Positions 1 to 64,000 of a stretch of DNA of 64,000 nt are shown here, piece after piece (position 1 is the first letter of the stretch; every line of letters starts with the position of its first letter). Under the pieces are notes generated by a model. The model saw only the letters and a list, made by a program, of their open reading frames with translations, searched no databases and was not told where the DNA came from. The position numbers and the translations under genes were made by a program. Origin of the DNA: an uncultured Pelagibacteraceae bacterium (GTDB lineage Bacteria; Pseudomonadota; Alphaproteobacteria; Pelagibacterales; Pelagibacteraceae); the NCBI GenBank assembly GCA_902586485.1, contig CACIHO010000006.1, positions 1 to 64,000 on the forward strand. Reading direction: 5' to 3'.

Positions 1-200
1 CAATTCCAGCATGGTCAGTACCTGGTTGCCATAAAGTTTCAAAATTATTCATCCTATGATAGCGAACTAACAAATCTTGAATAGAATTATTAAGAGCATG
101 ACCCATGTGTAAGCTGCCAGTTACATTTGGTGGAGGAATTACAATTGAAAATTTTTTTGAATTTTCCTTTGGTTTAAAAAGATCATTTTTTTCCCAATAT
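1..200 (-). pseudogene. valS: inverted 5' fragment of valS (fold-back chimera)
   Basis: Read on the minus strand, this stretch encodes the N-terminal part of valyl-tRNA synthetase, from [14 protein letters not shown] through the class I signature ([16 protein letters not shown], containing the HIGH-type HMGH motif) to TDHAGI at the window edge. It faces the rest of valS, which runs on the plus strand from about 201. The two pieces are not contiguous in the protein: roughly 50 residues that normally lie between DHAGI and GGDIIINQL are missing. The switch point is near 198-203, in the near-palindrome CCAATATGG. A real genome would not carry valS like this, so I infer a template-switch chimera of the kind made by multiple displacement amplification, or a fold-back read. 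The fragment should not be counted as a gene. Confidence 0.85.
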
Positions 201-2471
201 GGAGATATAATAATTAACCAATTAAAAAAACTTGGTTGTTCTTGTGATTGGTCAAGAAATGCCTTCACAATGGATGAGAATTTATCCAAATCAGTAATTA
301 AGGTTTTCGTAGAACTTTATAAAAAAGGACTAATTTATAAAGATAAAAAATTAGTTAATTGGGATACAGTTTTAAAAACAGCTATTTCAGACTTAGAAGT
401 AGATCAAAGAGAGGTAAATTCTAAAATTTATTACATCAGATATCCAATAGATGGGACTGAAGAATTTATTACAATTGCTACAACAAGACCTGAAACTATG
501 CTTGGTGATACAGCTATTGCTGTAAATCCAAAAGATGAAAGATTTAAATCCTTTGTTGGAAAAACAGTAACTATTCCTATTGTTGGAAGAAAAATAAAAA
601 TCATTGAAGATGATTATGCAGATCCTGAGCAAGGAACAGGAGCATTAAAAATAACTCCTGCACATGATTTTAATGACTATGATGTTGGTCAAAGAAATAA
701 TCTTGAAATAATAAATATTTTTACCGAAGCTGGTAAAATTAACGAAAATGCTCCTGAACATTTTATAGGTCTTGATAGGTTTGAAGCTAGAAAAAGAATT
801 TTAAAAGAACTTAAAGAGAATGAATTTTTTGTAAAAGAAGAAAATATTAAAAACAAAGTTCCTTATGGAGATAGATCTAATTCAATAATCGAACCTTTTT
901 TAACAGAACAGTGGTTCGCTGATGCTGGTAAATTATCAGTCAAAGCAAAAGAAGTGGTTAACTCAAAAAAAACAAATTTCTTTCCTGAGAATTGGTCAAA
1001 AACCTATTTCCAATGGATGAATAATATAGAACCATGGTGTATTTCAAGACAGCTTTGGTGGGGCCATCAAATACCTGCTTGGTATGGTCCTGATGAAAAA
1101 ATTTTTGTTGCTGAAAATGAAGATGATGCAAAACAACAAGCTAAAAAACATTATGGTAAAGATGTTGAACTAAATCGTGATCCAGATGTTTTAGATACTT
1201 GGTTCTCATCTGGCTTATGGCCTTTTGCTACACTTGGTTGGCCAGATGATAATAAATATGTTGATAAATTTTATCCAACATCAGTATTGGTTACAGGATT
1301 TGATATTATATTTTTTTGGGTAGCTAGAATGATTATGTTTGGTACTGAATTTTTAAATAAAGAACCGTTTAAGGATATTTATGTTCATGCATTAGTTAGA
1401 GATGAGAAGGGACAGAAAATGTCTAAATCAAAAGGAAATGTAATTGATCCTTTAGATTTAATTGAAAAATATAGTGCAGATGCACTTAGATTTACTTTGT
1501 TATCAATGGCATCTCCAGGAACAGATGTAAAGCTTTCTGAGGATAGAGTTAAAGGTTATAGAAATTTTTTAAATAAATTATGGAATGCAAATAATTTTTT
1601 AATCACTAATGAGTGTGATTTTAAAGATATAGATAATGTTCCAAGTTTAAATGTTAACATTAACAAATGGATTTATTCAGAACTTATCGAAACCAAAAAT
1701 AAGATAGAAAAAAACCTTGAAGATTATAGATTTGATGAAGCTGCTAAAAATGCTTATCAATTTGCATGGCATTCGTATTGTGATTGGTATTTAGAACTAT
1801 CTAAAACAATATTATTTTCAAAAGATGAAAAAGCTAAAACAGAGGTTAAAAAAGTATCCTCTTTTATATTCAAACAAATTTTGATTTTACTACACCCTTT
1901 TATTCCTTTTGTTACCGAAGAAATTTGGCTTAAGAACAAATTTGATAAAGATGGTAGTGATTATTTGATGCTAAAAAATTGGTTATCAGGTGAAATAAAT
2001 AGGGATAGTAGCACCGAACAAGTTGAAAATATCATCAATATTATTTCAGAGATTAGATCATTTAAAAACGAGTTAAATATAAGCCCAGGCTCATTTATTG
2101 ATGTCTCAATAAGCAATATTAATAAAAATCAAAAAGACTTTATTAATACAAATGAAATTATTCTAAAAAAACTAGGGAGAATAAATAGCATATTGGATAA
2201 GGATTTAGATAAACCAGCTGCGACAATGGTTGTATCTGGTGATTTGTTTAAGATTTATTTTGATAAGGATGTTGATTTAAAATTAATAAAGGAAAATTTA
2301 ACTAATAAACAAAGTAGATTAGAGCAAGAGATGAATAAAATATCCCAAAGATTAGAGAATAAAAGTTTTGTAGATCGAGCTCCAAAAGAGATTGTTGAAC
2401 AAGAAAAAAATAATTATAATAATTTAAAGAATGATATTGAGAAAATATCAGTAACAATAAAGGGTATATGA
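201..2471 (+). CDS. valS: valyl-tRNA synthetase, 5' part missing through inversion
   Basis: The enzyme charges tRNA-Val with valine in the cytoplasm and edits mischarged threonine. Authentic sequence begins near 201 ([17 protein letters not shown]). The apparent ATG at 105 lies in the inverted fragment, and the 32 residues it would add (for example [13 protein letters not shown]) are antisense translation, not ValRS. Visible parts are the editing domain with [17 protein letters not shown], the catalytic half with WFSSGLWPF, the KMSKSKGN loop near 1419-1442, an anticodon-binding helical domain, and a C-terminal coiled coil rich in Glu, Lys and Asn (about 2270-2450). The N-terminal HIGH motif is absent here and found on the opposite strand at the window edge. 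The stop codon overlaps the ilvD start (ATGA), so the two are probably cotranscribed. Confidence 0.93.
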
Positions 2472-4189
2472 TGGCTAAATTCAATAAAAAGAAACTTCCA
2501 AGCAGACATACTTCATTAGGAGCAGACAGAGCTCCACACAGATCATTTTATTATGCTATGGGAGAAACTGAGAAAGACGTAGCAAAACCTTTTGTTGGCG
2601 TCGTTTCCACATGGAATGAGGCAGCTCCTTGTAATATTGCGTTAATGAGACAGGCTCAATCAGTTAAAAAAGGAGTTAGAGCAAATGGTGGAACTCCAAG
2701 AGAATTTTGTACCATTACCGTTACTGACGGTATTGCAATGGGTCATGAAGGAATGAAGTCTTCATTGATATCTAGAGAAGTAATAGCAGATTCTGCTGAA
2801 CTTACTGTAAGAGGTCATTGTTATGATGCTTTAGTTGGTATTGCTGGATGTGATAAATCCTTACCAGGTCTAATGATGTCTATGGTTAGATTAAATGTAC
2901 CAAGTGTATTTATATATGGTGGATCAATCCTTCCAGGCAAATATAAAGGAAAAGACGTTACAGTTGTAGATGTATTTGAGGCGGTTGGAAAACATTCAAC
3001 AGGTCAAATGTCTGCTGCAGAACTTAGAAAATTAGAATTAGTTGCTTGTCCTAGTGCAGGTGCTTGTGGAGGTCAATTTACTGCAAATACGATGGCATGT
3101 GTATCTGAGGCAATTGGATTAGCACTTCCTTATTCAGCAGGAACACCAGCTCCATATGAAGAAAGAGATAAATACGCAAAAGCTAGTGGTAAAACTGTTA
3201 TGAATCTTTTGAAAAAAGGAATTAAACCAAGAGATATTGTTACAAGAAAAGCTTTAGAAAATGCTGCAACAGTTGTTGCTGCAACTGGTGGATCAACAAA
3301 TGCAGGATTACATTTACCTGCTATTGCAAATGAAGCAGGAATTAAATTTGATTTAATGGATGTTGCTAAAATTTTTAAAAGAACACCTTATCTTGCAGAT
3401 TTAAAACCAGGTGGAAAATATGTTGCAAAAGATATGTGGTTAGCAGGTGGTGTTCCAATGTTATTAAAAACTTTATATGAAGGCGGATATATTCATGGTG
3501 ACTGCATGACTGTTACTGGAAAAACTATGAAGGAAAATTTAAAAGGAATTAAATTTAATCCAAAACAAAAAGTAATGAGATCTTATAAAAATCCATTATC
3601 AACAACAGGTGGTGTTGTTGGATTAAAGGGAAACTTAGCTCCAGAAGGTGCAATTGTTAAAGTTGCTGGACTAAAAAAATTACAATTTACAGGTAAAGCA
3701 AGATGCTTTGAAAATGAGGAAAGTGCAATGAAAGCTGTTCAAAGCAAAAAGTATAACGATGGTGATGTAATTATAATTAGATACGAAGGACCTGTTGGAG
3801 GTCCAGGTATGAGAGAAATGTTATCGACAACAAGTGCAATTTATGGACAGGGAAAAGGGGAGAAAGTAGCCCTTATTACAGACGGTAGGTTCTCTGGAGC
3901 CACGAGAGGCTTTTGTGTGGGTCACGTAGGCCCTGAGGCCGCTCTAGGGGGTCCTATAGGCCTTTTACGTACAGGAGATATCATTGATATCGATGCCAAA
4001 AAAGGAACTATCAATGTAAGACTTTCTAAAAAAGAAATGGCTGCAAGAAAAAGAAAATGGAAGGCTAGAAAATCAGATTTTGGATCAGGTACTTTATGGA
4101 AATATGCACAAACAGTTGGACCTGCGTATTTAGGTGCACCAACACATCCAGGTAAGAAAAAAGAAGTTAAGGATTATTCAGAAATTTAA
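2468..4189 (+). CDS. ilvD: dihydroxy-acid dehydratase
   Basis: Dehydrates 2,3-dihydroxy-isovalerate and its isoleucine-pathway counterpart to the 2-keto acids, the third step of branched-chain amino acid synthesis, using an iron-sulfur cluster. The 573-aa length fits the family. Cluster and active-site cysteines are visible in [16 protein letters not shown] and [16 protein letters not shown], followed by [14 protein letters not shown] and the C-terminal [10 protein letters not shown]. The ATG at 2468 overlaps the valS TGA; a second ATG follows directly (MMAK), so the start is uncertain by one codon. The gene ends one base short of the convergent gmd stop. The stretch 3880-4000 uses GC-rich codons unlike the rest (listed separately). 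Confidence 0.96.
3880..4000 (+). other. GC-rich codon patch inside ilvD
   Basis: By hand count 3901-3960 is 37 of 60 G+C (62%), and 3841-3900 is 29 of 60, in a gene otherwise close to 30-35%. The patch encodes the conserved [18 protein letters not shown] region and what follows, using codons such as GCC, ACG, GGC, CAC, GGG and CTA that are rare in the neighbouring genes. The reading frame is unbroken. Possible explanations are gene conversion from a GC-richer donor, or a nucleic-acid signal overlapping the coding sequence. I see no clean hairpin, although GGCC occurs repeatedly. Confidence 0.7.
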
Positions 4190-4190
4190 T

Positions 4191-5219
4191 TTATTTTAAA
4201 TTTTTTACGTTTTCTAAATCTGACTCAATCATCATTTTTACAAGATTTTTAAAACTTGTTTTTGGCTTCCATTTCAATTCTCTTTTTGCCTTATTAAAAT
4301 TTCCTTTTAAATTATCTACTTCAGCAGGTCGGAAATATTTTTTATCAATGGAAATTAAAGTTCGATTATTTTTTTTATTAACAAGTTTTTCATTAAGACC
4401 TTTTCCAATCCATTTAGTATTAAGTTTTAATATTTTTACACACTCATTAATAAATTGTTTCACAGAGTGATTTTTACCAGTAGCAATCACATAATCTTGA
4501 GGTATTTTGGATTGTGTCATTTTCCACATTGCTTCAATATAATCTTCAGCATAACCCCAATCTCTTTTGGAATAAATATTACCAATTTTTAAAATTTTTT
4601 GTTTACCTAAATATATTTTTGCTAATCCAAGAGTAATTTTTCTTGTTATAAATTCTTCACCACGTAATGGCGACTCATGATTAAATAAAATTCCACTAAC
4701 AGCATGCAAATTATAAGATTCCCTATAGTTTTGAACAGAGTAATGAGCAAATGTTTTTGAAGTAGCGTATGGGCTTCTAGGATGGAAAAAGGTTTTTTCA
4801 TCTTGGTTTTTTTTCCCATGTTTGCCAAACATCTCGGACGTTGATGCCTGGTAAAATTTAATTTTTCTTTTGTTATTTCTTATAATTTCTAAAAGATTAA
4901 GTACTCCAATAGCGTTTACTTGAGAAGTTTCTATAGGATTTTGAAACGAGCTGTACACAAAAGATTGTGCAGCTAAATTATAAACTTCATCGATTTTATA
5001 TTTGTTAAATAATCTAATAAGGTTATTTATTTCTTTTATATCTATATCTTCAATTGTCACTTTGTTTGCAATGTTCAACTTTTCCAGTCTCCAGTTATTA
5101 CTCCTAGCTGACCTTCTTTCGACACCAATTACTTTATATTTTTTTTTTAAAAGAAATTTTGCAAGGTAGGCACCATCTTGACCTGAAATTCCTGTTATAA
5201 GAGCTATTTTTTTTGGCAT
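4191..5219 (-). CDS. gmd: GDP-mannose 4,6-dehydratase
   Basis: Converts GDP-D-mannose to GDP-4-keto-6-deoxymannose, the precursor of GDP-fucose, GDP-rhamnose or GDP-perosamine for surface polysaccharide. It is a short-chain (extended SDR) fold: the N-terminal NADP-binding GISGQDGAYLAKFLL, the GMD-typical RRSARSNNWRL, NLAAQSFV, the catalytic TSEMFGK and the YxxxK in SPYATSK, then FNHESPLRGEEFITRK. Its 342 aa match the family. Expressed from the short divergent gap it shares with manC, which makes its substrate, so the two form one sugar-nucleotide unit. The final sugar cannot be named because no downstream reductase or epimerase is in view. Confidence 0.93.
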   Translation of the reverse strand: MPKKIALITGISGQDGAYLAKFLLKKKYKVIGVERRSARSNNWRLEKLNIANKVTIEDIDIKEINNLIRLFNKYKIDEVYNLAAQSFVYSSFQNPIETSQVNAIGVLNLLEIIRNNKRKIKFYQASTSEMFGKHGKKNQDEKTFFHPRSPYATSKTFAHYSVQNYRESYNLHAVSGILFNHESPLRGEEFITRKITLGLAKIYLGKQKILKIGNIYSKRDWGYAEDYIEAMWKMTQSKIPQDYVIATGKNHSVKQFINECVKILKLNTKWIGKGLNEKLVNKKNNRTLISIDKKYFRPAEVDNLKGNFNKAKRELKWKPKTSFKNLVKMMIESDLENVKNLK

Positions 5220-5250
5220 ATATAGTACTAATATATATATATTTATTAAA
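5220..5250. promoter_or_regulatory. divergent gmd/manC promoter gap
   Basis: Only 31 bases separate the two divergent start codons, and they are almost pure A/T with alternating TATATA runs. Both genes must start transcription here or inside each other's 5' ends. No operator or Shine-Dalgarno sequence is recognisable, so specific -10/-35 boxes are not assigned. Confidence 0.35.
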
Positions 5251-6477
5251 ATGAATCAAAATTTAAATAAATTAAAAATCAGACCTGTAATACTTTGTGG
5301 TGGATCAGGCACAAGACTTTGGCCAAATTCCAAAATTCATCAAGCAAAACAGTTTATTGATTTTGGTAATTGGACTTTACTTGGAAAAACACTTGAGAGA
5401 ACAAAAGCATCAATTTACGACTCTCCAATCATTAGTACTAATAAGAAATACCTAAGCAAAGTAAAACAGCATTTAAGAAAAAACAAAATAAGCAAATATA
5501 AAATAGTTGTAGAGCCTGCAAAAAGAAACACTGCTCCAGCTATATTAAGTACAGCTTTGATTAAAGATATTCCAAACAATCAACCTTTAATGTTTTTTAC
5601 AGCAGATCATTTGATTGAAAAAATGAGTATTTTTAATAAGGCAATAAATAAAAATAAATCAAAACTTAATAAAGAAAATATATTTGTTTTTGGAATTAAA
5701 CCTAAATCTCCAACTAGTGATTATGGTTATTTTTTAACAAAAAAAATTAAAGGTAATATCAATAAAGTAACTAGATTTATTGAAAAACCAAAAGAGGCTA
5801 AAGCAAAACAAATTATAATGAACAAAGGTTATTGGAATTCAGGAATGTTTTATCTTCGAAAAGATTCCATTATTAATAATTTTAAAAAATATCAGCCTAA
5901 AACTTATAGAAATTGTGTAAATGCAGTTAATAAAGCAAAATATAAGGCTAATACATATTATTTAAATAAAGCTTCATTTATAAAAGCAACCGCCAAATCT
6001 TTTGATTATGCAATTCTTGAAAAAACCAAACAAATTAACGCTATCAAATTAGACATTCCTTGGTCAGATCTTGGTAGCTGGAAAGAAATTTTGAAGATGT
6101 ATGACAAAAATAAAAACAAATATATAAAGAAAAAAAATGTCTATTACCGTCCATGGGGCAGATATACCAATCTATTTGAAGGAAAAGAGTTTTTAATTAA
6201 AGAGCTATATGTAAAACCAAAAGGTATTTTAAGTTTACAAAAACACCATCATCGAGCTGAACATTGGTTAGTTACAAAAGGCAATGCTAAAATAACTCTA
6301 AATAAAAATACAATTGTGAAAAAGCCTGGTGAATATATGTTCATTCCATTGGGAGCAATCCACAGAATTCAAAATCCAGGAAAAAAACCTGTTAAAATTG
6401 TTGAAGCTCAGGTAGGTTCAATTTTAAAAGAAACTGACATTGTAAGATACCAAGACGTTTACGGTAGAGTAAAATAA
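5251..6477 (+). CDS. manC: mannose-1-phosphate guanylyltransferase / mannose-6-phosphate isomerase
   Basis: Makes GDP-mannose from mannose-1-phosphate and GTP, with a second phosphomannose-isomerase domain. The N-terminal nucleotidyltransferase has the pyrophosphorylase signature PVILCGGSGTRLWP near residue 13, with TADHLI and FIEKP further on. The C-terminal cupin (from about residue 300) carries the type II isomerase metal motif in LSLQKHHHRAEHWLV. At 408 aa it is shorter than the roughly 470 aa of enterobacterial ManC/CpsB, mostly from compaction of the linker. It feeds the divergent gmd. The ATG at 5251 is the only good start before the signature. Confidence 0.92.
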   Translation: MNQNLNKLKIRPVILCGGSGTRLWPNSKIHQAKQFIDFGNWTLLGKTLERTKASIYDSPIISTNKKYLSKVKQHLRKNKISKYKIVVEPAKRNTAPAILSTALIKDIPNNQPLMFFTADHLIEKMSIFNKAINKNKSKLNKENIFVFGIKPKSPTSDYGYFLTKKIKGNINKVTRFIEKPKEAKAKQIIMNKGYWNSGMFYLRKDSIINNFKKYQPKTYRNCVNAVNKAKYKANTYYLNKASFIKATAKSFDYAILEKTKQINAIKLDIPWSDLGSWKEILKMYDKNKNKYIKKKNVYYRPWGRYTNLFEGKEFLIKELYVKPKGILSLQKHHHRAEHWLVTKGNAKITLNKNTIVKKPGEYMFIPLGAIHRIQNPGKKPVKIVEAQVGSILKETDIVRYQDVYGRVK

Positions 6478-6484
6478 ATAATTA

Positions 6485-7327
6485 ATGGACACCACAGTCT
6501 TTTTTGTAATTCTATTAGCAACTATTATGCATGCCATTTGGAATGCGATGGTTAAACATCATCCAGATAAAGCGATTGCAGTTCTAGCTATTGTTTTAGG
6601 CCACATTCCTTTAGCTTTAATTTGTATTTTTTATTTTCCTTTACCTGGAAAAGAGTCGCTACCGTATATAATTGCAAGCGTATTATCTCATCAAGGTTAT
6701 CAATGGTATATGCTGAATTCTTACAAGGTAGGTGACTACACTAATGTCTATCCAATATTCAGAGGCTTTGGTCCTTTATTGTCTACATTGATCTCCATAA
6801 TTTTTCTTGGTGTAGTATTTAAAATACCTACCCTAGTTTCAATATTGTTAATCTGTGTAGGAATAATGTTTCTTGGATTATTTGGTTCAAAAAATCAAAA
6901 TCAAATTGAAATAATTAAATACTCACTGCTTACTGGATCATTTATAGGTCTTTATTCATTGATTGATGGATACGGAGCAAGAGTAAGTACATCAGCAATT
7001 TCCTATATTAGTTTTTCCTTTTTATTTAGTGCTTTAGTTTTTCCTATCATTTTAAAACTAAATAAACATGAGAATATTTTTTCAAAGGTTTTTAAATATG
7101 CAAAAATGATATTTTGGGCAGGAGGATCTATATCTTTTATTATTTACGTAATTGTTGTTTGGGGTTTCACAAAGGCTCCAATTCCTCTAGTTGCAGCTCT
7201 AAGAGAAACGAGTATTTTTTTCTCAATATTTATTGGCTATTTCTTCTTAAAAGAAACTATCAATCTTAAAAAAATTATATCGATTGTGCTTATAGTTATT
7301 GGGGTGATTGGGATTAAGCTATTTTAA
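6485..7327 (+). CDS. EamA/DMT-family membrane transporter
   Basis: A 280-aa protein made almost entirely of hydrophobic helices, about ten, arranged as two similar halves. This is the layout of drug/metabolite transporters of the EamA type. Recognisable features are the N-terminal ATIMHAIWNAMVKHHPDK segment, the VYPIFRGFGPLLSTLIS segment ending the first half, and the family-typical ALRETSIFFSIFIGYFFLKE near the C terminus. The substrate cannot be read from sequence; relatives export amino acids, metabolites or nucleotide sugars. It follows manC by 7 bases and is probably cotranscribed, which does not by itself show a role in sugar export. Confidence 0.82.
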   Translation: MDTTVFFVILLATIMHAIWNAMVKHHPDKAIAVLAIVLGHIPLALICIFYFPLPGKESLPYIIASVLSHQGYQWYMLNSYKVGDYTNVYPIFRGFGPLLSTLISIIFLGVVFKIPTLVSILLICVGIMFLGLFGSKNQNQIEIIKYSLLTGSFIGLYSLIDGYGARVSTSAISYISFSFLFSALVFPIILKLNKHENIFSKVFKYAKMIFWAGGSISFIIYVIVVWGFTKAPIPLVAALRETSIFFSIFIGYFFLKETINLKKIISIVLIVIGVIGIKLF

Positions 7328-7521
7328 ATATAGTTGAATAATTTAAGAATAATTATTGTATTCAAAAGCAACAGCATTTTAGGGGCAATCGTAAATTAAC
7401 TGAATTGTAATATTAGATAAATATTTTTGTAATTAAACTTATCTAAAGTTTGCTAACAAAATTTATAGTTAAATAATAAATTATTCTTCTCGTATTTATT
7501 TTAAATTTTGTTAATTAACTA
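7328..7521. other. AT-rich gap without recognisable gene
   Basis: This is the larger part of the longest gene-free stretch in the window. I see short A/T repeats and a GGGGCAATCG island near 7382, but no ORF with coding character, tRNA or known riboswitch. The hairpin at its right end is listed separately. Confidence 0.5.
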
Positions 7522-7555
7522 CTTTCTCTCTTTTCATAATTGAGAAGAGAGAAAG
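7522..7555 (-). terminator. hairpin behind the lysine-rich gene
   Basis: CTTTCTCTCTT (7522-7532) pairs perfectly with AAGAGAGAAAG (7545-7555). Three further pairs, one of them G-U, extend the stem to 14 bp around a 6-base loop. It lies 13 bases beyond the stop of the minus-strand gene at 7569, where a terminator or 3'-end stabiliser would sit. No long U-run follows on the minus strand, so intrinsic termination is only probable. Confidence 0.5.
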
Positions 7556-7568
7556 ACGAATTCAGATA

Positions 7569-7778
7569 TTAATTATTTACAGATGCTGAGCTTTCACTAG
7601 CTTGTTTCTTAGCTATTTTTTTTGCTCTTTTTTCAGCAGCTTTTTTTTCTAAACTTGCAATTTTTATATTAATTTTAGATAATTTTTTTTCTTTTAAACT
7701 TATCTTATTTTTAAGTTTATCTATTGATTTGATAAATTTCTTTTTTCTTTTTTCATTTTTCTTGAGTTTTTTACTCAT
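7569..7778 (-). CDS. small lysine-rich protein of unknown function
   Basis: I do not recognise a family. The 69-aa product contains 24 lysines and 2 arginines, begins MSKKLKKNEKRKKKF, and has a heptad-like central helix (INIKIASLEKKAAEKRAKK) followed by a small Ser/Ala/Asn tail. It has no signal peptide or membrane segment. The composition suggests a helical, strongly basic protein that could bind nucleic acid, ribosomes or polyphosphate; this is inference. The start is well supported by a strong GGGGG Shine-Dalgarno 6 bases before the ATG, which is unusual in this AT-rich window, and the gene has its own hairpin downstream. It lies alone between the transporter and the phosphorus block. Confidence 0.6.
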   Translation of the reverse strand: MSKKLKKNEKRKKKFIKSIDKLKNKISLKEKKLSKINIKIASLEKKAAEKRAKKIAKKQASESSASVNN

Positions 7779-7868
7779 GACAACCCCCTACAGTAAATTT
7801 AAAAAACAATCATATTTAAATTAAATATATAAGTAAAATAATTTTTTGTTAAATTATGTTATTTAAAA

Positions 7869-8753
7869 TTATAGTAAAAAATTTACTTTTTTATCTGAAA
7901 ATTCAATATCAATCTGCTTATGACATCCAAAATTGTCCCCATCAATCTGAACGGGAATTTCAAAATTATTACCATCAATATGAATATTTTTTGAGTAAGT
8001 AGTGATAACAGATTTGTTTTTCGATAAATCTCCATAAATAATAATTAAAATTATATAATATATTAGTTTTAATCTTGTTAAATCTTTGAACACGTAAGTT
8101 ACCAATCTATCATCAAAAATATCTGACTTATTTATCTTATGATGACCAGCATAATACCTTGTATTAGATGACAATATCCAATCAGCCTGATGTTTTTGAC
8201 CGTCAAAGAAAACATTAAGTTTATTATTATTCATAAATAAAAAATGTTGTAATCCTTTTAAACCAAAAATTATCTTTCCTAGTATTTTTTTTATACGCGT
8301 ATCAATAGAGTGAACAATTTTAGCATCCCAACCAATACCAGCCATTAAAAAAAAATAATTTTCATTTATTTTTATAAGATTAGATTGTTTATAATTATTT
8401 GATGTTAAAACACTGCAAACATCATTTACTTTTTTGGTTATAGATAACTCTGCTTGAAGTAAATTGGCAGTCCCAGCCGGTATATACCCAATTGCAAAAT
8501 TTTCATTAAAATCAAAGTCATTTTTGATTAATTCATTGATAGCAAATGATACTGATCCATCACCACCAGCAACTATCAATCTATCATAATTTTTATTTTT
8601 AAATTCAAGAAATATTTTTTTTGCCTCTTCTTCAGATTTAGTTTTGAAAAAATCAACAGTATTATTGATCTTTAATTTTTCATAAATTTTATTTACTAAT
8701 TTTACTTTTTTCCCTGATGATGAATTGAGATTATATATTAAACAATAATGCAT
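7869..8753 (-). CDS. diacylglycerol kinase-family lipid kinase
   Basis: DAGK-catalytic-domain protein that phosphorylates a lipid such as diacylglycerol, using ATP. Diagnostic motifs are LIYNLNSSSGKK at the N terminus, VAGGDGSVSFAINEL (the nucleotide-binding GGDGS loop) and the following GYIPAGTANLLQAEL. The C-terminal half holds the usual beta-sandwich and ends IPVQIDGDNFG. I chose the ATG at 8753 because MHYCLIYN matches the usual family start; an in-frame ATG at 8780 would add nine residues. It diverges from plcP and agt. PlcP releases diacylglycerol, so this kinase may return it to phosphatidate or balance the pool used by the glycosyltransferase. The true lipid substrate is not shown by sequence. 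Confidence 0.85.
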   Translation of the reverse strand: MHYCLIYNLNSSSGKKVKLVNKIYEKLKINNTVDFFKTKSEEEAKKIFLEFKNKNYDRLIVAGGDGSVSFAINELIKNDFDFNENFAIGYIPAGTANLLQAELSITKKVNDVCSVLTSNNYKQSNLIKINENYFFLMAGIGWDAKIVHSIDTRIKKILGKIIFGLKGLQHFLFMNNNKLNVFFDGQKHQADWILSSNTRYYAGHHKINKSDIFDDRLVTYVFKDLTRLKLIYYIILIIIYGDLSKNKSVITTYSKNIHIDGNNFEIPVQIDGDNFGCHKQIDIEFSDKKVNFLL

Positions 8754-8820
8754 AATTTTTTCGTAATTAAATTTTAACATATCCTTAACATTTTAATGAA
8801 ATAAGAAATAGATGATTCGA

Positions 8821-8838
8821 GTTACAGTTGTGTTACAA
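8821..8838 (-). promoter_or_regulatory. Pho-box-like direct repeat between DAGK and plcP
   Basis: On the minus strand TTGTAAC-ACAA-CTGTAAC gives two 7-base units at 11-base spacing, the geometry of PhoB operators (family consensus CTGTCAT-N4-CTGTCAT). The unit matches the repeat before pstS at 12578. The orientation fits activation of the DAGK gene. It lies only 14 bases before the plcP ATG, so plcP activation from it would require an almost leaderless transcript. Confidence 0.6.
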
Positions 8839-8852
8839 AAAAGGTTTTTTTA

Positions 8853-9659
8853 ATGGCCCCAATATTAAAATATAAGAGTATATTCATATCTGATGTACAT
8901 CTTGGTACTAAAGGTTGTCAAGCAAACAAGCTTCTAGAATTTTTCAAAAATTCAAGATCTGAAAATCTTTATTTGGTTGGAGACATCATCGATGTTTGGG
9001 CTATGCAAAAGAGTTTCTATTGGCCTCAAGAGCACAATGATGTCATTCAAAAAATATTAAGAAAAGCAAGGCACGGAACAAAAGTATTTTACATTATTGG
9101 TAATCATGACGAGGTGTTTAGAAAATTTATCCCAATGCATTTGGGTGATATTAAAATAGTAAATAGAGTTATTCATGAAACTCAGTTAGGAAAAAAATAT
9201 TTAGTTGTTCATGGTGATGCTTGGGACGGAGTAATGAAACATGCAAAATGGCTATCTAAATTAGGAGCTATTGCATATGAATTATTACTTAAAATTAATA
9301 TTATTATAAATTTCTTTAGAAAGTTGAGAGGTAAAGACTATTGGTCTTTGGCAAAATTTTTAAAATATAAGGTAAAAAATGCTGTCAAATATATAGGTGA
9401 ATATGAAAACACACTTTCAAAATATGCAAAAAGAAAAAAATTTGATGGAATAATCTGTGGTCACATCCATCACGCTGAAAATTTAAACCTTGATGGTGTG
9501 AATTATTTAAATTGTGGTGATTGGGTTGAGTCTTGTACAGCATTAACAGAAAAATATGATGGAACTTTTGAGATAATTTATTGGGATAAAAAAAGAAAAG
9601 AATATATTTCAGAAAATATTGATAAAGACAAGTTCACTTCTTTCAAAAAAGCATCCTAA
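8853..9659 (+). CDS. plcP: PlcP-like phospholipase C (calcineurin-type metallophosphoesterase)
   Basis: The fold is a two-metal phosphoesterase: ISDVHLGTKG (DxH), YLVGDIIDVW (GDxxD), IIGNHDEVF (GNHD), LVVHGDAWD and the C-terminal ICGHIHHAE (GHxH). Annotation pipelines often call such proteins UDP-2,3-diacylglucosamine hydrolases. The operon with an Agt-like glycosyltransferase, the neighbouring DAG kinase and the Pho genes instead fit PlcP, known from Sinorhizobium meliloti and phosphate-starved marine bacteria, which splits phospholipid head groups to free phosphate and leave diacylglycerol. 268 aa, no signal peptide. It ends three bases before agt. The ATG at 8853 lies just downstream of the Pho-box-like repeat. 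Confidence 0.82.
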   Translation: MAPILKYKSIFISDVHLGTKGCQANKLLEFFKNSRSENLYLVGDIIDVWAMQKSFYWPQEHNDVIQKILRKARHGTKVFYIIGNHDEVFRKFIPMHLGDIKIVNRVIHETQLGKKYLVVHGDAWDGVMKHAKWLSKLGAIAYELLLKINIIINFFRKLRGKDYWSLAKFLKYKVKNAVKYIGEYENTLSKYAKRKKFDGIICGHIHHAENLNLDGVNYLNCGDWVESCTALTEKYDGTFEIIYWDKKRKEYISENIDKDKFTSFKKAS

Positions 9660-9662
9660 AAA

Positions 9663-10670
9663 ATGAAAATATTAATAGTTACTGATGCTTATTACCCGCA
9701 AGTTAATGGTGTAGTAAGAACTCTCCATCAGACAGGTGAAATACTTAAATCACAAGGTCACACTATTGAATATATTACACCTCAACAATTTCTGACTGTA
9801 CCTATGCCCAAATATAATGAAATTAGATTATCTTTAAATGTTTGGCCTCGTGTAAGTAATTTAATCAATTCAATTAAACCTGATGCAATACACATTGCAA
9901 CAGAAGGGCCTCTTGGTTTTATGGCAAGAAGACATTGTATTAAAAAAGGTTTAAAGTTTACAACGAGTTTTCATACAAGATTTGATAAATATATGAAACT
10001 TTATATGCCTATCATTCCGGCTAAATGGTCAGAGAAATTTTTATGCAATTTTCATAATAAAGCTGAAAGAATTTTAGTGACAACAGAATCTATGCGTGAG
10101 GAGCTAATTGCATTAGGTGTTGATAATAATAAAATGGTTACATGGACTAGGGGAGGTAATCATGGTGCGTTTAAAAATCCCATTAAGAGAGACTTACCTT
10201 ATAAAAGACCTATATGGATATATGTTGGTAGGATTGCAGTTGAAAAAAATATTAAAGCATTTTTAGATCTCGATCTTGAAGGTACTAAAGTTATTATTGG
10301 AAAAGGTCCAGATTTGAACAATTTGAAAAAAAAATTTCCAAATGATATTTTTTTAGGAGAAATGACTAATGGAGAATTAGCATCTCATTTTGCATCATCA
10401 GACGTTTTTGTTTTTCCTAGTAAAACTGATACATTTGGTATTGTTGTTTTGGAATCATTAAATTGTGGTACACCAGTTGCAGCTTATCCAGTGCCAGGAC
10501 CTAAAGATATATTAGGTGGAACTAATATTGATACTTTAGATGATGATTTGAAGGCTTCTGCTTTAAAAGCTTTGAAGATAAGTCGCCAAGATTGTCTTGA
10601 TTTTGCAAAAAAATATTCATGGGAAGAAACAGCAAAAATATTTTTTGAAAATATTTCACCTAATTATTAA
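9663..10670 (+). CDS. agt: glycosyltransferase family 4, Agt-like glycolipid synthase
   Basis: A 335-aa GT-B transferase. The N-terminal acceptor domain starts KILIVTDAYYPQVNGVVRTL, typical of enzymes adding sugars to diacylglycerol or phosphatidylinositol. The C-terminal donor domain has WIYVGRIAVEKN and the EX7E-type stretch in SKTDTFGIVVLESLNCGTPV. It is cotranscribed with plcP (3-base gap). In the known pathway Agt moves glucose or glucuronate onto the diacylglycerol released by PlcP, giving phosphorus-free membrane lipids during phosphate starvation. The role here is inferred from family and position; the sugar donor cannot be read out. Confidence 0.8.
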   Translation: MKILIVTDAYYPQVNGVVRTLHQTGEILKSQGHTIEYITPQQFLTVPMPKYNEIRLSLNVWPRVSNLINSIKPDAIHIATEGPLGFMARRHCIKKGLKFTTSFHTRFDKYMKLYMPIIPAKWSEKFLCNFHNKAERILVTTESMREELIALGVDNNKMVTWTRGGNHGAFKNPIKRDLPYKRPIWIYVGRIAVEKNIKAFLDLDLEGTKVIIGKGPDLNNLKKKFPNDIFLGEMTNGELASHFASSDVFVFPSKTDTFGIVVLESLNCGTPVAAYPVPGPKDILGGTNIDTLDDDLKASALKALKISRQDCLDFAKKYSWEETAKIFFENISPNY

Positions 10671-10704
10671 AGACAATATTCATTACATTTGTTAAAACAT
10701 ATCC

Positions 10705-11853
10705 ATGTTTTGGACAGAGTTGATACTCATAGTTGTAATAATTATTTTATTATATTTTTTATTTAAAAAAAATATTAAGCCAGAAAATACAGCTCCAGTT
10801 GTAAATAAGACCAATAAAGATGATTTAGGAAAGAGAGTAATTATTGAAGAATTAGAAGATCAATTTTTTGCTTTAGATAAATATAACTTAATCAAATATC
10901 TTAACAAAAGTGCAAAACAACGTTTTGGCGAAAACTTAATTGATAAAAATATTTCAAGTGTAATAAGAGATACAAAACTATTAGAAACAATTGATGAAGC
11001 TATTAAGGACCAAACCACAAAAAATGTTAATGTAGAAATCAATTTACCATCTTATCAGCTTTACAAAATTTACGTTATTCCTGGTCCTACTCATTTGTTT
11101 CCAGAAATAGACTCGGTTGTATTATTTCTAAAAGATTTTACAGAAATAACAAAAGCACAAAAATTAAAAACTGATTTTGTTGCTAATGTGAGTCACGAAT
11201 TAAGAACACCTTTAGTTTCAATTAAAGGCTCCTTAGATACTATTCTTGGACCAGCTTCAAAAGACCAAGAGGGTCAAAAAAAATTTATGTCTATCATGTC
11301 TGATCAAGTATTGAGAATGGAAAACTTAATCAATGATTTATTGATTTTAAGCAGAATTGAGCTTGAAGAACACATTAAACCAAATAAAATCATTAATCTA
11401 AATGATATTTTTAAAAATATTAAAAGTAACTTTGAATTAATTCTTAAAAAAAAGAAAATTAATTTACATCTTGAACTTATTGAACCAACTTTAGTTTTTG
11501 GTGATAATGATAAATTGTTAACTGTATTTTCAAATTTAATTGATAATTCAATTAAATATTCTCAAGGTGGAAAAAATATATATGTCAAAAGTCAAAACAG
11601 TGAAGGTAAATTAATTGGTAAAAATATTGTCATTAGTATTAAAGATGAAGGGATTGGAATACCTCAACAGTTAATTCCAAGAATAACTGAAAGATTTTTT
11701 AGAGTAGATACAGAAAAAAGTAAAAAAGTTGGTGGCACAGGTTTAGGTTTAGCTATCATGAAACATATTATATCTCAACACAGAGGTGATTACGAGATTC
11801 TTAGTAAACTTAATGAAGGTACTGAAATTAGAATATATCTTCCAACAAAATAA
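10705..11853 (+). CDS. phoR: phosphate regulon sensor histidine kinase
   Basis: Membrane-tethered kinase that phosphorylates PhoB when phosphate is short and reads the state of Pst through PhoU. One N-terminal membrane helix (residues 4-22, ILIVVIIILLYFLF) is followed by a PAS-like region (about 45-145), a HisKA domain with the phosphorylated His164 in NVSHELRTP, and a HATPase domain with N, G1 and G2 boxes (SNLIDNSIKYS, DEGIGIP, GGTGLGLAIMKHI). 382 aa. It lies upstream of pstS-phoB, whose last gene is its partner; the phoR and phoB genes are separated by the pst genes, a common alphaproteobacterial order. Confidence 0.92.
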   Translation: MFWTELILIVVIIILLYFLFKKNIKPENTAPVVNKTNKDDLGKRVIIEELEDQFFALDKYNLIKYLNKSAKQRFGENLIDKNISSVIRDTKLLETIDEAIKDQTTKNVNVEINLPSYQLYKIYVIPGPTHLFPEIDSVVLFLKDFTEITKAQKLKTDFVANVSHELRTPLVSIKGSLDTILGPASKDQEGQKKFMSIMSDQVLRMENLINDLLILSRIELEEHIKPNKIINLNDIFKNIKSNFELILKKKKINLHLELIEPTLVFGDNDKLLTVFSNLIDNSIKYSQGGKNIYVKSQNSEGKLIGKNIVISIKDEGIGIPQQLIPRITERFFRVDTEKSKKVGGTGLGLAIMKHIISQHRGDYEILSKLNEGTEIRIYLPTK

Positions 11854-11947
11854 TTAATTTAAAAAGTTGTTTAAAATTAACTCTTATTCGATCAATATTT
11901 AACAAATCTTTTGTTGATTCGTATCCTATTTTAATTAAATTTTTAAT

Positions 11948-12556
11948 ATGATTAAGGTATTGCATAGTATTTTAATTATCTTATTTGTTTTTATGTCGAT
12001 GATTACTAAAAGTATATCATCGGATATATCTACAATTCTAAGGAATCAACAATTAACTGTATTCGATATTGGTGTTTTTAGATTACAAGAAGATTTAAAA
12101 AGCACTTATCCTGAAATTAAAAAACATAAAGATGTCCCATATGAAGATATTTACATGGATGTTCTTACTTCATATCGAAACAATTCAGTAGATCTAATCA
12201 TTTCAATTCCCGTAAATGAAAATTTAAAAAAAGAAAACTACATGTCAGATTCATTTAGATGTCGAAATATATTTAATTCTGTCAGAGATCATTTACTAAG
12301 AAATGAAAATATGAGTAATTATAGATTTACTATGGCAACAAGTTATTTAACATCTATATTTTCAACTCCAAGTAGTTGGCCCAAATGGCGTTATGATCAA
12401 AGTGTTCTTGAGGAATTAGTTAATCTCGTGAAATTGGAAGTTATTTTAAGGCCTACAACAGAACTTGCTTTTAAGGATAATGTTAATCCAGTTTCATGCA
12501 AAGGTGGTTTGGAAACCGAAAAAAATGAGATTATTATCTCAATGAAATACAACTAA
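11948..12556 (+). CDS. unknown exported protein in the Pho cluster
   Basis: I do not recognise this 202-aa protein. A hydrophobic N terminus (VLHSILIILFVFMSM, then a polar SIS/SSD region) looks like a signal peptide or single anchor, so the rest is probably periplasmic. The mature part is mixed alpha/beta in appearance, with only two cysteines (SFRCRN and VSCKGG) that could form one disulfide. It lies between phoR and pstS, just before the pstS Pho box, with a 94-base gap behind phoR. The position suggests a phosphate-linked envelope role; no catalytic motif is visible. Confidence 0.75.
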   Translation: MIKVLHSILIILFVFMSMITKSISSDISTILRNQQLTVFDIGVFRLQEDLKSTYPEIKKHKDVPYEDIYMDVLTSYRNNSVDLIISIPVNENLKKENYMSDSFRCRNIFNSVRDHLLRNENMSNYRFTMATSYLTSIFSTPSSWPKWRYDQSVLEELVNLVKLEVILRPTTELAFKDNVNPVSCKGGLETEKNEIIISMKYN

Positions 12557-12577
12557 AAAGTTACCTTTTTAACAAAA

Positions 12578-12595
12578 CTGTAACAATTCTGTAAT
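12578..12595 (+). promoter_or_regulatory. Pho box upstream of pstS
   Basis: CTGTAAC-AATT-CTGTAAT forms two direct 7-base units spaced 11 bases apart, the PhoB-binding layout. A weaker third unit (TTTTAAC at 12567) is in phase upstream. It lies 66 bases before the chosen pstS start. The units have A where the enterobacterial consensus has C (CTGTCAT). PhoB and PhoR are encoded in the same cluster. Confidence 0.75.
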
Positions 12596-12661
12596 ATTAA
12601 AGATTCAATAAATTTATACGAGTCTGAAATCTTTTAATTAATAATGAAAGGATTAAAGATA

Positions 12662-13693
12662 ATGAAAAAACTAACTATAATAATTGCTTCGCTTGTTGCT
12701 TTAACAATTGCGACAGTTGCTCAAGCAAGAGATCAAATTAAAATAGTTGGTTCATCTACAGTATTCCCTTACGCGACTGTTGTTGCTGAAAGATTCGGTG
12801 GTTCAGGATTTAAAACTCCTGTAATCGAGTCGACTGGTACTGGTGGAGGAGCTAAACTATTCTGTGCTGGTGTTGGTGAGCAACATCCAGATATTACGAA
12901 TGCATCAAGAGCCATGAAAGATAAAGAAAAAGCTCTATGTAAAAAAAATGGAGTTAATGAAATCGTTGAGATCGTTATTGGTAATGACGGTATTACATTA
13001 GCTTATAGTAAAGATGCAAAACCAATTAACTTTACTAAAGAGCAATTATATTTAGCATTAGCTGCACATACAGTTGTTGATGGTAAATTAGTTCCAAATA
13101 TTTATAAAACTTGGGACCAAATTGATCCAAGTCTACCTAAACAGAAAATTTCTGTAATGATCCCTCCAGGAACTTCTGGAACAAGAGATGCTTGGAATTC
13201 TTTGGTAATGAAAAAAGGTATGACTAAAGAAGCTAAAGCTCTTTATAAAGCTGGTTATGAGGCTGGAAATAAAAAATACAAAAAACCTCAAAAACTTTAT
13301 AGAGAAGATGGTGCTGCTATTGAAGTTGGTGAAAACGATAGTTTAATCATTCAAAAATTAGTACAAGATAAAGACATGTTTGGTTTCTTTGGATTTAGTT
13401 ATTTCTTAGCTGCTAAAGACAAATTGCAAGCTGCTAGCATTGATGGTGGTCAACCATCTCTTGCGAGTATTCAAGACTACAGTTATGCAGTTGCAAGACC
13501 ATTATTTTTCTATGTGAAAAAAGCTCACGTTGGTGTAATCCCTGGATTACATGAATTTGTAAAAGAGTTCACTACAACTAAAGCTATAGGTAAAAATGGC
13601 TATTTGGCTGATATTGGTTTAGTACCATTAGATAAGAAGTTGTACAAGACAACTAGAACTAATGCGAAAGATCTTGTTGCAATGGCTGACTAA
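12662..13693 (+). CDS. pstS: phosphate ABC transporter substrate-binding protein
   Basis: Periplasmic phosphate-binding protein that delivers Pi to PstCA. A Sec signal peptide (KKLTIIIASLVALTIATVAQA, cleaved before RDQ) precedes the mature protein, which starts IKIVGSSTVFPYA. Phosphate-contact segments are visible in STGTGGGAKLFC and PPGTSGTRDAWN. I chose ATG 12662 over ATG 12644 because a GGA lies at suitable spacing and the peptide then has a normal N region; the longer form would add six residues. A Pho box lies upstream and a strong terminator directly behind, before pstC. It is probably the most abundant product of the cluster when phosphate is scarce. Confidence 0.95.
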   Translation: MKKLTIIIASLVALTIATVAQARDQIKIVGSSTVFPYATVVAERFGGSGFKTPVIESTGTGGGAKLFCAGVGEQHPDITNASRAMKDKEKALCKKNGVNEIVEIVIGNDGITLAYSKDAKPINFTKEQLYLALAAHTVVDGKLVPNIYKTWDQIDPSLPKQKISVMIPPGTSGTRDAWNSLVMKKGMTKEAKALYKAGYEAGNKKYKKPQKLYREDGAAIEVGENDSLIIQKLVQDKDMFGFFGFSYFLAAKDKLQAASIDGGQPSLASIQDYSYAVARPLFFYVKKAHVGVIPGLHEFVKEFTTTKAIGKNGYLADIGLVPLDKKLYKTTRTNAKDLVAMAD

Positions 13694-13717
13694 TAAAGCT
13701 GGTTAACAAATAAAGAT

Positions 13718-13746
13718 AAGGGGTCTTTTTAGACCCCTTTTTTTTT
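13718..13746 (+). terminator. Rho-independent terminator between pstS and pstC
   Basis: AAGGGGTCT (13718-13726) and AGACCCCTT (13731-13739) form a perfect 9-bp stem with a TTTT loop, followed at once by seven T. It lies inside the operon, 34 bases before the pstC start, so it probably works as a leaky terminator that raises PstS over the permease. Confidence 0.92.
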
Positions 13747-13779
13747 AAGAAAGTGTAAAGTAAAACATTAGGAGATTCT

Positions 13780-15165
13780 TTGAACTTAGTTATATTCATC
13801 TTTATTGTACTTCTTGGTTTTACTAGTTACTATTTTGGAAGAAAAAAAGCCTACTCAATTCAAGCAACAAATACTAGATTAACAGCACTTCCACAATTTT
13901 ATGGGTATTATTTAGCAATATGGTGCGCAATACCCGCTTTTATTATTTATTCTTTATGGGCAATATTTGAGCCGAGTATAGTTAAGTTAATAATTTTAAG
14001 TGATTATAGCAATCAAGGATATCTTGATGACGAACTAAATCTAATTTATGAAAAAACTAAATCATTATCTCGTGGTCAGTTTAGTGGAGAAATTACTACT
14101 TATCTTGAAACATCTGCAGAAAAATATTTAAATCTTCGATCTATAGCCCAAAACTCTAAAGTTGTTTTAATTTTGGCAATAATTATAGCTTCTATAGTTT
14201 ATGGTTATAAAAGAATTTCTTCAAACAACAGAACAAGAGAACCGGTTGAAAAATTTTTAAATGCTGTTTTATTTACAGCTTCTTTGGCAGCTATATTAAC
14301 AACTATTGGAATTGTTTTTTCATTAATATTTCAAACTATCGATTTTTTTAAAGTAATTCCCTTGTTTGATTTTATTTTTGGAACTCATTGGTATCCAGCT
14401 AAAGCATTTGTGAGAGATGCTTCTGAGCCTTTGGATCCATCAATGTATTCTGATACATTTGGGGCTGTACCAATTTTTGCCGGAACATTTTTTATAGCAT
14501 TAATTGCAATGTGTGTTGCTATACCAATTGGATTGATGAGTGGAATTTATTTAGCTGAATACGCTTCAACCAAAGTAAGACAATATGCAAAACCTTTAAT
14601 TGAAATTTTAGCAGGCATACCAACTGTAGTTTATGGTTTTTTTGCAGCTTTAACAGTTGGACCATTCCTTAAAGATATAGGAACGGCAATGGGATTAGAA
14701 GTATCTGCAGAGAGTGCTCTAGCTGCAGGGGGTGTAATGGGGATAATGATTATTCCGTTTATATCTAGTTTGAGTGATGACGTAATTACTAGTGTTCCTC
14801 AAAGTTTAAGAGATGGTAGTTATGCAATGGGGGCTACTAAATCAGAAACAATAAAAAAAGTTATTTTTCCAGCAGCATTACCAGGAATTGTTGGTTCTAT
14901 CTTGCTAGGTGTTTCCAGAGCTGTTGGAGAAACAATGATTGTAGTTATGGCTTCAGGCCTTGCAGCCAACTTAACATTTAACCCTTTAGAATCTACTTCA
15001 ACTATCACTGCTCAAATTGTCGTAATATTAATTGGAGATCAGGCCTTTGGAGATCCTAAAACCCAGGCAGCATTTGCACTAGGTATGACATTGTTTTTGG
15101 TAACACTTAGTTTAAATATTTTTGCATTAAGAGTTGTTAAAAAATATAGGGAAAAATATGAATAA
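13780..15165 (+). CDS. pstC: phosphate ABC transporter permease PstC
   Basis: Inner-membrane channel subunit of the Pst importer. The start is TTG at 13780, supported by TAGGAGAT at good spacing; no in-frame ATG lies close by. The 461 aa exceed the roughly 320 of E. coli PstC because of an N-terminal extension with extra membrane helices and a soluble segment (about residues 70-130). The C-terminal half carries the conserved permease core (AIPIGLMSGIYLAEYAS, LAGIPTVVYGFFA) and the ABC-contact loop REGSYAMGATK-like SLRDGSYAMGATKSET. It is the first permease gene behind the pstS terminator and overlaps pstA by 8 bases. Confidence 0.93.
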   Translation: MNLVIFIFIVLLGFTSYYFGRKKAYSIQATNTRLTALPQFYGYYLAIWCAIPAFIIYSLWAIFEPSIVKLIILSDYSNQGYLDDELNLIYEKTKSLSRGQFSGEITTYLETSAEKYLNLRSIAQNSKVVLILAIIIASIVYGYKRISSNNRTREPVEKFLNAVLFTASLAAILTTIGIVFSLIFQTIDFFKVIPLFDFIFGTHWYPAKAFVRDASEPLDPSMYSDTFGAVPIFAGTFFIALIAMCVAIPIGLMSGIYLAEYASTKVRQYAKPLIEILAGIPTVVYGFFAALTVGPFLKDIGTAMGLEVSAESALAAGGVMGIMIIPFISSLSDDVITSVPQSLRDGSYAMGATKSETIKKVIFPAALPGIVGSILLGVSRAVGETMIVVMASGLAANLTFNPLESTSTITAQIVVILIGDQAFGDPKTQAAFALGMTLFLVTLSLNIFALRVVKKYREKYE

Positions 15166-16426
15166 AAATAAAGAAAAACTCCTAAATTCTAGATATAGGG
15201 CCGAAAAAAGATTTCAATTTTACGGGAAAAGCGCAATTTTTTTAGCTCTATTATTTTTAACAATTTTTATTTTTAAAATCTTTTCTACTGGCTATACAGC
15301 GTTTCAGAAAACTTGGTTGATTGTACCAGTCACCTTTGATGCTGAAACCATGTACCTTGACGAAAATCCTTCTAAAGAAGACTTAGAGGATGCAGATTAT
15401 TTTGATCTAGCTTTACAAACAATGTTTAATTTAGATAAAAGTGCCTCAGAAAAACAACAAAATGATCTGAAGAGAATGGTCTCTTACTTTTTTGAAAGAG
15501 AGATTAAAAGGGAGCTTTTAAATGACCCTTCATTAATTGGAAAAACAAAAGATGTTTATTTAACTGCTTCAGATGATTTAGATCAAGTATTTAAAGGCAA
15601 TTATCCAAGGGATTTACCTGAAGATCAAAGAAGAGTTACAGATTATCAATTAAAGATTTTTGATCAACTTGTAGAACAGGGAAGAGTTGAAAGTAAATTC
15701 AATTTAAGTTTTTTTACATACCCAGATTCAAGAGAGGCTGAATTAGCTGGTATAGCAAGCTCATTTATGGGATCGATTTTTTCTATTTTAGTTTGTTTAG
15801 TTATTGCATTTCCTGTTGCAGTGCTAGCAGCTATTTATTTAGAGGAATTTGCACCAAAAAATAGATTTACTGATTTTATTGAGGTAAATATAAATAACTT
15901 AGCAGCTGTTCCATCAATTGTTTTTGGTCTTTTGGGACTAGGTATTTTGCTGGCTGTATTTCAGTTACCTAGATCAACACCTCTAGTTGGTGGAATAACT
16001 TTATCGTTGATGACATTGCCAACAATAATTATTGCTTGTAGAGCATCTTTAAAAGCAGTTCCTCCAAGTATAAGAGAGGCTGCACTTGCAATGGGCGCTA
16101 GTAAAATGCAAACTACAATGCATCATACAGTGCCATTATCTATGCCAGGAACTTTATCAGGTACAATTATTGGCTTGGCTCAAGCTTTAGGTGAAACTGC
16201 ACCTTTGATATTGATTGGTATGGTAGCTTTTGTAAATACAATTCCAGGATCTCCTTTAGATCCAGCTGCAAGTTTGCCTGTACAAATTTATATATGGGCA
16301 GAGAGTGCTGAAAGAGGATTTGTCGAGAAAGTTTCTGCTTGTATTATGGTCCTATTGGGATTTTTAATCATAATGAATTTGTTTGCACAAATAATTAGAC
16401 ATAAATTTGAAAAAAAATGGAGTTAA
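15158..16426 (+). CDS. pstA: phosphate ABC transporter permease PstA
   Basis: Second membrane subunit of the Pst importer. I chose ATG 15158 ([19 protein letters not shown]), which overlaps the pstC end and follows AGGG; a TTG at 15134 would add eight residues. After the first membrane helix there is a long soluble insertion (about residues 50-190), as in the alphaproteobacterial PstA form with the DUF3333 region. Then comes the canonical core: [26 protein letters not shown] and the coupling loop [14 protein letters not shown]. 422 aa against about 296 in E. coli. Confidence 0.92.
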
Positions 16427-16427
16427 G

Positions 16428-17183
16428 ATGATAAAGATAAATTCAAAAAATGTAGATGTTTTCTATGGAAAGAAACAAGCTCTATTCAATATAAACTTAG
16501 ATATTGAAGAAAATCAGGTTACAGCACTAATTGGTCCTTCAGGTTGTGGTAAATCTACTTTTTTAAGATGTCTTAATAGAATGAATGATGTGATTGATAT
16601 ATGCAGAGTTAAAGGTCAGATTATTATCAATGATTTTGATATCAATGACAAGAGTTGTGATGTAGTTAGATTAAGAGAAAAAATTGGTATGGTTTTTCAA
16701 AAACCAAATCCTTTTCCTAAAACTATTTATGAAAACATTTCTTATGGCCCAACAATTCATGGCATGGCTCAATCAAAAAATGAAATGGATGAAATAGTTG
16801 AAAATAGCTTAAAAAAAGCAGCGTTATGGGAAGAGGTCAAAGATAGACTTCATGAACCAGGAACTGGTTTGTCTGGTGGACAACAACAAAGATTATGCAT
16901 AGCAAGGGCTATTTCAGTTAAACCTGAAGTTATTCTTATGGACGAGCCTTGTTCTGCTTTAGATCCTATTGCTACAGCTCAAATAGAAGAACTAATTGAT
17001 GAGCTAAAAAAAGACCATACTATTATAATAGTTACTCATTCAATGGCTCAAGCAGCAAGAGTATCCCAAAACACAGGCTTTTTTCATTTGGGAGAATTGA
17101 TAGAACATGGTTCTACTGATAAAATATTTAAGAATCCTGAAAATAAAAGAACTCAGGATTATATTACAGGGAGGTTTGGATAA
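16428..17183 (+). CDS. pstB: phosphate ABC transporter ATP-binding protein
   Basis: ATPase of the Pst importer. It shows Walker A (GPSGCGKST), the Q-loop region [17 protein letters not shown] that is characteristic of PstB, signature LSGGQQQRL, Walker [14 protein letters not shown] and the switch histidine in IVTHSMAQA. The start is ATG 16428, one base after the pstA stop, with GGAG at ideal spacing; a TTG at 16407 would lie inside pstA. 251 aa. Its stop overlaps the phoU ATG (TAATG). Confidence 0.95.
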
Positions 17184-17890
17184 TGGTTGAAGCACCACAC
17201 ACGGTTAAGTCTTACGAGGAAGAACTTAAAAATTTAAATAGTAATATAATTAAAATGGGTGGTTTTTGCGAGGAGTCATTAGGCAAGGCTATTCAAGCCA
17301 TTACCACAAGAAATAGTGATAATGCGGAAGCTGTTATAAAAGATGACGAAAAAATAGATAAGTTTGAAACTTTAATAGAGCAACAGGTGGTAAATCTAAT
17401 TGCTTTAAGACAACCAATGGCAATAGATTTAAGAGAAACTGTAACCGCATTGAAAATTTCATCTGATTTAGAACGAATAGGTGATTTGGCAAAGAATATT
17501 TCAAAAAGAACATTATTATTAAATGAAAATTTACCAAAAAATTTGACCGAAGCTTTGGTAAGAGTTTCTTCTAATGTTCAAAAACAACTCAAATCTATTT
17601 TGGATGCATATTTAGATAGGTCATCTGCTATGGCTATAAATGTCTGGGAAGGTGATGAACAAATAGATGATTTAACAAATTTATGTATGCAAGAAGTAAT
17701 AAAATATTTGAAGGAAGACGAAAAAAATCTAGATGATGGTACTCATTTATTATTTGTTACTAAAAATATTGAACGTATCGGTGATCACACAACAAACGTT
17801 GCAGAGCAGGTATATTATTTAGTTACAGGAGAGTATTTAGAAGGAGATCGTCCAAAAGGAACAGAGCCAATAGTAACAGGAGAAAAGTAA
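17183..17890 (+). CDS. phoU: phosphate signalling protein PhoU
   Basis: Links the Pst transporter to PhoR and damps the Pho response when phosphate is plentiful. All-helical, with the two PhoU repeats and their metal-binding stretches: DLRETVTALKISSDLERIGDLAKNI-type in repeat one (near residue 75) and LLFVTKNIERIGDHTTNVAEQV-type in repeat two. 235 aa, normal length. Its start overlaps the pstB stop by one base and it lies three bases before phoB. Confidence 0.95.
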   Translation: MVEAPHTVKSYEEELKNLNSNIIKMGGFCEESLGKAIQAITTRNSDNAEAVIKDDEKIDKFETLIEQQVVNLIALRQPMAIDLRETVTALKISSDLERIGDLAKNISKRTLLLNENLPKNLTEALVRVSSNVQKQLKSILDAYLDRSSAMAINVWEGDEQIDDLTNLCMQEVIKYLKEDEKNLDDGTHLLFVTKNIERIGDHTTNVAEQVYYLVTGEYLEGDRPKGTEPIVTGEK

Positions 17891-17893
17891 TAA

Positions 17894-18577
17894 ATGTCTG
17901 CTCACGTGTTTATTGCTGAAGATGAAACTTCAATAGTAACGCTGCTAAAATATAATCTTGAAAAAGAAGGTCACAAAGTAAGCTATTCCGAAAATGGTGA
18001 AGATGCACTTAAACAAATCAAAGATAAGCATCCTGACTTAATATTAATGGATTGGATGTTGCCAGATTTGTCAGGTGTTGAAATATGTAAGAATTTAAAA
18101 AAAGACAAAAAGTATAACGACATACCTGTAATAATGTTGACAGCAAAAGGTGAGGAAGAGGACAAATTAAGAGCTTTTGATACAGGTGCAGATGATTATG
18201 TAACAAAGCCATTTAGTCAAAAAGAACTTAATGCAAGAATTAAATCACTACTTAGAAGATCAAAACCACAATCATCTGCAGATGTTGTTGAGTTTACAGA
18301 TCTAAAAATAGATAGAATAACAAAAAGAGTTTATAGAAATAATGTTGAAATAAATTTAGGTCCTACAGAATTTAAATTATTAGATTTTTTTATCAAAAAT
18401 CCAAAAAGAGTATATTCACGAGAACAACTATTAAACAATGTTTGGGGTGAAAATATTTATGTAGAGTCTAGAACAGTCGATGTACATATTAGAAGATTAA
18501 GACAAGCTATTAATATAGATAAAACCAAACCATTAATTAGAACTGTAAGATCAGCAGGTTATTCATTAGAATCTTGA
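17894..18577 (+). CDS. phoB: phosphate regulon response regulator PhoB
   Basis: Transcription activator of the Pho regulon. The receiver domain has acidic residues in IAEDE, phospho-acceptor Asp53 in LILMDWMLPDLSG, and a Lys in VTKPFSQKEL. The C-terminal winged helix is of the OmpR/PhoB type (LGPTEFKLLDFFIKNP, ESRTVDVHIRRLRQAI). 227 aa. It should bind the CTGTAAC-N4 repeats found before pstS and between the DAGK and plcP genes. The 3' end overlaps the convergent sixA by 19 bases. Confidence 0.94.
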   Translation: MSAHVFIAEDETSIVTLLKYNLEKEGHKVSYSENGEDALKQIKDKHPDLILMDWMLPDLSGVEICKNLKKDKKYNDIPVIMLTAKGEEEDKLRAFDTGADDYVTKPFSQKELNARIKSLLRRSKPQSSADVVEFTDLKIDRITKRVYRNNVEINLGPTEFKLLDFFIKNPKRVYSREQLLNNVWGENIYVESRTVDVHIRRLRQAINIDKTKPLIRTVRSAGYSLES

Positions 18578-19083
18578 AGGTCTTTAGGTCTCATAAATTC
18601 CTTAATTAAACCACTTCCATCTAATTTATTCCATTCATTAAAATCAAAATAAATTTTTGCAAAAGCTGATGTTGGAAATTTATAGTTTAATAACTTAAAA
18701 TGATTGTTGTTATGATTTTTTGTCAGTGATCGTACTAGATTTCTAACAGCAGGCTCGTGGTTAATTAAAAGCACAGATTTAAATTTTTTAGGTGTTTTTT
18801 TTATTATATCTATAATTTTATCTTCACTTGATAGGTATAATTTTTTTGAAGAAATAATTTTTTTTGGTTTTTCTATTTTTTTTAATAAAATTTTTAACGT
18901 TTTCTTTGTTCTTTTTGATGATGAAAGTAATATGTAATCAAACTTATATTTTTTTTTAACAAAAAATTCACAAATCTTTTTTGCATTTTTCTTGCCACGC
19001 TTACTTAAAGGTCTTTCATGATCCTCAAGATTTGGATGGTCCCAGCTAGATTTTGCATGACGCATAACGTATAATTTGAGCAT
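18559..19083 (-). CDS. sixA: SixA-type phosphohistidine phosphatase
   Basis: Histidine-phosphatase-superfamily protein starting MLKLYVMRHAKSSWDHP, with catalytic RHAKSSW, then HERPLSKRGKKNA, LSSSKRTKKT and a second catalytic histidine in LLINHEPAVRNL. This is the SixA subgroup, which removes phosphate from histidine phosphotransfer proteins or small molecules. I start it at ATG 19083, giving 174 aa, because the upstream in-frame extension has no family resemblance and would run into ppk. It sits tail to tail with phoB and head to head with ppk (13-base gap). Whether it acts on PhoR/PhoB or polyphosphate is unknown. Confidence 0.85.
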   Translation of the reverse strand: MLKLYVMRHAKSSWDHPNLEDHERPLSKRGKKNAKKICEFFVKKKYKFDYILLSSSKRTKKTLKILLKKIEKPKKIISSKKLYLSSEDKIIDIIKKTPKKFKSVLLINHEPAVRNLVRSLTKNHNNNHFKLLNYKFPTSAFAKIYFDFNEWNKLDGSGLIKEFMRPKDLQDSNE

Positions 19084-19096
19084 AAAGTTTAAATAT

Positions 19097-21247
19097 ATGA
19101 CTGCATTAAAAAAACAAGATAAAGAAATACTTAGATCTAAATACATAAATAGAGAATTGTCTTGGCTCAAATTCAACGACAGAGTTCTTCTAGAAGCCCA
19201 AAATATTGAAAACCCACTTTATGAAAGAATTAAATTTTTATCTATAGCTGGATCAAATTTAGATGAATTCTTTATGGTACGTGTCGCGGGTTTATATAGT
19301 CAAATCAAGCAAGAGGTAGATTCTCTTAGCTCTGATGGTCTTACTCCTGATGAACAAATGAGTGAAGTTATTTTGGAAACAAATAATCTTCTTAATAAAC
19401 AAAATAAAATATATAGAGATTTAATTCTTCAATTAAAAAAAGCAAATATAAGTATAGTTAAACCTGAAAATTTAAGTAAATCGGATCAAAAAAGATTATT
19501 TAAAATTTTTAATGAAGAAATTTACCCTCTGCTAACACCATCGGCAATAGACCCAGCTCATCCCTTTCCATTTATTGCAAATCAAGGAAGAGCATTAGTT
19601 ATGAGATTAAATAAGAAAAATAAAAAAAGAGTTTTAAATGCAATAATAGTAATTCCAAAAGCTTTATCAAGATTTATTGAAATAGATGGAAATAAAAGTT
19701 TTAAAAAATTTTTAATTATTGATGATGTTATAAGTTTTTTTGCTTCTGAAATATTTCCTGATCATGATTTAGATAAAAAAATGTTATTTAGAGTTATAAG
19801 AGATAGTGATGTAGAAATTCAAGAGGAGGCCGAAGATTTAGTAAGATCTTTTGAATTGGCTTTAAAAAGAAGAAGAACAGGTGACATCGTACGTTTAGAA
19901 ATTTTAAAAAATAGTAATAATGACTTAATTAAGTTTATAACCAATAAGTTAAACGTAAAATCTGAATACATCTATGAAATTGAAGGCATTGTTGGAATTC
20001 AAGATATCGACCAAGTTTGTAAAATTAAAAATTCTAAATTAAGATTTAAAAATTTTAATCCCAGAGAGGTTGAGAGATTAAAGGAATTTAATAATAATTT
20101 TTTTGATACTATAAAAAAAAAGGATTTAATAGTTCATCACCCTTTTGAAACATTTGATGCTGTCGTTGAGTTTTTAAATCAAGCTGCATATGATAAAAAA
20201 GTTATAGCAATTAAACAAACTCTATACAGAACAACGTTAGACTCTCCAATTGTTAAAGCCTTAATAACAGCAGCTGAAAATGGAAAGACAGTAACCGCTT
20301 TAATAGAGATCAAAGCAAGATTTGATGAAGAAGCAAACATTCAACTTTCAAGAAGTTTAGAAAAGGCAGGAATTCAAATAGTTTATGGTTTTGCAAAATA
20401 TAAAACACATGCAAAATCATCTTTAATATTAAGAAAAGAGCAGGGAAAAATTCAAACTTATATACATCTGGGAACTGGTAATTATCACCCAGTTAATGCA
20501 AAAATTTATACTGACTTATCTTTATTTAGCTCTGATAAAAAAATAGCAACTGATGTAGAAAAATTTTTTAATTATGTAACTGGTTATTCAAAACCACGAA
20601 ATCTTAGTAAAATATCTATATCACCAATTAATCTTAGGGAAACTTTGAACAAATGTATTGCTAACGAGATAGCAAATGTCAAAAAAGGTAAAAAAGGTGA
20701 AATATGGGCCAAAATGAATTCCTTAGTAGATCCAGTGATAATTGATAAATTTTACGAAGCTTCAAATGCTGGAGTAAAGATATTATTATTTGTAAGAGGT
20801 GTTTGTTGTTTAAGACCTGGAGTTAAAGATAAATCTGAAAATATAATAGTTAAAAGCATGATTGGAAGATTTTTGGAACACTCAAGAATTTATTGTTTTT
20901 CAAATGGAAAAACAATGCCTAGTAGAGATGCAAAAGTTTTTATTTCATCAGCAGATTTAATGCCAAGAAATTTAAATCGAAGAGTTGAACTTCTAGTTCC
21001 AATTGAAAACCAAACAGTCCATGAACAAGTTCTTGATCAAATTATGTTAGCTAATTATTTAGATAAAAAACAAAGTTGGGAACTCGATGCTAGTGGAAAT
21101 TATAAAAAAATAAAATATAGTGAAAATGATTCTTTTTCAGCCCATGATTATTTTATGAATAATCCTAGTTTATCTGGAAGAGGTAAAGCTAAATTAAAAA
21201 TGAAACCGAAAAAATTAAACTTAAGATTAATTAAAAGTGGAAATTAA
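19097..21247 (+). CDS. ppk: polyphosphate kinase 1
   Basis: Makes inorganic polyphosphate reversibly from ATP. Begins KYINRELSWLKFNDRVL, the usual PPK1 N-domain. Catalytic parts include IKQTLYRT, the autophosphorylated histidine region YKTHAKSSLILR, HLGTGNYHP, and the second histidine region GRFLEHSRIYCF, followed by SSADLMPRNLNRRVE. I prefer ATG 19097 (716 aa) to the TTG at 19076, which would overlap sixA. It is followed with overlap by ppx, so synthesis and breakdown of polyphosphate are encoded together beside the Pho regulator. Confidence 0.95.
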   Translation: MTALKKQDKEILRSKYINRELSWLKFNDRVLLEAQNIENPLYERIKFLSIAGSNLDEFFMVRVAGLYSQIKQEVDSLSSDGLTPDEQMSEVILETNNLLNKQNKIYRDLILQLKKANISIVKPENLSKSDQKRLFKIFNEEIYPLLTPSAIDPAHPFPFIANQGRALVMRLNKKNKKRVLNAIIVIPKALSRFIEIDGNKSFKKFLIIDDVISFFASEIFPDHDLDKKMLFRVIRDSDVEIQEEAEDLVRSFELALKRRRTGDIVRLEILKNSNNDLIKFITNKLNVKSEYIYEIEGIVGIQDIDQVCKIKNSKLRFKNFNPREVERLKEFNNNFFDTIKKKDLIVHHPFETFDAVVEFLNQAAYDKKVIAIKQTLYRTTLDSPIVKALITAAENGKTVTALIEIKARFDEEANIQLSRSLEKAGIQIVYGFAKYKTHAKSSLILRKEQGKIQTYIHLGTGNYHPVNAKIYTDLSLFSSDKKIATDVEKFFNYVTGYSKPRNLSKISISPINLRETLNKCIANEIANVKKGKKGEIWAKMNSLVDPVIIDKFYEASNAGVKILLFVRGVCCLRPGVKDKSENIIVKSMIGRFLEHSRIYCFSNGKTMPSRDAKVFISSADLMPRNLNRRVELLVPIENQTVHEQVLDQIMLANYLDKKQSWELDASGNYKKIKYSENDSFSAHDYFMNNPSLSGRGKAKLKMKPKKLNLRLIKSGN

Positions 21248-22748
21248 AGTTTTTAAAAATAAACAAAATTTAAAATTAAAACCTGCTAAATTAGCAGTTA
21301 TTGATATAGGATCTAATTCTATTAGGATGCTAATTTATGAAGATTTTAGCTCTTCTCGTGTGCCATTTTTCAATGAAAAAGCTGTTTGTGAACTTGGTAA
21401 AAATTTAGATAAATCAAGAAAACTTCATAAGTCTGGTGTTGATTATGCTCAAAAAGTATTGAAGAGATTTTCAGAGATTTTAAATGTTTCTAAAATTGTT
21501 AATTTAAAAATAATAGCAACTGCTGTTTTAAGAGAAGCAACTGATGCAAAACCATTTGTTGAATATGTAGAAAATCTTTTTAAGAAAAAAATAGAAATCT
21601 TAAGTGGTGAGGAAGAAGCAATTTGTTCAGCAGAAGGTGTTAAAATTGGATTTGATAATGTAGATGGGTTAGTTGCTGATCTTGGTGGAGGTAGTTTAGA
21701 ACTAGCTCGAGTTGAAAATGGTTTGATCACTAATAAAACATCTTTACCCTTAGGTGTTTTAAGATTAATAAATAATCCAATTGTAAAAAAGAGAAACCTT
21801 TCCAAATATATAAAAAAACTTTTCAAAGACGAGAAATGGTTATCTAAAAAAAAATTTGAAAACCTATATTTAGTTGGTGGAACATGGAGAGCTTTATTTA
21901 AACTTCATTTGTTTCAAAATAAACACCCTGTCCACATAATTCATCAGTATTCGGTAAATTATGAAACTATATCATCATTTTTAGAAAAAATTGCATCTTT
22001 CAATAAAGCAAAACTAAAAACAGTTGAATATATATCTAAATCTAGAACACCTTATCTACCATACAGCGCTATAATATTAGATGAGATCATGAATGTAACA
22101 AATCCAAAAAACATAATATGTTCTATAAGCGGAATTAGAGAGGGATCTCTAGCAAAAGATTACCTTAAAAATATTGATAACTCTCAAGTTTTTGAGAAAT
22201 CATTAGAATATATTTCTAAGAAAAGAGGTGATTTGGGATTAACTTACAAAAAATATCATGAATTTATCAAACCTGTATTTGAGGGTAATGAACATTTTAA
22301 TGAAAAATTACTTAATTTGGCTTGTGTTTTAAGTCATATGGATTGGGGACTTGGTGCTTTTCAAAAGGCAGAATTAGTTTTTCAAGAAACATTAAATACC
22401 CCTTTATTGAGACTTTCACATAAAGAAAGAATTCAAATAGCTCTTTCATGTTATTGGAGGTACTGCAGCATTAAATACAACCCTAAAATAGAATATTTGA
22501 CATTTTTAAATAATAATGAAATTTTTTCTAGTAAACAAGTTGGTGCAGCCTTAAGATTTGCTCACTCACTTACATCTATTTCAACTATCTTCTTAGAGGA
22601 ATTTAAATTGTATAAAAGAGGTAACTCTGTATTTTTAAAAATTCCAGCACAACATCAAGAAATAATTTCTAAACAAGTTACAAAAAGATTTAAAGCTCTT
22701 GCACGAGAATTATTTTTAGAACCAAGAGTATTATATTCAAATAGTTAA
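21237..22748 (+). CDS. ppx: exopolyphosphatase (Ppx/GppA family)
   Basis: Releases phosphate from polyphosphate ends; relatives also hydrolyse pppGpp. The actin-like ATPase fold is shown by VIDIGSNSIRMLIYE at the N terminus, ATAVLREATDA, the phosphate loop LVADLGGGSLELA and the VGGTWRAL segment, with a C-terminal HD-like helical domain. The start is GTG 21237 inside the ppk 3' end; no ATG lies between it and the first motif. 503 aa. The last gene of the phosphorus block before the gap at 22749. Confidence 0.9.
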   Translation: MEIKVFKNKQNLKLKPAKLAVIDIGSNSIRMLIYEDFSSSRVPFFNEKAVCELGKNLDKSRKLHKSGVDYAQKVLKRFSEILNVSKIVNLKIIATAVLREATDAKPFVEYVENLFKKKIEILSGEEEAICSAEGVKIGFDNVDGLVADLGGGSLELARVENGLITNKTSLPLGVLRLINNPIVKKRNLSKYIKKLFKDEKWLSKKKFENLYLVGGTWRALFKLHLFQNKHPVHIIHQYSVNYETISSFLEKIASFNKAKLKTVEYISKSRTPYLPYSAIILDEIMNVTNPKNIICSISGIREGSLAKDYLKNIDNSQVFEKSLEYISKKRGDLGLTYKKYHEFIKPVFEGNEHFNEKLLNLACVLSHMDWGLGAFQKAELVFQETLNTPLLRLSHKERIQIALSCYWRYCSIKYNPKIEYLTFLNNNEIFSSKQVGAALRFAHSLTSISTIFLEEFKLYKRGNSVFLKIPAQHQEIISKQVTKRFKALARELFLEPRVLYSNS

Positions 22749-22766
22749 ACTCTTTAAAAAAAACAC

Positions 22767-22788
22767 AACTATTAGTTTAATAATAGTT
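22767..22788 (+). terminator. weak hairpin behind ppx
   Basis: AACTATTA and TAATAGTT form a perfect 8-bp A/T-rich stem with a 6-base loop, starting 19 bases after the ppx stop and followed by TCTTTG rather than a T-run. Low GC makes it a weak terminator candidate. Confidence 0.3.
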
Positions 22789-22892
22789 TCTTTGTAATAA
22801 ATTTTTAATAAAAAATAAATATTTCATTCATTTTTATTTTATAAATAAATTATAAAATATTTAAATTTTTAATTATCAATCCACCCCTTAAT

Positions 22893-22921
22893 ATACGCTC
22901 GATTAATTTTATCGGGCGTAT
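22893..22921. terminator. hairpin between ppx and the aquaporin gene
   Basis: ATACGCTCGAT (22893-22903) pairs with ATCGGGCGTAT (22911-22921): 11 pairs, one of them T-G, with a 7-base loop. Followed on the plus strand by TTATTATAA and on the minus strand preceded by an A/T-rich run. It sits between convergent ppx and the aquaporin gene and could serve both directions. Confidence 0.6.
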
Positions 22922-22942
22922 TTATTATAACTTTAAAATTTT

Positions 22943-23602
22943 TTAATTTTTTTTTAAGAATAATTTTTTTGCAATAAAAACAGCAATTAACATACCAATT
23001 AATTCAGCAACTATATAAAAAGGAGTGTTTAAATAACTTATACCAGTAAAAGACTCTGTGAATGTTCTTGCTATTGCTACAGCAGGATTTGCAAAGGATG
23101 TTGATGAAGTAAACCAATAACCAGCTGTAATATATAACCCAACAGATGCAGCTACGGTAATTTTACCTGACTTCATGGATCCAAAAATAATGATTATTAG
23201 TCCTAAAGTAGCAATAATTTCTGATACAAAAATGTAGATACCATCTCTTGATTTTGTCGATAATTCAAAAATCTGATGTTCAAAAAAGAAATTAGCTAAA
23301 GCCACACCTAACAAACATCCTAGGATCTGAGCTGAAATATAAAAGGGTAGAAGACGTTTTTTTAACTTTCCTGTAATTGTCATAGCAATACTTACAAATG
23401 GATTGAAATGAGCCCCAGACACATCAGCAAAAACAGTTATTAGCACAAACAATCCAGCTCCAGTTGCTATAGTATTTGCAATTAGCATTACCGCTGTATC
23501 ATTGGTAAGATTTTCTGCCATTAAACCTGACCCAACTATGATCATTACTAGAAAGCAACTTCCAATAAATTCTGAAAGAAAATATTTATTTTTATTTTTC
23601 AT
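22943..23602 (-). CDS. aqpS: aquaporin/glyceroporin-family channel, probably arsenite exit
   Basis: MIP-family channel, 219 aa, six membrane helices in two halves. The two pore motifs are SGAHFNPFVS (NPA changed to NPF) and SFANPAVAIAR. It overlaps the upstream arsC by 11 bases. The AqpS-ArsC pair is known from the Sinorhizobium meliloti ars operon, where arsenite made by ArsC leaves the cell through the channel. That role is inferred here from adjacency; a glycerol or water channel remains possible, the more so with a glpD gene 0.8 kb away. Confidence 0.78.
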   Translation of the reverse strand: MKNKNKYFLSEFIGSCFLVMIIVGSGLMAENLTNDTAVMLIANTIATGAGLFVLITVFADVSGAHFNPFVSIAMTITGKLKKRLLPFYISAQILGCLLGVALANFFFEHQIFELSTKSRDGIYIFVSEIIATLGLIIIIFGSMKSGKITVAASVGLYITAGYWFTSSTSFANPAVAIARTFTESFTGISYLNTPFYIVAELIGMLIAVFIAKKLFLKKN

Positions 23603-24023
23603 CTAGCCAATCTTTAATTTTATTGCTTATAATATTAAAAGTGTTTCTAATGATTATTTGCTTTTCTTCGTTATTTGCAGTTTGAAGTTTAGCCACTGGA
23701 TCGTCTATATTCCAGTGTATAATTTGGTTTTTATCAGGCCAAATAGGACATACCTCATTATTTGCGTTATTACATACTGTTATTACATGATCCATTTTTA
23801 TTTCATTATTTATAAACTCTTCAAAGTTTTTAGAACTATAATTAGTTAGATCATAATTTTTATTTTTCTCTAAAAAACTTCTAACATCAATATTAATTGT
23901 TCCAGATGGATTACTACCAGCACTAAAAGCTTTAAATTTATTTGAGTATTCATTATTGATAATACTCTCAGCTATAATGCTTCTTGCTGAATTTCCTGTG
24001 CATACAAATAAAATATTTTTCAT
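23592..24023 (-). CDS. arsC: arsenate reductase, thioredoxin-type (LMW phosphatase fold)
   Basis: Reduces arsenate to arsenite. The N-terminal phosphate-binding loop is FVCTGNSARSIIAES, which is CX5R with Cys10-like nucleophile placement. The cysteine pair of the arsenate-reductase subgroup is in TVCNNANNEVCPIWP, and the general acid lies in HWNIDDPVA. Those extra cysteines separate it from ordinary tyrosine phosphatases. 143 aa. Start and stop are coupled to the 74-aa gene before it (shared base at 24023) and the channel gene behind it. Near the Pst genes this makes sense, because Pst-type uptake also admits arsenate. Confidence 0.88.
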   Translation of the reverse strand: MKNILFVCTGNSARSIIAESIINNEYSNKFKAFSAGSNPSGTINIDVRSFLEKNKNYDLTNYSSKNFEEFINNEIKMDHVITVCNNANNEVCPIWPDKNQIIHWNIDDPVAKLQTANNEEKQIIIRNTFNIISNKIKDWLDEK

Positions 24024-24247
24024 TAAAAAATAATTTTATAAATTCCGATTACAAATAATGGAATTTGTAATCCAAAGTTAGTTAAAATGGCCTTATCCTT
24101 TAATAAGAAACCTGAAATTGTCCATCCAACAACACCAAGCCCATGAAAATAAATATTCAGCGGGTAAATATTAAGATTTGTAAGTAAAATACCTGTTAAC
24201 ACTAAAAGTGTACTGATCCACTTAAGATATTTTTTTAAAAATGACAT
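24023..24247 (-). CDS. small membrane protein of unknown function
   Basis: 74 aa, with three hydrophobic stretches (WISTLLVLTGILLTNL, GLGVVGWTISGFLL, FGLQIPLFVIGIY). I do not assign a named family. It leads the arsC-aqpS operon by shared stop/start. Its first codons (MSFLKK) lie in the left direct repeat, and the same six codons reappear, orphaned, at 32282-32299 on the other side of the glycerol-phosphate module. This shows that the gene once directly followed phyH. Confidence 0.7.
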   Translation of the reverse strand: MSFLKKYLKWISTLLVLTGILLTNLNIYPLNIYFHGLGVVGWTISGFLLKDKAILTNFGLQIPLFVIGIYKIIF

Positions 24248-24360
24248 TCAAAATTTATATGAATGTTTTGTTAAAGATTTATTACAATAAACTTTAATGT
24301 GATTTAATTTTATTGAAGTTCAAAGATAGAAACATAATGTTTCATTTTAGGGAATGGAAA
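24231..24360. repeat. left direct repeat of the G3P island
   Basis: Aligns without gaps to 32283-32412. By hand count 112 of 130 bases match, with a perfect 41-base run at 24271-24311. It contains the 5' end of the 74-aa gene, the intergenic spacer and the last 16 codons plus stop of a phyH relative. The outer end, past 24231, diverges at once. Confidence 0.85.
24310..24360 (-). pseudogene. orphan 3' end of a phyH-like gene
   Basis: Read on the minus strand it gives FPFPKMKHYVSIFELQ and a TAA stop, matching PLPKRKHYVSIYELQKN at the end of the intact dioxygenase at 32356. It directly follows, and is in frame with, the TGA that ends glpD. It has no start of its own and is a remnant left at the island border. 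Confidence 0.8.
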
Positions 24361-25512
24361 TCAAAAAAGCTTCTTTTTGTGTGTCCATGGACCTTTTTTT
24401 GTCTTAGGTAAAAACCCTTTTAGATCAACAAGAACTTTTTCGGACAATTTTCTGTAGGTGGTAAGTTTTCCTCCATAGATATTCAATAAAGGCAATTTTT
24501 TAATAATTTTTAGATCAAAAACATAATCCCTTGTAACTTTTGAAGCTGAATTAAAGTCTTCAATTAAAGGTCGTATTCCTGAATAAGTATCTACGATGTC
24601 CTTTGTTCTGATTTGTTTTTTTAAGTAATTGTTTACTGAATTAATTAAATAGCTAATTTCTTTTTTAGATATCCCTTTATTTTCTGGTGATTTCACTTCC
24701 ACTTCAGTTGTTCCAATTAAAGAAAACTTCCCTTTATAAGGTAACACAAATATTATTCTTTTATCTGTATTTTGAAATGTGAATGCAACGTTTTCTTTGT
24801 ACAATTTTTTTGTAATGATATGACTTCCTTTAACCAGTCTTATTTTTTTCTTAGATTTTATTTTTATATTTTTATTTAAAGTTTCATTTATCCATGGTCC
24901 AGATGCATTGATTAAAACTTTTGATTTTATTTTTTTTCCATTTTGAAGACTAATGACCCACTCATTATTAATAATTTCAGCTTTTTTAACTTTGTTATAT
25001 TCTAGTATTTTAGCGTTGTTTCTTTTTGCATCTTGAGCGTTTAACTTTGTTAATTTTTTATCATCAATTTGAATGTCAAAATATTGAAAACCAGTTTTAT
25101 ATTTTTCTTTAAGAATATTTGAATATTTTTTTGTAAGATCAAATTTTTTTGATTTTGGTATATTGCTTTTGCCACCTAAATTGTCGTACAAAAACAAACC
25201 AAATTTAATTAACCAGGCTGGTCGAATTTTATCTGCATAAGGAATTATAAAAGGAATCGGTTTGGAAATATGTTTAGCAATTTTATAAACAATTTCTCTT
25301 TCTTTGAGAGATTCTCTAACTAATTTGAATTCATAATTTTCTAAATAACGAAGACCACCATGTACTAATTTCGTCGACCAAGATGAGGTTGCTCCTCCAA
25401 TCTCACCTTTGTCAGCTAAACAAACTGATAAACCTCTACCTGCAGCATCCCTCGCAATACCTGCGCCGTTTATACCGCCACCTATTATGAATAAATCAAA
25501 AATTTTAGACAT
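24361..25512 (-). CDS. glpD: glycerol-3-phosphate dehydrogenase, C-terminally truncated
   Basis: FAD enzyme that oxidises glycerol-3-phosphate to dihydroxyacetone phosphate at the inner membrane, passing electrons to quinone. N-terminal FAD fold FIIGGGINGAGIARDAAGRGL, then GGATSSWSTKLVHGGLRYLE, the DAO core and YSGIRPL, ending IYGGKLTTYRKLSEKVLVDL-type sequence and PWTHKKKLF. At 383 aa it stops where family members of about 500 aa continue into the C-terminal helical domain (DAO_C). The stop coincides with the island border, so the domain was probably lost by the rearrangement. Activity of the remaining core is uncertain. It diverges from ugpB. Confidence 0.85.
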   Translation of the reverse strand: MSKIFDLFIIGGGINGAGIARDAAGRGLSVCLADKGEIGGATSSWSTKLVHGGLRYLENYEFKLVRESLKEREIVYKIAKHISKPIPFIIPYADKIRPAWLIKFGLFLYDNLGGKSNIPKSKKFDLTKKYSNILKEKYKTGFQYFDIQIDDKKLTKLNAQDAKRNNAKILEYNKVKKAEIINNEWVISLQNGKKIKSKVLINASGPWINETLNKNIKIKSKKKIRLVKGSHIITKKLYKENVAFTFQNTDKRIIFVLPYKGKFSLIGTTEVEVKSPENKGISKKEISYLINSVNNYLKKQIRTKDIVDTYSGIRPLIEDFNSASKVTRDYVFDLKIIKKLPLLNIYGGKLTTYRKLSEKVLVDLKGFLPKTKKGPWTHKKKLF

Positions 25513-25569
25513 TTAAATCATGATTTTTTAAAAATATACAACCTCTTTTAGAAATTTAAAATTTTTAAA

Positions 25570-25589
25570 TGAAATTATTTACAATTTCA
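25570..25589. promoter_or_regulatory. candidate operator in the glpD/ugpB gap
   Basis: TGAAATT and AATTTCA form a perfect 7-bp inverted repeat around a 6-base spacer, between the two divergent genes. The symmetry suits a dimeric repressor. No regulator gene lies nearby, and A/T-rich palindromes arise by chance in this composition. No Pho-box-like repeat was found in this gap. Confidence 0.3.
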
Positions 25590-25656
25590 TAATATCTTAA
25601 CATTAATTAATTATTAATAAAAAATAAAATAAACTAAACTTAACAGAAGGATAGAT

Positions 25657-26964
25657 ATGAAAAAAATACTTAGTGTTTTAACAATTCTATTTACTTTCTC
25701 TTTTACATCACACAGTTATTCAAAAACAGAAATTCATTGGTGGTACGGAAACAGTGGTTTTCTTGGTGATGTAATTATTGAAATTGCAAATAGATTTAAC
25801 GCTTCACAAGATCAATATACGGTCATTCCTACAGGAAAAGGAAGTTATGAAGATAACATGGCGGCAACTATTGCTGCATTTAGAGCAGGAGACCAACCAC
25901 ACTATTCACAGGTTTATGATGCTGGTGCTGCAATAATGGTAGCGCAAGTAAAAAATGGTGTTGTCATCGGTTTTGAAGAAATGGCAGAGAAATATGGCAT
26001 TGATGTAGATGCTGACAATTATATTCCAGGCATTAAAAATTTCTATGCAGACTCTGATGGAAAAATGATTGGTGTGCCTTTCAATAGCTCAACTTGTTTG
26101 ATGTATGCAAACATGGACATATTGAAAAAAGTAGGAATTGAGTCAGTTCCAAAAACTTATGAAGAGTTTGAGGCTATAGCTCCAAAAATTAAAGCTGCCG
26201 GATACATACCTTTAGTTCAAAGTCACTTTCCTTGGATATGGACAGAAAATTTCTTTTCAAGACATAATCTACTTATGACTGATGGAAACAATGGTTACGA
26301 TGCTGTTCCAACAAAAACTTTATTTGCTGAAACAGATGCATTTGTAATGCATTGGAAAAAAGTCAAGGAATGGTATGAAAAAGGCTTTTATGGATATAAA
26401 GGAAGAGCGTGGGGAGATAACCAAGCTCCATTTATAGCTGGTGAAGCTGCATTTTGGTTTGGTTCAGCTGCTTCGTTCGGTGGAATGAAAGGTGTTGTAC
26501 CTAACTTTACAGTAAACCATATTCCTTACTGGGATTCTGTAACTGGTGGTAAAGAGTATCCAACGTTTATCGGTGGTGCTGCTAACTGGATCTTAAATGG
26601 TCATACTGAGGAAGAGTACAAAGGACTTGCTAAATTTATAGAATTTATGGGTTCTCCAGAGATGGATCTGTATTATCACAATATGACTGGTTACTCTGCA
26701 GTAACTAAAGGTGGAATAGAGTTAGCTGAAACTATAAATTTCTATAGAGCTTCTCCATATCATAAAGCAGTTGGTGAACAATTAAGCTTAGAAGGTTCGA
26801 CTATTCCTGGTGGATATAGAGCTGGTAATTGGCCACAAATTCGTGAAGTAATTTACGAAAATGTTGAGCCAATGTTAAACGGCAAAATATCAATCGAAAA
26901 AGGATTGCAGAACATGGATAAAGGTGCAGCTAAATTGTTAAAACAATTCGCTAAAACTTTATAA
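25657..26964 (+). CDS. ugpB: sn-glycerol-3-phosphate ABC transporter binding protein
   Basis: Periplasmic binding protein for glycerol-3-phosphate and glycerophosphodiesters. Signal peptide at residues 1-22 (KKILSVLTILFTFSFTSHSYS), mature start KTEIHWWYGNSG. Family-1 extracellular binding fold with UgpB-like segments FNASQDQYTV, GKGSYEDNMAATIAAFRAG, FNSSTCLMYAN and the C-terminal PGGYRAGNWPQIREVI. 435 aa, usual length. AGAAGGA gives a good ribosome site before the ATG. A strong terminator separates it from ugpA. Substrate choice is inferred from the ugpQ and glpD neighbours. Confidence 0.92.
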   Translation: MKKILSVLTILFTFSFTSHSYSKTEIHWWYGNSGFLGDVIIEIANRFNASQDQYTVIPTGKGSYEDNMAATIAAFRAGDQPHYSQVYDAGAAIMVAQVKNGVVIGFEEMAEKYGIDVDADNYIPGIKNFYADSDGKMIGVPFNSSTCLMYANMDILKKVGIESVPKTYEEFEAIAPKIKAAGYIPLVQSHFPWIWTENFFSRHNLLMTDGNNGYDAVPTKTLFAETDAFVMHWKKVKEWYEKGFYGYKGRAWGDNQAPFIAGEAAFWFGSAASFGGMKGVVPNFTVNHIPYWDSVTGGKEYPTFIGGAANWILNGHTEEEYKGLAKFIEFMGSPEMDLYYHNMTGYSAVTKGGIELAETINFYRASPYHKAVGEQLSLEGSTIPGGYRAGNWPQIREVIYENVEPMLNGKISIEKGLQNMDKGAAKLLKQFAKTL

Positions 26965-26978
26965 TTAATAATTTAAAT

Positions 26979-27013
26979 AAGGAGGGTGTTGATTTACCCT
27001 CCTTATTTTTTAT
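26979..27013 (+). terminator. Rho-independent terminator between ugpB and ugpA
   Basis: AAGGAGGGT (26979-26987) pairs perfectly with ACCCTCCTT (26996-27004) around an 8-base loop, followed by ATTTTTTATTTT. The next gene starts at 27023 with no room for a separate promoter, so partial read-through must feed ugpA and the genes behind it. Confidence 0.9.
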
Positions 27014-27022
27014 TTTACTTAT

Positions 27023-27901
27023 ATGAAAAAAGTCCAATTTAAATCTAGCTATTCACAATATTTATTCTTAGCACCACAGTTAGGAATTTTATTAATTTTT
27101 TTATATTGGCCAATCATACAAACCTTCAGAGATGCATTTACAATGCAAGATGCTTTTGGATTTGGAGCGACGTTTGTATGGTTTGATAATTTTTTATTTA
27201 TTTTTGATGATCCAGCTTATTTTATAGCTTTCAAATTTACTATTATTTATAGTTTTGCAATTACATTAATTACCGGCTCAATCGGTTTGCTGCTTGCCGT
27301 TCAGGCCAATAATGTAATACATGGTAAAAGCACTTACAAAACACTTTTAATTTGGCCTTATGCAATTGCGCCTGCGGTTGTAGGTGTAATGGCAAATTAT
27401 TTTTTTAGTGAAAGATTTGGGCTCCTTTATCATTTATTTCACGAACTTTGGGGTTTCAATTGGTACGAGAGTGTTTTTGACTCGTATATTTATGTAATAA
27501 TAGCTGGTTCTTGGAAGCAAATCAGTGCTAATTTTATTTTCTTCTTGGCAGGTCTTCAAGCTATACAAAAATCTGTAATTGAAGCATCAATGATTGATTG
27601 TAAAAATAGTTTTAGAAGATTTTGGACAATTACATTCCCATTATTAATGCCAACTACATTCTTCTTAATAATTATTAATATAACCTATGCTTTCTTTGAT
27701 ACATTTGGAATTATTGATACTACAACGATAGGTGCTCCTTCAGGTGAAACAAGAACTCTAGTTTATAAAGCCTACATGGATGGATTTAGAGGATTAGATT
27801 TAGGAAGTGCTGGAGCTCAATCAATAATGATGATGTTGATTGTATTAGTAATTACAATTTTTCAATTTAGATATATCGAAGGGAAAATACATTATAATTA
27901 A
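27023..27901 (+). CDS. ugpA: glycerol-3-phosphate ABC transporter permease UgpA
   Basis: Six-helix inner-membrane permease, 292 aa. Starts KKVQFKSSYSQYLFLAPQLGILLIFLYWP, the LAPxxGILxxF form of sugar/G3P permeases. It has the cytoplasmic coupling loop EASMIDCKNSFRRFWTITFPLL (EAA motif) and ends with QFRYIEGKIHYN. The stop overlaps the first ugpE start. Partner of the two UgpE copies in forming the channel. Confidence 0.92.
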   Translation: MKKVQFKSSYSQYLFLAPQLGILLIFLYWPIIQTFRDAFTMQDAFGFGATFVWFDNFLFIFDDPAYFIAFKFTIIYSFAITLITGSIGLLLAVQANNVIHGKSTYKTLLIWPYAIAPAVVGVMANYFFSERFGLLYHLFHELWGFNWYESVFDSYIYVIIAGSWKQISANFIFFLAGLQAIQKSVIEASMIDCKNSFRRFWTITFPLLMPTTFFLIIINITYAFFDTFGIIDTTTIGAPSGETRTLVYKAYMDGFRGLDLGSAGAQSIMMMLIVLVITIFQFRYIEGKIHYN

Positions 27902-28722
27902 TGACTAGATTTATCACATCAAGTTTTTCACATTTAATTTTAATCATTGGAATACTTATCATGGTACTTCCTGTGTGGATGATTTTTGCTAGCTCAACGC
28001 ACACAAGTTCAATGATTAATATGAATGGTCTCCAAATGTTTTTAGGAGATAGCTTTTATGAAAATTACTTACGGGTTTTATTATATCAGGGTGGTTTCTT
28101 TAAAGAGATAACAGCATTAAAAATGTTTTTTAATAGTTTTTTAATGGCTACGGGAGTTGCAATTCTATCCGTTGTCACATCTTTAATGGCTGCCTACGCA
28201 TTGGTTTATTATAGAATAAAACATGCAACATTATTGTTTTGGATAATTTTTATCACGATATTAGTACCACTAGAGTTAAGAATTTTTCCTACTTATTCAG
28301 TAATGGCTGAACTTAATTTAGTAAATTCTTACTTTGGATTAATAGTTCCAATTTCAGCATCAGCTATAGCAACATTATTCTTTCGACAATTTTATAAAAC
28401 TGTTCCAGATGAATTACTTGAGTCTGCAAAACTTGATGGGGCAAATACCTGGAGATTTTTTGTTGATTTTTTAATTCCTTTGTCAAAAACGATGATTGTA
28501 GCGATGTTAATATTTATGTTTGTTTTTGGTTACAATCAGTACTTATGGCCGCTATTGGTAACAACTTCAGAACAATATTGGACAGTGGTTATGGGATTAA
28601 AAATGATGTCGGGTTCTATTGTTCATCGTTTTGCTTTTGTGATGATGTCTATGGTTCCACCAATTTTAATTATAATTGTGTTGCAGAAACATTTTATTAA
28701 GGGGGTTTTTCAAGATAAATGA
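27901..28722 (+). CDS. ugpE: glycerol-3-phosphate ABC transporter permease UgpE, copy 1
   Basis: Second permease type of the importer, 273 aa, six helices. The coupling loop reads DELLESAKLDGANTWRFFVDFLIPLS. It is roughly 60% identical by eye to the gene directly behind it, most strongly over the coupling loop and helices 3-5, so the two arose by tandem duplication. Both are intact. Its periplasmic loop near the C terminus is shorter than that of copy 2. Confidence 0.88.
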   Translation: MTRFITSSFSHLILIIGILIMVLPVWMIFASSTHTSSMINMNGLQMFLGDSFYENYLRVLLYQGGFFKEITALKMFFNSFLMATGVAILSVVTSLMAAYALVYYRIKHATLLFWIIFITILVPLELRIFPTYSVMAELNLVNSYFGLIVPISASAIATLFFRQFYKTVPDELLESAKLDGANTWRFFVDFLIPLSKTMIVAMLIFMFVFGYNQYLWPLLVTTSEQYWTVVMGLKMMSGSIVHRFAFVMMSMVPPILIIIVLQKHFIKGVFQDK

Positions 28723-29570
28723 AAATTAAACCACTTCAAATAATTGCTCATATTATTTTAATATTAGGGGTATTGTTAATGGTAGTTCCTATTTGGATAT
28801 CTTTTGCAAGTTCTTCACATGACTCTGTAACTATACTGACGGAAGGTATGAAGTTTCATATAGGTGATCAGCTAGCAAGAAACTATAACGAAGTTTTAAA
28901 TGAAAAAGGTGGTTGGTCAGAAGAAGTGACTGCTGCAAAAATGTTTATTAATAGTTTTATAATGGCATTAGGGATTGCAACACTTAAAGTAGTTATTTCT
29001 GCAATGTCAGCATATGCTTTGGTTTATTATAGATTTAAATTAGCTGTACCAATTTTTTGGTTAATCTTTATTACTCTACTTGTTCCTTTGGAGGTAAGAA
29101 TTTTTCCAAGCTATAAAATTGTATCTGATTTAGGTTTAACAAATTCATACACAGGCCTTATTCTTCCATTAGTTGCTTCAGCTACAGCAACTTTTTTCTT
29201 CAGACAATTTTACAAAACAATTCCAGATGAACTTTTGGAGTCGGCAAAATTAGATGGAGCAAATGCTTGGAGTTTTTTCATAGATTTCTTGGTACCACTA
29301 TCAAAAACTATGATAGCAGCAATGTTTATCTTTATGTTCGTATATGGATATAGCCAATATTTATGGCCGCTAATAATGACAACTGCAGAAGAATATTGGA
29401 CTGTTGTAATGGGAATGAAAATTATTTACACAGAAAGCTATGAAGGAGTTGCTTTGCCAAGAACAGCAGAAAGATTTGCATATATAATTTTATCAATGAT
29501 CCCACCAGTTTTAGTGGTAGTATTTTTACAAAAATGGTTCATAAAAGGATTAATTCAAACGGAGAAATAA
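28719..29570 (+). CDS. ugpE: glycerol-3-phosphate ABC transporter permease UgpE, copy 2
   Basis: 283-aa paralogue of the preceding gene, overlapping its end by four bases (ATGA). Coupling loop DELLESAKLDGANAWSFFIDFLVPLS. It carries an extra segment YTESYEGVALPRTAERF, which resembles normal UgpE more closely than copy 1 does, so this is probably the standard subunit. The two copies could pair alternately with UgpA or with each other; sequence does not say. Confidence 0.88.
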   Translation: MKIKPLQIIAHIILILGVLLMVVPIWISFASSSHDSVTILTEGMKFHIGDQLARNYNEVLNEKGGWSEEVTAAKMFINSFIMALGIATLKVVISAMSAYALVYYRFKLAVPIFWLIFITLLVPLEVRIFPSYKIVSDLGLTNSYTGLILPLVASATATFFFRQFYKTIPDELLESAKLDGANAWSFFIDFLVPLSKTMIAAMFIFMFVYGYSQYLWPLIMTTAEEYWTVVMGMKIIYTESYEGVALPRTAERFAYIILSMIPPVLVVVFLQKWFIKGLIQTEK

Positions 29571-30623
29571 ATGAGTTTTTTAGATTTAAAAAATGTGACT
29601 AAGATTTATCCAAACGGAACTAAGGCTGTTCACGAAACTTCATTAAGTGTAGATGAAGGAGAGTTTATGGTTTTTGTAGGACCAAGTGGATGTGGAAAAT
29701 CAACTTTATTAAGAATGGTTGCAGGTTTAGAGGACATTACAGAGGGTGATATTAATCTTGATGGAAAATTAATTAATGAAGTTGATCCATCTGAGAGAGA
29801 TGTAGCAATGGTGTTTCAGAACTATGCATTATACCCACATATGAATGTGTATAATAATTTGGCTTATGGTTTAAAAAACAGAGGAATTGATAAAGAAACA
29901 ATTGAGCAAAAAGTAAATGATGCAGCTAAACTGTTACAAATTTCAGATTATTTACAGAGAAAACCTTCAATGTTATCTGGAGGTCAAAGACAAAGGGTTG
30001 CTATGGGAAGAGCAATTGTAAGAAATCCAAAAATATTCTTATTTGATGAACCTCTTTCAAACTTAGATGCAAAATTAAGAATTCAGATGAGACTTGAAAT
30101 TAAAAAACTTCAACAAAAGGTTGGAGTAACAAGTATATTTGTTACACATGATCAAGTTGAGGCCATGACACTTGCTGACAGATTGGCAGTAATTAATAAT
30201 GGAATTATTGAACAGCTTGGAACTCCTATTGAGATATATGATAATCCAAAATCTTTATTTGTTGCTGGTTTTATTGGTTCACCTCAAATGAATTTTTTAA
30301 ATGGTAATTTAAAAAATAAAACATTATCTGCAGAAGGTTTTGAAATTAAAGATGTTAATACTGACTTTGAGGGTGAGGTTACATTAGGAATAAGACCTGA
30401 GCATTTAGTACAATCTGAGAGTGGTTTAATTAATTTAACAGTAGACTTAGTGGAACAGCTTGGTTCGGATAATATTGTTTATGGTCAATTGAAAAATAAA
30501 AAAGACTTTTGTTATAGGTGTCCAGGAAATCAAACTGTTGAAAAAGGTTCTAATTTAAGAGTAAATATGGAGAACAATAAATATTATATTTTTGATAAAA
30601 GTACTGGCAAAAGAGTTAATTAA
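29571..30623 (+). CDS. ugpC: glycerol-3-phosphate ABC transporter ATP-binding protein
   Basis: ATPase of the UgpBAE importer, 350 aa. Walker [11 protein letters not shown]-loop MVFQNYALYPHMNVYNNL, signature LSGGQRQRV, Walker B FLFDEPLSNLDAKLR, switch histidine in FVTHDQVEAMTLADR. A C-terminal TOBE-type domain (from about residue 240, with LGIRPEHLV) is typical of the MalK/UgpC branch. It starts directly at the stop of the second ugpE. Confidence 0.94.
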   Translation: MSFLDLKNVTKIYPNGTKAVHETSLSVDEGEFMVFVGPSGCGKSTLLRMVAGLEDITEGDINLDGKLINEVDPSERDVAMVFQNYALYPHMNVYNNLAYGLKNRGIDKETIEQKVNDAAKLLQISDYLQRKPSMLSGGQRQRVAMGRAIVRNPKIFLFDEPLSNLDAKLRIQMRLEIKKLQQKVGVTSIFVTHDQVEAMTLADRLAVINNGIIEQLGTPIEIYDNPKSLFVAGFIGSPQMNFLNGNLKNKTLSAEGFEIKDVNTDFEGEVTLGIRPEHLVQSESGLINLTVDLVEQLGSDNIVYGQLKNKKDFCYRCPGNQTVEKGSNLRVNMENNKYYIFDKSTGKRVN

Positions 30624-30625
30624 AT

Positions 30626-31546
30626 TTGATTTTAAGTAAACCAAATCATATAAAAATTTATGGTCATCGAGGAGCTAGAGGTGATCTTCCTGAAAATACT
30701 TTAGAGAGTTTCAAATATTTATTTGATAATAATTTTAGTGGATTAGAAGTAGATATTTTATTTTCTAAAGATTCGGTGCCAGTAATTACCCATGATTTTT
30801 TCTTAGACAGAGATCAGACTAAAGACTTAGATGGTAATTGGATAGAAGATGAATATATGAAAATTAATAGTAAAACTTATAAAGAATTATTAAATTATGA
30901 TATAGGAGCTGTTAATAAATTATCTAGTTATGGCAGAAGATTTTTAAATCAAAAAAGTTTAGAAAACCAGAGAATACCAAATTTAAACAAATTATTTAAA
31001 TTATTAAAATCTTATGAAACTGAAGATTTAATAATTAATTTAGAATTTAAGTCTAGTCCATTAATTAGCAATCTAGTTCCTGAACCTATTGAGATTGTAA
31101 AACTTGTAAAGCAAGAAATAGAAGTCTCTAATTTAAGCGATCGAATTTTAGTTTCTTCCTTTGATTGGAGAGTTTTAAAAGAATTTAAATTACAATTACC
31201 AAAAATTTCTAGAGGTTATTTATCAACACAACAAGAATTAAAAAAAACAAGGAAAAATATTTATGAAAATTCACCTTGGATGGGGTTTATTCCATTTTTT
31301 AATAACAGTGAAATTCCAGAAGTTATAAATAATTTAGGTGGAATTGCTTGGCATCCTTTTTACAAAGATATAAAAAAAAAAAATATTGAAGAAGCACACA
31401 ATCATGGACTAGTGGTAAATACTTGGACTGTAAATAGAGAAAGCGACATGATGCGGATGATTGAATATGGTGTAGATGGAATATTTACAGATTATCCTCT
31501 AAGGCTGAAAGAACTTTGTGAAAAAGAAAATAAAAAATGGTTTTAG
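30626..31546 (+). CDS. ugpQ: cytoplasmic glycerophosphodiester phosphodiesterase
   Basis: Hydrolyses glycerophosphodiesters to glycerol-3-phosphate and an alcohol. GDPD TIM-barrel motifs: IYGHRGARGDLPENTLESF (catalytic HRG), GLEVDILFSKDSVPVITHDFFLDR (metal Glu/Asp and HD), LIINLEFK, and the C-terminal NTWTVNRESDM and GVDGIFTDYP. No signal peptide, so the diester must be imported first by UgpBAEC. The start is TTG 30626, two bases after ugpC; no ATG lies before the catalytic motif. 306 aa. Confidence 0.9.
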   Translation: MILSKPNHIKIYGHRGARGDLPENTLESFKYLFDNNFSGLEVDILFSKDSVPVITHDFFLDRDQTKDLDGNWIEDEYMKINSKTYKELLNYDIGAVNKLSSYGRRFLNQKSLENQRIPNLNKLFKLLKSYETEDLIINLEFKSSPLISNLVPEPIEIVKLVKQEIEVSNLSDRILVSSFDWRVLKEFKLQLPKISRGYLSTQQELKKTRKNIYENSPWMGFIPFFNNSEIPEVINNLGGIAWHPFYKDIKKKNIEEAHNHGLVVNTWTVNRESDMMRMIEYGVDGIFTDYPLRLKELCEKENKKWF

Positions 31547-31555
31547 TATATTTTA

Positions 31556-32266
31556 ATGGATTTAAACATAGTTAATAATGAGGAAAAGTTTTTAGCAGGT
31601 AAACTTGAAGGTTACACTTTAAAAGGTGCTGAAAATAAATTTGACAACAAAGGAAACCCTATATCATTTCCAGGCTGCACAATAATTTGCAATATTCCTA
31701 TTAATACCGATTTATCTAATCAAATTATTAGTTTCCAAAAAAAAATAGAAAATTTTAATCCTAAAAAAACTTATTTCTATTTACCTCCATCTAGTTTTCA
31801 TATGACATTATTTGATTGTTGTAATTTAAATACAAAAAACACCAATTATTGGCCATCCGATATAGATCCTGATATGGATTATAAAGATATAGCTGTTGAA
31901 TTAAATAAAAAAATTGAAAATTATAATTTTCCAAAACAATTTAATCTTAAACTAAAAACTTTTTTTGGTGGTTATAGTATTATTTTAGTACCCTTTTCTG
32001 AAAAGGATGAAAAAATTCTAAGAAATTGTAGAGATGAACTTAGTAGCTTGTTAAAAATTAAATTTGAAAATCATCAAAGATATACTTTCCATATTACTTT
32101 AGCTTATATTTTGAGACAACTTAATGAGACTGAAATAAAAAACTTAATTGAATTTAATAAACAACTATCCTCTGACTTTAATAAAAAATTTCCAAAAATT
32201 ACTTTCAAAAAACCTGAAATGTATACTTTTAAAGATATGCTGGAGTTTAAAAGTATTAATTCTTAA
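31556..32266 (+). CDS. 2H-phosphoesterase-like protein
   Basis: 236 aa, probably cytoplasmic. Two HxT motifs, SFHMTLFDCC (near residue 82) and YTFHITLAYI (near residue 181), are the mark of the 2H phosphoesterase superfamily (cyclic phosphodiesterases, RNA ligase/LigT relatives). The wider pattern resembles the DUF1868 group, but that is from memory. It lies 9 bases behind ugpQ and is the last gene of the island, so a role in hydrolysing a cyclic glycerophosphate or other phosphodiester product is a reasonable inference. Confidence 0.68.
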   Translation: MDLNIVNNEEKFLAGKLEGYTLKGAENKFDNKGNPISFPGCTIICNIPINTDLSNQIISFQKKIENFNPKKTYFYLPPSSFHMTLFDCCNLNTKNTNYWPSDIDPDMDYKDIAVELNKKIENYNFPKQFNLKLKTFFGGYSIILVPFSEKDEKILRNCRDELSSLLKIKFENHQRYTFHITLAYILRQLNETEIKNLIEFNKQLSSDFNKKFPKITFKKPEMYTFKDMLEFKSINS

Positions 32267-32282
32267 AGCCTGTAATAGTTTT

Positions 32283-32412
32283 TTTTTTAGAAATGACATT
32301 TGATTTTTATATAAATGTAATTTTAAAGATTTATTACAATAAACTTTAATGTGATTTAATTTTTTTGAAGTTCATAGATAGAAACGTAATGTTTCCTCTT
32401 AGGCAGTGGGAT
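32283..32412. repeat. right direct repeat of the G3P island
   Basis: Partner of 24231-24360. Here the phyH end is part of the intact gene, whereas the 74-aa gene is reduced to its first codons: ATG at 32299 on the minus strand gives MSFLKK and then unrelated sequence that runs into the 2H-phosphoesterase gene. This complementary damage defines the island borders. Confidence 0.85.
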
Positions 32413-33237
32413 AATGATTGGAACTTTAGTCAATCTTGGTTTTATTGATTTATTTCCTACAATTATATTTTTGTCATAATTTTCCAAATCAACCTCAGGA
32501 TGAGGATTTCCATCATTGATTAATGGCCACGCATCACAAGCTCTATAACCAAATAAAATTAACGGTCTTGAGTTATTCATTTGATTGTGTCCAGACCCAT
32601 GAACTGATCTACAATGAAAAAATACTACTGTTCCAGCTGTTCCAGTTATAGAAACACTATCTTTAGTTCCTATTTTATTTTTCTTAGTGTCTATTTTTCC
32701 AACAAAATAATTTTCTTTGCTGTGGTGGCTGTACAATTTCTTTTTGTGTGAATTCTTAATTATTTTAAGTGGCCCATTTTTCTCGTAGCAATCATCTAAA
32801 TATATACCAACTGTAATTAAATCATCATTTGTATGAGGGTAAAAAGCCCAATCTTGGTGCCATCCAATTTCACTTCCTTTTTTCTTATTTGGAAGCTTAA
32901 AATTTAATTTACCTAGATGAAATCTAACTGTTCCGCCTAACAATTTTTTAGCTATAGATATAATCCTATTATCTCTAGATAATTCATAGAAAACTTTATG
33001 TCTGTTCTGAGGATTATTTAGTCTTAAAATCTCTTTATTTTTTGAAGAACCTGAATTGTAGACAAAATGGTAATTATCATAGGACTGAGTTCCATTTGAA
33101 CCATTACTTTTTTTTCTTTTTTTTTCTTTTGAAATTACTTCATTAACAATTTTATTAATTTTATTTATCTTTGTTTGAGAAATTAGATTTTCTTTAACTA
33201 GAAAGCCATTTTTTTTAAATAAATTTAAATCATTCAT
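32356..33237 (-). CDS. PhyH-family Fe(II)/2-oxoglutarate dioxygenase
   Basis: Non-haem iron oxygenase of the phytanoyl-CoA dioxygenase family, 293 aa. The facial triad is visible as HQD in GSEIGWHQDWAFYPH and the distal histidine in CRSVHGSGHN, with a later Arg in NNSRPLILFGYRA for 2-oxoglutarate. Relatives hydroxylate lipids, ectoine and small metabolites; the substrate here is unknown. Its 3' end lies in the right island repeat, and a second copy of that end survives at 24310-24360. It originally preceded the 74-aa gene and arsC. Confidence 0.85.
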   Translation of the reverse strand: MNDLNLFKKNGFLVKENLISQTKINKINKIVNEVISKEKKRKKSNGSNGTQSYDNYHFVYNSGSSKNKEILRLNNPQNRHKVFYELSRDNRIISIAKKLLGGTVRFHLGKLNFKLPNKKKGSEIGWHQDWAFYPHTNDDLITVGIYLDDCYEKNGPLKIIKNSHKKKLYSHHSKENYFVGKIDTKKNKIGTKDSVSITGTAGTVVFFHCRSVHGSGHNQMNNSRPLILFGYRACDAWPLINDGNPHPEVDLENYDKNIIVGNKSIKPRLTKVPIIIPLPKRKHYVSIYELQKN

Positions 33238-33322
33238 AAATGCAGATTATAAATAAAAATAAATCTTCTTATAAAAAATACAATGTTTAATTAAATTATT
33301 AATAAAATTTAGTAATTTTAAA

Positions 33323-33916
33323 TTATTTTTTTAATGCATCTTCAAGATAATCCAATCTATCTTGACCCCAAAAAATCTCGTTATTTAAGACATATGAAGG
33401 AGCACCAAATACATGGTTATTAACTGCATCTTTTGAATTTTTTTGGTACTCAATGTTTACTTCGTCAGTTAAAGCTAAGTTCTTCATTTCCTCAAAATTT
33501 AAATTTAATTTTTCACAAATTTCCTGAAGTATTTTGTGATCTGAAAGATCTTTATCCATAGACCATAAATATTTTAAACACTCATTTCCAAAATGAAGTT
33601 TATTTCCCATTTTATTTGAGGCGATTACAAATTTTGCTGGCAAATGTGGATCACTAGGTGGAAAAAATTTTGGCTGTTTAATAATTGGCAAACCTAATTT
33701 ATTTGAAATTCTCTCCATTTCCAAAAGTCTGTACTTTTGTCTTGCAGGGTGTCTTTTAGGAACTGGTAATCCTCCGGTATTTGGAAAAATTTCACCAACT
33801 AAATCAAGTGGTTTTTCTATTACTTCTAAATTATATTGACTTACTATTTTTGTAAATCTATCAGCGCCTAAGTAAGTAAATGGAGACAAGACACTAAAAT
33901 AATATTCAATTTTCAT
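33323..33916 (-). CDS. DsbA-like 2-hydroxychromene-2-carboxylate isomerase family protein
   Basis: 197 aa, thioredoxin fold of the kappa-class GST/HCCA isomerase type: starts KIEYYFSVLSPFTYLGADRF (Ser in place of the CxxC), with LPVPKRHPARQKYRL and the C-terminal FGAPSYVLNNEIFWGQDRLDYLE. These enzymes are glutathione-dependent isomerases or transferases acting on aromatic compounds; the substrate here is not known. It follows the redoxin gene by 7 bases. Confidence 0.82.
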   Translation of the reverse strand: MKIEYYFSVLSPFTYLGADRFTKIVSQYNLEVIEKPLDLVGEIFPNTGGLPVPKRHPARQKYRLLEMERISNKLGLPIIKQPKFFPPSDPHLPAKFVIASNKMGNKLHFGNECLKYLWSMDKDLSDHKILQEICEKLNLNFEEMKNLALTDEVNIEYQKNSKDAVNNHVFGAPSYVLNNEIFWGQDRLDYLEDALKK

Positions 33917-33923
33917 TATTTAT

Positions 33924-34463
33924 TTAATTAAGTGCAAACTGCTTAATTTTTTCAAATTCAAAATGATCTGCAATGTCCTTTTTAGCATAATAAACATCTT
34001 GAACTACACCATCCTCATTAATTAGAACGTCGGTCACAGCTATATCTAAATGACCCTTTATTCTTGTTGGAATATAACCTTTTATCATAGCAGGGATAAT
34101 TTTATGTGCTTTAAACAACATTGCGTTAAGTGTTTTACTCACTGATCTCTCAATTTCATATTTTTGGAAATATTCAAAATTTTCATCTGCTAACACTGTG
34201 AATGGTAAATTTTTATGTTTATCCATATACAATTTTAAATTATCTACTGGTGAATGAAATATTCCAACATGTGTAAAGTTATTTCCAAGTTCACCAAATT
34301 TCTTACTAATTTCATTAAGTCTTAGATTGCAGAAGCTACAACCAGCAATTCTATAAAAAGTTAATAAGACTTTTTTTCCCAACGTCTGAGATAAATTAAA
34401 TGAACTACCACTTTGATCTGGTAGTGTAATCTCCTCTAATCTGTCTCCAATACTGATCTTCAT
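33924..34463 (-). CDS. AhpC/TSA-type redoxin
   Basis: 179 aa. N-terminal IGDRLEEITLPDQSGSSFNLS and GKKVLLTFYRIAGCSFCNLRLNEI place it with peroxiredoxin-like redoxins; a CxxC (CSFC) sits where peroxiredoxins have their active cysteine. Mid-sequence FTVLADENFEYFQKYEIE is typical. It probably handles peroxides or disulfides in the cytoplasm. First gene of a probable operon with the isomerase-like gene. Confidence 0.75.
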   Translation of the reverse strand: MKISIGDRLEEITLPDQSGSSFNLSQTLGKKVLLTFYRIAGCSFCNLRLNEISKKFGELGNNFTHVGIFHSPVDNLKLYMDKHKNLPFTVLADENFEYFQKYEIERSVSKTLNAMLFKAHKIIPAMIKGYIPTRIKGHLDIAVTDVLINEDGVVQDVYYAKKDIADHFEFEKIKQFALN

Positions 34464-34545
34464 AATGCAAGATATAATATTAAGTTTAAATTATTAAACT
34501 CAATTTTAGCACATTTATAATTATTATAATATTTTATTTACTCAA

Positions 34546-34800
34546 TTAATGGTTGTTATTTTCTAAATCCTTAACATCCTTTTCACTTATTTCTTCAATA
34601 GGTTTATGAATTTTCCAGTTTTTCGTAGTTCCATCAATTGATCTAGCAGTTATAACTGTTTCAGTAGGTGGACAATCAGGTTCATGACAATTTAATTCTG
34701 CAATGCTTAAAATTGTACTTTCTGGTATTTGATATTTTTTTATAAAATAATTTTTTAAATTCTGAATTGCTTCTAAATTTGGTTTTTTTTTATTAAACAT
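34546..34800 (-). CDS. small conserved-looking protein at the end of the zinc operon
   Basis: 84 aa, no family recognised. It has a helical N-terminal half (NLEAIQNLKNYFIKKYQI) and a central motif AELNCHEPDCPPTETVI with two cysteines and a histidine in seven residues, which looks like a metal or redox site, then a mixed region and a tail ending NNNH. It starts three bases after the WD40 gene, which makes it the fourth gene of the znuA operon. A zinc-related role is inferred from position and motif only. Confidence 0.7.
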   Translation of the reverse strand: MFNKKKPNLEAIQNLKNYFIKKYQIPESTILSIAELNCHEPDCPPTETVITARSIDGTTKNWKIHKPIEEISEKDVKDLENNNH

Positions 34801-34803
34801 TTA

Positions 34804-35838
34804 TTATTGATCCCAAATTGAAGTCCATAAAGTATTTCCATTCATGTCACCAATAAATATACTTGATTTATCATCAGTCATTGCGATTGCACTAACTTCA
34901 GAACCTGTGAAACTTCTAATTATTATAGTGTTATTCTCATTTTCAATTTGAGATAAAAAAACAGAGCCATCACTCAAACCAGCAAAAATTGCTTTTTCAT
35001 CTGGGAATGGTTCTATAAATGTAACTTGATTATTACCTACATAAGGAACACAAATAGGTGTGCGTCCCATAGGTCCCTCACCATCAAAAGGCCAGCATAT
35101 TGCATCTATTGCTCCTGATGTTGCCAAGTAACTTGTGTCATCAATAAATGCAAAACTTTTGACTTTTGAGCCATATCCTGACATAGTAAAATCAAGCTTA
35201 TCTTTTAAACGCCAGCAACGAAGTACATTTTCTTGCATGGACGTAACCAAGTATTTACCATCTGGGCTAAAACTCACTTTATTGTGAGAACCTTTCCAAT
35301 CTAATTTTGTTGATTTCCATTTATTGCTGTAATCTTTTTTCCAAATTGTAACACCCCCGTATCTAGATACAGCCAACCTTCTTCCTTTAGCATCAAATGC
35401 TAAACCTCCAATTGTACTATCATGATTTAAAGATTTTGGTTCTTTTTTATTTTTATCCCAATAATAAACTACCTTACCTGAAGAACAAACTAAGTTTCCA
35501 TTATGTGCTGTAACATGATCTACCCATCGTGAACCAAAGTTTGCAATTTTATTTATTTCTCCGTTAAGTGAAATTTTTAAAAAATAACCATCATCACCAC
35601 CAGTTAAAATATTATCACCATCTTTTGCCATGCAAAGAATAACACCTTTATGAGCCTTTAACGTTTTGTGTTTTTCTTCAGAACTAAAAATTCTTATAGT
35701 ACCATCACCAAAACCAGCAGCTATATTATTACCAATTGAAACCGCACAAGTTACTGGAACTCCAATTTCTAACTGAATTCCTCTTTGTTCAAATTTAGTT
35801 TTATCTAACTCTGGAAATTGATTTAAATCAGTTGTCAT
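34804..35838 (-). CDS. WD40-repeat protein in the zinc operon
   Basis: 344 aa forming a beta-propeller of about seven blades. Repeats are visible as GDGTIRIFSSEEKHKTLKAH, HNGNLVCSSGKVVYYWD, HNKVSFSPDGKYLVTSMQ, ENVLRCWRL and IFIGDMNGNTLWTSIWD. No signal peptide, so cytoplasmic, with no enzymatic domain. It overlaps the COG0523 GTPase gene by four bases, so the two are translationally coupled. I infer a scaffold or partner for the GTPase in zinc delivery; I recall COG0523/WD40 pairings elsewhere in alphaproteobacteria but cannot verify that here. Confidence 0.85.
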   Translation of the reverse strand: MTTDLNQFPELDKTKFEQRGIQLEIGVPVTCAVSIGNNIAAGFGDGTIRIFSSEEKHKTLKAHKGVILCMAKDGDNILTGGDDGYFLKISLNGEINKIANFGSRWVDHVTAHNGNLVCSSGKVVYYWDKNKKEPKSLNHDSTIGGLAFDAKGRRLAVSRYGGVTIWKKDYSNKWKSTKLDWKGSHNKVSFSPDGKYLVTSMQENVLRCWRLKDKLDFTMSGYGSKVKSFAFIDDTSYLATSGAIDAICWPFDGEGPMGRTPICVPYVGNNQVTFIEPFPDEKAIFAGLSDGSVFLSQIENENNTIIIRSFTGSEVSAIAMTDDKSSIFIGDMNGNTLWTSIWDQ

Positions 35839-36806
35839 TCTGATTTACAGGCTTCAAATCCTTCTTTTAAATTCATAGTTTCTAAGTTACGTCCAATAAA
35901 CACTAGTCGTGAACTACGTTCTTTATTTTCAGGCCATTTTCCCATAGGAGAAGCATCCATCAACATATGAACACCCTGAAATACATATCGATCATTTTCA
36001 CCTTTAAAATCAAGTATTCCTTTAGTTCTCATAATATCTTGACCTTTTGTCTGCAAAAGTTTTCCAAACCAGTTTTGAAATTTTTCCATGTCTAAAGGTT
36101 TGTCAGATACGAATGATAAACTTGTAACATCATCATCATGCTCATGATCATGATCTGACTCAAGAAAATCTGGTTCTACCTCTAAAATACGTTTTAAACT
36201 AAAAGCATCAAGATTAAGAATTTCCTTTAGTGGTGCTCCACATTTTGTTGTTTTAATAATTTTAGCAAAAGGATTAATTTTACGAATTCTCTTTGTTACT
36301 ACGTCTATATTCTCATCTTTCACAAGATCTATTTTGTTTAGTAATATTACATCACCAAAAGCAATTTGTTCCTCAGCTTCGTGATGATCTTCAATTTGTG
36401 AGCTTAGATGAACTGCATCAGCAACTGTAACAATTGCATCTAGCTTTGTTTTATTTGCCACATCTTGATCTACAAAGAAGGTTTGAGCTACAGGAGCTGG
36501 ATCTGCTAAACCTGTTGTTTCAACTATAATTGCATCAAGTTTATCAGCTCGCTTCATTAACCCACTAAGTATTCTAATTAGGTCACCTCTGACTGTGCAG
36601 CATATACAGCCATTGTTCATTTCAAAAACTTCCTCGTCAGCATCCACCACAAGGTCATTATCAATACCTTGTTCACCAAATTCATTTACAATAACGGCGT
36701 ACTTTTGGCCGTGCTGTTCTGTTAGAATTCTATTAAGAAGTGTTGTTTTTCCAGCACCAAGAAAACCTGTTAAAACAGTAACAGGTACTTGGTGCTTGTT
36801 TTCCAT
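35835..36806 (-). CDS. COG0523 (CobW/ZNG1-type) zinc-chaperone GTPase
   Basis: 323 aa GTPase. Walker A GFLGAGKTTLLN, the family CxCC metal site in NNGCICCTVRGDL, ETTGLADPAPV, the NKID specificity motif (LLNKIDLV), and a histidine-rich linker DHDHEHDDD before the CobW C-terminal domain. These proteins move zinc to client enzymes at low zinc. It lies nine bases behind znuA and shares its Zur-controlled promoter, so zinc is much more likely than cobalamin synthesis. The client enzyme is unknown. Confidence 0.9.
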   Translation of the reverse strand: MENKHQVPVTVLTGFLGAGKTTLLNRILTEQHGQKYAVIVNEFGEQGIDNDLVVDADEEVFEMNNGCICCTVRGDLIRILSGLMKRADKLDAIIVETTGLADPAPVAQTFFVDQDVANKTKLDAIVTVADAVHLSSQIEDHHEAEEQIAFGDVILLNKIDLVKDENIDVVTKRIRKINPFAKIIKTTKCGAPLKEILNLDAFSLKRILEVEPDFLESDHDHEHDDDVTSLSFVSDKPLDMEKFQNWFGKLLQTKGQDIMRTKGILDFKGENDRYVFQGVHMLMDASPMGKWPENKERSSRLVFIGRNLETMNLKEGFEACKSE

Positions 36807-36815
36807 TAATAACGA

Positions 36816-37907
36816 TTAGCAACCTTTAAAGGATGCAGACATGTTTCTTATTAAATCAAAGTATAATGATTTTCCTGGATTTAAAGTAGCTCCCAAAGGA
36901 TCCACTACTCCAGTTTTAATATTCATGTCTTTTGCAACCGCTTTAATGATATCAGGGTTAAATTGAGGTTCAGAAAATACACAAGCAACTTTATCGTGTT
37001 CAATTATCTCTCTGATTTCTGCTAGTTGTTCTGCTCCAGGCATTACATCTGTATTAACAGTAAAAGCACCTAATATATTTACATTAAATCTTTCTTCAAA
37101 ATATTGGTAAGCGTCATGGAATACAATAGAAGAAACACTGCTACTTAAATCAGTCATCACATCGATTGTAAGTTTATCGATTTCTTTTAAGGCTTTAGAT
37201 AAATTACTTTTGTACTTAGCTTCATTCTTAGGATCATTTTCAATTAAATGCTCAACCATCTCATTTAATATTACTTTTGCATTAATTGGATCTAACCAAA
37301 TGTGTGGATCAAATTCTCCATGTGCATGTCCTTCATGATCGTCATGCCCATGATCATCGTGATCATCTTCTTTTTTACCGTGATCATCATGATCGTCATG
37401 TCCATGATCGTCTTCCTTTTTACCATGATCATCGTGGTCGTGATCATCTTCTTTTTTACCGTGATCATCGTGATCATGATCGTCTTCCTTTTTACCATGA
37501 TCATCGTGGTCGTCATGTCCGTGATCGTCATGATCATCAAAAATGTTTCTTTCTCTAAACTTTAATACCTGTAATCCTTTGATTTCCATTAATTCAATTT
37601 TTTCAGCTTTTTTAGCGATTGAATTTAATGGTTTTTCCAAAAAATTTTCTAAATCTTCTCCAACCCAGAATATCAAGTCAGCATTTTGAAGCATTTTTGC
37701 ATGTGAAGGTTTCATTGCAAATCCATGAGGAGACGCATAACCATCTACAATTAAATCTGGTTTAGCAACACCATCCATTAAGTAACTGGCTAATGAATGA
37801 ATTGGTTTAATAGAAGCAACTACTTTGATTTCAGCGTTTACTGATGTAAAGAATGTTAAAAATGATAGGATAGATAGTATAAAAGGTATTTTTTTTAGAG
37901 TTTTCAT
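36816..37907 (-). CDS. znuA: zinc ABC transporter substrate-binding protein
   Basis: Periplasmic zinc-binding protein, 363 aa. Signal peptide at residues 1-25 (ending TSVNA), then EIKVVASIKPIHSLA. The cluster-A1 ligands include His in YASPHGFAMKPSHA and in FDPHIWLDPINAK, with FHDAYQYF and FSEPQF further on. Between about residues 118 and 195 lies an extreme His/Asp/Lys loop (DDHGKKEDDHDH units), longer than in most ZnuA proteins, which probably buffers zinc. It diverges from znuC over two Zur-like sites. Confidence 0.94.
   Translation of the reverse strand: MKTLKKIPFILSILSFLTFFTSVNAEIKVVASIKPIHSLASYLMDGVAKPDLIVDGYASPHGFAMKPSHAKMLQNADLIFWVGEDLENFLEKPLNSIAKKAEKIELMEIKGLQVLKFRERNIFDDHDDHGHDDHDDHGKKEDDHDHDDHGKKEDDHDHDDHGKKEDDHGHDDHDDHGKKEDDHDDHGHDDHEGHAHGEFDPHIWLDPINAKVILNEMVEHLIENDPKNEAKYKSNLSKALKEIDKLTIDVMTDLSSSVSSIVFHDAYQYFEERFNVNILGAFTVNTDVMPGAEQLAEIREIIEHDKVACVFSEPQFNPDIIKAVAKDMNIKTGVVDPLGATLNPGKSLYFDLIRNMSASFKGC
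37340..37545 (-). repeat. coding minisatellite for the ZnuA histidine loop
   Basis: Four KKEDD units are encoded at 37366, 37411, 37447 and 37483 (spacings 45, 36 and 36 bases). They alternate between two sequence variants (TCTTCTTTTTT and TCTTCCTTTTT), which suggests duplication of a two-unit block. The remaining sequence is built from GATCAT/GATCGT triplet pairs. Slippage would change loop length in 3-base steps without a frameshift. Confidence 0.85.
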
Positions 37908-37926
37908 AATAAAATATTTAATTGGT

Positions 37927-37959
37927 TGTTATAATATAACATTATGTAATAATATAACA
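37927..37959. promoter_or_regulatory. two tandem Zur-box-like palindromes
   Basis: Site 1 (37927-37941) is TGTTATA-A-TATAACA, a perfect palindrome around its central base. Site 2 (37945-37959), TGTAATA-A-TATAACA, is the same with one mismatched pair. The centres are 18 bases apart. The sequence matches the alphaproteobacterial Zur operator type (GTTATA-N-TATAAC). They fill the 71-base gap between znuA and znuC, so one repressor could shut both directions when zinc is sufficient. Confidence 0.82.
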
Positions 37960-37978
37960 TTTAGAAGTCAAGCAATAT

Positions 37979-38725
37979 ATGAACACTGAAAACAACATAT
38001 TAGTAAAATTATATAATGCTGGTTTTAAGCAGAATAATAAGTGGTTAGTTGAAGGAGTTTCTTTAACAGTGGAGAAGGGTAAAATTGTTACACTTATTGG
38101 TCCCAATGGTTCAGGCAAAAGCACTACTGCAAAAATTGCTTTAGGTATTTATAAAAATATTGAGGGTAATGTTGAAAAATACACTAACAAAGTTGGATAT
38201 GTTCCTCAAAAAATTTCAATAGATTGGACCCTACCTTTAAGAGTTTGTGATTTTATGTTACTTACAGAAACTATTAGTGAAAAAGATATAGATGAGGCTT
38301 TATCATTAACTGGTGTAATTCATTTAAAAAATAAGAATTTAGGAAATCTTTCAGGAGGAGAGTTTCAAAGAGTTTTAATAGCACGAGCAATTTCAAAAAA
38401 ACCTGAATTACTTGTACTAGATGAACCTGTACAAGGAGTAGATTATACAGGTGAAATAGCATTATATGAATTAATCAAAAATATTTCAGATACTTTGAGT
38501 TGTGGTATTTTATTAATTTCACATGATTTGCATACAGTTATGACAGCAACTGATCATGTGGTTTGTTTAAATGGCCACGTATGTTGCTCTGGATCACCAA
38601 TGGATGTTGCAAAAAATAATGAATACAAAGCTCTATTTGGAGAAAAAGCTTCCCAAATTTTAACAGTGTACGAACATAAACATGACCATGTTCATTCTGA
38701 TGAGGGCGAAATAAAAAAAAATTAA
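37979..38725 (+). CDS. znuC: zinc ABC transporter ATP-binding protein
   Basis: ATPase of the ZnuABC importer, 248 aa. Walker A GPNGSGKSTTAK, Q-loop VGYVPQKISIDWTLPL, signature NLSGGEFQRVL, Walker B LLVLDEPVQGVDY, switch histidine ISHDLHTVM. The C terminus carries a small histidine cluster (YEHKHDHVHSDEGE), as in many zinc ATPases. Followed after one base by znuB. Confidence 0.94.
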   Translation: MNTENNILVKLYNAGFKQNNKWLVEGVSLTVEKGKIVTLIGPNGSGKSTTAKIALGIYKNIEGNVEKYTNKVGYVPQKISIDWTLPLRVCDFMLLTETISEKDIDEALSLTGVIHLKNKNLGNLSGGEFQRVLIARAISKKPELLVLDEPVQGVDYTGEIALYELIKNISDTLSCGILLISHDLHTVMTATDHVVCLNGHVCCSGSPMDVAKNNEYKALFGEKASQILTVYEHKHDHVHSDEGEIKKN

Positions 38726-38726
38726 T

Positions 38727-39530
38727 ATGTTTGATGATTTTTTTGTAAGAGCATTATTTGCAGGAATAGGAATTGCATTTGTAACAGGACCATTAGGTTG
38801 TTTTGTAGTATGGAGAAGATTATCTTATTTTGGTGATACACTAGCTCATTCAGCGCTTCTTGGAGTGACAATGGCATATACTTTAGATTTAAATATAGCT
38901 ATTTCAGTGTTTTTAATTTCTTCAGTAATCGCATTAATTCTAATTCAACTGCAGAAAAAAACTAATTTACCTGGGGACGCTTTGCTTGGTCTTTTAGCAC
39001 ATTCCTCATTAGCTGTTGGATTAGTAGTTATTGGTTTTTTAACATTTATTCGTTTTGATATTATGGGTCTATTATTTGGCGACATATTAGCTGTAACAAC
39101 TGATGACTTATTAATTATCTGGACTGGTGGAGCATTAATTTTATTAGTTCTAAAACTGATTTGGAAACCATTGTTTGCATCAACAGTTAATTATGAATTA
39201 GCTGAGGCAGAAGGTTTAAATCCAGATAGAGCGAAAGCAATATTTACAATTTTGATGGCTGCTGTAATTGCAATATCAATTAAAATGGTTGGTCTATTGT
39301 TAATTACAGGTATGCTAATTATACCTGCTGCTATGGCTAGAAATATCTCAGATAGTCCACAAAAAATGGTTATATTTTCAATTATTGGTGGATTGCTGTC
39401 TGTTGTATTAGGTTTGTATTCGTCATTAGAATTTAATACATCTTCAGGACCATCAATAATAGCTGCCTCGTTAGCTTTATTCATACTATCTTTATTTAAA
39501 ATAAAACAATCGATTAAATTGAAAAACTGA
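38727..39530 (+). CDS. znuB: zinc ABC transporter permease
   Basis: ABC-3 family permease, 267 aa, about seven to eight membrane helices. The early segment FVVWRRLSYFGDTLAHSALLG and the helix LLITGMLIIPAAMARNIS are characteristic of ZnuB/MntB. Partner of ZnuC, whose gene ends one base before. Confidence 0.94.
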   Translation: MFDDFFVRALFAGIGIAFVTGPLGCFVVWRRLSYFGDTLAHSALLGVTMAYTLDLNIAISVFLISSVIALILIQLQKKTNLPGDALLGLLAHSSLAVGLVVIGFLTFIRFDIMGLLFGDILAVTTDDLLIIWTGGALILLVLKLIWKPLFASTVNYELAEAEGLNPDRAKAIFTILMAAVIAISIKMVGLLLITGMLIIPAAMARNISDSPQKMVIFSIIGGLLSVVLGLYSSLEFNTSSGPSIIAASLALFILSLFKIKQSIKLKN

Positions 39531-39554
39531 TAACATATTGATAAGAATTTAAAG

Positions 39555-39953
39555 ATGCAAAAAGAACATAACCTTTCTAAAAATCAAAAAATTATTTTTG
39601 ACTTAATTGATAAATCTGGTGGACCAATGAAAGCTTATTCAATCCTTTTTAATGTTCAAAAAAAAGGAATTAAAGCGCCACTACAAGTTTACAGAGCATT
39701 AGATAAATTAGTTGAAATAGGAAAAATCCATAAAATTGAAAGCAGAAATGCTTTTATAGCTTGTCAAAATTCAAGCTGTCAGGTTTCAAAAGCAACAGCT
39801 TTTTCAATTTGCGAAAGTTGTGAGAATGTATCAGAAATAAGTAATTTAAAACTTTCAAAATATTTATCTAACTTTTCAGATAACTCTGGAATGAAATATA
39901 GCAAATACAATTTAGAATTTTTTGGTTTATGTAAAAAATGTAAATCAAAATAA
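39555..39953 (+). CDS. zur: Fur-family zinc uptake regulator
   Basis: 132 aa winged-helix regulator. It has the Fur-type DNA-binding half (YRALDKLVEIGKIHKIES) and paired cysteines of the structural zinc site (CQNSSCQVS and CESCENV, with a further FFGLCKKC at the end). Cotranscribed with znuCB, it most likely represses at the two palindromes upstream of znuC. It lacks the usual His-rich stretch of Fur, which supports Zur over Fur. One-base overlap with the next gene. Confidence 0.88.
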   Translation: MQKEHNLSKNQKIIFDLIDKSGGPMKAYSILFNVQKKGIKAPLQVYRALDKLVEIGKIHKIESRNAFIACQNSSCQVSKATAFSICESCENVSEISNLKLSKYLSNFSDNSGMKYSKYNLEFFGLCKKCKSK

Positions 39954-40951
39954 TGGGGACAGTTTCATTAACTTTAGACGAAATATTTGAACTAGCTAAA
40001 AAAACTCTTTTGGCAAATGGTTGTGATGATGAAACAGCATCAATTTTATCAGACTTAATTAGAAATGCTGAAAGAGATGGTTCTGTATCACACGGTTTAT
40101 TTAGATTGCCAGCATACGTTACTGGTCTTAAAGGCGGAAAGATTAATGGTAAGGGTAAACCTGAGATAAAAAAAATATCTCTATCTGTAATAAAAGTTGA
40201 AGGTAATAATTGTTTAGCACCCGTTGTATTAAATAAAGGTTTGCCAGAATTAGCAAAAGCAGCAAAAGAAAATGGTGTTGCGGTATTAGCAATAAATAAT
40301 TCACATCATATGGCTGCTATGTGGCCTGAAACAGAAAAATTAGCAGAAGAAGGTTTGGTTGCATTTGCTTGTACATCTTACAAGCCTGCTGTAGCACCTG
40401 CTGGTGCAATAAAACCTTTATTTGGAACAAACCCAATTTCATTTGCTTGGCCACGTCCTGGTAAAACGCCTGTTGTTTATGATATGGCAACTGCTTCAAT
40501 GGCGATGGGAGAAGTTCAAGTTGCTAAAAGAGAAGGGCACAAAGTTCCACTTGGAACTGGTTTAACTAAAGATGGTAAAGAAACAACTGATCCGGGGGAA
40601 ATTGCTGATGGTGGAGTTTTATTACCTTTTGGTGGTTACAAAGGATCTGCAATTGCAATGATGGTAGAATTAATGGCAGGTTCATTAGTTGGAGATAATT
40701 TTAGTTTTGAAACAGCTGCTAAAGACAATAATGATGGTGGTCCTCCAAGTGGTGGTGAATTTATACTAGCCATTAACCCAGATAAAACTTCAGGAACTAA
40801 TTGGCAAAAACATGCTGAGGAATTTTTTGAAAAAATGAAATCATTGGGTGAAGTAAGATTACCTGGAGAAAGACGTCACAAGAATAGAATGGATACTGGT
40901 CCAAGAAATATTAACGAAGAATTAGTAAATAAAATTAAATCTTTAAGCTAA
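39953..40951 (+). CDS. Ldh2-family malate/L-lactate-type dehydrogenase
   Basis: 332-aa NAD(P)H-dependent 2-oxoacid reductase of the malate/L-lactate/ureidoglycolate dehydrogenase family, which also includes delta-1-piperideine-2-carboxylate reductase. Motifs: SHGLFRLPAYVTGLKGGKIN, AINNSHHMAAMWPETE, KPLFGTNPISFAWPRPG, and LPFGGYKGSAIAMMVELM. The substrate cannot be assigned. It begins on the zur stop (TAATG), so it is at least partly cotranscribed with the zinc genes, which is an odd partner. The 3' end overlaps xth by nine bases. Confidence 0.85.
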   Translation: MGTVSLTLDEIFELAKKTLLANGCDDETASILSDLIRNAERDGSVSHGLFRLPAYVTGLKGGKINGKGKPEIKKISLSVIKVEGNNCLAPVVLNKGLPELAKAAKENGVAVLAINNSHHMAAMWPETEKLAEEGLVAFACTSYKPAVAPAGAIKPLFGTNPISFAWPRPGKTPVVYDMATASMAMGEVQVAKREGHKVPLGTGLTKDGKETTDPGEIADGGVLLPFGGYKGSAIAMMVELMAGSLVGDNFSFETAAKDNNDGGPPSGGEFILAINPDKTSGTNWQKHAEEFFEKMKSLGEVRLPGERRHKNRMDTGPRNINEELVNKIKSLS

Positions 40952-41719
40952 ATTAATCTCAATTGGTGTGTGATCAGAAGGCTTTTCTCTTCCACGTGGA
41001 TCTTTATTAATATTAATATCTTTAATTTGATCAATTATAGAATTTGAAACTAAAAAATGATCAATCCTCATGCCATTATTTTTTTGCCATGCGCCTCTCA
41101 TATAATCCCAAAATGTATATCCTTCTTTATCTTCATAAAAATGTCTGTAGACATCATTAAAACCAAGATTAATCATTTCTCTAAATTTTTTTCTTATTTC
41201 AAGTCTGTACAAAGCATCGTCTTCGAAACTTTTAACATTATAAACATCTTCTGCTGAAGGGATAATATTGAAATCACCAGCTAAAATAATATTTGAATTT
41301 TTTTTAGATAAAGTTTTTAATTGCCTTATTAATTGATTAAGCCAATCTTTTTTATAATCGTATTTTTCAGTATCTACAGGATTACCATTAGGGGTGTAAA
41401 TATTTATTAATTGTATATTTTTTTTCTTATGTTCAAATTCAGCTGAAATTATTCTTGATTGTTTTAACTTATCCTTAATTAAATCTGTTTTGACATTTTT
41501 TATTTTATTTTTAGATATAATTGCTACACCATTGTAACTTTTTTGACCAAATACATAACTTTCATAGTCCATTGATGAAAAATCATCATACGGAAAATTA
41601 ACATCTTCAGTTTTGATTTCCTGCATCATTAAAATATCAGGTTTATATTTTAATAAATAGCTTTTGATATTTTCAATTCTTGCTCTTACCGAGTTTACAT
41701 TCCAAGATGAAATGAGCAT
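40943..41719 (-). CDS. xth: exodeoxyribonuclease III
   Basis: AP endonuclease and 3'-5' exonuclease in base excision repair. Motifs: ISSWNVNSVRARIENI, MMQEIKTED (metal Glu), LINIYTPNG, ILAGDFNIIP (DxN), and C-terminal MRIDHFLVS and SDHTPIEINLA with the catalytic histidine. I start at ATG 41719, which overlaps the erpA stop, giving 258 aa; the upstream in-frame extension is erpA sequence in another frame. Confidence 0.94.
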   Translation of the reverse strand: MLISSWNVNSVRARIENIKSYLLKYKPDILMMQEIKTEDVNFPYDDFSSMDYESYVFGQKSYNGVAIISKNKIKNVKTDLIKDKLKQSRIISAEFEHKKKNIQLINIYTPNGNPVDTEKYDYKKDWLNQLIRQLKTLSKKNSNIILAGDFNIIPSAEDVYNVKSFEDDALYRLEIRKKFREMINLGFNDVYRHFYEDKEGYTFWDYMRGAWQKNNGMRIDHFLVSNSIIDQIKDININKDPRGREKPSDHTPIEINLA

Positions 41720-42036
41720 TAAAGCGAGAAAGAAACTCCACAACCACATGAAGATTTGGTTTGTGGATTAGATATTTTAAATTGTTCACCTATAAGTTCA
41801 GAAACATAATCAACTTCAGATCCTTTAAGCAAATCAGCTGAAGTTTTATCAATTAAAATATTTTGATAATTTAAATCATCATCTTGTTTTGATTTATCAA
41901 ATGTAAATTCATATTGAAAACCAGAGCATCCTCCACCTTTGATAGCGATTCTAAAGAATGACCCTTTGTCTTTTTTTGATAACAAATTATCTATTTGTTT
42001 TAACGCTTTATCCGTAAATTTAATTTCTTTAATCAT
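41719..42036 (-). CDS. erpA: A-type iron-sulfur cluster insertion protein
   Basis: 105 aa HesB/IscA-type carrier that hands Fe-S clusters to apo-enzymes. The three conserved cysteines are present in KGGGCSGFQYE and SSCGCGVSF. It is placed as ErpA rather than IscA by its position beside dgt and argS, a common alphaproteobacterial arrangement, and not in an isc/suf operon. It is translationally coupled to xth. Confidence 0.9.
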   Translation of the reverse strand: MIKEIKFTDKALKQIDNLLSKKDKGSFFRIAIKGGGCSGFQYEFTFDKSKQDDDLNYQNILIDKTSADLLKGSEVDYVSELIGEQFKISNPQTKSSCGCGVSFSL

Positions 42037-42058
42037 GTCTGAACACTGATATTACTAA

Positions 42059-42064
42059 TATAAT
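42059..42064 (+). promoter_or_regulatory. -10 box for the dgt operon
   Basis: A consensus TATAAT lies 22 bases before the dgt ATG in the 50-base divergent gap with erpA. No convincing -35 hexamer is visible at 17 bases. It would start a short leader for dgt, argS and the genes behind. Confidence 0.45.
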
Positions 42065-42086
42065 ACTTAATTATTTAAATTAAAGG

Positions 42087-43205
42087 ATGAAAAAAGACAC
42101 TTTGTTAGGCGTATTTAAAAGTAAAGGCAGACTTAATAAAGAAGCTAATTCAAAATACAGATCTCCTTTTCAACGTGACAGAGATCGAATAATTCATAGC
42201 GCTTCATTTAGAAGATTAAAGCATAAAACCCAAGTATTTGTTAATACAGAAGGGGATCATTTTAGAACCAGGATTACTCATTCAATTGAAGTTGCTCAAA
42301 TAGCAAGATCAATTGCAAAATATTTAAAATTAAATGAAGATTTAGCAGAAACCTTAAGCCTTGCTCATGATTTAGGTCACACCCCGTTTGGCCATGCTGG
42401 AGAGGATGCTTTAGATGAATGTATGCAAAATTACGGTGGTTTCGATCACAATCTTCAGACACTAAGAATAGTAATGTTTTTAGAGAATAAATATTTTAAA
42501 TTTGCTGGATTAAATTTAACTCTCGAAACTTTAGAGGGACTTTTAAAACATAATGGACCAGTAGATGATCTAAGTATGATCAATAAACTAATTGGTTTAA
42601 GAGTTTTCAAAAATAAGATTAAATTTAATACTTATCCATCATTAGAAGCTCAAATATCAGCTATATCAGATGATATTGCATATAATAATCATGATATTCA
42701 AGATGGAATTAAAGCAAACTTATTTAAACTTGAGGAATTAGTTGAATTAGTTTTTTTTAAAGACATTTATCAAAAATATAAAAAAAAAATTAATAAAAAA
42801 AATTATAAAATTGCTATTTATCAAATCATCAGAGATTCAATAGATATTATGATTAGAGATTTACTAATTAATACAGAAAAAAATATTAAAAAATTTAAAA
42901 TTAATTCATTTAAAGATGTGTCAAAATCAAATCAATTAATAGTTTCTTTTTCAGATAAAATACAAAATTCAGAACAAGAAATCAGATCATTTTTAAGACA
43001 TAGAATGTATGACAATAAATCAGTGCTTAATAAGAATCAAAGAGGTAAAATGATAATTAATAAATTATTTAAAATAATTAAATCGAATCCTAGAAAATTT
43101 CTTACTAAAGAGCAATTGACTAAAAACAAATATAGAGCTATTTCAGATTTTATATCTGGTATGACAGATAGATACGCAATTAACCTTTATAACGATAATA
43201 AATGA
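42087..43205 (+). CDS. dgt: deoxyguanosinetriphosphate triphosphohydrolase-like protein
   Basis: HD-domain dNTPase that splits dNTPs to nucleoside and triphosphate. Starts with SPFQRDRDRIIHSASFRRLKHK-type sequence, metal site in RITHSIEVAQIAR and AHDLGHTPFGHAGEDAL, then ISDDIAYNNHDIQDG. 372 aa, the shorter alphaproteobacterial form. AAAGGA precedes the ATG. It overlaps argS by four bases. Confidence 0.92.
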   Translation: MKKDTLLGVFKSKGRLNKEANSKYRSPFQRDRDRIIHSASFRRLKHKTQVFVNTEGDHFRTRITHSIEVAQIARSIAKYLKLNEDLAETLSLAHDLGHTPFGHAGEDALDECMQNYGGFDHNLQTLRIVMFLENKYFKFAGLNLTLETLEGLLKHNGPVDDLSMINKLIGLRVFKNKIKFNTYPSLEAQISAISDDIAYNNHDIQDGIKANLFKLEELVELVFFKDIYQKYKKKINKKNYKIAIYQIIRDSIDIMIRDLLINTEKNIKKFKINSFKDVSKSNQLIVSFSDKIQNSEQEIRSFLRHRMYDNKSVLNKNQRGKMIINKLFKIIKSNPRKFLTKEQLTKNKYRAISDFISGMTDRYAINLYNDNK

Positions 43206-44935
43206 ATATTTTTGAATTATATTTAGATAAAATTAAATCAATTACTGTTGAACTTAGTAAAAAAAATCAACTTATCCTTCCAGAAAGTTTTAATGGTATT
43301 AATGCGGAAATACCACCCCCAAAATTTGATTGTGATATTTCAACTAATGTTGCAATGGTTTTATCTAAACTAAATAAAACCTCTCCAATAGAATTGGCAG
43401 AAAAACTTGCACCTGAAATAAAAAATAGTGATGATCAAATAGAAAATATATCCGTTGCTAAACCTGGTTTCATAAATATTAAATTTAAGCCATCTTTTTG
43501 GTCAAACTTTATTAAAGAAATAATAGATAACGCAGAAAAATTTGGAATTAATGAGAAAGAGAAAAAAAATAATTATTTAGTTGAATTTGTATCAGCCAAT
43601 CCTACAGGACCTTTGCATGTTGGTCACTGTCGAGGAGCTATTCTAGGCGATGTCATATCTAATGTGTTAATATTTAATAAGCATAAAGTTACAAAAGAGT
43701 ATTATGTAAATGATTATGGTAATCAAATTATAAATTTTACAAAATCTGTATATTTTAGAATTAGAGAAATAATATATAACGAAACTTTTCCACAGGATAA
43801 TCCTGATTTGTATCCAGGAGATTACCTTATTGATTTTGCGAAAAATATAGTTTCAGATAATTCAGATCTAAATTTTGATAATTATGATCAAATAAGTGAT
43901 AAGTTAACAGCTTTATCTATAGAACAGGCGCTGCTTTTAATTAAAAAGAACCTTAAGAGCTTAGGAATTAATCACGATAATTTTGTTAGTGAAAAAAGCA
44001 TTGTTTTAAACAACGAAGTAGAAAGTGTAATAAAATTTTTAGAAAAAAATAAATTTGTTTATAAAGGAAAAATTAAAGCTCCAGCTGGAGAAGACGATAA
44101 AAACTGGGTAGAACGAGAACAGTTACTTTTTAAATCTACTGATTTTGGTGATGATAAAGATAGAGCATTGCAAAAATCAGATGGAGCATGGACTTATTTT
44201 GCAAGCGATGTTGCATATCATAAAAATAAAGTAGATCGTAAATTTGATTATTTAATAAATATCCTTGGAGCAGATCATGCTGGTTACATCAAAAGAATTT
44301 CATCCTCAGTTGAAGCTTTATCAGGAAAAAAAGATAAACTAATTTGTAAAATTAGTCAGCTTGTAAAATTAATTAAAGATAACAAACCATTTAAGATGTC
44401 TAAAAGAAAAGGTGACTACATTACGGTTGATGATTTAATTAAAGAGGTTGGAAAAGATGCAACCAGGTTTATCATGCTTAACAGAAGTAGTGATGTTGAA
44501 TTAGATTTTGATTTTGATGCTGTAAAAGAAAAATCTAAAGATAATCCGTTATACTATGTTCAATATTGTTATGCCAGAATCTCATCTGTCTTTAGACATA
44601 TTGATAAAGATTTAAATTCAAACATTGAATTAGATGATTTTAGTTTTGAATATTCAAATGATGAGATCAAAATTTTAAAAAAGATTTCAGAATGGCCTAA
44701 ATGTATTGATGCAGCTAGTTCAAAATTAGAACCGCATAGAATACCTGTTTATTTATATGATCTTGCCTCAGAATTTCATTCGTATTGGAATCTTGGTAAA
44801 CAAAACCCAGAAAAAAGATTTATTAATGATCAAAAAACAGTTTCACCAGATAAATTAATTTTTTTAAAAGCAATATCTAACGTTGTAAAATCAGGAATGA
44901 ATATAGTTGGCGTAGATACACCAGATAAAATGTAA
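43202..44935 (+). CDS. argS: arginyl-tRNA synthetase
   Basis: 577-aa class I synthetase. The HIGH-type motif reads ANPTGPLHVGHCRGAILGD, the KMSKS-type loop KMSKRKGDYITVDDL, with an N-terminal Add-1 tRNA-binding domain and a C-terminal DALR helical domain (SVFRHIDKDL to the end). It starts on the dgt stop (ATGA) and ends sharing a base with the next small gene. Confidence 0.96.
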   Translation: MNIFELYLDKIKSITVELSKKNQLILPESFNGINAEIPPPKFDCDISTNVAMVLSKLNKTSPIELAEKLAPEIKNSDDQIENISVAKPGFINIKFKPSFWSNFIKEIIDNAEKFGINEKEKKNNYLVEFVSANPTGPLHVGHCRGAILGDVISNVLIFNKHKVTKEYYVNDYGNQIINFTKSVYFRIREIIYNETFPQDNPDLYPGDYLIDFAKNIVSDNSDLNFDNYDQISDKLTALSIEQALLLIKKNLKSLGINHDNFVSEKSIVLNNEVESVIKFLEKNKFVYKGKIKAPAGEDDKNWVEREQLLFKSTDFGDDKDRALQKSDGAWTYFASDVAYHKNKVDRKFDYLINILGADHAGYIKRISSSVEALSGKKDKLICKISQLVKLIKDNKPFKMSKRKGDYITVDDLIKEVGKDATRFIMLNRSSDVELDFDFDAVKEKSKDNPLYYVQYCYARISSVFRHIDKDLNSNIELDDFSFEYSNDEIKILKKISEWPKCIDAASSKLEPHRIPVYLYDLASEFHSYWNLGKQNPEKRFINDQKTVSPDKLIFLKAISNVVKSGMNIVGVDTPDKM

Positions 44936-45195
44936 TGTTAAAAGAAATTAAGTATTTAATCTTTATTGTTGTAATTGCTTTATTTATTTTTTTGACTGGT
45001 AGATATTATTTTTCAGATGAAAATAAGAAAAAATCATACAGATCTTATAAAAATAATGATGAAAAAATTAAATTATATTCAAAAAATCTACCTGTTTTGG
45101 AAAACGACACACAAAATGTAATAGAATACGTTAAGCAAACAAACAAAAAAAAGAAAAAAAAGTTTAATTTTTGGAAACTTTTAGAGAATGATTAA
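44935..45195 (+). CDS. small inner-membrane protein in the place of a SPOR-domain gene
   Basis: 86 aa: one N-terminal membrane helix (KYLIFIVVIALFIFLTGRYYF), then a charged, Lys-rich tail ending KKKKKFNFWKLLEND. No domain is recognised. In many alphaproteobacteria a SPOR-domain protein sits between argS and nagZ; this gene has that position and topology but no SPOR domain, so it may be a reduced descendant. Coupled at both ends to its neighbours by overlap. Confidence 0.75.
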   Translation: MLKEIKYLIFIVVIALFIFLTGRYYFSDENKKKSYRSYKNNDEKIKLYSKNLPVLENDTQNVIEYVKQTNKKKKKKFNFWKLLEND

Positions 45196-46138
45196 GAATA
45201 GAAGAGCTTTTATTGTTGGTTTAAAATCATCAAAATTATCAAACAAAGAGATTACTTTTTTAAATAAATATAAACCATGGGGAGTTATTTTATTTTCAAG
45301 AAACATAAGCTCAATTGAACAAACTAAAAAATTAACTGATAAAATAAAAAAGATATTTAAAGATAAAAAATACCCAATACTAATTGATCAAGAAGGTGGC
45401 CGAGTAAATCGATTAAGTAAAATTATCTCATTTGACAATTTAACCTCTGAATATTTTGGCAATTTATTCACAAAAGATAAGAAAAAATTTAATATTATTT
45501 ATAAATTATTTATCGATAAGACTTCGTATTTACTTAAATCAATCGGTGTTAATATAAATACCGTTCCTGTTTTAGACCTTCGTGTTAAAGAAGCTAGCAA
45601 CATTATTGGTGATAGGTCTTTTTCAAAAAATAAAAAAAATGTCTCTAAAATTGGAGATATTTGTATTAATTATTTTCACGAAAATTCTATTGGAACTGTG
45701 ATGAAGCATATACCAGGGCATGGATTAGCTAAGGTAGATAGTCATAAATTTACTCCTATAGTTACTAAAAACTTAAATTATTTGAATAAAAATGATTTTT
45801 TTCCATTCAAGAAAAAACAAAGCTATTTTGCAATGACAGCACATGTAATATATCGAAGCATTGATAAATTAAATACAGCTACACACTCTGAAAAAATTAT
45901 AAATTTAATTAGAAATAAAATTGGTTTTAAAAACATTTTAATTTCAGATGATTTATCAATGAAAAGCTTAAAAGATGATTTAAAAACTAATACTATTAAA
46001 ACGTTTAGTGCAGGTTGTAATCTTGCACTTCATTGTAATGGCAAATTGTCTGAAATGAAGGTGGTTGGCGATAATTCACCAAAGGTTAGTAATTTTATTA
46101 TAAAAAAAACATCGTTATTTTATAAAATTTTAAGTTAA
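45188..46138 (+). CDS. nagZ: beta-N-acetylhexosaminidase (peptidoglycan recycling)
   Basis: Glycoside hydrolase family 3 enzyme that removes GlcNAc from recycled muropeptides in the cytoplasm. Motifs: PWGVILFSRNI, PILIDQEGGRVNRL, TVMKHIPGHGLAKVDSHKFTP (catalytic His/Asp dyad loop) and ISDDLSMKSL with the nucleophile Asp. 316 aa. Overlaps the small membrane-protein gene by eight bases. Confidence 0.92.
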   Translation: MIKNRRAFIVGLKSSKLSNKEITFLNKYKPWGVILFSRNISSIEQTKKLTDKIKKIFKDKKYPILIDQEGGRVNRLSKIISFDNLTSEYFGNLFTKDKKKFNIIYKLFIDKTSYLLKSIGVNINTVPVLDLRVKEASNIIGDRSFSKNKKNVSKIGDICINYFHENSIGTVMKHIPGHGLAKVDSHKFTPIVTKNLNYLNKNDFFPFKKKQSYFAMTAHVIYRSIDKLNTATHSEKIINLIRNKIGFKNILISDDLSMKSLKDDLKTNTIKTFSAGCNLALHCNGKLSEMKVVGDNSPKVSNFIIKKTSLFYKILS

Positions 46139-46147
46139 TATCTGATC

Positions 46148-46891
46148 ATGACTATTTCTGATTCTGCATTATTTAATGTCGATATAAATAACTATAATGG
46201 TCCTCTAGATGTACTTTTAGATTTAGCAAAAGCTCAAAAAGTAGATCTTGAAGAGATATCAATTACAAAGCTAGCAGATCAATTTCACGATTATATTACA
46301 AAAGAAAAAGATTTAAATTTAGAAATTGCTTCAGAATATTTATTAATGGCAACTTGGTTAGCATATTTAAAATCTAAATTATTACTTCCGGGAACTCCAG
46401 AAGAAGAATTTAAAGTTCAAGAAGTTGCCGAAAAATTAAAATTACAACTAAAAAAATTAGAGCTAATAAGATTACTTTCTGAACAAATGCTAAAAAGAAA
46501 AAGACTGGGTAGAGAAATTCGATCAAGAGGAATGAAAGGAAATATAAGATCTATTTATAGTACAGAATATAATTTAAGTTTATTTGAACTACTTAAGTCA
46601 TATTCAACAATTATTATGACCAAAGACTTTCAAAAAATGAATATTCCAAAATTACCTGTCTTTACTGCTGAGGATGGAATTAAAACTATAAGAGAGTTTT
46701 TTGGTAAATTAATTGATTGGAAAAAATTAGATGATTTAATTCCCAAAAATTTTAAAAGCGGCTCAAAATATAAACGTACTGGGAAAGCAGGAATTTTTGC
46801 TGGTTCATTAGAATTAGTTAAAGAAGGAAACCTGACTATGAAACAAGATAAATTATTTGATGATATTTATGTGAAGGAAAATAATGATTAA
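46148..46891 (+). CDS. scpA: segregation and condensation protein A
   Basis: Kleisin subunit that bridges SMC heads in chromosome condensation. N-terminal NYNGPLDVLLDLAKAQKVDLEEISI is the ScpA hallmark, followed by EYLLMATWLAYLKSKLLLP and a C-terminal winged-helix region. 247 aa. Overlaps scpB by eight bases. Confidence 0.94.
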   Translation: MTISDSALFNVDINNYNGPLDVLLDLAKAQKVDLEEISITKLADQFHDYITKEKDLNLEIASEYLLMATWLAYLKSKLLLPGTPEEEFKVQEVAEKLKLQLKKLELIRLLSEQMLKRKRLGREIRSRGMKGNIRSIYSTEYNLSLFELLKSYSTIIMTKDFQKMNIPKLPVFTAEDGIKTIREFFGKLIDWKKLDDLIPKNFKSGSKYKRTGKAGIFAGSLELVKEGNLTMKQDKLFDDIYVKENND

Positions 46892-47585
46892 AAAACAAAA
46901 AATCGTAAAAGATAATATTGTTAAATTTCCATCTAAGTTATCTGATTTGGAAAAAGAAATTGAAGCAGTCATATTTGCTGCTGCTGAGCCATTAGATGTC
47001 GATACAATTCAAAGTAAAACTACAAAAAAGGGTAGTGTAACAAAAGCTTTAGAGAAGTTGCAGCAAGAATATTCTAAAAGAGGAATTAATTTAGTTTGTA
47101 TTAAAGAAAAGTGGTCCTTCAGAACTTCTCCTAACTTGTCAAACATCATGTCACAAGAAAGGACAGTTGAAAAAAAGCTTTCCAGAGCTGCGGTGGAGAC
47201 TTTGGCTATAATTGTATATCATCAGCCTGTCACTAGAGCTGAGATTGAAGAAATAAGAGGTGTTGCCTTTGGTACAAATACTCTTGAAATATTGATGGAA
47301 CTTAACTGGGTCAAACCAGGTGGACGTAAAGATGTGCCAGGTAGACCAATTCAGTATGTTACAACAGACGAATTTTTAAGTCATTTTAATCTGCAAAAAC
47401 TATCTGATTTACCAACAATTGATGAACTAGGTGCGGCTGGTCTTATTGATAGTTCCAGTATTGATAATGCGATTTTTGGAACTGGTAAATTCTACAAAGA
47501 AAAACAAGAAGAAAAAAAAGAGGATATTTATTCTAATATTGATGAGATGTTAAATAGTACTCTTAATACAGAAGACAAAGAATAA
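46884..47585 (+). CDS. scpB: segregation and condensation protein B
   Basis: Second non-SMC condensin subunit with two winged-helix domains: EKEIEAVIFAAAEPLDVD at the N terminus and LSRAAVETLAIIVYHQPVTRAEIEEIRG in the middle, then GRPIQYVTTDEFLSHF. 233 aa with an acidic/Lys-rich tail. Coupled to scpA. Confidence 0.94.
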   Translation: MIKKQKIVKDNIVKFPSKLSDLEKEIEAVIFAAAEPLDVDTIQSKTTKKGSVTKALEKLQQEYSKRGINLVCIKEKWSFRTSPNLSNIMSQERTVEKKLSRAAVETLAIIVYHQPVTRAEIEEIRGVAFGTNTLEILMELNWVKPGGRKDVPGRPIQYVTTDEFLSHFNLQKLSDLPTIDELGAAGLIDSSSIDNAIFGTGKFYKEKQEEKKEDIYSNIDEMLNSTLNTEDKE

Positions 47586-47632
47586 CAAAAAAAGTAACTT
47601 TTAAATTAATCATAAAAAGGTTATAAGTTTTT

Positions 47633-47833
47633 ATGAGCATAGGAATTTGGCAAATAGCAATCGTAGTTATATTAGTAGTCTTATTATTTGGACGAGGTAA
47701 AATTTCTAGTCTGATGGGTGATGTAGCTAAGGGAATTAAAAGTTTTAAAAAAGGAATGGCTTCAGACGTTACTGAAGATACAGAGCCAAAAAATATTTCC
47801 GACGAAAATAAAGACTCAGAAAACAAAGATTAA
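47633..47833 (+). CDS. tatA: Sec-independent translocase protein TatA
   Basis: 66 aa. One N-terminal membrane helix ([22 protein letters not shown], with the FGRGKI hinge), an amphipathic helix ([14 protein letters not shown]) and an acidic tail. It forms the pore that lets folded twin-arginine substrates cross the inner membrane. First gene of tatABC. Confidence 0.93.
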
Positions 47834-47838
47834 ATCAC

Positions 47839-48057
47839 ATGCCTACTATTGGTTGGTTTGAGATATTAATTGTTGTTGGTATTGCAATTATTGTTCTAGG
47901 CCCAAAAGATTTTCCAATCATGTTAAAGAAAGCTGGTTCTTGGATAGGAACTGCTAAAAGATATGTAAGTAATATTCAAAATGAAGTTTCTAATTTAGAA
48001 ATTGATGAAGAAAAAATTGATAAAGAAATAAAAAAAGAAACTAAAAAAGATGAGTAA
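47839..48057 (+). CDS. tatB: Sec-independent translocase protein TatB, very short
   Basis: 72 aa. GWFEILIVVGIAIIVLGPKDFPIMLKKAG carries the TatB-type helix with the conserved Glu and the LGP hinge, followed by an amphipathic helix and a short charged tail. Typical TatB proteins have 120-170 aa, so most of the C-terminal part is missing. Position between tatA and tatC supports TatB, which recruits substrates to TatC. Confidence 0.85.
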   Translation: MPTIGWFEILIVVGIAIIVLGPKDFPIMLKKAGSWIGTAKRYVSNIQNEVSNLEIDEEKIDKEIKKETKKDE

Positions 48058-48820
48058 TGAAGAAAATGAAGGTGGATTTGTTAGCCATCTAACAGAACTA
48101 AGAAAAAGATTAATACATAGTTTTATATTTTTAATAATCTTTTTTGTTATTTGTTATATATTTGCAGAATATATCTACGGTTTTTTAGTTGATCCATTTG
48201 CTCAAGCTGTTAAAGATGATGGATCTGATAGAAGGCTTATTTTTACAGCCTTACAGGAAACTTTTTTAACTTATATTAAGGTATCCTTTTTCACAGCTTT
48301 TTTCGTCACCTGTCCATTTATTCTAATGCAAATATGGAAATTTATTGCACCGGGATTATATAAACATGAAAAAGTTGCAATACTCCCATACCTTGTATTA
48401 ACACCAATTCTTTTCTTTTTAGGAGGCATGCTTGTTTACTATTTGATAATGCCTCTAGCTATTAAATTCTTTTTATCATTTGAAAGCACAGGGATGTCTA
48501 CAAGTCTACCCATTCAATTAGAAGCCAAAGTAAATGAATACTTATCACTTGTAATGAAATTAATTTTTGCATTTGGAATAAGTTTCCAACTCCCCATAGT
48601 CTTGAGTTTATTAGCAAGAATAGGTGTTGTTGATAGTCAATTTCTAAAAGAAAGAAGAAAGTATGTAGTAGTAATTATATTTGCTGCTGCTGCATTGCTT
48701 ACACCACCAGATCCAATTACTCAAATAGGTTTAGCTATTCCTTTATTAATTTTATATGAATTATCAATATTTTCAGTAAAATTTATAGAAAACAAAAATT
48801 TAGAAAAGACTGATGCATAA
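48050..48820 (+). CDS. tatC: Sec-independent translocase protein TatC
   Basis: Receptor for twin-arginine signal peptides, 256 aa, six membrane helices. Motifs: [15 protein letters not shown] at the N terminus, [21 protein letters not shown], FKxFxxPGLY-type [13 protein letters not shown], and TPPDPITQI near the end. Overlaps tatB and serS by eight bases each. Confidence 0.95.
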
Positions 48821-50072
48821 TTTAAAAGAAATTAGAAAAGATTTTTCAAAATTTGAAAAAGATCTTGAAAAACGATCAGTTAAAATTGATTTTATAAATT
48901 TAAAAAAGCTTGATGAGTTAAATAGAGATTTAATTCAAAAGAAAGAAAATCTAGAAAAAGAAAAAAAAGATATTTCTAAATCTAAAGATGAAAGTTTATT
49001 TAAAAAATCTAAAGAAATATCTATAGAATTAGAAAAGATTACTGAGCAACAAAAAAAAACTAAAACTGAATTAGATAATATTTTATCAAATATACCAAAT
49101 ATACCTCATCAAGATGTTCCAAATGGGAAAGATGAAAATGATAATGTAGAAGTTTTAAAAGCTGGAAAAATTCCTGAGTTTGATTTTAAACCCAAATCTC
49201 ATTATGAGCTTGGTGAAAATTTAGGCATGCTTGATTTTGATCTTGCAACCAAAACAACTGGGTCAAGATTTGTATTTGTAAAAAAAGAATTAGCGTTATT
49301 GGAACGAGCATTATCTAATTTTATGTTAGACACCCATATTGTTAAGAATGGCTATCAAGAGATTTCGCCTCCATTAATAGCTTCTGATAATACAATGTAT
49401 GGTACTGGCCAATTACCAAAATTCGAAAATGATCAATTTGAAATAAAATTTGATGAAGGATCTGATAGAAAATTTTTAATTCCAACCGCTGAAGTGATTT
49501 TAACAAACATTGTTAAAGATAAAATCGTTGACCAAAAAGATTTACCAATGAGATTTGTTGCTTCAACTCCATGTTTTAGAAAAGAAGCTGGTAGTTATGG
49601 AAAAGATACCAAAGGAATGATTAGGCAACATCAATTTTATAAAGTTGAGATGGTTAGTATTGTAGAAAAAGAAAATTGCCTAGAAGAATTAGAGCGAATG
49701 ACAAATTGTGCAACAGATATTCTTGATAAGCTAGAGTTACCTTATAGAAAAGTAATTTTATGTTCAGGTGATATGGGTTTCAGTGCAGAAAAAACTTATG
49801 ATATTGAAGTTTGGTTACCATCAGAAAACAAGTATCGTGAAATATCATCATGCTCTTCTTGTTCAACATTTCAGGCACAAAGAATGAAATCAAGATATAA
49901 AAATAATAACAAGGAAACTGTTTTTGTTGGAACACTAAATGGCAGTGGTTTAGCTGTGGGTAGAACTTTAATTGCGGTACTAGAAAACTATCAACAAAAA
50001 GATGGTTCAATCATTGTTCCTAAGTTACTGCGACCGTATATGAATAATTTGGAATTGATTTCAGCTAAATAA
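48813..50072 (+). CDS. serS: seryl-tRNA synthetase
   Basis: Class II synthetase, 419 aa. An N-terminal antiparallel coiled coil (residues 1-100, rich in Lys/Glu) grips the tRNA-Ser long arm. Catalytic motifs: motif 1 near EISPPLIAS, motif 2 [29 protein letters not shown] (in part), and motif 3 [18 protein letters not shown]. The last gene of the run begun at dgt; tatC overlaps it. Confidence 0.96.
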
Positions 50073-50127
50073 AGTTGTTTTAATTACATAGATAGTATAA
50101 ATATTCACATAATTTATAAGGAGATTT

Positions 50128-50421
50128 ATGGAAGGCTCAGGAATTGGACAATTTATACCGTTAATTTTAATATTTGTAATTTTTTATTTTTTCTTAATTA
50201 GACCGCAGCAAAAAAAAGTTAAAGAGCACAAAGCAATGGTTGAAAGTCTTAAGAGAGGTGACAAGGTTGTTACTTCTGGTGGAATTACAGGTACAGTGGA
50301 GAGACTTATAGACAACGATAAAGTTGAAGTAGAAATTGCTGAAAACGTGAAGGTTGAGATAGTTAAATCAACTGGTATTCAAAGTCTTGTTAATACAAAT
50401 ACTCAAGAAGTTAAAAAATAA
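50128..50421 (+). CDS. yajC: Sec translocon accessory protein YajC
   Basis: 97 aa, one membrane helix (GQFIPLILIFVIFYFFLIRPQQKK, with the hallmark FYFxxIRPQQKK) and a small cytoplasmic beta domain (GDKVVTSGGITGTV). It joins SecDF in aiding protein export. A clear AAGGAG lies before the ATG, and the 55-base gap behind serS contains a TATAAAT, so a new transcript probably starts here. Confidence 0.94.
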   Translation: MEGSGIGQFIPLILIFVIFYFFLIRPQQKKVKEHKAMVESLKRGDKVVTSGGITGTVERLIDNDKVEVEIAENVKVEIVKSTGIQSLVNTNTQEVKK

Positions 50422-50435
50422 TTATTTTTAGTTAA

Positions 50436-51989
50436 GTGCTTTATTTCTCTAAGTTAAGAATTTTATTTATAACTCTTTTTTCAGTTTTATTTATTTTAAT
50501 AGCCTCATCAAATCTTTTTAAATTTGATGATAATTTTTTTGACAAAAAAATTAATTTAGGTTTAGACCTTCAGGGTGGATCATATCTATTACTTGAAATT
50601 GATAATGAACCTGTAATTGAACAAAAGCTCCAAAACTTAACAACAATTATTAGAAATTACTTCAAAGAAAAAAATATTAAGATCAACAATATAAAGATAG
50701 AAAATCAAAATATTTTTTTTAATGTAATAGAAAATGATAAGCAATCAATCTTGGATGTTTTTCAGGATGAAAATAGCGACATTAACCCCTATTACCCAAG
50801 ATTTAAATCACATCAGTTAGAAATTGAAGATACAGGGTTAAATTTAAAAGTAAATTTTTCAAGACAAGGTTTAATTAAACTTAAAACTTCATCTCAAGAT
50901 CAAGCTATTGAAATAGTTAGAAGAAGAGTAGATGAGGTTGGAACTAATGAGCCAAACATACTTAAAAGAGGAAACAACCGAATTTTAGTAGAGTTGCCTG
51001 GATTAGATGATCCAATGAGAATAAAATCATTACTTGGTAAAACTGCAAACCTTACTTTTCGCTTTGTAACAAATGATGAAAATGATCGTTTTGGTGTTGA
51101 AAAGTTAAAATTTGAAAATGGCCTAGAAGAAGCCACAGTTAGTAAAAGAATTATAATCAGTGGTGAAAATTTACTCGATGCACAACCAAAAATGGATACT
51201 CAAGCTAACCAAACAATTGTTTCATTTACTTTAGATAGAGTAGGTGCAAAAAGGTTTGGTAAGGCAACATCAACTGGTATTGGAAAACAATTAGCAATTG
51301 TTTTAGATGGTAAAATTATTAGTGCACCTGTAGTTAGAGATACGATTGCCAGTGGTTCTGGTCAGATAAGTGGTGGCTTTACTTTTCAAACAGCAACTGA
51401 TTTAGCTTTATTATTAAGATCAGGAGCATTGCCAGCACCATTAGAAATAATTGAAGAAAGAACAGTTGGACCAGATCTTGGACAAGACTCAATTAATGCA
51501 GGAATGATTGCTTTAGCAATAGGTTTTATATTGGTGATAATTTTTATGTTTGTAAAATATAAAATTTTTGGATTAATTACCAATGTAACACTAATAGTTA
51601 ATTTGTTTATTCTTTTAGGTGTTTTAACTTTATTTGAAGCTACTTTAACATTGCCTGGTATTGCAGGGATTATTCTAACTGTAGGTATGGCAGTTGATGC
51701 AAATGTGTTAATTTTTGAGAGAATTAAAGAGGAACTAAAAGATGAGACTAATAATATTTTAGCTTTTGATGGTGGTTATACTAAATCAAGAACAGCAATT
51801 TTAGATGCCAACATTACTACATTATTAGCTGCTATTATTTTATTTTTCATGGGTTCAGGTCCAGTGAAAGGTTTTGCTGTAACCTTAGGAGTTGGAATAT
51901 TTACAACACTATTTTCAGTTTATTTCATAGCAAGATTGTTCACAAGTATTTATGTGTCAAGAAATAAAGATAAGGAAAAATTAATCTAA
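50436..51989 (+). CDS. secD: protein translocase subunit SecD
   Basis: RND-type subunit that uses the proton gradient to pull exported proteins through SecYEG. 517 aa, six membrane helices and a large periplasmic domain. Motifs: LGLDLQGGSYLLLEID, the VDEVGTNEPNI segment, and helix 4 TLPGIAGIILTVGMAVDANVLIFERIKEE (in part). The start is GTG 50436; no ATG precedes the first helix. It shares its stop with the secF start. Confidence 0.94.
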   Translation: MLYFSKLRILFITLFSVLFILIASSNLFKFDDNFFDKKINLGLDLQGGSYLLLEIDNEPVIEQKLQNLTTIIRNYFKEKNIKINNIKIENQNIFFNVIENDKQSILDVFQDENSDINPYYPRFKSHQLEIEDTGLNLKVNFSRQGLIKLKTSSQDQAIEIVRRRVDEVGTNEPNILKRGNNRILVELPGLDDPMRIKSLLGKTANLTFRFVTNDENDRFGVEKLKFENGLEEATVSKRIIISGENLLDAQPKMDTQANQTIVSFTLDRVGAKRFGKATSTGIGKQLAIVLDGKIISAPVVRDTIASGSGQISGGFTFQTATDLALLLRSGALPAPLEIIEERTVGPDLGQDSINAGMIALAIGFILVIIFMFVKYKIFGLITNVTLIVNLFILLGVLTLFEATLTLPGIAGIILTVGMAVDANVLIFERIKEELKDETNNILAFDGGYTKSRTAILDANITTLLAAIILFFMGSGPVKGFAVTLGVGIFTTLFSVYFIARLFTSIYVSRNKDKEKLI

Positions 51990-52879
51990 TGATTGCTTTT
52001 AATAAATATTATAACCACTTTAATTTATTATCATCAATATTAATTGTTATTTCTTTATTATTGTTAATATTTAAAGGACTTAATTTTGGTATAGACTTCC
52101 AAGGTGGTACATTAATTGAACTAAGAGCTTCAGACTCAAAAATAAATGTTAGTTCATTAAGAGATAGATTTAATCAAATGGATTTAGGAGATGTTTCAGT
52201 TAAAAAATTTGGAAATGATACTGATTTTTTAGTAAAATTTGAAAATAAAGATAATAAAAAGAACATCATTGAAGAAATTAAAGTTAATTTGGATAAATCT
52301 TTTGGAAACAATTATGATTTTAGAAGAGTTGAAAATGTTGGTCCAAAAGTTAGTGCCGAATTATTAAAATCAGGAGTTATAGCAATATCTTTGTCATTAG
52401 CATTAATGCTTATTTACATTTGGATTAGATTTGAATGGCAGTTCAGCCTAGGTGCAATTTTAGCTTTGTTTCATGACGTAATTGTAACTCTGGGAGTTTT
52501 TTCACTATTTAGTTTAGAAATTAATTTATCAATTATAGCAGCAGTGTTAACAATAGTTGGATACTCCATGAATGATACTGTCGTAATTTTTGACCGTGTT
52601 AGAGAAAATCTTAGAAAATATTCTGATATTAAAATTTTTGAATTAACAAATATTTCGATTAATGAAACTTTATCAAGAACTATAATAACATCTGCAACTA
52701 CTTTACTTGCTTTATTAGCAATTTATTTATTTGGTGGTGAAATATTAAAAGGGTTTTCATTAGCAATGATACTTGGTGTTGTTTTTGGAACTTATTCCTC
52801 AATTTATATAGCTAATACTGTTTTGGTTAGACTAAGAGTCTCTCAAAAAACTGTTCTTAGAGAAGATGAAAAAAAATAA
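51989..52879 (+). CDS. secF: protein translocase subunit SecF
   Basis: Partner of SecD, 296 aa, six membrane helices. Motifs: GIDFQGGTLIELRA, NVGPKVSAELLKSG, and AVLTIVGYSMNDTVVIFDRVRENLR (in part). Its gene ends one base from the convergent PuuD-like gene, with no room for a separate terminator. Confidence 0.94.
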   Translation: MIAFNKYYNHFNLLSSILIVISLLLLIFKGLNFGIDFQGGTLIELRASDSKINVSSLRDRFNQMDLGDVSVKKFGNDTDFLVKFENKDNKKNIIEEIKVNLDKSFGNNYDFRRVENVGPKVSAELLKSGVIAISLSLALMLIYIWIRFEWQFSLGAILALFHDVIVTLGVFSLFSLEINLSIIAAVLTIVGYSMNDTVVIFDRVRENLRKYSDIKIFELTNISINETLSRTIITSATTLLALLAIYLFGGEILKGFSLAMILGVVFGTYSSIYIANTVLVRLRVSQKTVLREDEKK

Positions 52880-52880
52880 T

Positions 52881-53483
52881 TTAATATAAGTTTTGAGCTA
52901 TTACCATTGTTAGCAACATTGGTAATGATAATAGGGTATTTGTTCTTGAGAATAGCATTGCAGTTTTAGCTGACTTTGCCTTAGTTTCTGGATCAGTTTC
53001 AACCATTCCTAAAGCTCTTTTTTGATTTGGCCAAATAACAAACCATACGTTAAATGCCATTATAATTCCAAGCCACATTCCAATTCCAATTGCAGTGTGC
53101 TTAGGTACTCCCGAACCTATACTTAAAGTCATTGCATCATGAAGATATCCATTAAGATAAGCAAGAATTAAACCTGAAAGAACAGTTATCGCTGCAGCCC
53201 ATCTAAAATAAAATAATGCAGCAGGAGCAATTACTTTGCCAATCGCTGGTTTTTGTTCATCTGGAATTTTTCCCATGTTTGGAATTTGAACAAAATTGAA
53301 ATACCACAATAATCCAATCCACATAATTGCAACAATCACATGTATATATCTAAACAACCAACTCCAGAATAATGTATCAATAGCTATTCCATCGTTTAAA
53401 TAAAATAATCCTAAAAATAATATTATTGCTAAAGCAATTGATGTGTGAATTGTTTTTGATAATGATGACAGTAAATTACTCAT
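52881..53483 (-). CDS. PuuD-type (urate hydroxylase N-domain) membrane protein
   Basis: 200 aa with about five membrane helices. WLFRYIHVIVAIMWIGLLWYFNFVQIP and NVWFVIWPNQKRALG match the membrane domain of PuuD-family urate hydroxylases, including conserved histidines that may hold haem. The soluble cytochrome c domain of true PuuD is missing, and no purine-degradation gene is near, so urate oxidation is not shown. It may be a stand-alone haem membrane protein of the same family. Confidence 0.7.
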   Translation of the reverse strand: MSNLLSSLSKTIHTSIALAIILFLGLFYLNDGIAIDTLFWSWLFRYIHVIVAIMWIGLLWYFNFVQIPNMGKIPDEQKPAIGKVIAPAALFYFRWAAAITVLSGLILAYLNGYLHDAMTLSIGSGVPKHTAIGIGMWLGIIMAFNVWFVIWPNQKRALGMVETDPETKAKSAKTAMLFSRTNTLLSLPMLLTMVIAQNLY

Positions 53484-53533
53484 GATTCGATATAACTATA
53501 CACTAATTTTTTGATATTTTTAAGTTGTTAAAT

Positions 53534-56386
53534 CTAAGCTAGTAGAGGTTTTAAAAATTGACCGGTATAACTATCCTTAACTTTACATACTTCTTCAGGT
53601 TTTCCCTCGGCGACAATATTACCACCTTTTACACCACCCTCAGGGCCCATATCCACAATGTAATCTGCTGTTTTAATTACATCTAAATTATGTTCAATGA
53701 CAACTACTGTGTTCCCAAGTTTTACAAATGTATGAAGTATTTCCAAAAGTTTTTTTATATCATGTTGATGCAAACCTGTGGTTGGTTCATCTAAAATATA
53801 CATAGTTCTTCCTGTTGATCTTTTTGAAAGTTCTTTTGCAAGTTTAATACGTTGTGCTTCACCTCCTGATAACGTAGTTGCTTGCTGACCTATTTTTATA
53901 TAACCCAATCCAACTTTTTTAAGAGTTAATAGTTTTGTTTTTATATTAGATATATTTTCAAAATATTCACACCCTTCATCAACCGACATATCCAAAACAT
54001 CAGCAATACTTTTACCTTTAAATTTAATTTCTAAAGTTTCTCTATTGTACCTGGTACCCTTACATTCATCACACTGAATATAAACATCAGGTAAAAAATG
54101 CATTTCATATGTAATTACACCATCACCCTCACAAGCTTCACACCTACCTCCTTTAACATTGAAAGAAAATCTTCCAGGTTTATATCCTCTTGTTTTGGAC
54201 TCTGGTAGGCTTGTAAACCAATCTCTAATAGGACCAAAGGCTCCCGTATATGTTGCTGGATTTGATCTTGGAGTTCTACCAATAGGTGACTGGTCAATAT
54301 CAATTATTTTATCAATTAATTCAACGCCCTTATAACCTTTAAATGATTTAGGTGCTTTTCTTGCTTTATTATTTAAAGTTAAATTTAAAGCATGAAATAA
54401 CGTTTGTAATATTAGGGTAGATTTTCCACTTCCAGAAACACCAGTAACACAAGTAAATGTTCCAGTTGGAATTTTAAGGTTCACATTATTTAAATTATTT
54501 CCACTTGCGCCATTGATTTCTACAAATCTTCCATTTTTAGCTAGACGTCGTGATTTTGGAATTTCAATTGTTTTTTTATTAGCAAGATACTGTCCTGTAA
54601 TACTTTTTTTATCTTTTTTAATTTCTTCATATGATCCTTGAGCTGTTATCTCACCACCATTACTTCCAGCTTCAGGACCAAGATCAATAATATGATCTGC
54701 ATTTTCCATTGTCTCGGTGTCATGCTCAACAACAATGACTGTATTCCCAAGATCTCGTAATCTTTTTAATGCATTAATAAGCTTCACGTTATCTTTTTGG
54801 TGTAATCCAATTGATGGTTCATCCAAAACATACAACACACCTGTTAAACCAGATCCAATTTGTGAAGCTAATCTTATTCTTTGAGCCTCTCCTCCTGATA
54901 AAGTTCCAGATTCTCTAGATAATGTTAAATAATCTAAACCAACGTTTAAAAGAAAATTTAATCTTTCATTTATTTCTTTTAAAACATGTTCAGCAATTTT
55001 GAATTGTCTTTTATCAAGATTATTTTCTAAATTTTTAAACCATTCTGCTGCATCTAAAATAGATTTTTTTGTTACTTCACTTATATTAAGATCATTGATT
55101 TTAACACATAAAGCCTCTTCTTTTAATCTGTCACCATTACATGCTTCACATGCTGTATCAGATTGATATTCAGCAATCGCTTCTCTTTTCCATTCACTAT
55201 CAGATTCTAAAAATCTCCTTTCAAGATTATTAATTACACCTTCAAAAGTTTTTTTATAAGAATATTTCTCGTAACCATCATCATAATTAAATTTGATTTC
55301 ATCTTCATCAGAACCATAAAGAATAATATCTTTGATTTTTTTGGGTAATTTTTTCCATTTTTCATCTAAAGAAAAACAATAATGTTTTGCTAATGATGCT
55401 AAAGTTTGAGCATAGTATAATGTGGTAGATTTTGACCAAGGTTCAATTGCTCCGTCAGCTAAACTTTTTCTTTCATCAGGAACAACTAAATTTGGATCAA
55501 CATTTAATTTTATTCCAATTCCCTCACACTCTTCGCAAGCTCCGTAGGGACTGTTAAATGAAAAAAGTCTTGGCTCAATTTCCTCAATTGTAAAACCACT
55601 CTCGGGGCAAGCAAATTTTGTAGAGTAAATTAACTTTTCAAGTTTTCTAAATTTTTGAGGAAGTGTTTCATCCTCATATTCGACAAATACTAAACCGTTA
55701 GCCAAATTTACAGCTGTTTCAATACTTTCGGCTAATCTGTTTCCAAGTTTAGAATTTAAAACTATTCTATCGACTAAGATCGAAATATCATGTTTAAGTT
55801 TTTTATCTAGATTAGGTGACTTTTCTATATCATATAAAACATTATCAATTTTAATTTTTCTAAATCCTCTTCTCTTGTAGCTTAAAATATCTTTTTTATA
55901 TTCACCTTTACGACCTCTCACCACTGGTGCATAGATATATATTGTTGATTTTTTAGGTAATTTTTTAACTAAATCTACTATTTGTGTAATTGTTTGAGAG
56001 GTTATTGGTTTACCTGTAAATGGCGAGTAGGGGATTCCTGCTCTTGCATATAGCACCCTCATGTAATCATAAATCTCTGTTACAGTTGCAACAGTAGATC
56101 TTGGGTTTTTTGAAGTATTTTTTTGTTCTATTGCAATAGCTGGACTTAATCCCTCGATTAAATCAACATTTGGTTTTTTCATTTTATCTAAAAATTGACG
56201 TGCATAAGCAGATAAACTCTCTACATACCTTCTTTGACCTTCTGCGTAGATAGTATCAAAAGCTAAAGATGATTTTCCTGATCCTGATAGACCCGTTATG
56301 ACCACAAATTTGTCTTTTGGAATCTCTACTGTCACATTCTTCAAATTATGTTCTTTAGCGCCCTTAATAACTATCTTTTTCATCAT
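53534..56386 (-). CDS. uvrA: excinuclease ABC subunit A
   Basis: DNA-damage recognition ATPase of nucleotide excision repair, 950 aa. Two ABC halves: Walker [15 protein letters not shown] and [14 protein letters not shown], signatures [12 protein letters not shown] and [12 protein letters not shown], Walker [11 protein letters not shown] and [10 protein letters not shown]. Zinc-site cysteines are seen in [24 protein letters not shown] and CDECKGTR; the first site has CPESG with one Cys replaced, a variant I believe is common in alphaproteobacteria. A second ATG follows the first (MMKK). It diverges from ssb. Confidence 0.96.
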
Positions 56387-56425
56387 AATTTTAGTTGCTT
56401 TGAGTTAATAAAATTAATATTCAGA

Positions 56426-56444
56426 AGAATTGTGGTATAATTCT
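56426..56444. promoter_or_regulatory. extended -10 promoter with inverted repeat between uvrA and ssb
   Basis: TGGTATAAT (56433-56441) is an extended -10 box pointing to ssb, 33 bases before its ATG. It lies inside the inverted repeat AGAATT-N7-AATTCT (56426-56444). In E. coli the divergent uvrA/ssb gap carries a LexA site, so a LexA-like operator here is plausible, but the sequence is not the usual alphaproteobacterial GTTC-N7-GTTC. Confidence 0.45.
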
Positions 56445-56474
56445 AATTAACTAATTTAACAAATATTAAATATT

Positions 56475-56924
56475 ATGGCTGGAAGTTTAAATAAAGTATT
56501 ATTAATTGGTCGTTTGGGCGCAGATCCAGAAATTAAGCAAATGGTAAATGGCAAAAGTGTAGCCAGATTAAGCCTTGCAACAAGTCAATCCTGGAAAGAT
56601 AAAAACACTGGTGAAAGAAAAGAAAAAACAGAGTGGCACCGTGTAGTTGTATTTAACGAAGGTTTAGTTAATGTTGTTCAACAATACTTAAAAAAAGGTG
56701 CTCAAGTCTATGTAGAAGGTCAACTTACAACAAGAAAATGGAAAGATGAACAATCGGGACAAGATAAATATTCAACTGAAATAGTTATACAAGGATATAA
56801 TTCTTCGCTCACAATGTTGGGTGGAGGTAATTCTAGTGGCGGAATTCAAAATGACACAACTCAACAAAATAACATTGAGGATTCTTCACAGGTGTCAGAT
56901 ATGGATGATGAAATTCCATTTTAA
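56475..56924 (+). CDS. ssb: single-stranded DNA-binding protein
   Basis: 149 aa. OB-fold domain (residues 1-110) starting [20 protein letters not shown], with [12 protein letters not shown] and [18 protein letters not shown] short Gly/Ser/Asn/Gln linker leads to the acidic tip MDDEIPF, the docking site for repair and replication partners. Diverges from uvrA and is followed after five bases by gyrA. Confidence 0.96.
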
Positions 56925-56929
56925 TTTCT

Positions 56930-59509
56930 ATGAATAATACTGAAGAGTTTAAAGATAAAAATATAAAATTAATCTCAATGCATGATGAGATGAGCTCATC
57001 ATATCTTTCTTATGCAATGAGTGTAATTGTAAGTCGTGCTCTTCCTGATGTAAGAGATGGTTTAAAACCTGTTCATAGAAGAATTTTATATGCAATGTAC
57101 AAAGGTGGATATGATTGGTCTAAACAATTTAGAAAATCTGCAAGAATAGTTGGAGATGTTATTGGTAAATATCACCCTCATGGTGATCAGTCGGTTTATG
57201 ATGCTTTAGTTAGAATGGTACAAGATTTCTCTATGAGTCTACCTTTGATACAAGGGCAAGGAAATTTTGGTTCCATAGATGGTGATCCTGCTGCTGCAAT
57301 GAGATATACCGAAACTCGTTTATCTAAAGTTTCTCAATATTTAATTGATGATATTGAAAAAAATACTATTTCTTTCAAAAGTAACTACGATGAAACAGAG
57401 AAAGAACCTAGTGTTCTACCAGCACAGTTTCCAAATTTATTAGTAAATGGAGCTGGGGGTATCGCTGTTGGTATGGCAACAAGCATACCTCCACATAACT
57501 TAGGTGAGATTATAGATGGTACACTGGCTTTAATAGACAATAAAGATATTAAAATTAAAGAATTGATGAAACATATACCTGGTCCAGATTTTCCAACTGG
57601 TGGTGTGATTATAGGTAAAGATATAATTAAACAAGGATATAACAATGGAAGAGGATCCTTTAAAATTAGAGGTGAAATCTCAATTGAACAACAAAAAAAT
57701 GGACGTGAAAGACTTGTAATAACCTCTATACCTTATCAAGTTAACAAGTCAGTTTTAAACGAAAGGATTGCTCAATTAGTAAGAGAAAAAAAAATTGAAG
57801 GAATCAGAGATATTAGAGACGAGTCGAACAGAGAAGGTATTAGGGTAGCAATAGATTTAAGAAACGGCGTAGAACCAGAAACTATAAAAAGACAGTTATA
57901 TAAAAATACTCAGATTGAGAGTTCATTTGGTTTTAATACTTTAGCGATTGTTGAAGGAAAACCCCAAACTTGCACACTAAAAGATTTTTTATCTAATTTT
58001 TTAACTTTTAGAGAAGATGTGGTTATTAAGAAAACTAAATTTGATCTTCAAAAGGCAGAGGAACGTGCTCATATACTAATAGGATTATCTGTTTCAGTTG
58101 AAAATTTGGATAAAATAATAAAAATTATTCGATCATCTAAAACACCAGAGGATGCTAAAGTATCAATTTTAAAAACCAAATGGAAAATAAATAAATCACA
58201 AAAATTAATTTCTTTAGTAGAGGGGAAAAAGGGTAAAAATCTTTACTCTTTATCTGAACCACAAGTTTTAGCTATTTTGGAATTAAGACTTCAAAAATTA
58301 ACGGCATTAGGAATAAATGAAATCGAAGTTGAAATTAAAAAACTAGCTGAACTAATCACTATATATAAAAAGATTATTTCATCAAAAAAAGAACTTTTAA
58401 AAGTAATCAGTGAAGAGTTAAAAAATATTAAAGAGAAATTTGCTATTCCAAGAAGAACTAAAATTATAGATGCTGTTTTAAATTACGATATTGAAGAAAC
58501 TATCCAAAAACAATCTGTAATAATTACAGTTACATTACAAGGGTACATAAAAAGAGGTTCTTTAGATGGAGTAAAAAAACAAAAAAGAGGTGGTAAGGGA
58601 AAATCAGGCATAACAACTAGAGATCAAGACTCTGTTGTTCAAACATTATCTGTAAATACTCATACTTCAGTACTCTTCTTCTCTACTGAAGGTTTAGTTT
58701 ACAAGATCAAAGCATGGAAAATCCCTGAGGGTTCATCATCATCTAAAGGTAAGTCTTTATTTAATATTTTACCTTTAAAGAGTCACCAAGCAATAAGCTC
58801 AATTATGCCAATGCCAGAAGATGAAACTGATTCAAAAAATTATCAAATTATATTTGCTACTGCTCAAGGCAAAGTAAGAAAAAATAGTTTGGAAGACTTT
58901 TCATCAATTAATGCATCTGGAAAAATTGCGATGAAATTAGATAACAATGATAAAATCGTAGGTGTTAAAATTTGTAAAGATGATCAGGATGTAATTTTAA
59001 GCACAAAATTTGGAAAATGTATTAGATTTGAATCTAAAAAGTTACGAGTTTTTAAAGGCAGATCTTCTAAAGGTATTAAGGGAATAGAGTTAGCGCCAAA
59101 TGATCAAATAGTATCTTTGTCAGTTATTGACAACGATAAAATTAATAAAAACGGAAAAAAATCAAAAGACGAAAAATCTGAATTAAGAGCAAAAGAGAAA
59201 TTTGTTTTATCAATAAGTGAAAATGGTTATGGAAAAAAGACTTCTCATACTGATTACAGAGTTACTAATAGAGGTGGTAAAGGAATTATAGGAATAGTAA
59301 ATTCACCAAGAAATGGAAATATTACTTCATCATTTCCAGTTTTTGAAGGTGATGAAATTTTAATTTCTACTAATAAAGGAAGGGTTATTAGAGTGGCTGT
59401 TAAAGAAATTAGAACTGCTGGAAGAAATACTCAAGGGGTTAGAATAATTAAGTTATCAGGAGAAGAAAAAGTTGTTTCAGCTATTAAAATTGATGATAAT
59501 TTAATTTGA
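56930..59509 (+). CDS. gyrA: DNA gyrase subunit A
   Basis: 859 aa. Breakage-reunion domain with catalytic Tyr126 in [12 protein letters not shown], and the GyrA box [10 protein letters not shown] in the C-terminal DNA-wrapping domain, which identifies gyrase rather than topoisomerase IV. The quinolone-contact loop reads [15 protein letters not shown]: the place of E. coli Ser83 is Gln87, while Asp91 corresponds to Asp87. The stop overlaps the coaD start. Confidence 0.95.
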
Positions 59510-60003
59510 TGATTAAAATTGCAATTTATCCCGGAACATTTGATCCAATTACTTTCGGACATATAGATGTCATAAAAAAATCATTAAAATTATTTGATAA
59601 AGTAGTCGTAGGTGTCTCAGATGAAAGCAATAAAAATTATTTATTTAGTTCTGAAGAAAGAATAGAAATAGTAAATAAAGCTTTATTTAAAGATCTAAAG
59701 TTAAATAGGAAAAAAATAAAAGTAGTGTCATTTGGCTCTTTAACCACTGATTTATGTAAAAAATATAAATCAAACATTATTTTAAGAGGATTGAGAGCTG
59801 TATCTGATTTTGAATATGAATTTCAATTAGCTGGTATGAATAGAAAATTGAACCAAAATATTGAAACAATTTTTTTAATGTCTGATGTAGAAAATCAAAT
59901 TATTTCATCTAGATTCGTAAAAGAGATTGTTAAATTAAAAGGTGATATTAAAAAATTTACTACTAAAAGTACAATCAAGTCTTTAAAAGATAAATATGAA
60001 TAA
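59509..60003 (+). CDS. coaD: phosphopantetheine adenylyltransferase
   Basis: Penultimate step of coenzyme A synthesis. Nucleotidyltransferase motif AIYPGTFDPITFGHIDVIKK, then RGLRAVSDFEYEFQLAGMNR and SSRFVKEIVKLKGD. 164 aa. ATG 59509 overlaps the gyrA stop (TGATG); a TTG one codon earlier is in frame but unlikely. Its end overlaps the next gene by eight bases. Confidence 0.95.
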   Translation: MIKIAIYPGTFDPITFGHIDVIKKSLKLFDKVVVGVSDESNKNYLFSSEERIEIVNKALFKDLKLNRKKIKVVSFGSLTTDLCKKYKSNIILRGLRAVSDFEYEFQLAGMNRKLNQNIETIFLMSDVENQIISSRFVKEIVKLKGDIKKFTTKSTIKSLKDKYE

Positions 60004-60556
60004 AATTTTTATTAAAATACTTATTTTGTTTTTTTTTATTACCAATCAATCAATAGCAGAGGAGAATATAATGATATTAAAATTAAAAGATGGTGACGTT
60101 AAAATTGAATTATTTGAAGATGTTGCGCCAAATCATGTAAAAAGAATTAAGGAATTAGCAAATAGTGGTAAATACGATAACGTTGTTTTTCACAGAGTAA
60201 TAGATGGCTTTATGGCTCAAACAGGAGATGTAAAATTTGGAAATTCAGAGTCTAAAGATTTTGATCTCAGAAGAGCTGGAATGGGTGGATCAGATTTTCC
60301 TGACTTAGAGCAAGAATTCAATAGTCTACCACATGATAGAGGAACTTTATCAATGGCGAGAGCTCAAGACCCAAATAGTGCAAATAGTCAATTTTTTATA
60401 TGTTTTCAGCCAGCTCCTTTTTTAGATCGTCAATATACAGTTTTTGGAAAAGTGATCGAAGGAATGGAATTTGTTGATAAAATAAAAAGAGGCGATCAAA
60501 ATAATAACGGCGCTGTAACTGATCCAGATAAGATTATTAGTTTTAAATCTCAATAA
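59996..60556 (+). CDS. periplasmic cyclophilin-type peptidyl-prolyl isomerase
   Basis: 186 aa. The N-terminal signal peptide (FIKILILFFFITNQSIAEE, cleaved after IAE or nearby) marks it as exported. The cyclophilin domain shows VVFHRVIDGFMAQTGD, RGTLSMARAQDPNSANSQFF and FDRQYTVFGKV-like LDRQYTVFGKVIEGM. It speeds proline isomerisation during folding in the periplasm. An inner ATG after the signal (MILKLKDG) could yield a cytoplasmic form. Confidence 0.9.
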   Translation: MNKIFIKILILFFFITNQSIAEENIMILKLKDGDVKIELFEDVAPNHVKRIKELANSGKYDNVVFHRVIDGFMAQTGDVKFGNSESKDFDLRRAGMGGSDFPDLEQEFNSLPHDRGTLSMARAQDPNSANSQFFICFQPAPFLDRQYTVFGKVIEGMEFVDKIKRGDQNNNGAVTDPDKIISFKSQ

Positions 60557-60564
60557 TTTTATTA

Positions 60565-61677
60565 ATGGCATTAAAAAAATTTGCCTTTAACGTTTTAAAA
60601 AAAGATAAATTTGCTAGGTGTGGTTTAATCAAAACACATCGTGGAAATATACAAACCCCAGCTTTTATGCCTGTAGGAACTCAGGCAACTGTTAAAGCTT
60701 GCACAATAGACGATATTAAAAAAACAGGTTCTGAAATAATACTTTCAAATACTTATCATTTAATGATACGCCCTGGTGTTGAAAGGATTGAAACTGCTGG
60801 TGGCCTTCACAATTTTATGAATTGTGATTTACCTATTTTAACTGACTCTGGTGGTTTTCAAGTCATGTCTCTTTCAAAATTGAATAAGATTGATAGAGAG
60901 AAGGGTGCCATATTCAATTCTCATGTTGACGGTAAAAAATTTTATTTAAGTCCTGAGGAGAGCATCAGAGTACAGTTGGGTTTAAATTCAGACATAGTAA
61001 TGATTATGGATGAGTGCCCAAAAAAAACTGATGATTATAATGTTATTCAAAAGTCTATGGATCTTTCACTTTATTGGGCTGAAAGATCTAAAAAAGCTTT
61101 TGGAAAGAATCCTCATAAAGCTTTATTTGGAATTGTTCAAGGAGGTCTATTTAAAGATTTAAGACTAAAATCACTTGAAGAATTAGTTAAAATTGGTTTT
61201 GATGGTTATGCTATTGGAGGATTAGCAGTAGGTGAGACACAAAATGAAATGTTTAATGTTTTAGATGATATCAAAGAATACTTACCTATAGAAAAACCTC
61301 ACTATTTAATGGGTGTTGGAACGCCATCAGATATTTTAGGTGCTGTCAAAAGGGGGATAGATATGTTTGATTGTGTATTACCTACCAGATCTGGAAGAAC
61401 GGGTTTAGCATTTACATGGAACGGAAGGGTAAATATTAAAAATAATAAGTATCAAAATGATAATTCTCCACTTGATCCAAGCTGTGAAAATCTTAACTTA
61501 AATAAATATTCAAAAAATTATCTAAATCATTTATTCAATACTAATGAAATATTAGCTTCAATGCTATTGACGCTTCATAATATCAATTTTTATCAAGAAT
61601 TAATGTCACAAATTAGAAAAAATATTAATTCCGGCACATTTGATGATTTTCATAATAAATACATAGATAAGTTGTAG
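60565..61677 (+). CDS. tgt: queuine tRNA-ribosyltransferase
   Basis: Swaps guanine for the queuosine precursor at the wobble base of GUN-anticodon tRNAs. Motifs: GTQATVKACTIDDI, LTDSGGFQVMSL (catalytic Asp), FGIVQGG, YAIGGLAVGE, HYLMGVGTPSDIL and FDCVLPTRSGRTGLAFT (second catalytic Asp). 370 aa. The C-terminal zinc site is reduced: after the ring-closing FDCVLPTR part no clear CxCxxC is visible (one Cys at SCENLNL), so the zinc site may be degenerate. No queA is in the window. Confidence 0.93.
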   Translation: MALKKFAFNVLKKDKFARCGLIKTHRGNIQTPAFMPVGTQATVKACTIDDIKKTGSEIILSNTYHLMIRPGVERIETAGGLHNFMNCDLPILTDSGGFQVMSLSKLNKIDREKGAIFNSHVDGKKFYLSPEESIRVQLGLNSDIVMIMDECPKKTDDYNVIQKSMDLSLYWAERSKKAFGKNPHKALFGIVQGGLFKDLRLKSLEELVKIGFDGYAIGGLAVGETQNEMFNVLDDIKEYLPIEKPHYLMGVGTPSDILGAVKRGIDMFDCVLPTRSGRTGLAFTWNGRVNIKNNKYQNDNSPLDPSCENLNLNKYSKNYLNHLFNTNEILASMLLTLHNINFYQELMSQIRKNINSGTFDDFHNKYIDKL

Positions 61678-61831
61678 TTAGGACAACTGTGCCATTTTGT
61701 ATGAATAACCATGTCAAATTCCTTAATTTAATAACCCTAATTGATCAAATCTTTTAAATTCAACGAATTGAAAAAAAAAAATTTATCTATATACACACAA
61801 TATTCATTTAAAAAAAATGAATCAATTTTGT
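61678..61831. other. gap upstream of tRNA-Lys
   Basis: AT-rich spacer with no ORF. TTGAAA at 61768-61773 and TATATA at 61788-61793 could be a promoter for the tRNA, but the 14-base spacing is short. No terminator hairpin for tgt was found. Confidence 0.35.
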
Positions 61832-61907
<76 letters not shown>

Positions 61908-61916
61908 TTAATTGAT

Positions 61917-62744
61917 TTAACTAATTTCAATTGGTGGGTAGTCTAGAATAATTTCATTCATTTTTTCATTAATTTCTCTAATTCTGTTTTCAGATGATGG
62001 ATGAGTGCTCATAAATTCAGGTGGTTCTTTACCTTTATTTAACTCTTTCATTCTTTCCCAGATTTTGACTGTTTCACGAATGTCATATCCAGAAAGTGAT
62101 GAAAAAATCATTCCCAAATAATCAGCTTCACTCTCTTGTTTTCTGTTAAAAGGATTTAATATACCTATCTGTGTTATTAAACCTACTGTATTCATGCCTG
62201 TAGCTCTATTTACTTGAGATAGTTTTCCTCCACTAAAAATATCTATTAATTGTGCGCTTGTATTTACAAGAGTTGCTCTACTTGCTCTTTCCACTGAATG
62301 TTTTGCAACGGCATGAGCTATTTCATGTCCCATAACAGCAGCTAAACCATCTGTATTTTTAGTTGCCTCCAATATACCGGTATAAACTGCTATTTTACCT
62401 CCAGGCATGCACCATGCATTCCTTACTTTTTTCCTATCAATCAATATATATTCCCAATCAAAATTTATAGTAGGGTCTTCCAACCCAGCTCTATAAAAAT
62501 ACTCTGAAATTGAATCTTCCATTTTTTTTCCAATTTCTTTAATTTCATTAAGAGTTTTTGTGTCATCACTCATTTTTTCTTTTTCTTTTATTTTTTCATA
62601 AATTGCTGCTGCTTGAGCATTTAGTTTTGCCTCAGAGACAATTTTTAATTGTTTTCTGTCAGTTATAGGTGCAGTAGTGCAGGATGGTAATAATAAACTC
62701 CCACATCCACACCCCATATAAGATAAGAATTTTCTTCTATTCAT
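61917..62744 (-). CDS. M48-family zinc metalloprotease, probable lipoprotein
   Basis: 275 aa. Zinc motif GHEIAHAVAKHSVERAS (HExxH) with the third ligand Glu in KQESEADYLGMIF, and the C-terminal STHPSSENRI typical of LoiP/BepA-like M48 proteases. The N terminus starts NRRKFLSYMGCGCGSLLLPSCTT: a twin-Arg-like or lipoprotein leader with Cys in a plausible lipobox, so it probably acts on envelope proteins from the periplasmic side. Confidence 0.9.
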   Translation of the reverse strand: MNRRKFLSYMGCGCGSLLLPSCTTAPITDRKQLKIVSEAKLNAQAAAIYEKIKEKEKMSDDTKTLNEIKEIGKKMEDSISEYFYRAGLEDPTINFDWEYILIDRKKVRNAWCMPGGKIAVYTGILEATKNTDGLAAVMGHEIAHAVAKHSVERASRATLVNTSAQLIDIFSGGKLSQVNRATGMNTVGLITQIGILNPFNRKQESEADYLGMIFSSLSGYDIRETVKIWERMKELNKGKEPPEFMSTHPSSENRIREINEKMNEIILDYPPIEIS

Positions 62745-62774
62745 AACTATAAAATTTGATAATAGTAGTTTATC

Positions 62775-62852
62775 ATGAATCTTAACAATAAAATATTAAT
62801 AGTATTATTTATTATTTCAATATTGTTTGTTATTTACGCTAGTTACAGTTAA
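62775..62852 (+). CDS. possible 25-aa membrane peptide
   Basis: ATG 62775 opens a frame encoding MNLNNKILIVLFIISILFVI plus five residues, essentially one membrane helix, ending TAA four bases before the DUF502 gene. It fills the gap between the divergent M48 gene and the DUF502 gene. No ribosome-binding site stands out. Short hydrophobic frames are common by chance in T-rich DNA, so this is tentative. Confidence 0.3.
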   Translation: MNLNNKILIVLFIISILFVIYASYS

Positions 62853-62856
62853 TTTT

Positions 62857-63477
62857 ATGGCTAAAAAAACTAATAAAAAATCATTTTCTTTAACACTTAG
62901 AAATTATTTTATTGCAGGTGTAGTCGTTTTAATTCCAATAGGTTTTACATTATATTTAACTAAAATTTTAATAGGTATATCTTCAAATCTAATTCCGAAA
63001 AATATTAATCCAAATAGTTATTTGCCTTTTAATATTCCTGGTGTTGAAATTGTGATTTCAATCTTACTTATTACAATTGTTGGAGGTCTTTCACTTTCTT
63101 TTTTTGGAAGAAGAATTCTAAAATTAATCGATGATTTGTTTAAAAGAATTCCTTTTTTGAGAACTGTATATTCAGCAATTGTTCAAATGACTGAAACATT
63201 TTCTAAAAAAGATGATGGTAAAAAGAGTGTTGTTTTGATCGAATATCCTAGGAAAGGTGTTTGGGCAGTAGGATTTGCAACAAAAGAAAATAAAGGGGAG
63301 ATGGCACAGAAAACAGGGAAAAATTTAATTAATGTTTTTGTTCCAACTACACCAAATCCAACAAGCGGTTTTTTATTAATGTTCCCAGTCGAAGATGTTA
63401 TTTATTTAAATATGTCATTTGAAGAAGCTTCAAAATTTATTGTTTCCGCTGGTACTTCAACCAAAAAACTTAATTAA
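62857..63477 (+). CDS. DUF502-family membrane protein
   Basis: 206 aa. Two membrane helices (YFIAGVVVLIPIGFTLYLTKIL near residue 14 and VEIVISILLITIVGGLSLSF near residue 65, given in part) are followed by the DUF502 soluble part with RIPFLRTVYSAIVQMTETF and FVPTTPNPTSGFLLMFP. Function unknown. I start at ATG 62857 (MAKKTNKK); a TTG at 62827 would overlap the small frame before it. It converges on recG with an 8-base overlap. Confidence 0.85.
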   Translation: MAKKTNKKSFSLTLRNYFIAGVVVLIPIGFTLYLTKILIGISSNLIPKNINPNSYLPFNIPGVEIVISILLITIVGGLSLSFFGRRILKLIDDLFKRIPFLRTVYSAIVQMTETFSKKDDGKKSVVLIEYPRKGVWAVGFATKENKGEMAQKTGKNLINVFVPTTPNPTSGFLLMFPVEDVIYLNMSFEEASKFIVSAGTSTKKLN

Positions 63478-64000
63478 TATCGTTTATTATATCTGCTCTA
63501 TCATATAACTTTATCAAAGGTTTAAATTTTCTAATATCTTCGTTAGATTTTTCTATTCTTCTTATTTCTTTTTCAGCTAATAAGAAAAGATCACTATTAT
63601 GAATTGGATCTGCTAATTTAAAATTTTTAATTCCACTTTGCTTAAAACCCAAGATATCTCCAAAACCCCTTAATTTCATATCCTCTTCAGATATTAAAAA
63701 CCCATCATTTGAATCTTTTAAAATTTTAATCCTTTTTTTTGCATTATCACTTAAATTAGATTTAAACATAAGAATGCAAGTGGAGTCTTTATCTCCACGA
63801 CCGACTCTTCCCCTTAATTGATGAAGTTGAGAAAGTCCAAATTTATTTGCATTTTCTATTATTATTACGTTTGCATTAGGGAAATCAATTCCAACCTCTA
63901 TAATAGTTGTCGAAACTAAAATCTTAAATTTATTATTTAAAAAATCATTAAGTATTATATTTTTTTCTTCTAAATCTGTTTTTCCATGAAGTAAAGAAAC
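63470..64000 (-). CDS. recG: ATP-dependent DNA helicase RecG, C-terminal part
   Basis: Rescues stalled replication forks and moves Holliday junctions. The frame is open to the right edge of the window, so the gene begins outside; 176 codons plus the stop are present. Visible are LHGKTDLEEKN, the helicase motif V region VSTTIIEVGIDFPNANVIII, motif VI QLHQLRGRVGRGDKDSTC, and the C-terminal DGFLISEEDMKLRGFGDILGFKQSG. An internal ATG at 63769 is not the start. Confidence 0.95.
   Translation of the reverse strand, partial: VSLLHGKTDLEEKNIILNDFLNNKFKILVSTTIIEVGIDFPNANVIIIENANKFGLSQLHQLRGRVGRGDKDSTCILMFKSNLSDNAKKRIKILKDSNDGFLISEEDMKLRGFGDILGFKQSGIKNFKLADPIHNSDLFLLAEKEIRRIEKSNEDIRKFKPLIKLYDRADIINDIN

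Follow-up and report, generated by a model that had tools for sequence, protein, structure and literature searches.

The window analysed here is a 64,000-nt stretch of a Pelagibacteraceae (SAR11) contig. Within it an 8-kb module with the gene order glpD-ugpBAEEC-ugpQ-2H-phosphodiesterase lies between two direct repeats, parting phyH from a small gene of the DUF6552 family. The features of the locus are as follows.

21237..22748, plus strand: ppx (Ppx-GppA), close to the left-hand limit of the low-diversity block shared between genomes
22943..23602, minus strand: aqp (MIP family), downstream of arsC
23592..24023, minus strand: gene named arsC in the preliminary description (Pfam LMWPc)
24023..24247, minus strand: intact DUF6552 gene, 74 aa (Pfam PF20189), parted from phyH by the insertion
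24225..24357: left direct repeat, comprising the DUF6552 start with its upstream region and the 3' tail of phyH
24271..24311: 41-nt run common to both repeats, overlapping a PhoB-box-like sequence upstream of DUF6552
24310..24357, minus strand: remnant of the phyH tail, with its stop two codons early
24350..24363: left insertion junction, right behind the glpD stop, with ∼15-20 nt resembling a native glpD 3' flank
24361..25512, minus strand: glpD-type FAD oxidoreductase (Pfam DAO)
25657..26964, plus strand: ugpB-type solute-binding protein (Pfam SBP_bac_8)
27023..27901, plus strand: ugpA-type permease, just under the Pfam curated cut-off
27901..28722, plus strand: ugpE-type permease 1 (Pfam)
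28719..29570, plus strand: ugpE-type permease 2 (Pfam), 66% identical at the nucleotide level to permease 1 over 300 nt
29571..30623, plus strand: ugpC-type ATPase (Pfam ABC_tran)
30626..31546, plus strand: ugpQ-type glycerophosphodiester phosphodiesterase (Pfam GDPD)
31556..32266, plus strand: 2H-phosphodiesterase (DUF1868; Pfam)
32276..32292: right insertion junction, in a T run whose length differs between carriers
32277..32409: right direct repeat, comprising the phyH 3' tail and a dead DUF6552 start
32285..32299, minus strand: DUF6552 remnant, the ATG and ∼5 codons
32356..33237, minus strand: intact phyH, in which identity between carriers falls

The module proteins belong to the Pfam families DAO, SBP_bac_8, BPD_transp_1 (three proteins), ABC_tran, GDPD and 2H-phosphodiest and, judged by these predicted functions, the module would enable its host to scavenge phosphorus from glycerol phosphates. 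To its left Pfam identifies PP_kinase (ppk), Ppx-GppA (ppx), MIP (aqp) and LMWPc (arsC).

The two repeats are spaced by 8052 nt and are 86% identical over 133 nt, with a perfect 41-nt run at 24271-24311 and 32323-32363. In a whole-genome search a query across the left repeat found the right repeat with an E value of 4.1e-40, and the pair is therefore not a product of chance. The complementary damage reported in the preliminary description was likewise borne out. The left copy contains the ATG of the intact DUF6552 gene and, directly behind the glpD stop codon, an in-frame phyH tail, while the right copy contains the end of the intact phyH and only the first codons of DUF6552. Within either copy one half remains in use while the other is redundant, and it is mainly in the redundant halves that the two copies differ. 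Both repeats are present in every complete occupied locus examined, and the inner 83 nt of the right repeat are identical in all nine carriers, the genomes with the module at this site. The same architecture is assembled in several other single cells, leading us to reject an assembly artefact. A dispersed intergenic repeat, a finding named in the preliminary description as fatal to its reading, was also rejected, as each of two repeat searches of genome G000 (79% complete) yielded two matches, with 2 of 63 candidates scored in one search and 33 of 42 in the other. A dispersed element in G000 is thus unlikely, although weaker copies may exist given the candidates scored.

The sequence upstream of DUF6552 that overlaps the 41-nt run is PhoB-box-like, scoring 14/18 against the consensus (mononucleotide shuffle p 0.006). 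The best score was at least 13 in 35 of 43 distinct DUF6552 upstream regions. PhoB control of the module is nevertheless unsupported, as the glpD-ugpB gap scores 11 (p 0.93), and a score of 13 is also found in the right repeat, at a different place (p 0.046), and in the ppx-aqp gap (p 0.11).

The empty site predicted by the preliminary description, in which phyH is followed directly by DUF6552, was found in at least 23 of 399 congeneric genomes, comprising 17 close genomes and six more divergent ones (G138, G058, G178, G052, G166 and G115). The occupied site was found in nine of the 399 (seven complete, two ended by contig edges), and a further occupied cell (L132/AG-911-G16) lies beyond that count. 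These figures are lower bounds, as the genomes are incomplete and represent one per species, with the two best candidates scored in each. The presence of both empty and occupied sites shows that the module was inserted and that phyH-DUF6552-arsC-aqp is the older order, as had been proposed. Some empty sites could be secondary, since a module lost by excision would leave a perfect empty site behind. Gene content at this single chromosomal position varies further around phyH and aqp, the carriers displaying four different gene orders beyond phyH. The same module genes occupy other chromosomal places in other genomes, in some of which the module lies between aqp and ppx.

The carriers differ far less in the module than in their core genome. 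Mean pairwise difference among eight carriers is 0.16% for glpD, 0.15% for ugpB-C, 0.18% for ugpQ, 0.26% for the phosphodiesterase gene and 0.00% for the inner right repeat, rising to 3.9-4.4% in phyH. By contrast, uvrA, the sole core gene compared pairwise, differs by 8.7% (n=7), so that the island (0.15-0.26%) is more alike between genomes than the core. The comparison includes AG-911-G16 and 15 of the 17 close empty-site genomes, excludes G274 and G172, whose contigs end inside the module, and draws on six carriers for ppk and seven for uvrA. The six divergent empty-site genomes lie outside the gene identity table and the trees, and a table of gene matches omits those covering under half a gene. 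In the uvrA tree (21 of 26 genomes) a single clade of carriers is rejected (p-AU 1.07e-5), and the carrier labels require eight changes compared with 7.1 in shuffles. The equivalent test of phyH, on 25 of the 26 genomes (G223, which is cut, being left out), is marginal (p-AU 0.0455). Where the valS-ilvD region could be located in carriers, it is 94% identical to that of the window. The near-identity of the module, combined with the divergence and non-clade distribution of uvrA, shows that one insertion haplotype has spread recently across distinct lineages. The module alone does not account for the scarcity of differences towards the left edge of the shared block, since ppk is 98-100% identical in non-carriers where found.

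The edges of the shared block, defined relative to the commonest phyH type and not necessarily to the original allele, vary between genomes. Across the nine carriers there is no substitution from 32224 to 32373, the first occurring at 32374 (changes in T-run length uncounted). From 32374-32386 onwards G281, G313, G088 and G172 display phyH alleles other than those of the G000-like majority, while the remaining carriers depart from the majority only farther into the gene. The block thus ends at the right repeat in four of the nine carriers, which represent three phyH types, and a break at the repeat in every carrier is ruled out. Mosaic edges occur at different places in phyH, DUF6552 and arsC.

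This edge pattern bears on whether the repeats themselves confer mobility, the module leaving as a circle by recombination between them and re-entering through a single (Campbell) crossover of the RecA type. If this were true, the duplicated, promoter-bearing gene junction would act as a homology-based attachment site and the module would be a recombinase-free cassette. The outer halves of the repeats match empty-site alleles, the inner halves match carriers only and the middle is identical, as expected of reciprocal crossing-over within the 41-nt run. In addition, the non-majority alleles of G088 begin beside both repeats, and none of the seven complete carriers has a second ugpB match. The drift of redundant halves, however, would generate the same repeat pattern, and the shared block continues into phyH in five of nine carriers. 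A circle would not carry DUF6552, arsC and aqp, yet the block includes them in most carriers, and even G088 has the block-type arsC and aqp. The inner-half allele has no donor outside the carriers among the two best candidates scored in each of 399 genomes, and neither a circle nor a free junction appeared among the genome assemblies compared. We therefore regard mobility through the repeats as unlikely.

The founding event is a separate question, to which a single crossover of a circular molecule is one conceivable answer. The first of three other candidates is that the module is what remains of an element once driven by an integrase or transposase, the enzyme having been lost. Such elements probably exist in SAR11, where another locus consists of repeat-bounded cargo at a tRNA-like gene. 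The present module, however, is devoid of recombinases and transposases, an absence already noted in the preliminary description and borne out by the Pfam assignments of all eight proteins. Its repeats are not placed at a tRNA gene, the only one in the window being 29 kb to the right, at 61832. No relative of this glpD was found in viral contigs, on which ground viral carriage was also rejected. A duplicated gene junction of 110-130 bp is not known as a usual transposon signature, although inverted repeats are listed for the region as a whole. An origin of this kind is very improbable.

A second candidate is tandem duplication followed by complementary loss. Here the glpD 3' flank of an aqp-side module and the phyH tail would have crossed over unequally and so duplicated the region, one copy then losing DUF6552-arsC-aqp and the other the module. 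The aqp-ppx module of other genomes has the orientation needed, and the phyH tail shares the motif CCACTG.CT.AGAA.A with some aqp-side glpD 3' flanks. The resemblance is weak, though, with a shuffle p of 0.016 for the best of 24 pairs, 0.061 for the next and far worse values for most. Moreover, the carrier glpD 3' flank is closer to that of genomes with a solitary glpD, while ugpA-ugpC are closer to module copies at other locations. The ppx-aqp gap of the carriers has no match to aqp-side gap sequences, and none of the genomes compared has both copies. We consider this route improbable.

Template switching during replication or break repair, in which synthesis would have passed from the phyH tail to the incoming module and back to a point ∼110-130 bp upstream, is the third candidate. 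The mechanism accounts for a target duplication of arbitrary length and for the absence of a recombinase. It is also consistent with junctions at short common sequences (the T run on the right, a CCTAA-AAG-like sequence on the left). Against it, the similarity at the junctions is mostly within chance, p being below 0.05 for only one of 24 left pairs and one of eight right pairs. Template switching is put forward tentatively, at somewhat short of even likelihood; as it concerns the founding event only, it is compatible with the overall explanation given below. No candidate donor emerged for the module in its entirety. Matches to ugpQ at E ≤ 1e-60 occur in 28 of 201 genomes, four of which are carriers, and the non-carrier copies are at most 65% identical at the amino-acid level, indicating that the source of the module is unsampled.

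The most probable explanation, which we hold with reasonable confidence, is a single insertion with duplication of the junction, followed much later by spread of the haplotype through homologous recombination in its flanks. A single entry of the module into the phyH-DUF6552 junction of a SAR11 lineage, suggested by junctions common to the carriers, would have duplicated ∼110-130 bp of the target without a recombinase. The redundant halves of the repeats, namely the phyH tail beside glpD and the DUF6552 start beside the phosphodiesterase gene, would then have drifted while, to judge from the pattern of differences, the halves in use stayed conserved. Much later the haplotype would have passed between lineages ∼91% identical in uvrA, usually with aqp-arsC-DUF6552 attached and often with ppx too. 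A role for homologous recombination in the flanking genes is consistent with the one common position and the mosaic edges, and in some transfers the crossover may have occurred in or beside the right-hand repeat. The proposal that the insertion be dated from the divergence between the repeats does not survive these observations, as the halves are unequal, the differences fall mostly in redundant sequence and the spread came much later. More broadly, the case is a warning against the use of flanking repeats to date islands, since one half of each copy is probably selected and the block was later re-dispersed.

The wider claim, that this is a general way in which SAR11 gains and loses nutrient modules, is not supported, as the same genes sit elsewhere in other genomes and such repeats look rare in related loci. 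When 150 sequences were scanned, totalling 2.86 Mb but redundant and for the most part drawn from around this region, only two further candidate pairs emerged, one at a tRNA-like gene. This negative result is weak, given that the scan recovered nine of 14 known carrier loci and missed five. For a second repeat-bounded gene (L060) no empty site was found among the loci compared. The spread that could be demonstrated resembles homologous exchange by way of adjacent genes rather than repeat-borne mobility. In SAR11, gain and loss of genes tend to be deduced from which genomes have a gene and which lack it. At this locus an unoccupied site, the insertion scar, the haplotype that spread and its recombination edges can all be seen side by side, and founding can be separated from later spread. 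The locus from ppk-ppx to znuA provides a compact test bed for phosphorus-gene swapping in streamlined marine bacteria.

A literature search by title found no description of a phyH-DUF6552 insertion, which does not establish its absence from print. In tycheposons and other tRNA-targeting integrative elements, cargo lies between direct repeats derived from the target. The present module differs from these in having neither a recombinase nor a tRNA target, its repeat being the junction of two protein genes. Two reports concern flexible (replacement) genomic islands of aquatic bacteria that are exchanged through homologous recombination. Hypervariable region 2 (HVR2) of two SAR11 strains is 99.96% identical compared with 97.4% genome-wide (PMC2217521), and for the phosphate islands of HIMB59 homologous recombination was inferred from the absence of signs of IS or tRNA involvement (PMC10734472). 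In these islands, as in the module, nutrient or surface genes that vary between genomes occupy a fixed position, the island is near-identical in more divergent genomes and its exchange is attributed to flanking homology. Here, by contrast, cargo was added to an otherwise intact junction, leaving a damaged copy on each side, and the point where the shared block stops can be narrowly located, in some carriers at the repeat. In a further study the phosphorus operon phnCDEubiE was likewise transferred recently, between HIMB59 and Pelagibacter in GORG-Tropics cells, but in Pelagibacterales that operon has tyrosine recombinases and tRNA genes next to it, as the present module does not (PMC12416821). 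The nitrate reductase hotspots of SAR11 (PMC12374537) similarly display a near-identical operon (∼99-100%) in more divergent cells (93-94% genome identity). In contrast to those gene sweeps, the module described here concerns phosphorus, and both states of its site, occupied and empty, can be distinguished along with the junctions of the founding insertion.

The glycerol-phosphate module of the window belongs to a SAR11 genome (G000) that is 79% complete and whose nearest named relatives are Pelagibacteraceae single cells. The module is bounded by two direct repeats of ~133 nt, 86% alike and spaced 8052 nt apart, and no recombinase is present among its genes. The layout is as follows.

19076-21247: ppk, which lies to the left of the module together with arsC (LMWPc family), aqp (MIP) and ppx
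24225-24357: left repeat, consisting of the start of DUF6552 (a 74-aa gene) and its upstream region, plus the final phyH codons, which continue into the stop codon of glpD
24271-24311 and 32323-32363: perfect 41-nt run common to both repeats
between the repeats: glpD, ugpB, ugpA, two ugpE-type permeases, ugpC, ugpQ (30626-31546) and a 2H-phosphodiesterase
32277-32409: right repeat, consisting of the final codons of an intact phyH and the first DUF6552 codons

The DUF6552 upstream region (24250-24300) contains a PhoB-box-like sequence (14/18 positions), and many relatives give a similar best score 5' of DUF6552.

Comparison with 399 congeneric genomes identified both states of the site. As lower bounds, since two candidates were scored in each of these incomplete genomes, at least 23 have DUF6552 immediately after phyH (the empty site), and at least nine contain the module between these genes.

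Empty, with a junction similar to that of the window (87-95%; 17 genomes): G070, G092, G041, G093, G050, G082, G107, G076, G359, G211, G326, G260, G232, G223, G382, G006 and G254 (contig ends cut the locus in G006 and G223, with the junction still visible)
Empty, more divergent (six): G138, G058, G178, G052, G166 and G115
Complete carriers (seven): G000, G088, G122, G238, G281, G344 and G313
Partial carriers, right side alone before the contig end (two): G274 and G172

A tenth carrier is AG-911-G16 (L132). These data uphold the preliminary description of an insertion at the phyH-DUF6552 junction, as opposed to a deletion. DUF6552 with arsC-like and aqp-like genes is also found behind other upstream genes, indicating that the junction is older than the module. 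In G131 (L228:8717-9899) phyH lies beside a DUF6552 relative of just 53% identity, the same pair of gene kinds with a distant paralogue.

Pairwise difference among carriers is 0.15-0.26% in the module, 3.9-4.4% in phyH and 8.7% in uvrA. Identity of the module to the window is 99.3-100% in carriers, the lone value of 72% (G172) being a match to a paralogue on a truncated contig. Carriers and close empty genomes overlap in identity to the window for both uvrA (89.7-93.8% and 85.7-93.9%, respectively) and phyH (95.0-97.8% and 92.1-96.3%). The carriers as a single clade were rejected for uvrA (p-AU 1.07e-5), and the phyH test agrees marginally (p-AU 0.0455). Homologous recombination in the flanking genes is the simplest reading of this pattern.

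The low-diversity block shared by carriers has staggered ends. On the right, nine carriers display no substitution from 32224 until 32374, beside the identical run. From 32374-32386 on, G281, G313, G088 and G172, which represent three phyH types, have other alleles than the G000-like majority; G344 leaves that majority near 32563, and G238, G274 and G122 near 32812, with scattered single differences earlier. Beyond phyH, carriers display four different gene orders. Leftward, the block as a rule takes in DUF6552, arsC and aqp, and in many cases ppx as well. Within DUF6552, G088 differs at eight sites (24044-24224), some of which have the allele that is common in empty genomes; these sites fall between an arsC of block type and the left repeat. 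G238 has an empty-like stretch within arsC. The left end may have a separate history, as ppk is 97.5-100% identical to the window in carriers and also in non-carriers where found (uvrA, 86-94%), perhaps reflecting a separate recent sweep nearby.

In its DUF6552 part the left repeat resembles empty sites, whereas its phyH tail departs from them; in the right repeat it is the phyH part that resembles empty sites and the DUF6552 part that departs. The middle does not differ between the two copies in the window, yet it is variable among empty sites. This fits drift of the half no longer needed by each copy, and also fits a reciprocal crossover of a host allele with an incoming one. Over 83 nt the inner right half is identical in nine carriers; among 399 genomes, with two candidates scored in each, its best non-carrier match reaches 89% across the whole stretch, and no donor allele was identified. 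Some of the left-repeat difference looks like the 3' flank of native glpD and not like altered phyH. With respect to the founding event, template switching or break repair suits the short shared sequence at the junctions, on the right a T run, although the junction similarity is mostly within chance. Tandem duplication followed by complementary loss is possible and compatible in orientation, but it is without intermediate or scar. Entry of a circle through a single crossover would account directly for the repeats but not for the wide shared flanks of most carriers.

In other genomes the module genes are found in three settings: in the aqp-ppx interval, next to a glycerol-kinase-like gene (recognised by eye), or divided, with the ugp genes away from a solitary glpD or with no glpD found. 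The carriers' ugpB-ugpC are 91-100% identical (aa) to the divided loci and 93-97% (nt) to those beside the glycerol-kinase-like gene, and their glpD 3' flank is nearest to solitary-glpD loci. By contrast, their ugpQ displays at most 65% aa identity to any non-carrier copy found (201 genomes); perhaps this allele came in by exchange from a source outside the sampled genomes. From these identities the module looks like a composite of unsampled source. No second ugpB match was found in any of the seven complete carriers. At two loci (L191 and L206) glpD lies directly behind aqp and the ugp genes are absent there, perhaps because part of the module has been lost from its other site.

The proposal that such insertions are a general SAR11 route for gaining and losing nutrient modules was not supported. 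A scan in which 150 sequences (2.86 Mb, redundant, the window among them) were compared with themselves recovered 9 of 14 known carrier loci, and is thus not exhaustive; beyond carriers it gave three matches. That in L253 is a paralogous ATPase match. In L060 (G199) a 78-nt direct repeat (7929-8006 and 8704-8781), reaching into the znuA tail, bounds a single DsbA-like gene, with a 112-aa gene and DUF6552 downstream of it; this may be another instance of junction duplication. In L227 (G360) a 100-nt direct repeat (4401-4500 and 7658-7756; 87%) bounds two genes; by eye, the right copy resembles a complete tRNA-Leu gene plus its upstream region, and the left copy the 5' half of such a gene. Separately, in other genomes the 3' end of phyH (residues 260-293) or that of the DsbA-like gene (170-197) stands alone beside DUF6552 (L054:6728-6829 and L055:10027-10110), as if modules upstream of DUF6552 were often replaced and the tail left behind.

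Earlier reports (PMC2217521, PMC10734472, PMC12374537, PMC12416821, PMC7542561, PMC7318151) already describe how flexible islands are exchanged by homologous recombination in both SAR11 and HIMB59, as well as sweeps of operons in SAR11. The phyH-DUF6552 module locus is a well-resolved variant of these known island exchanges and operon sweeps.
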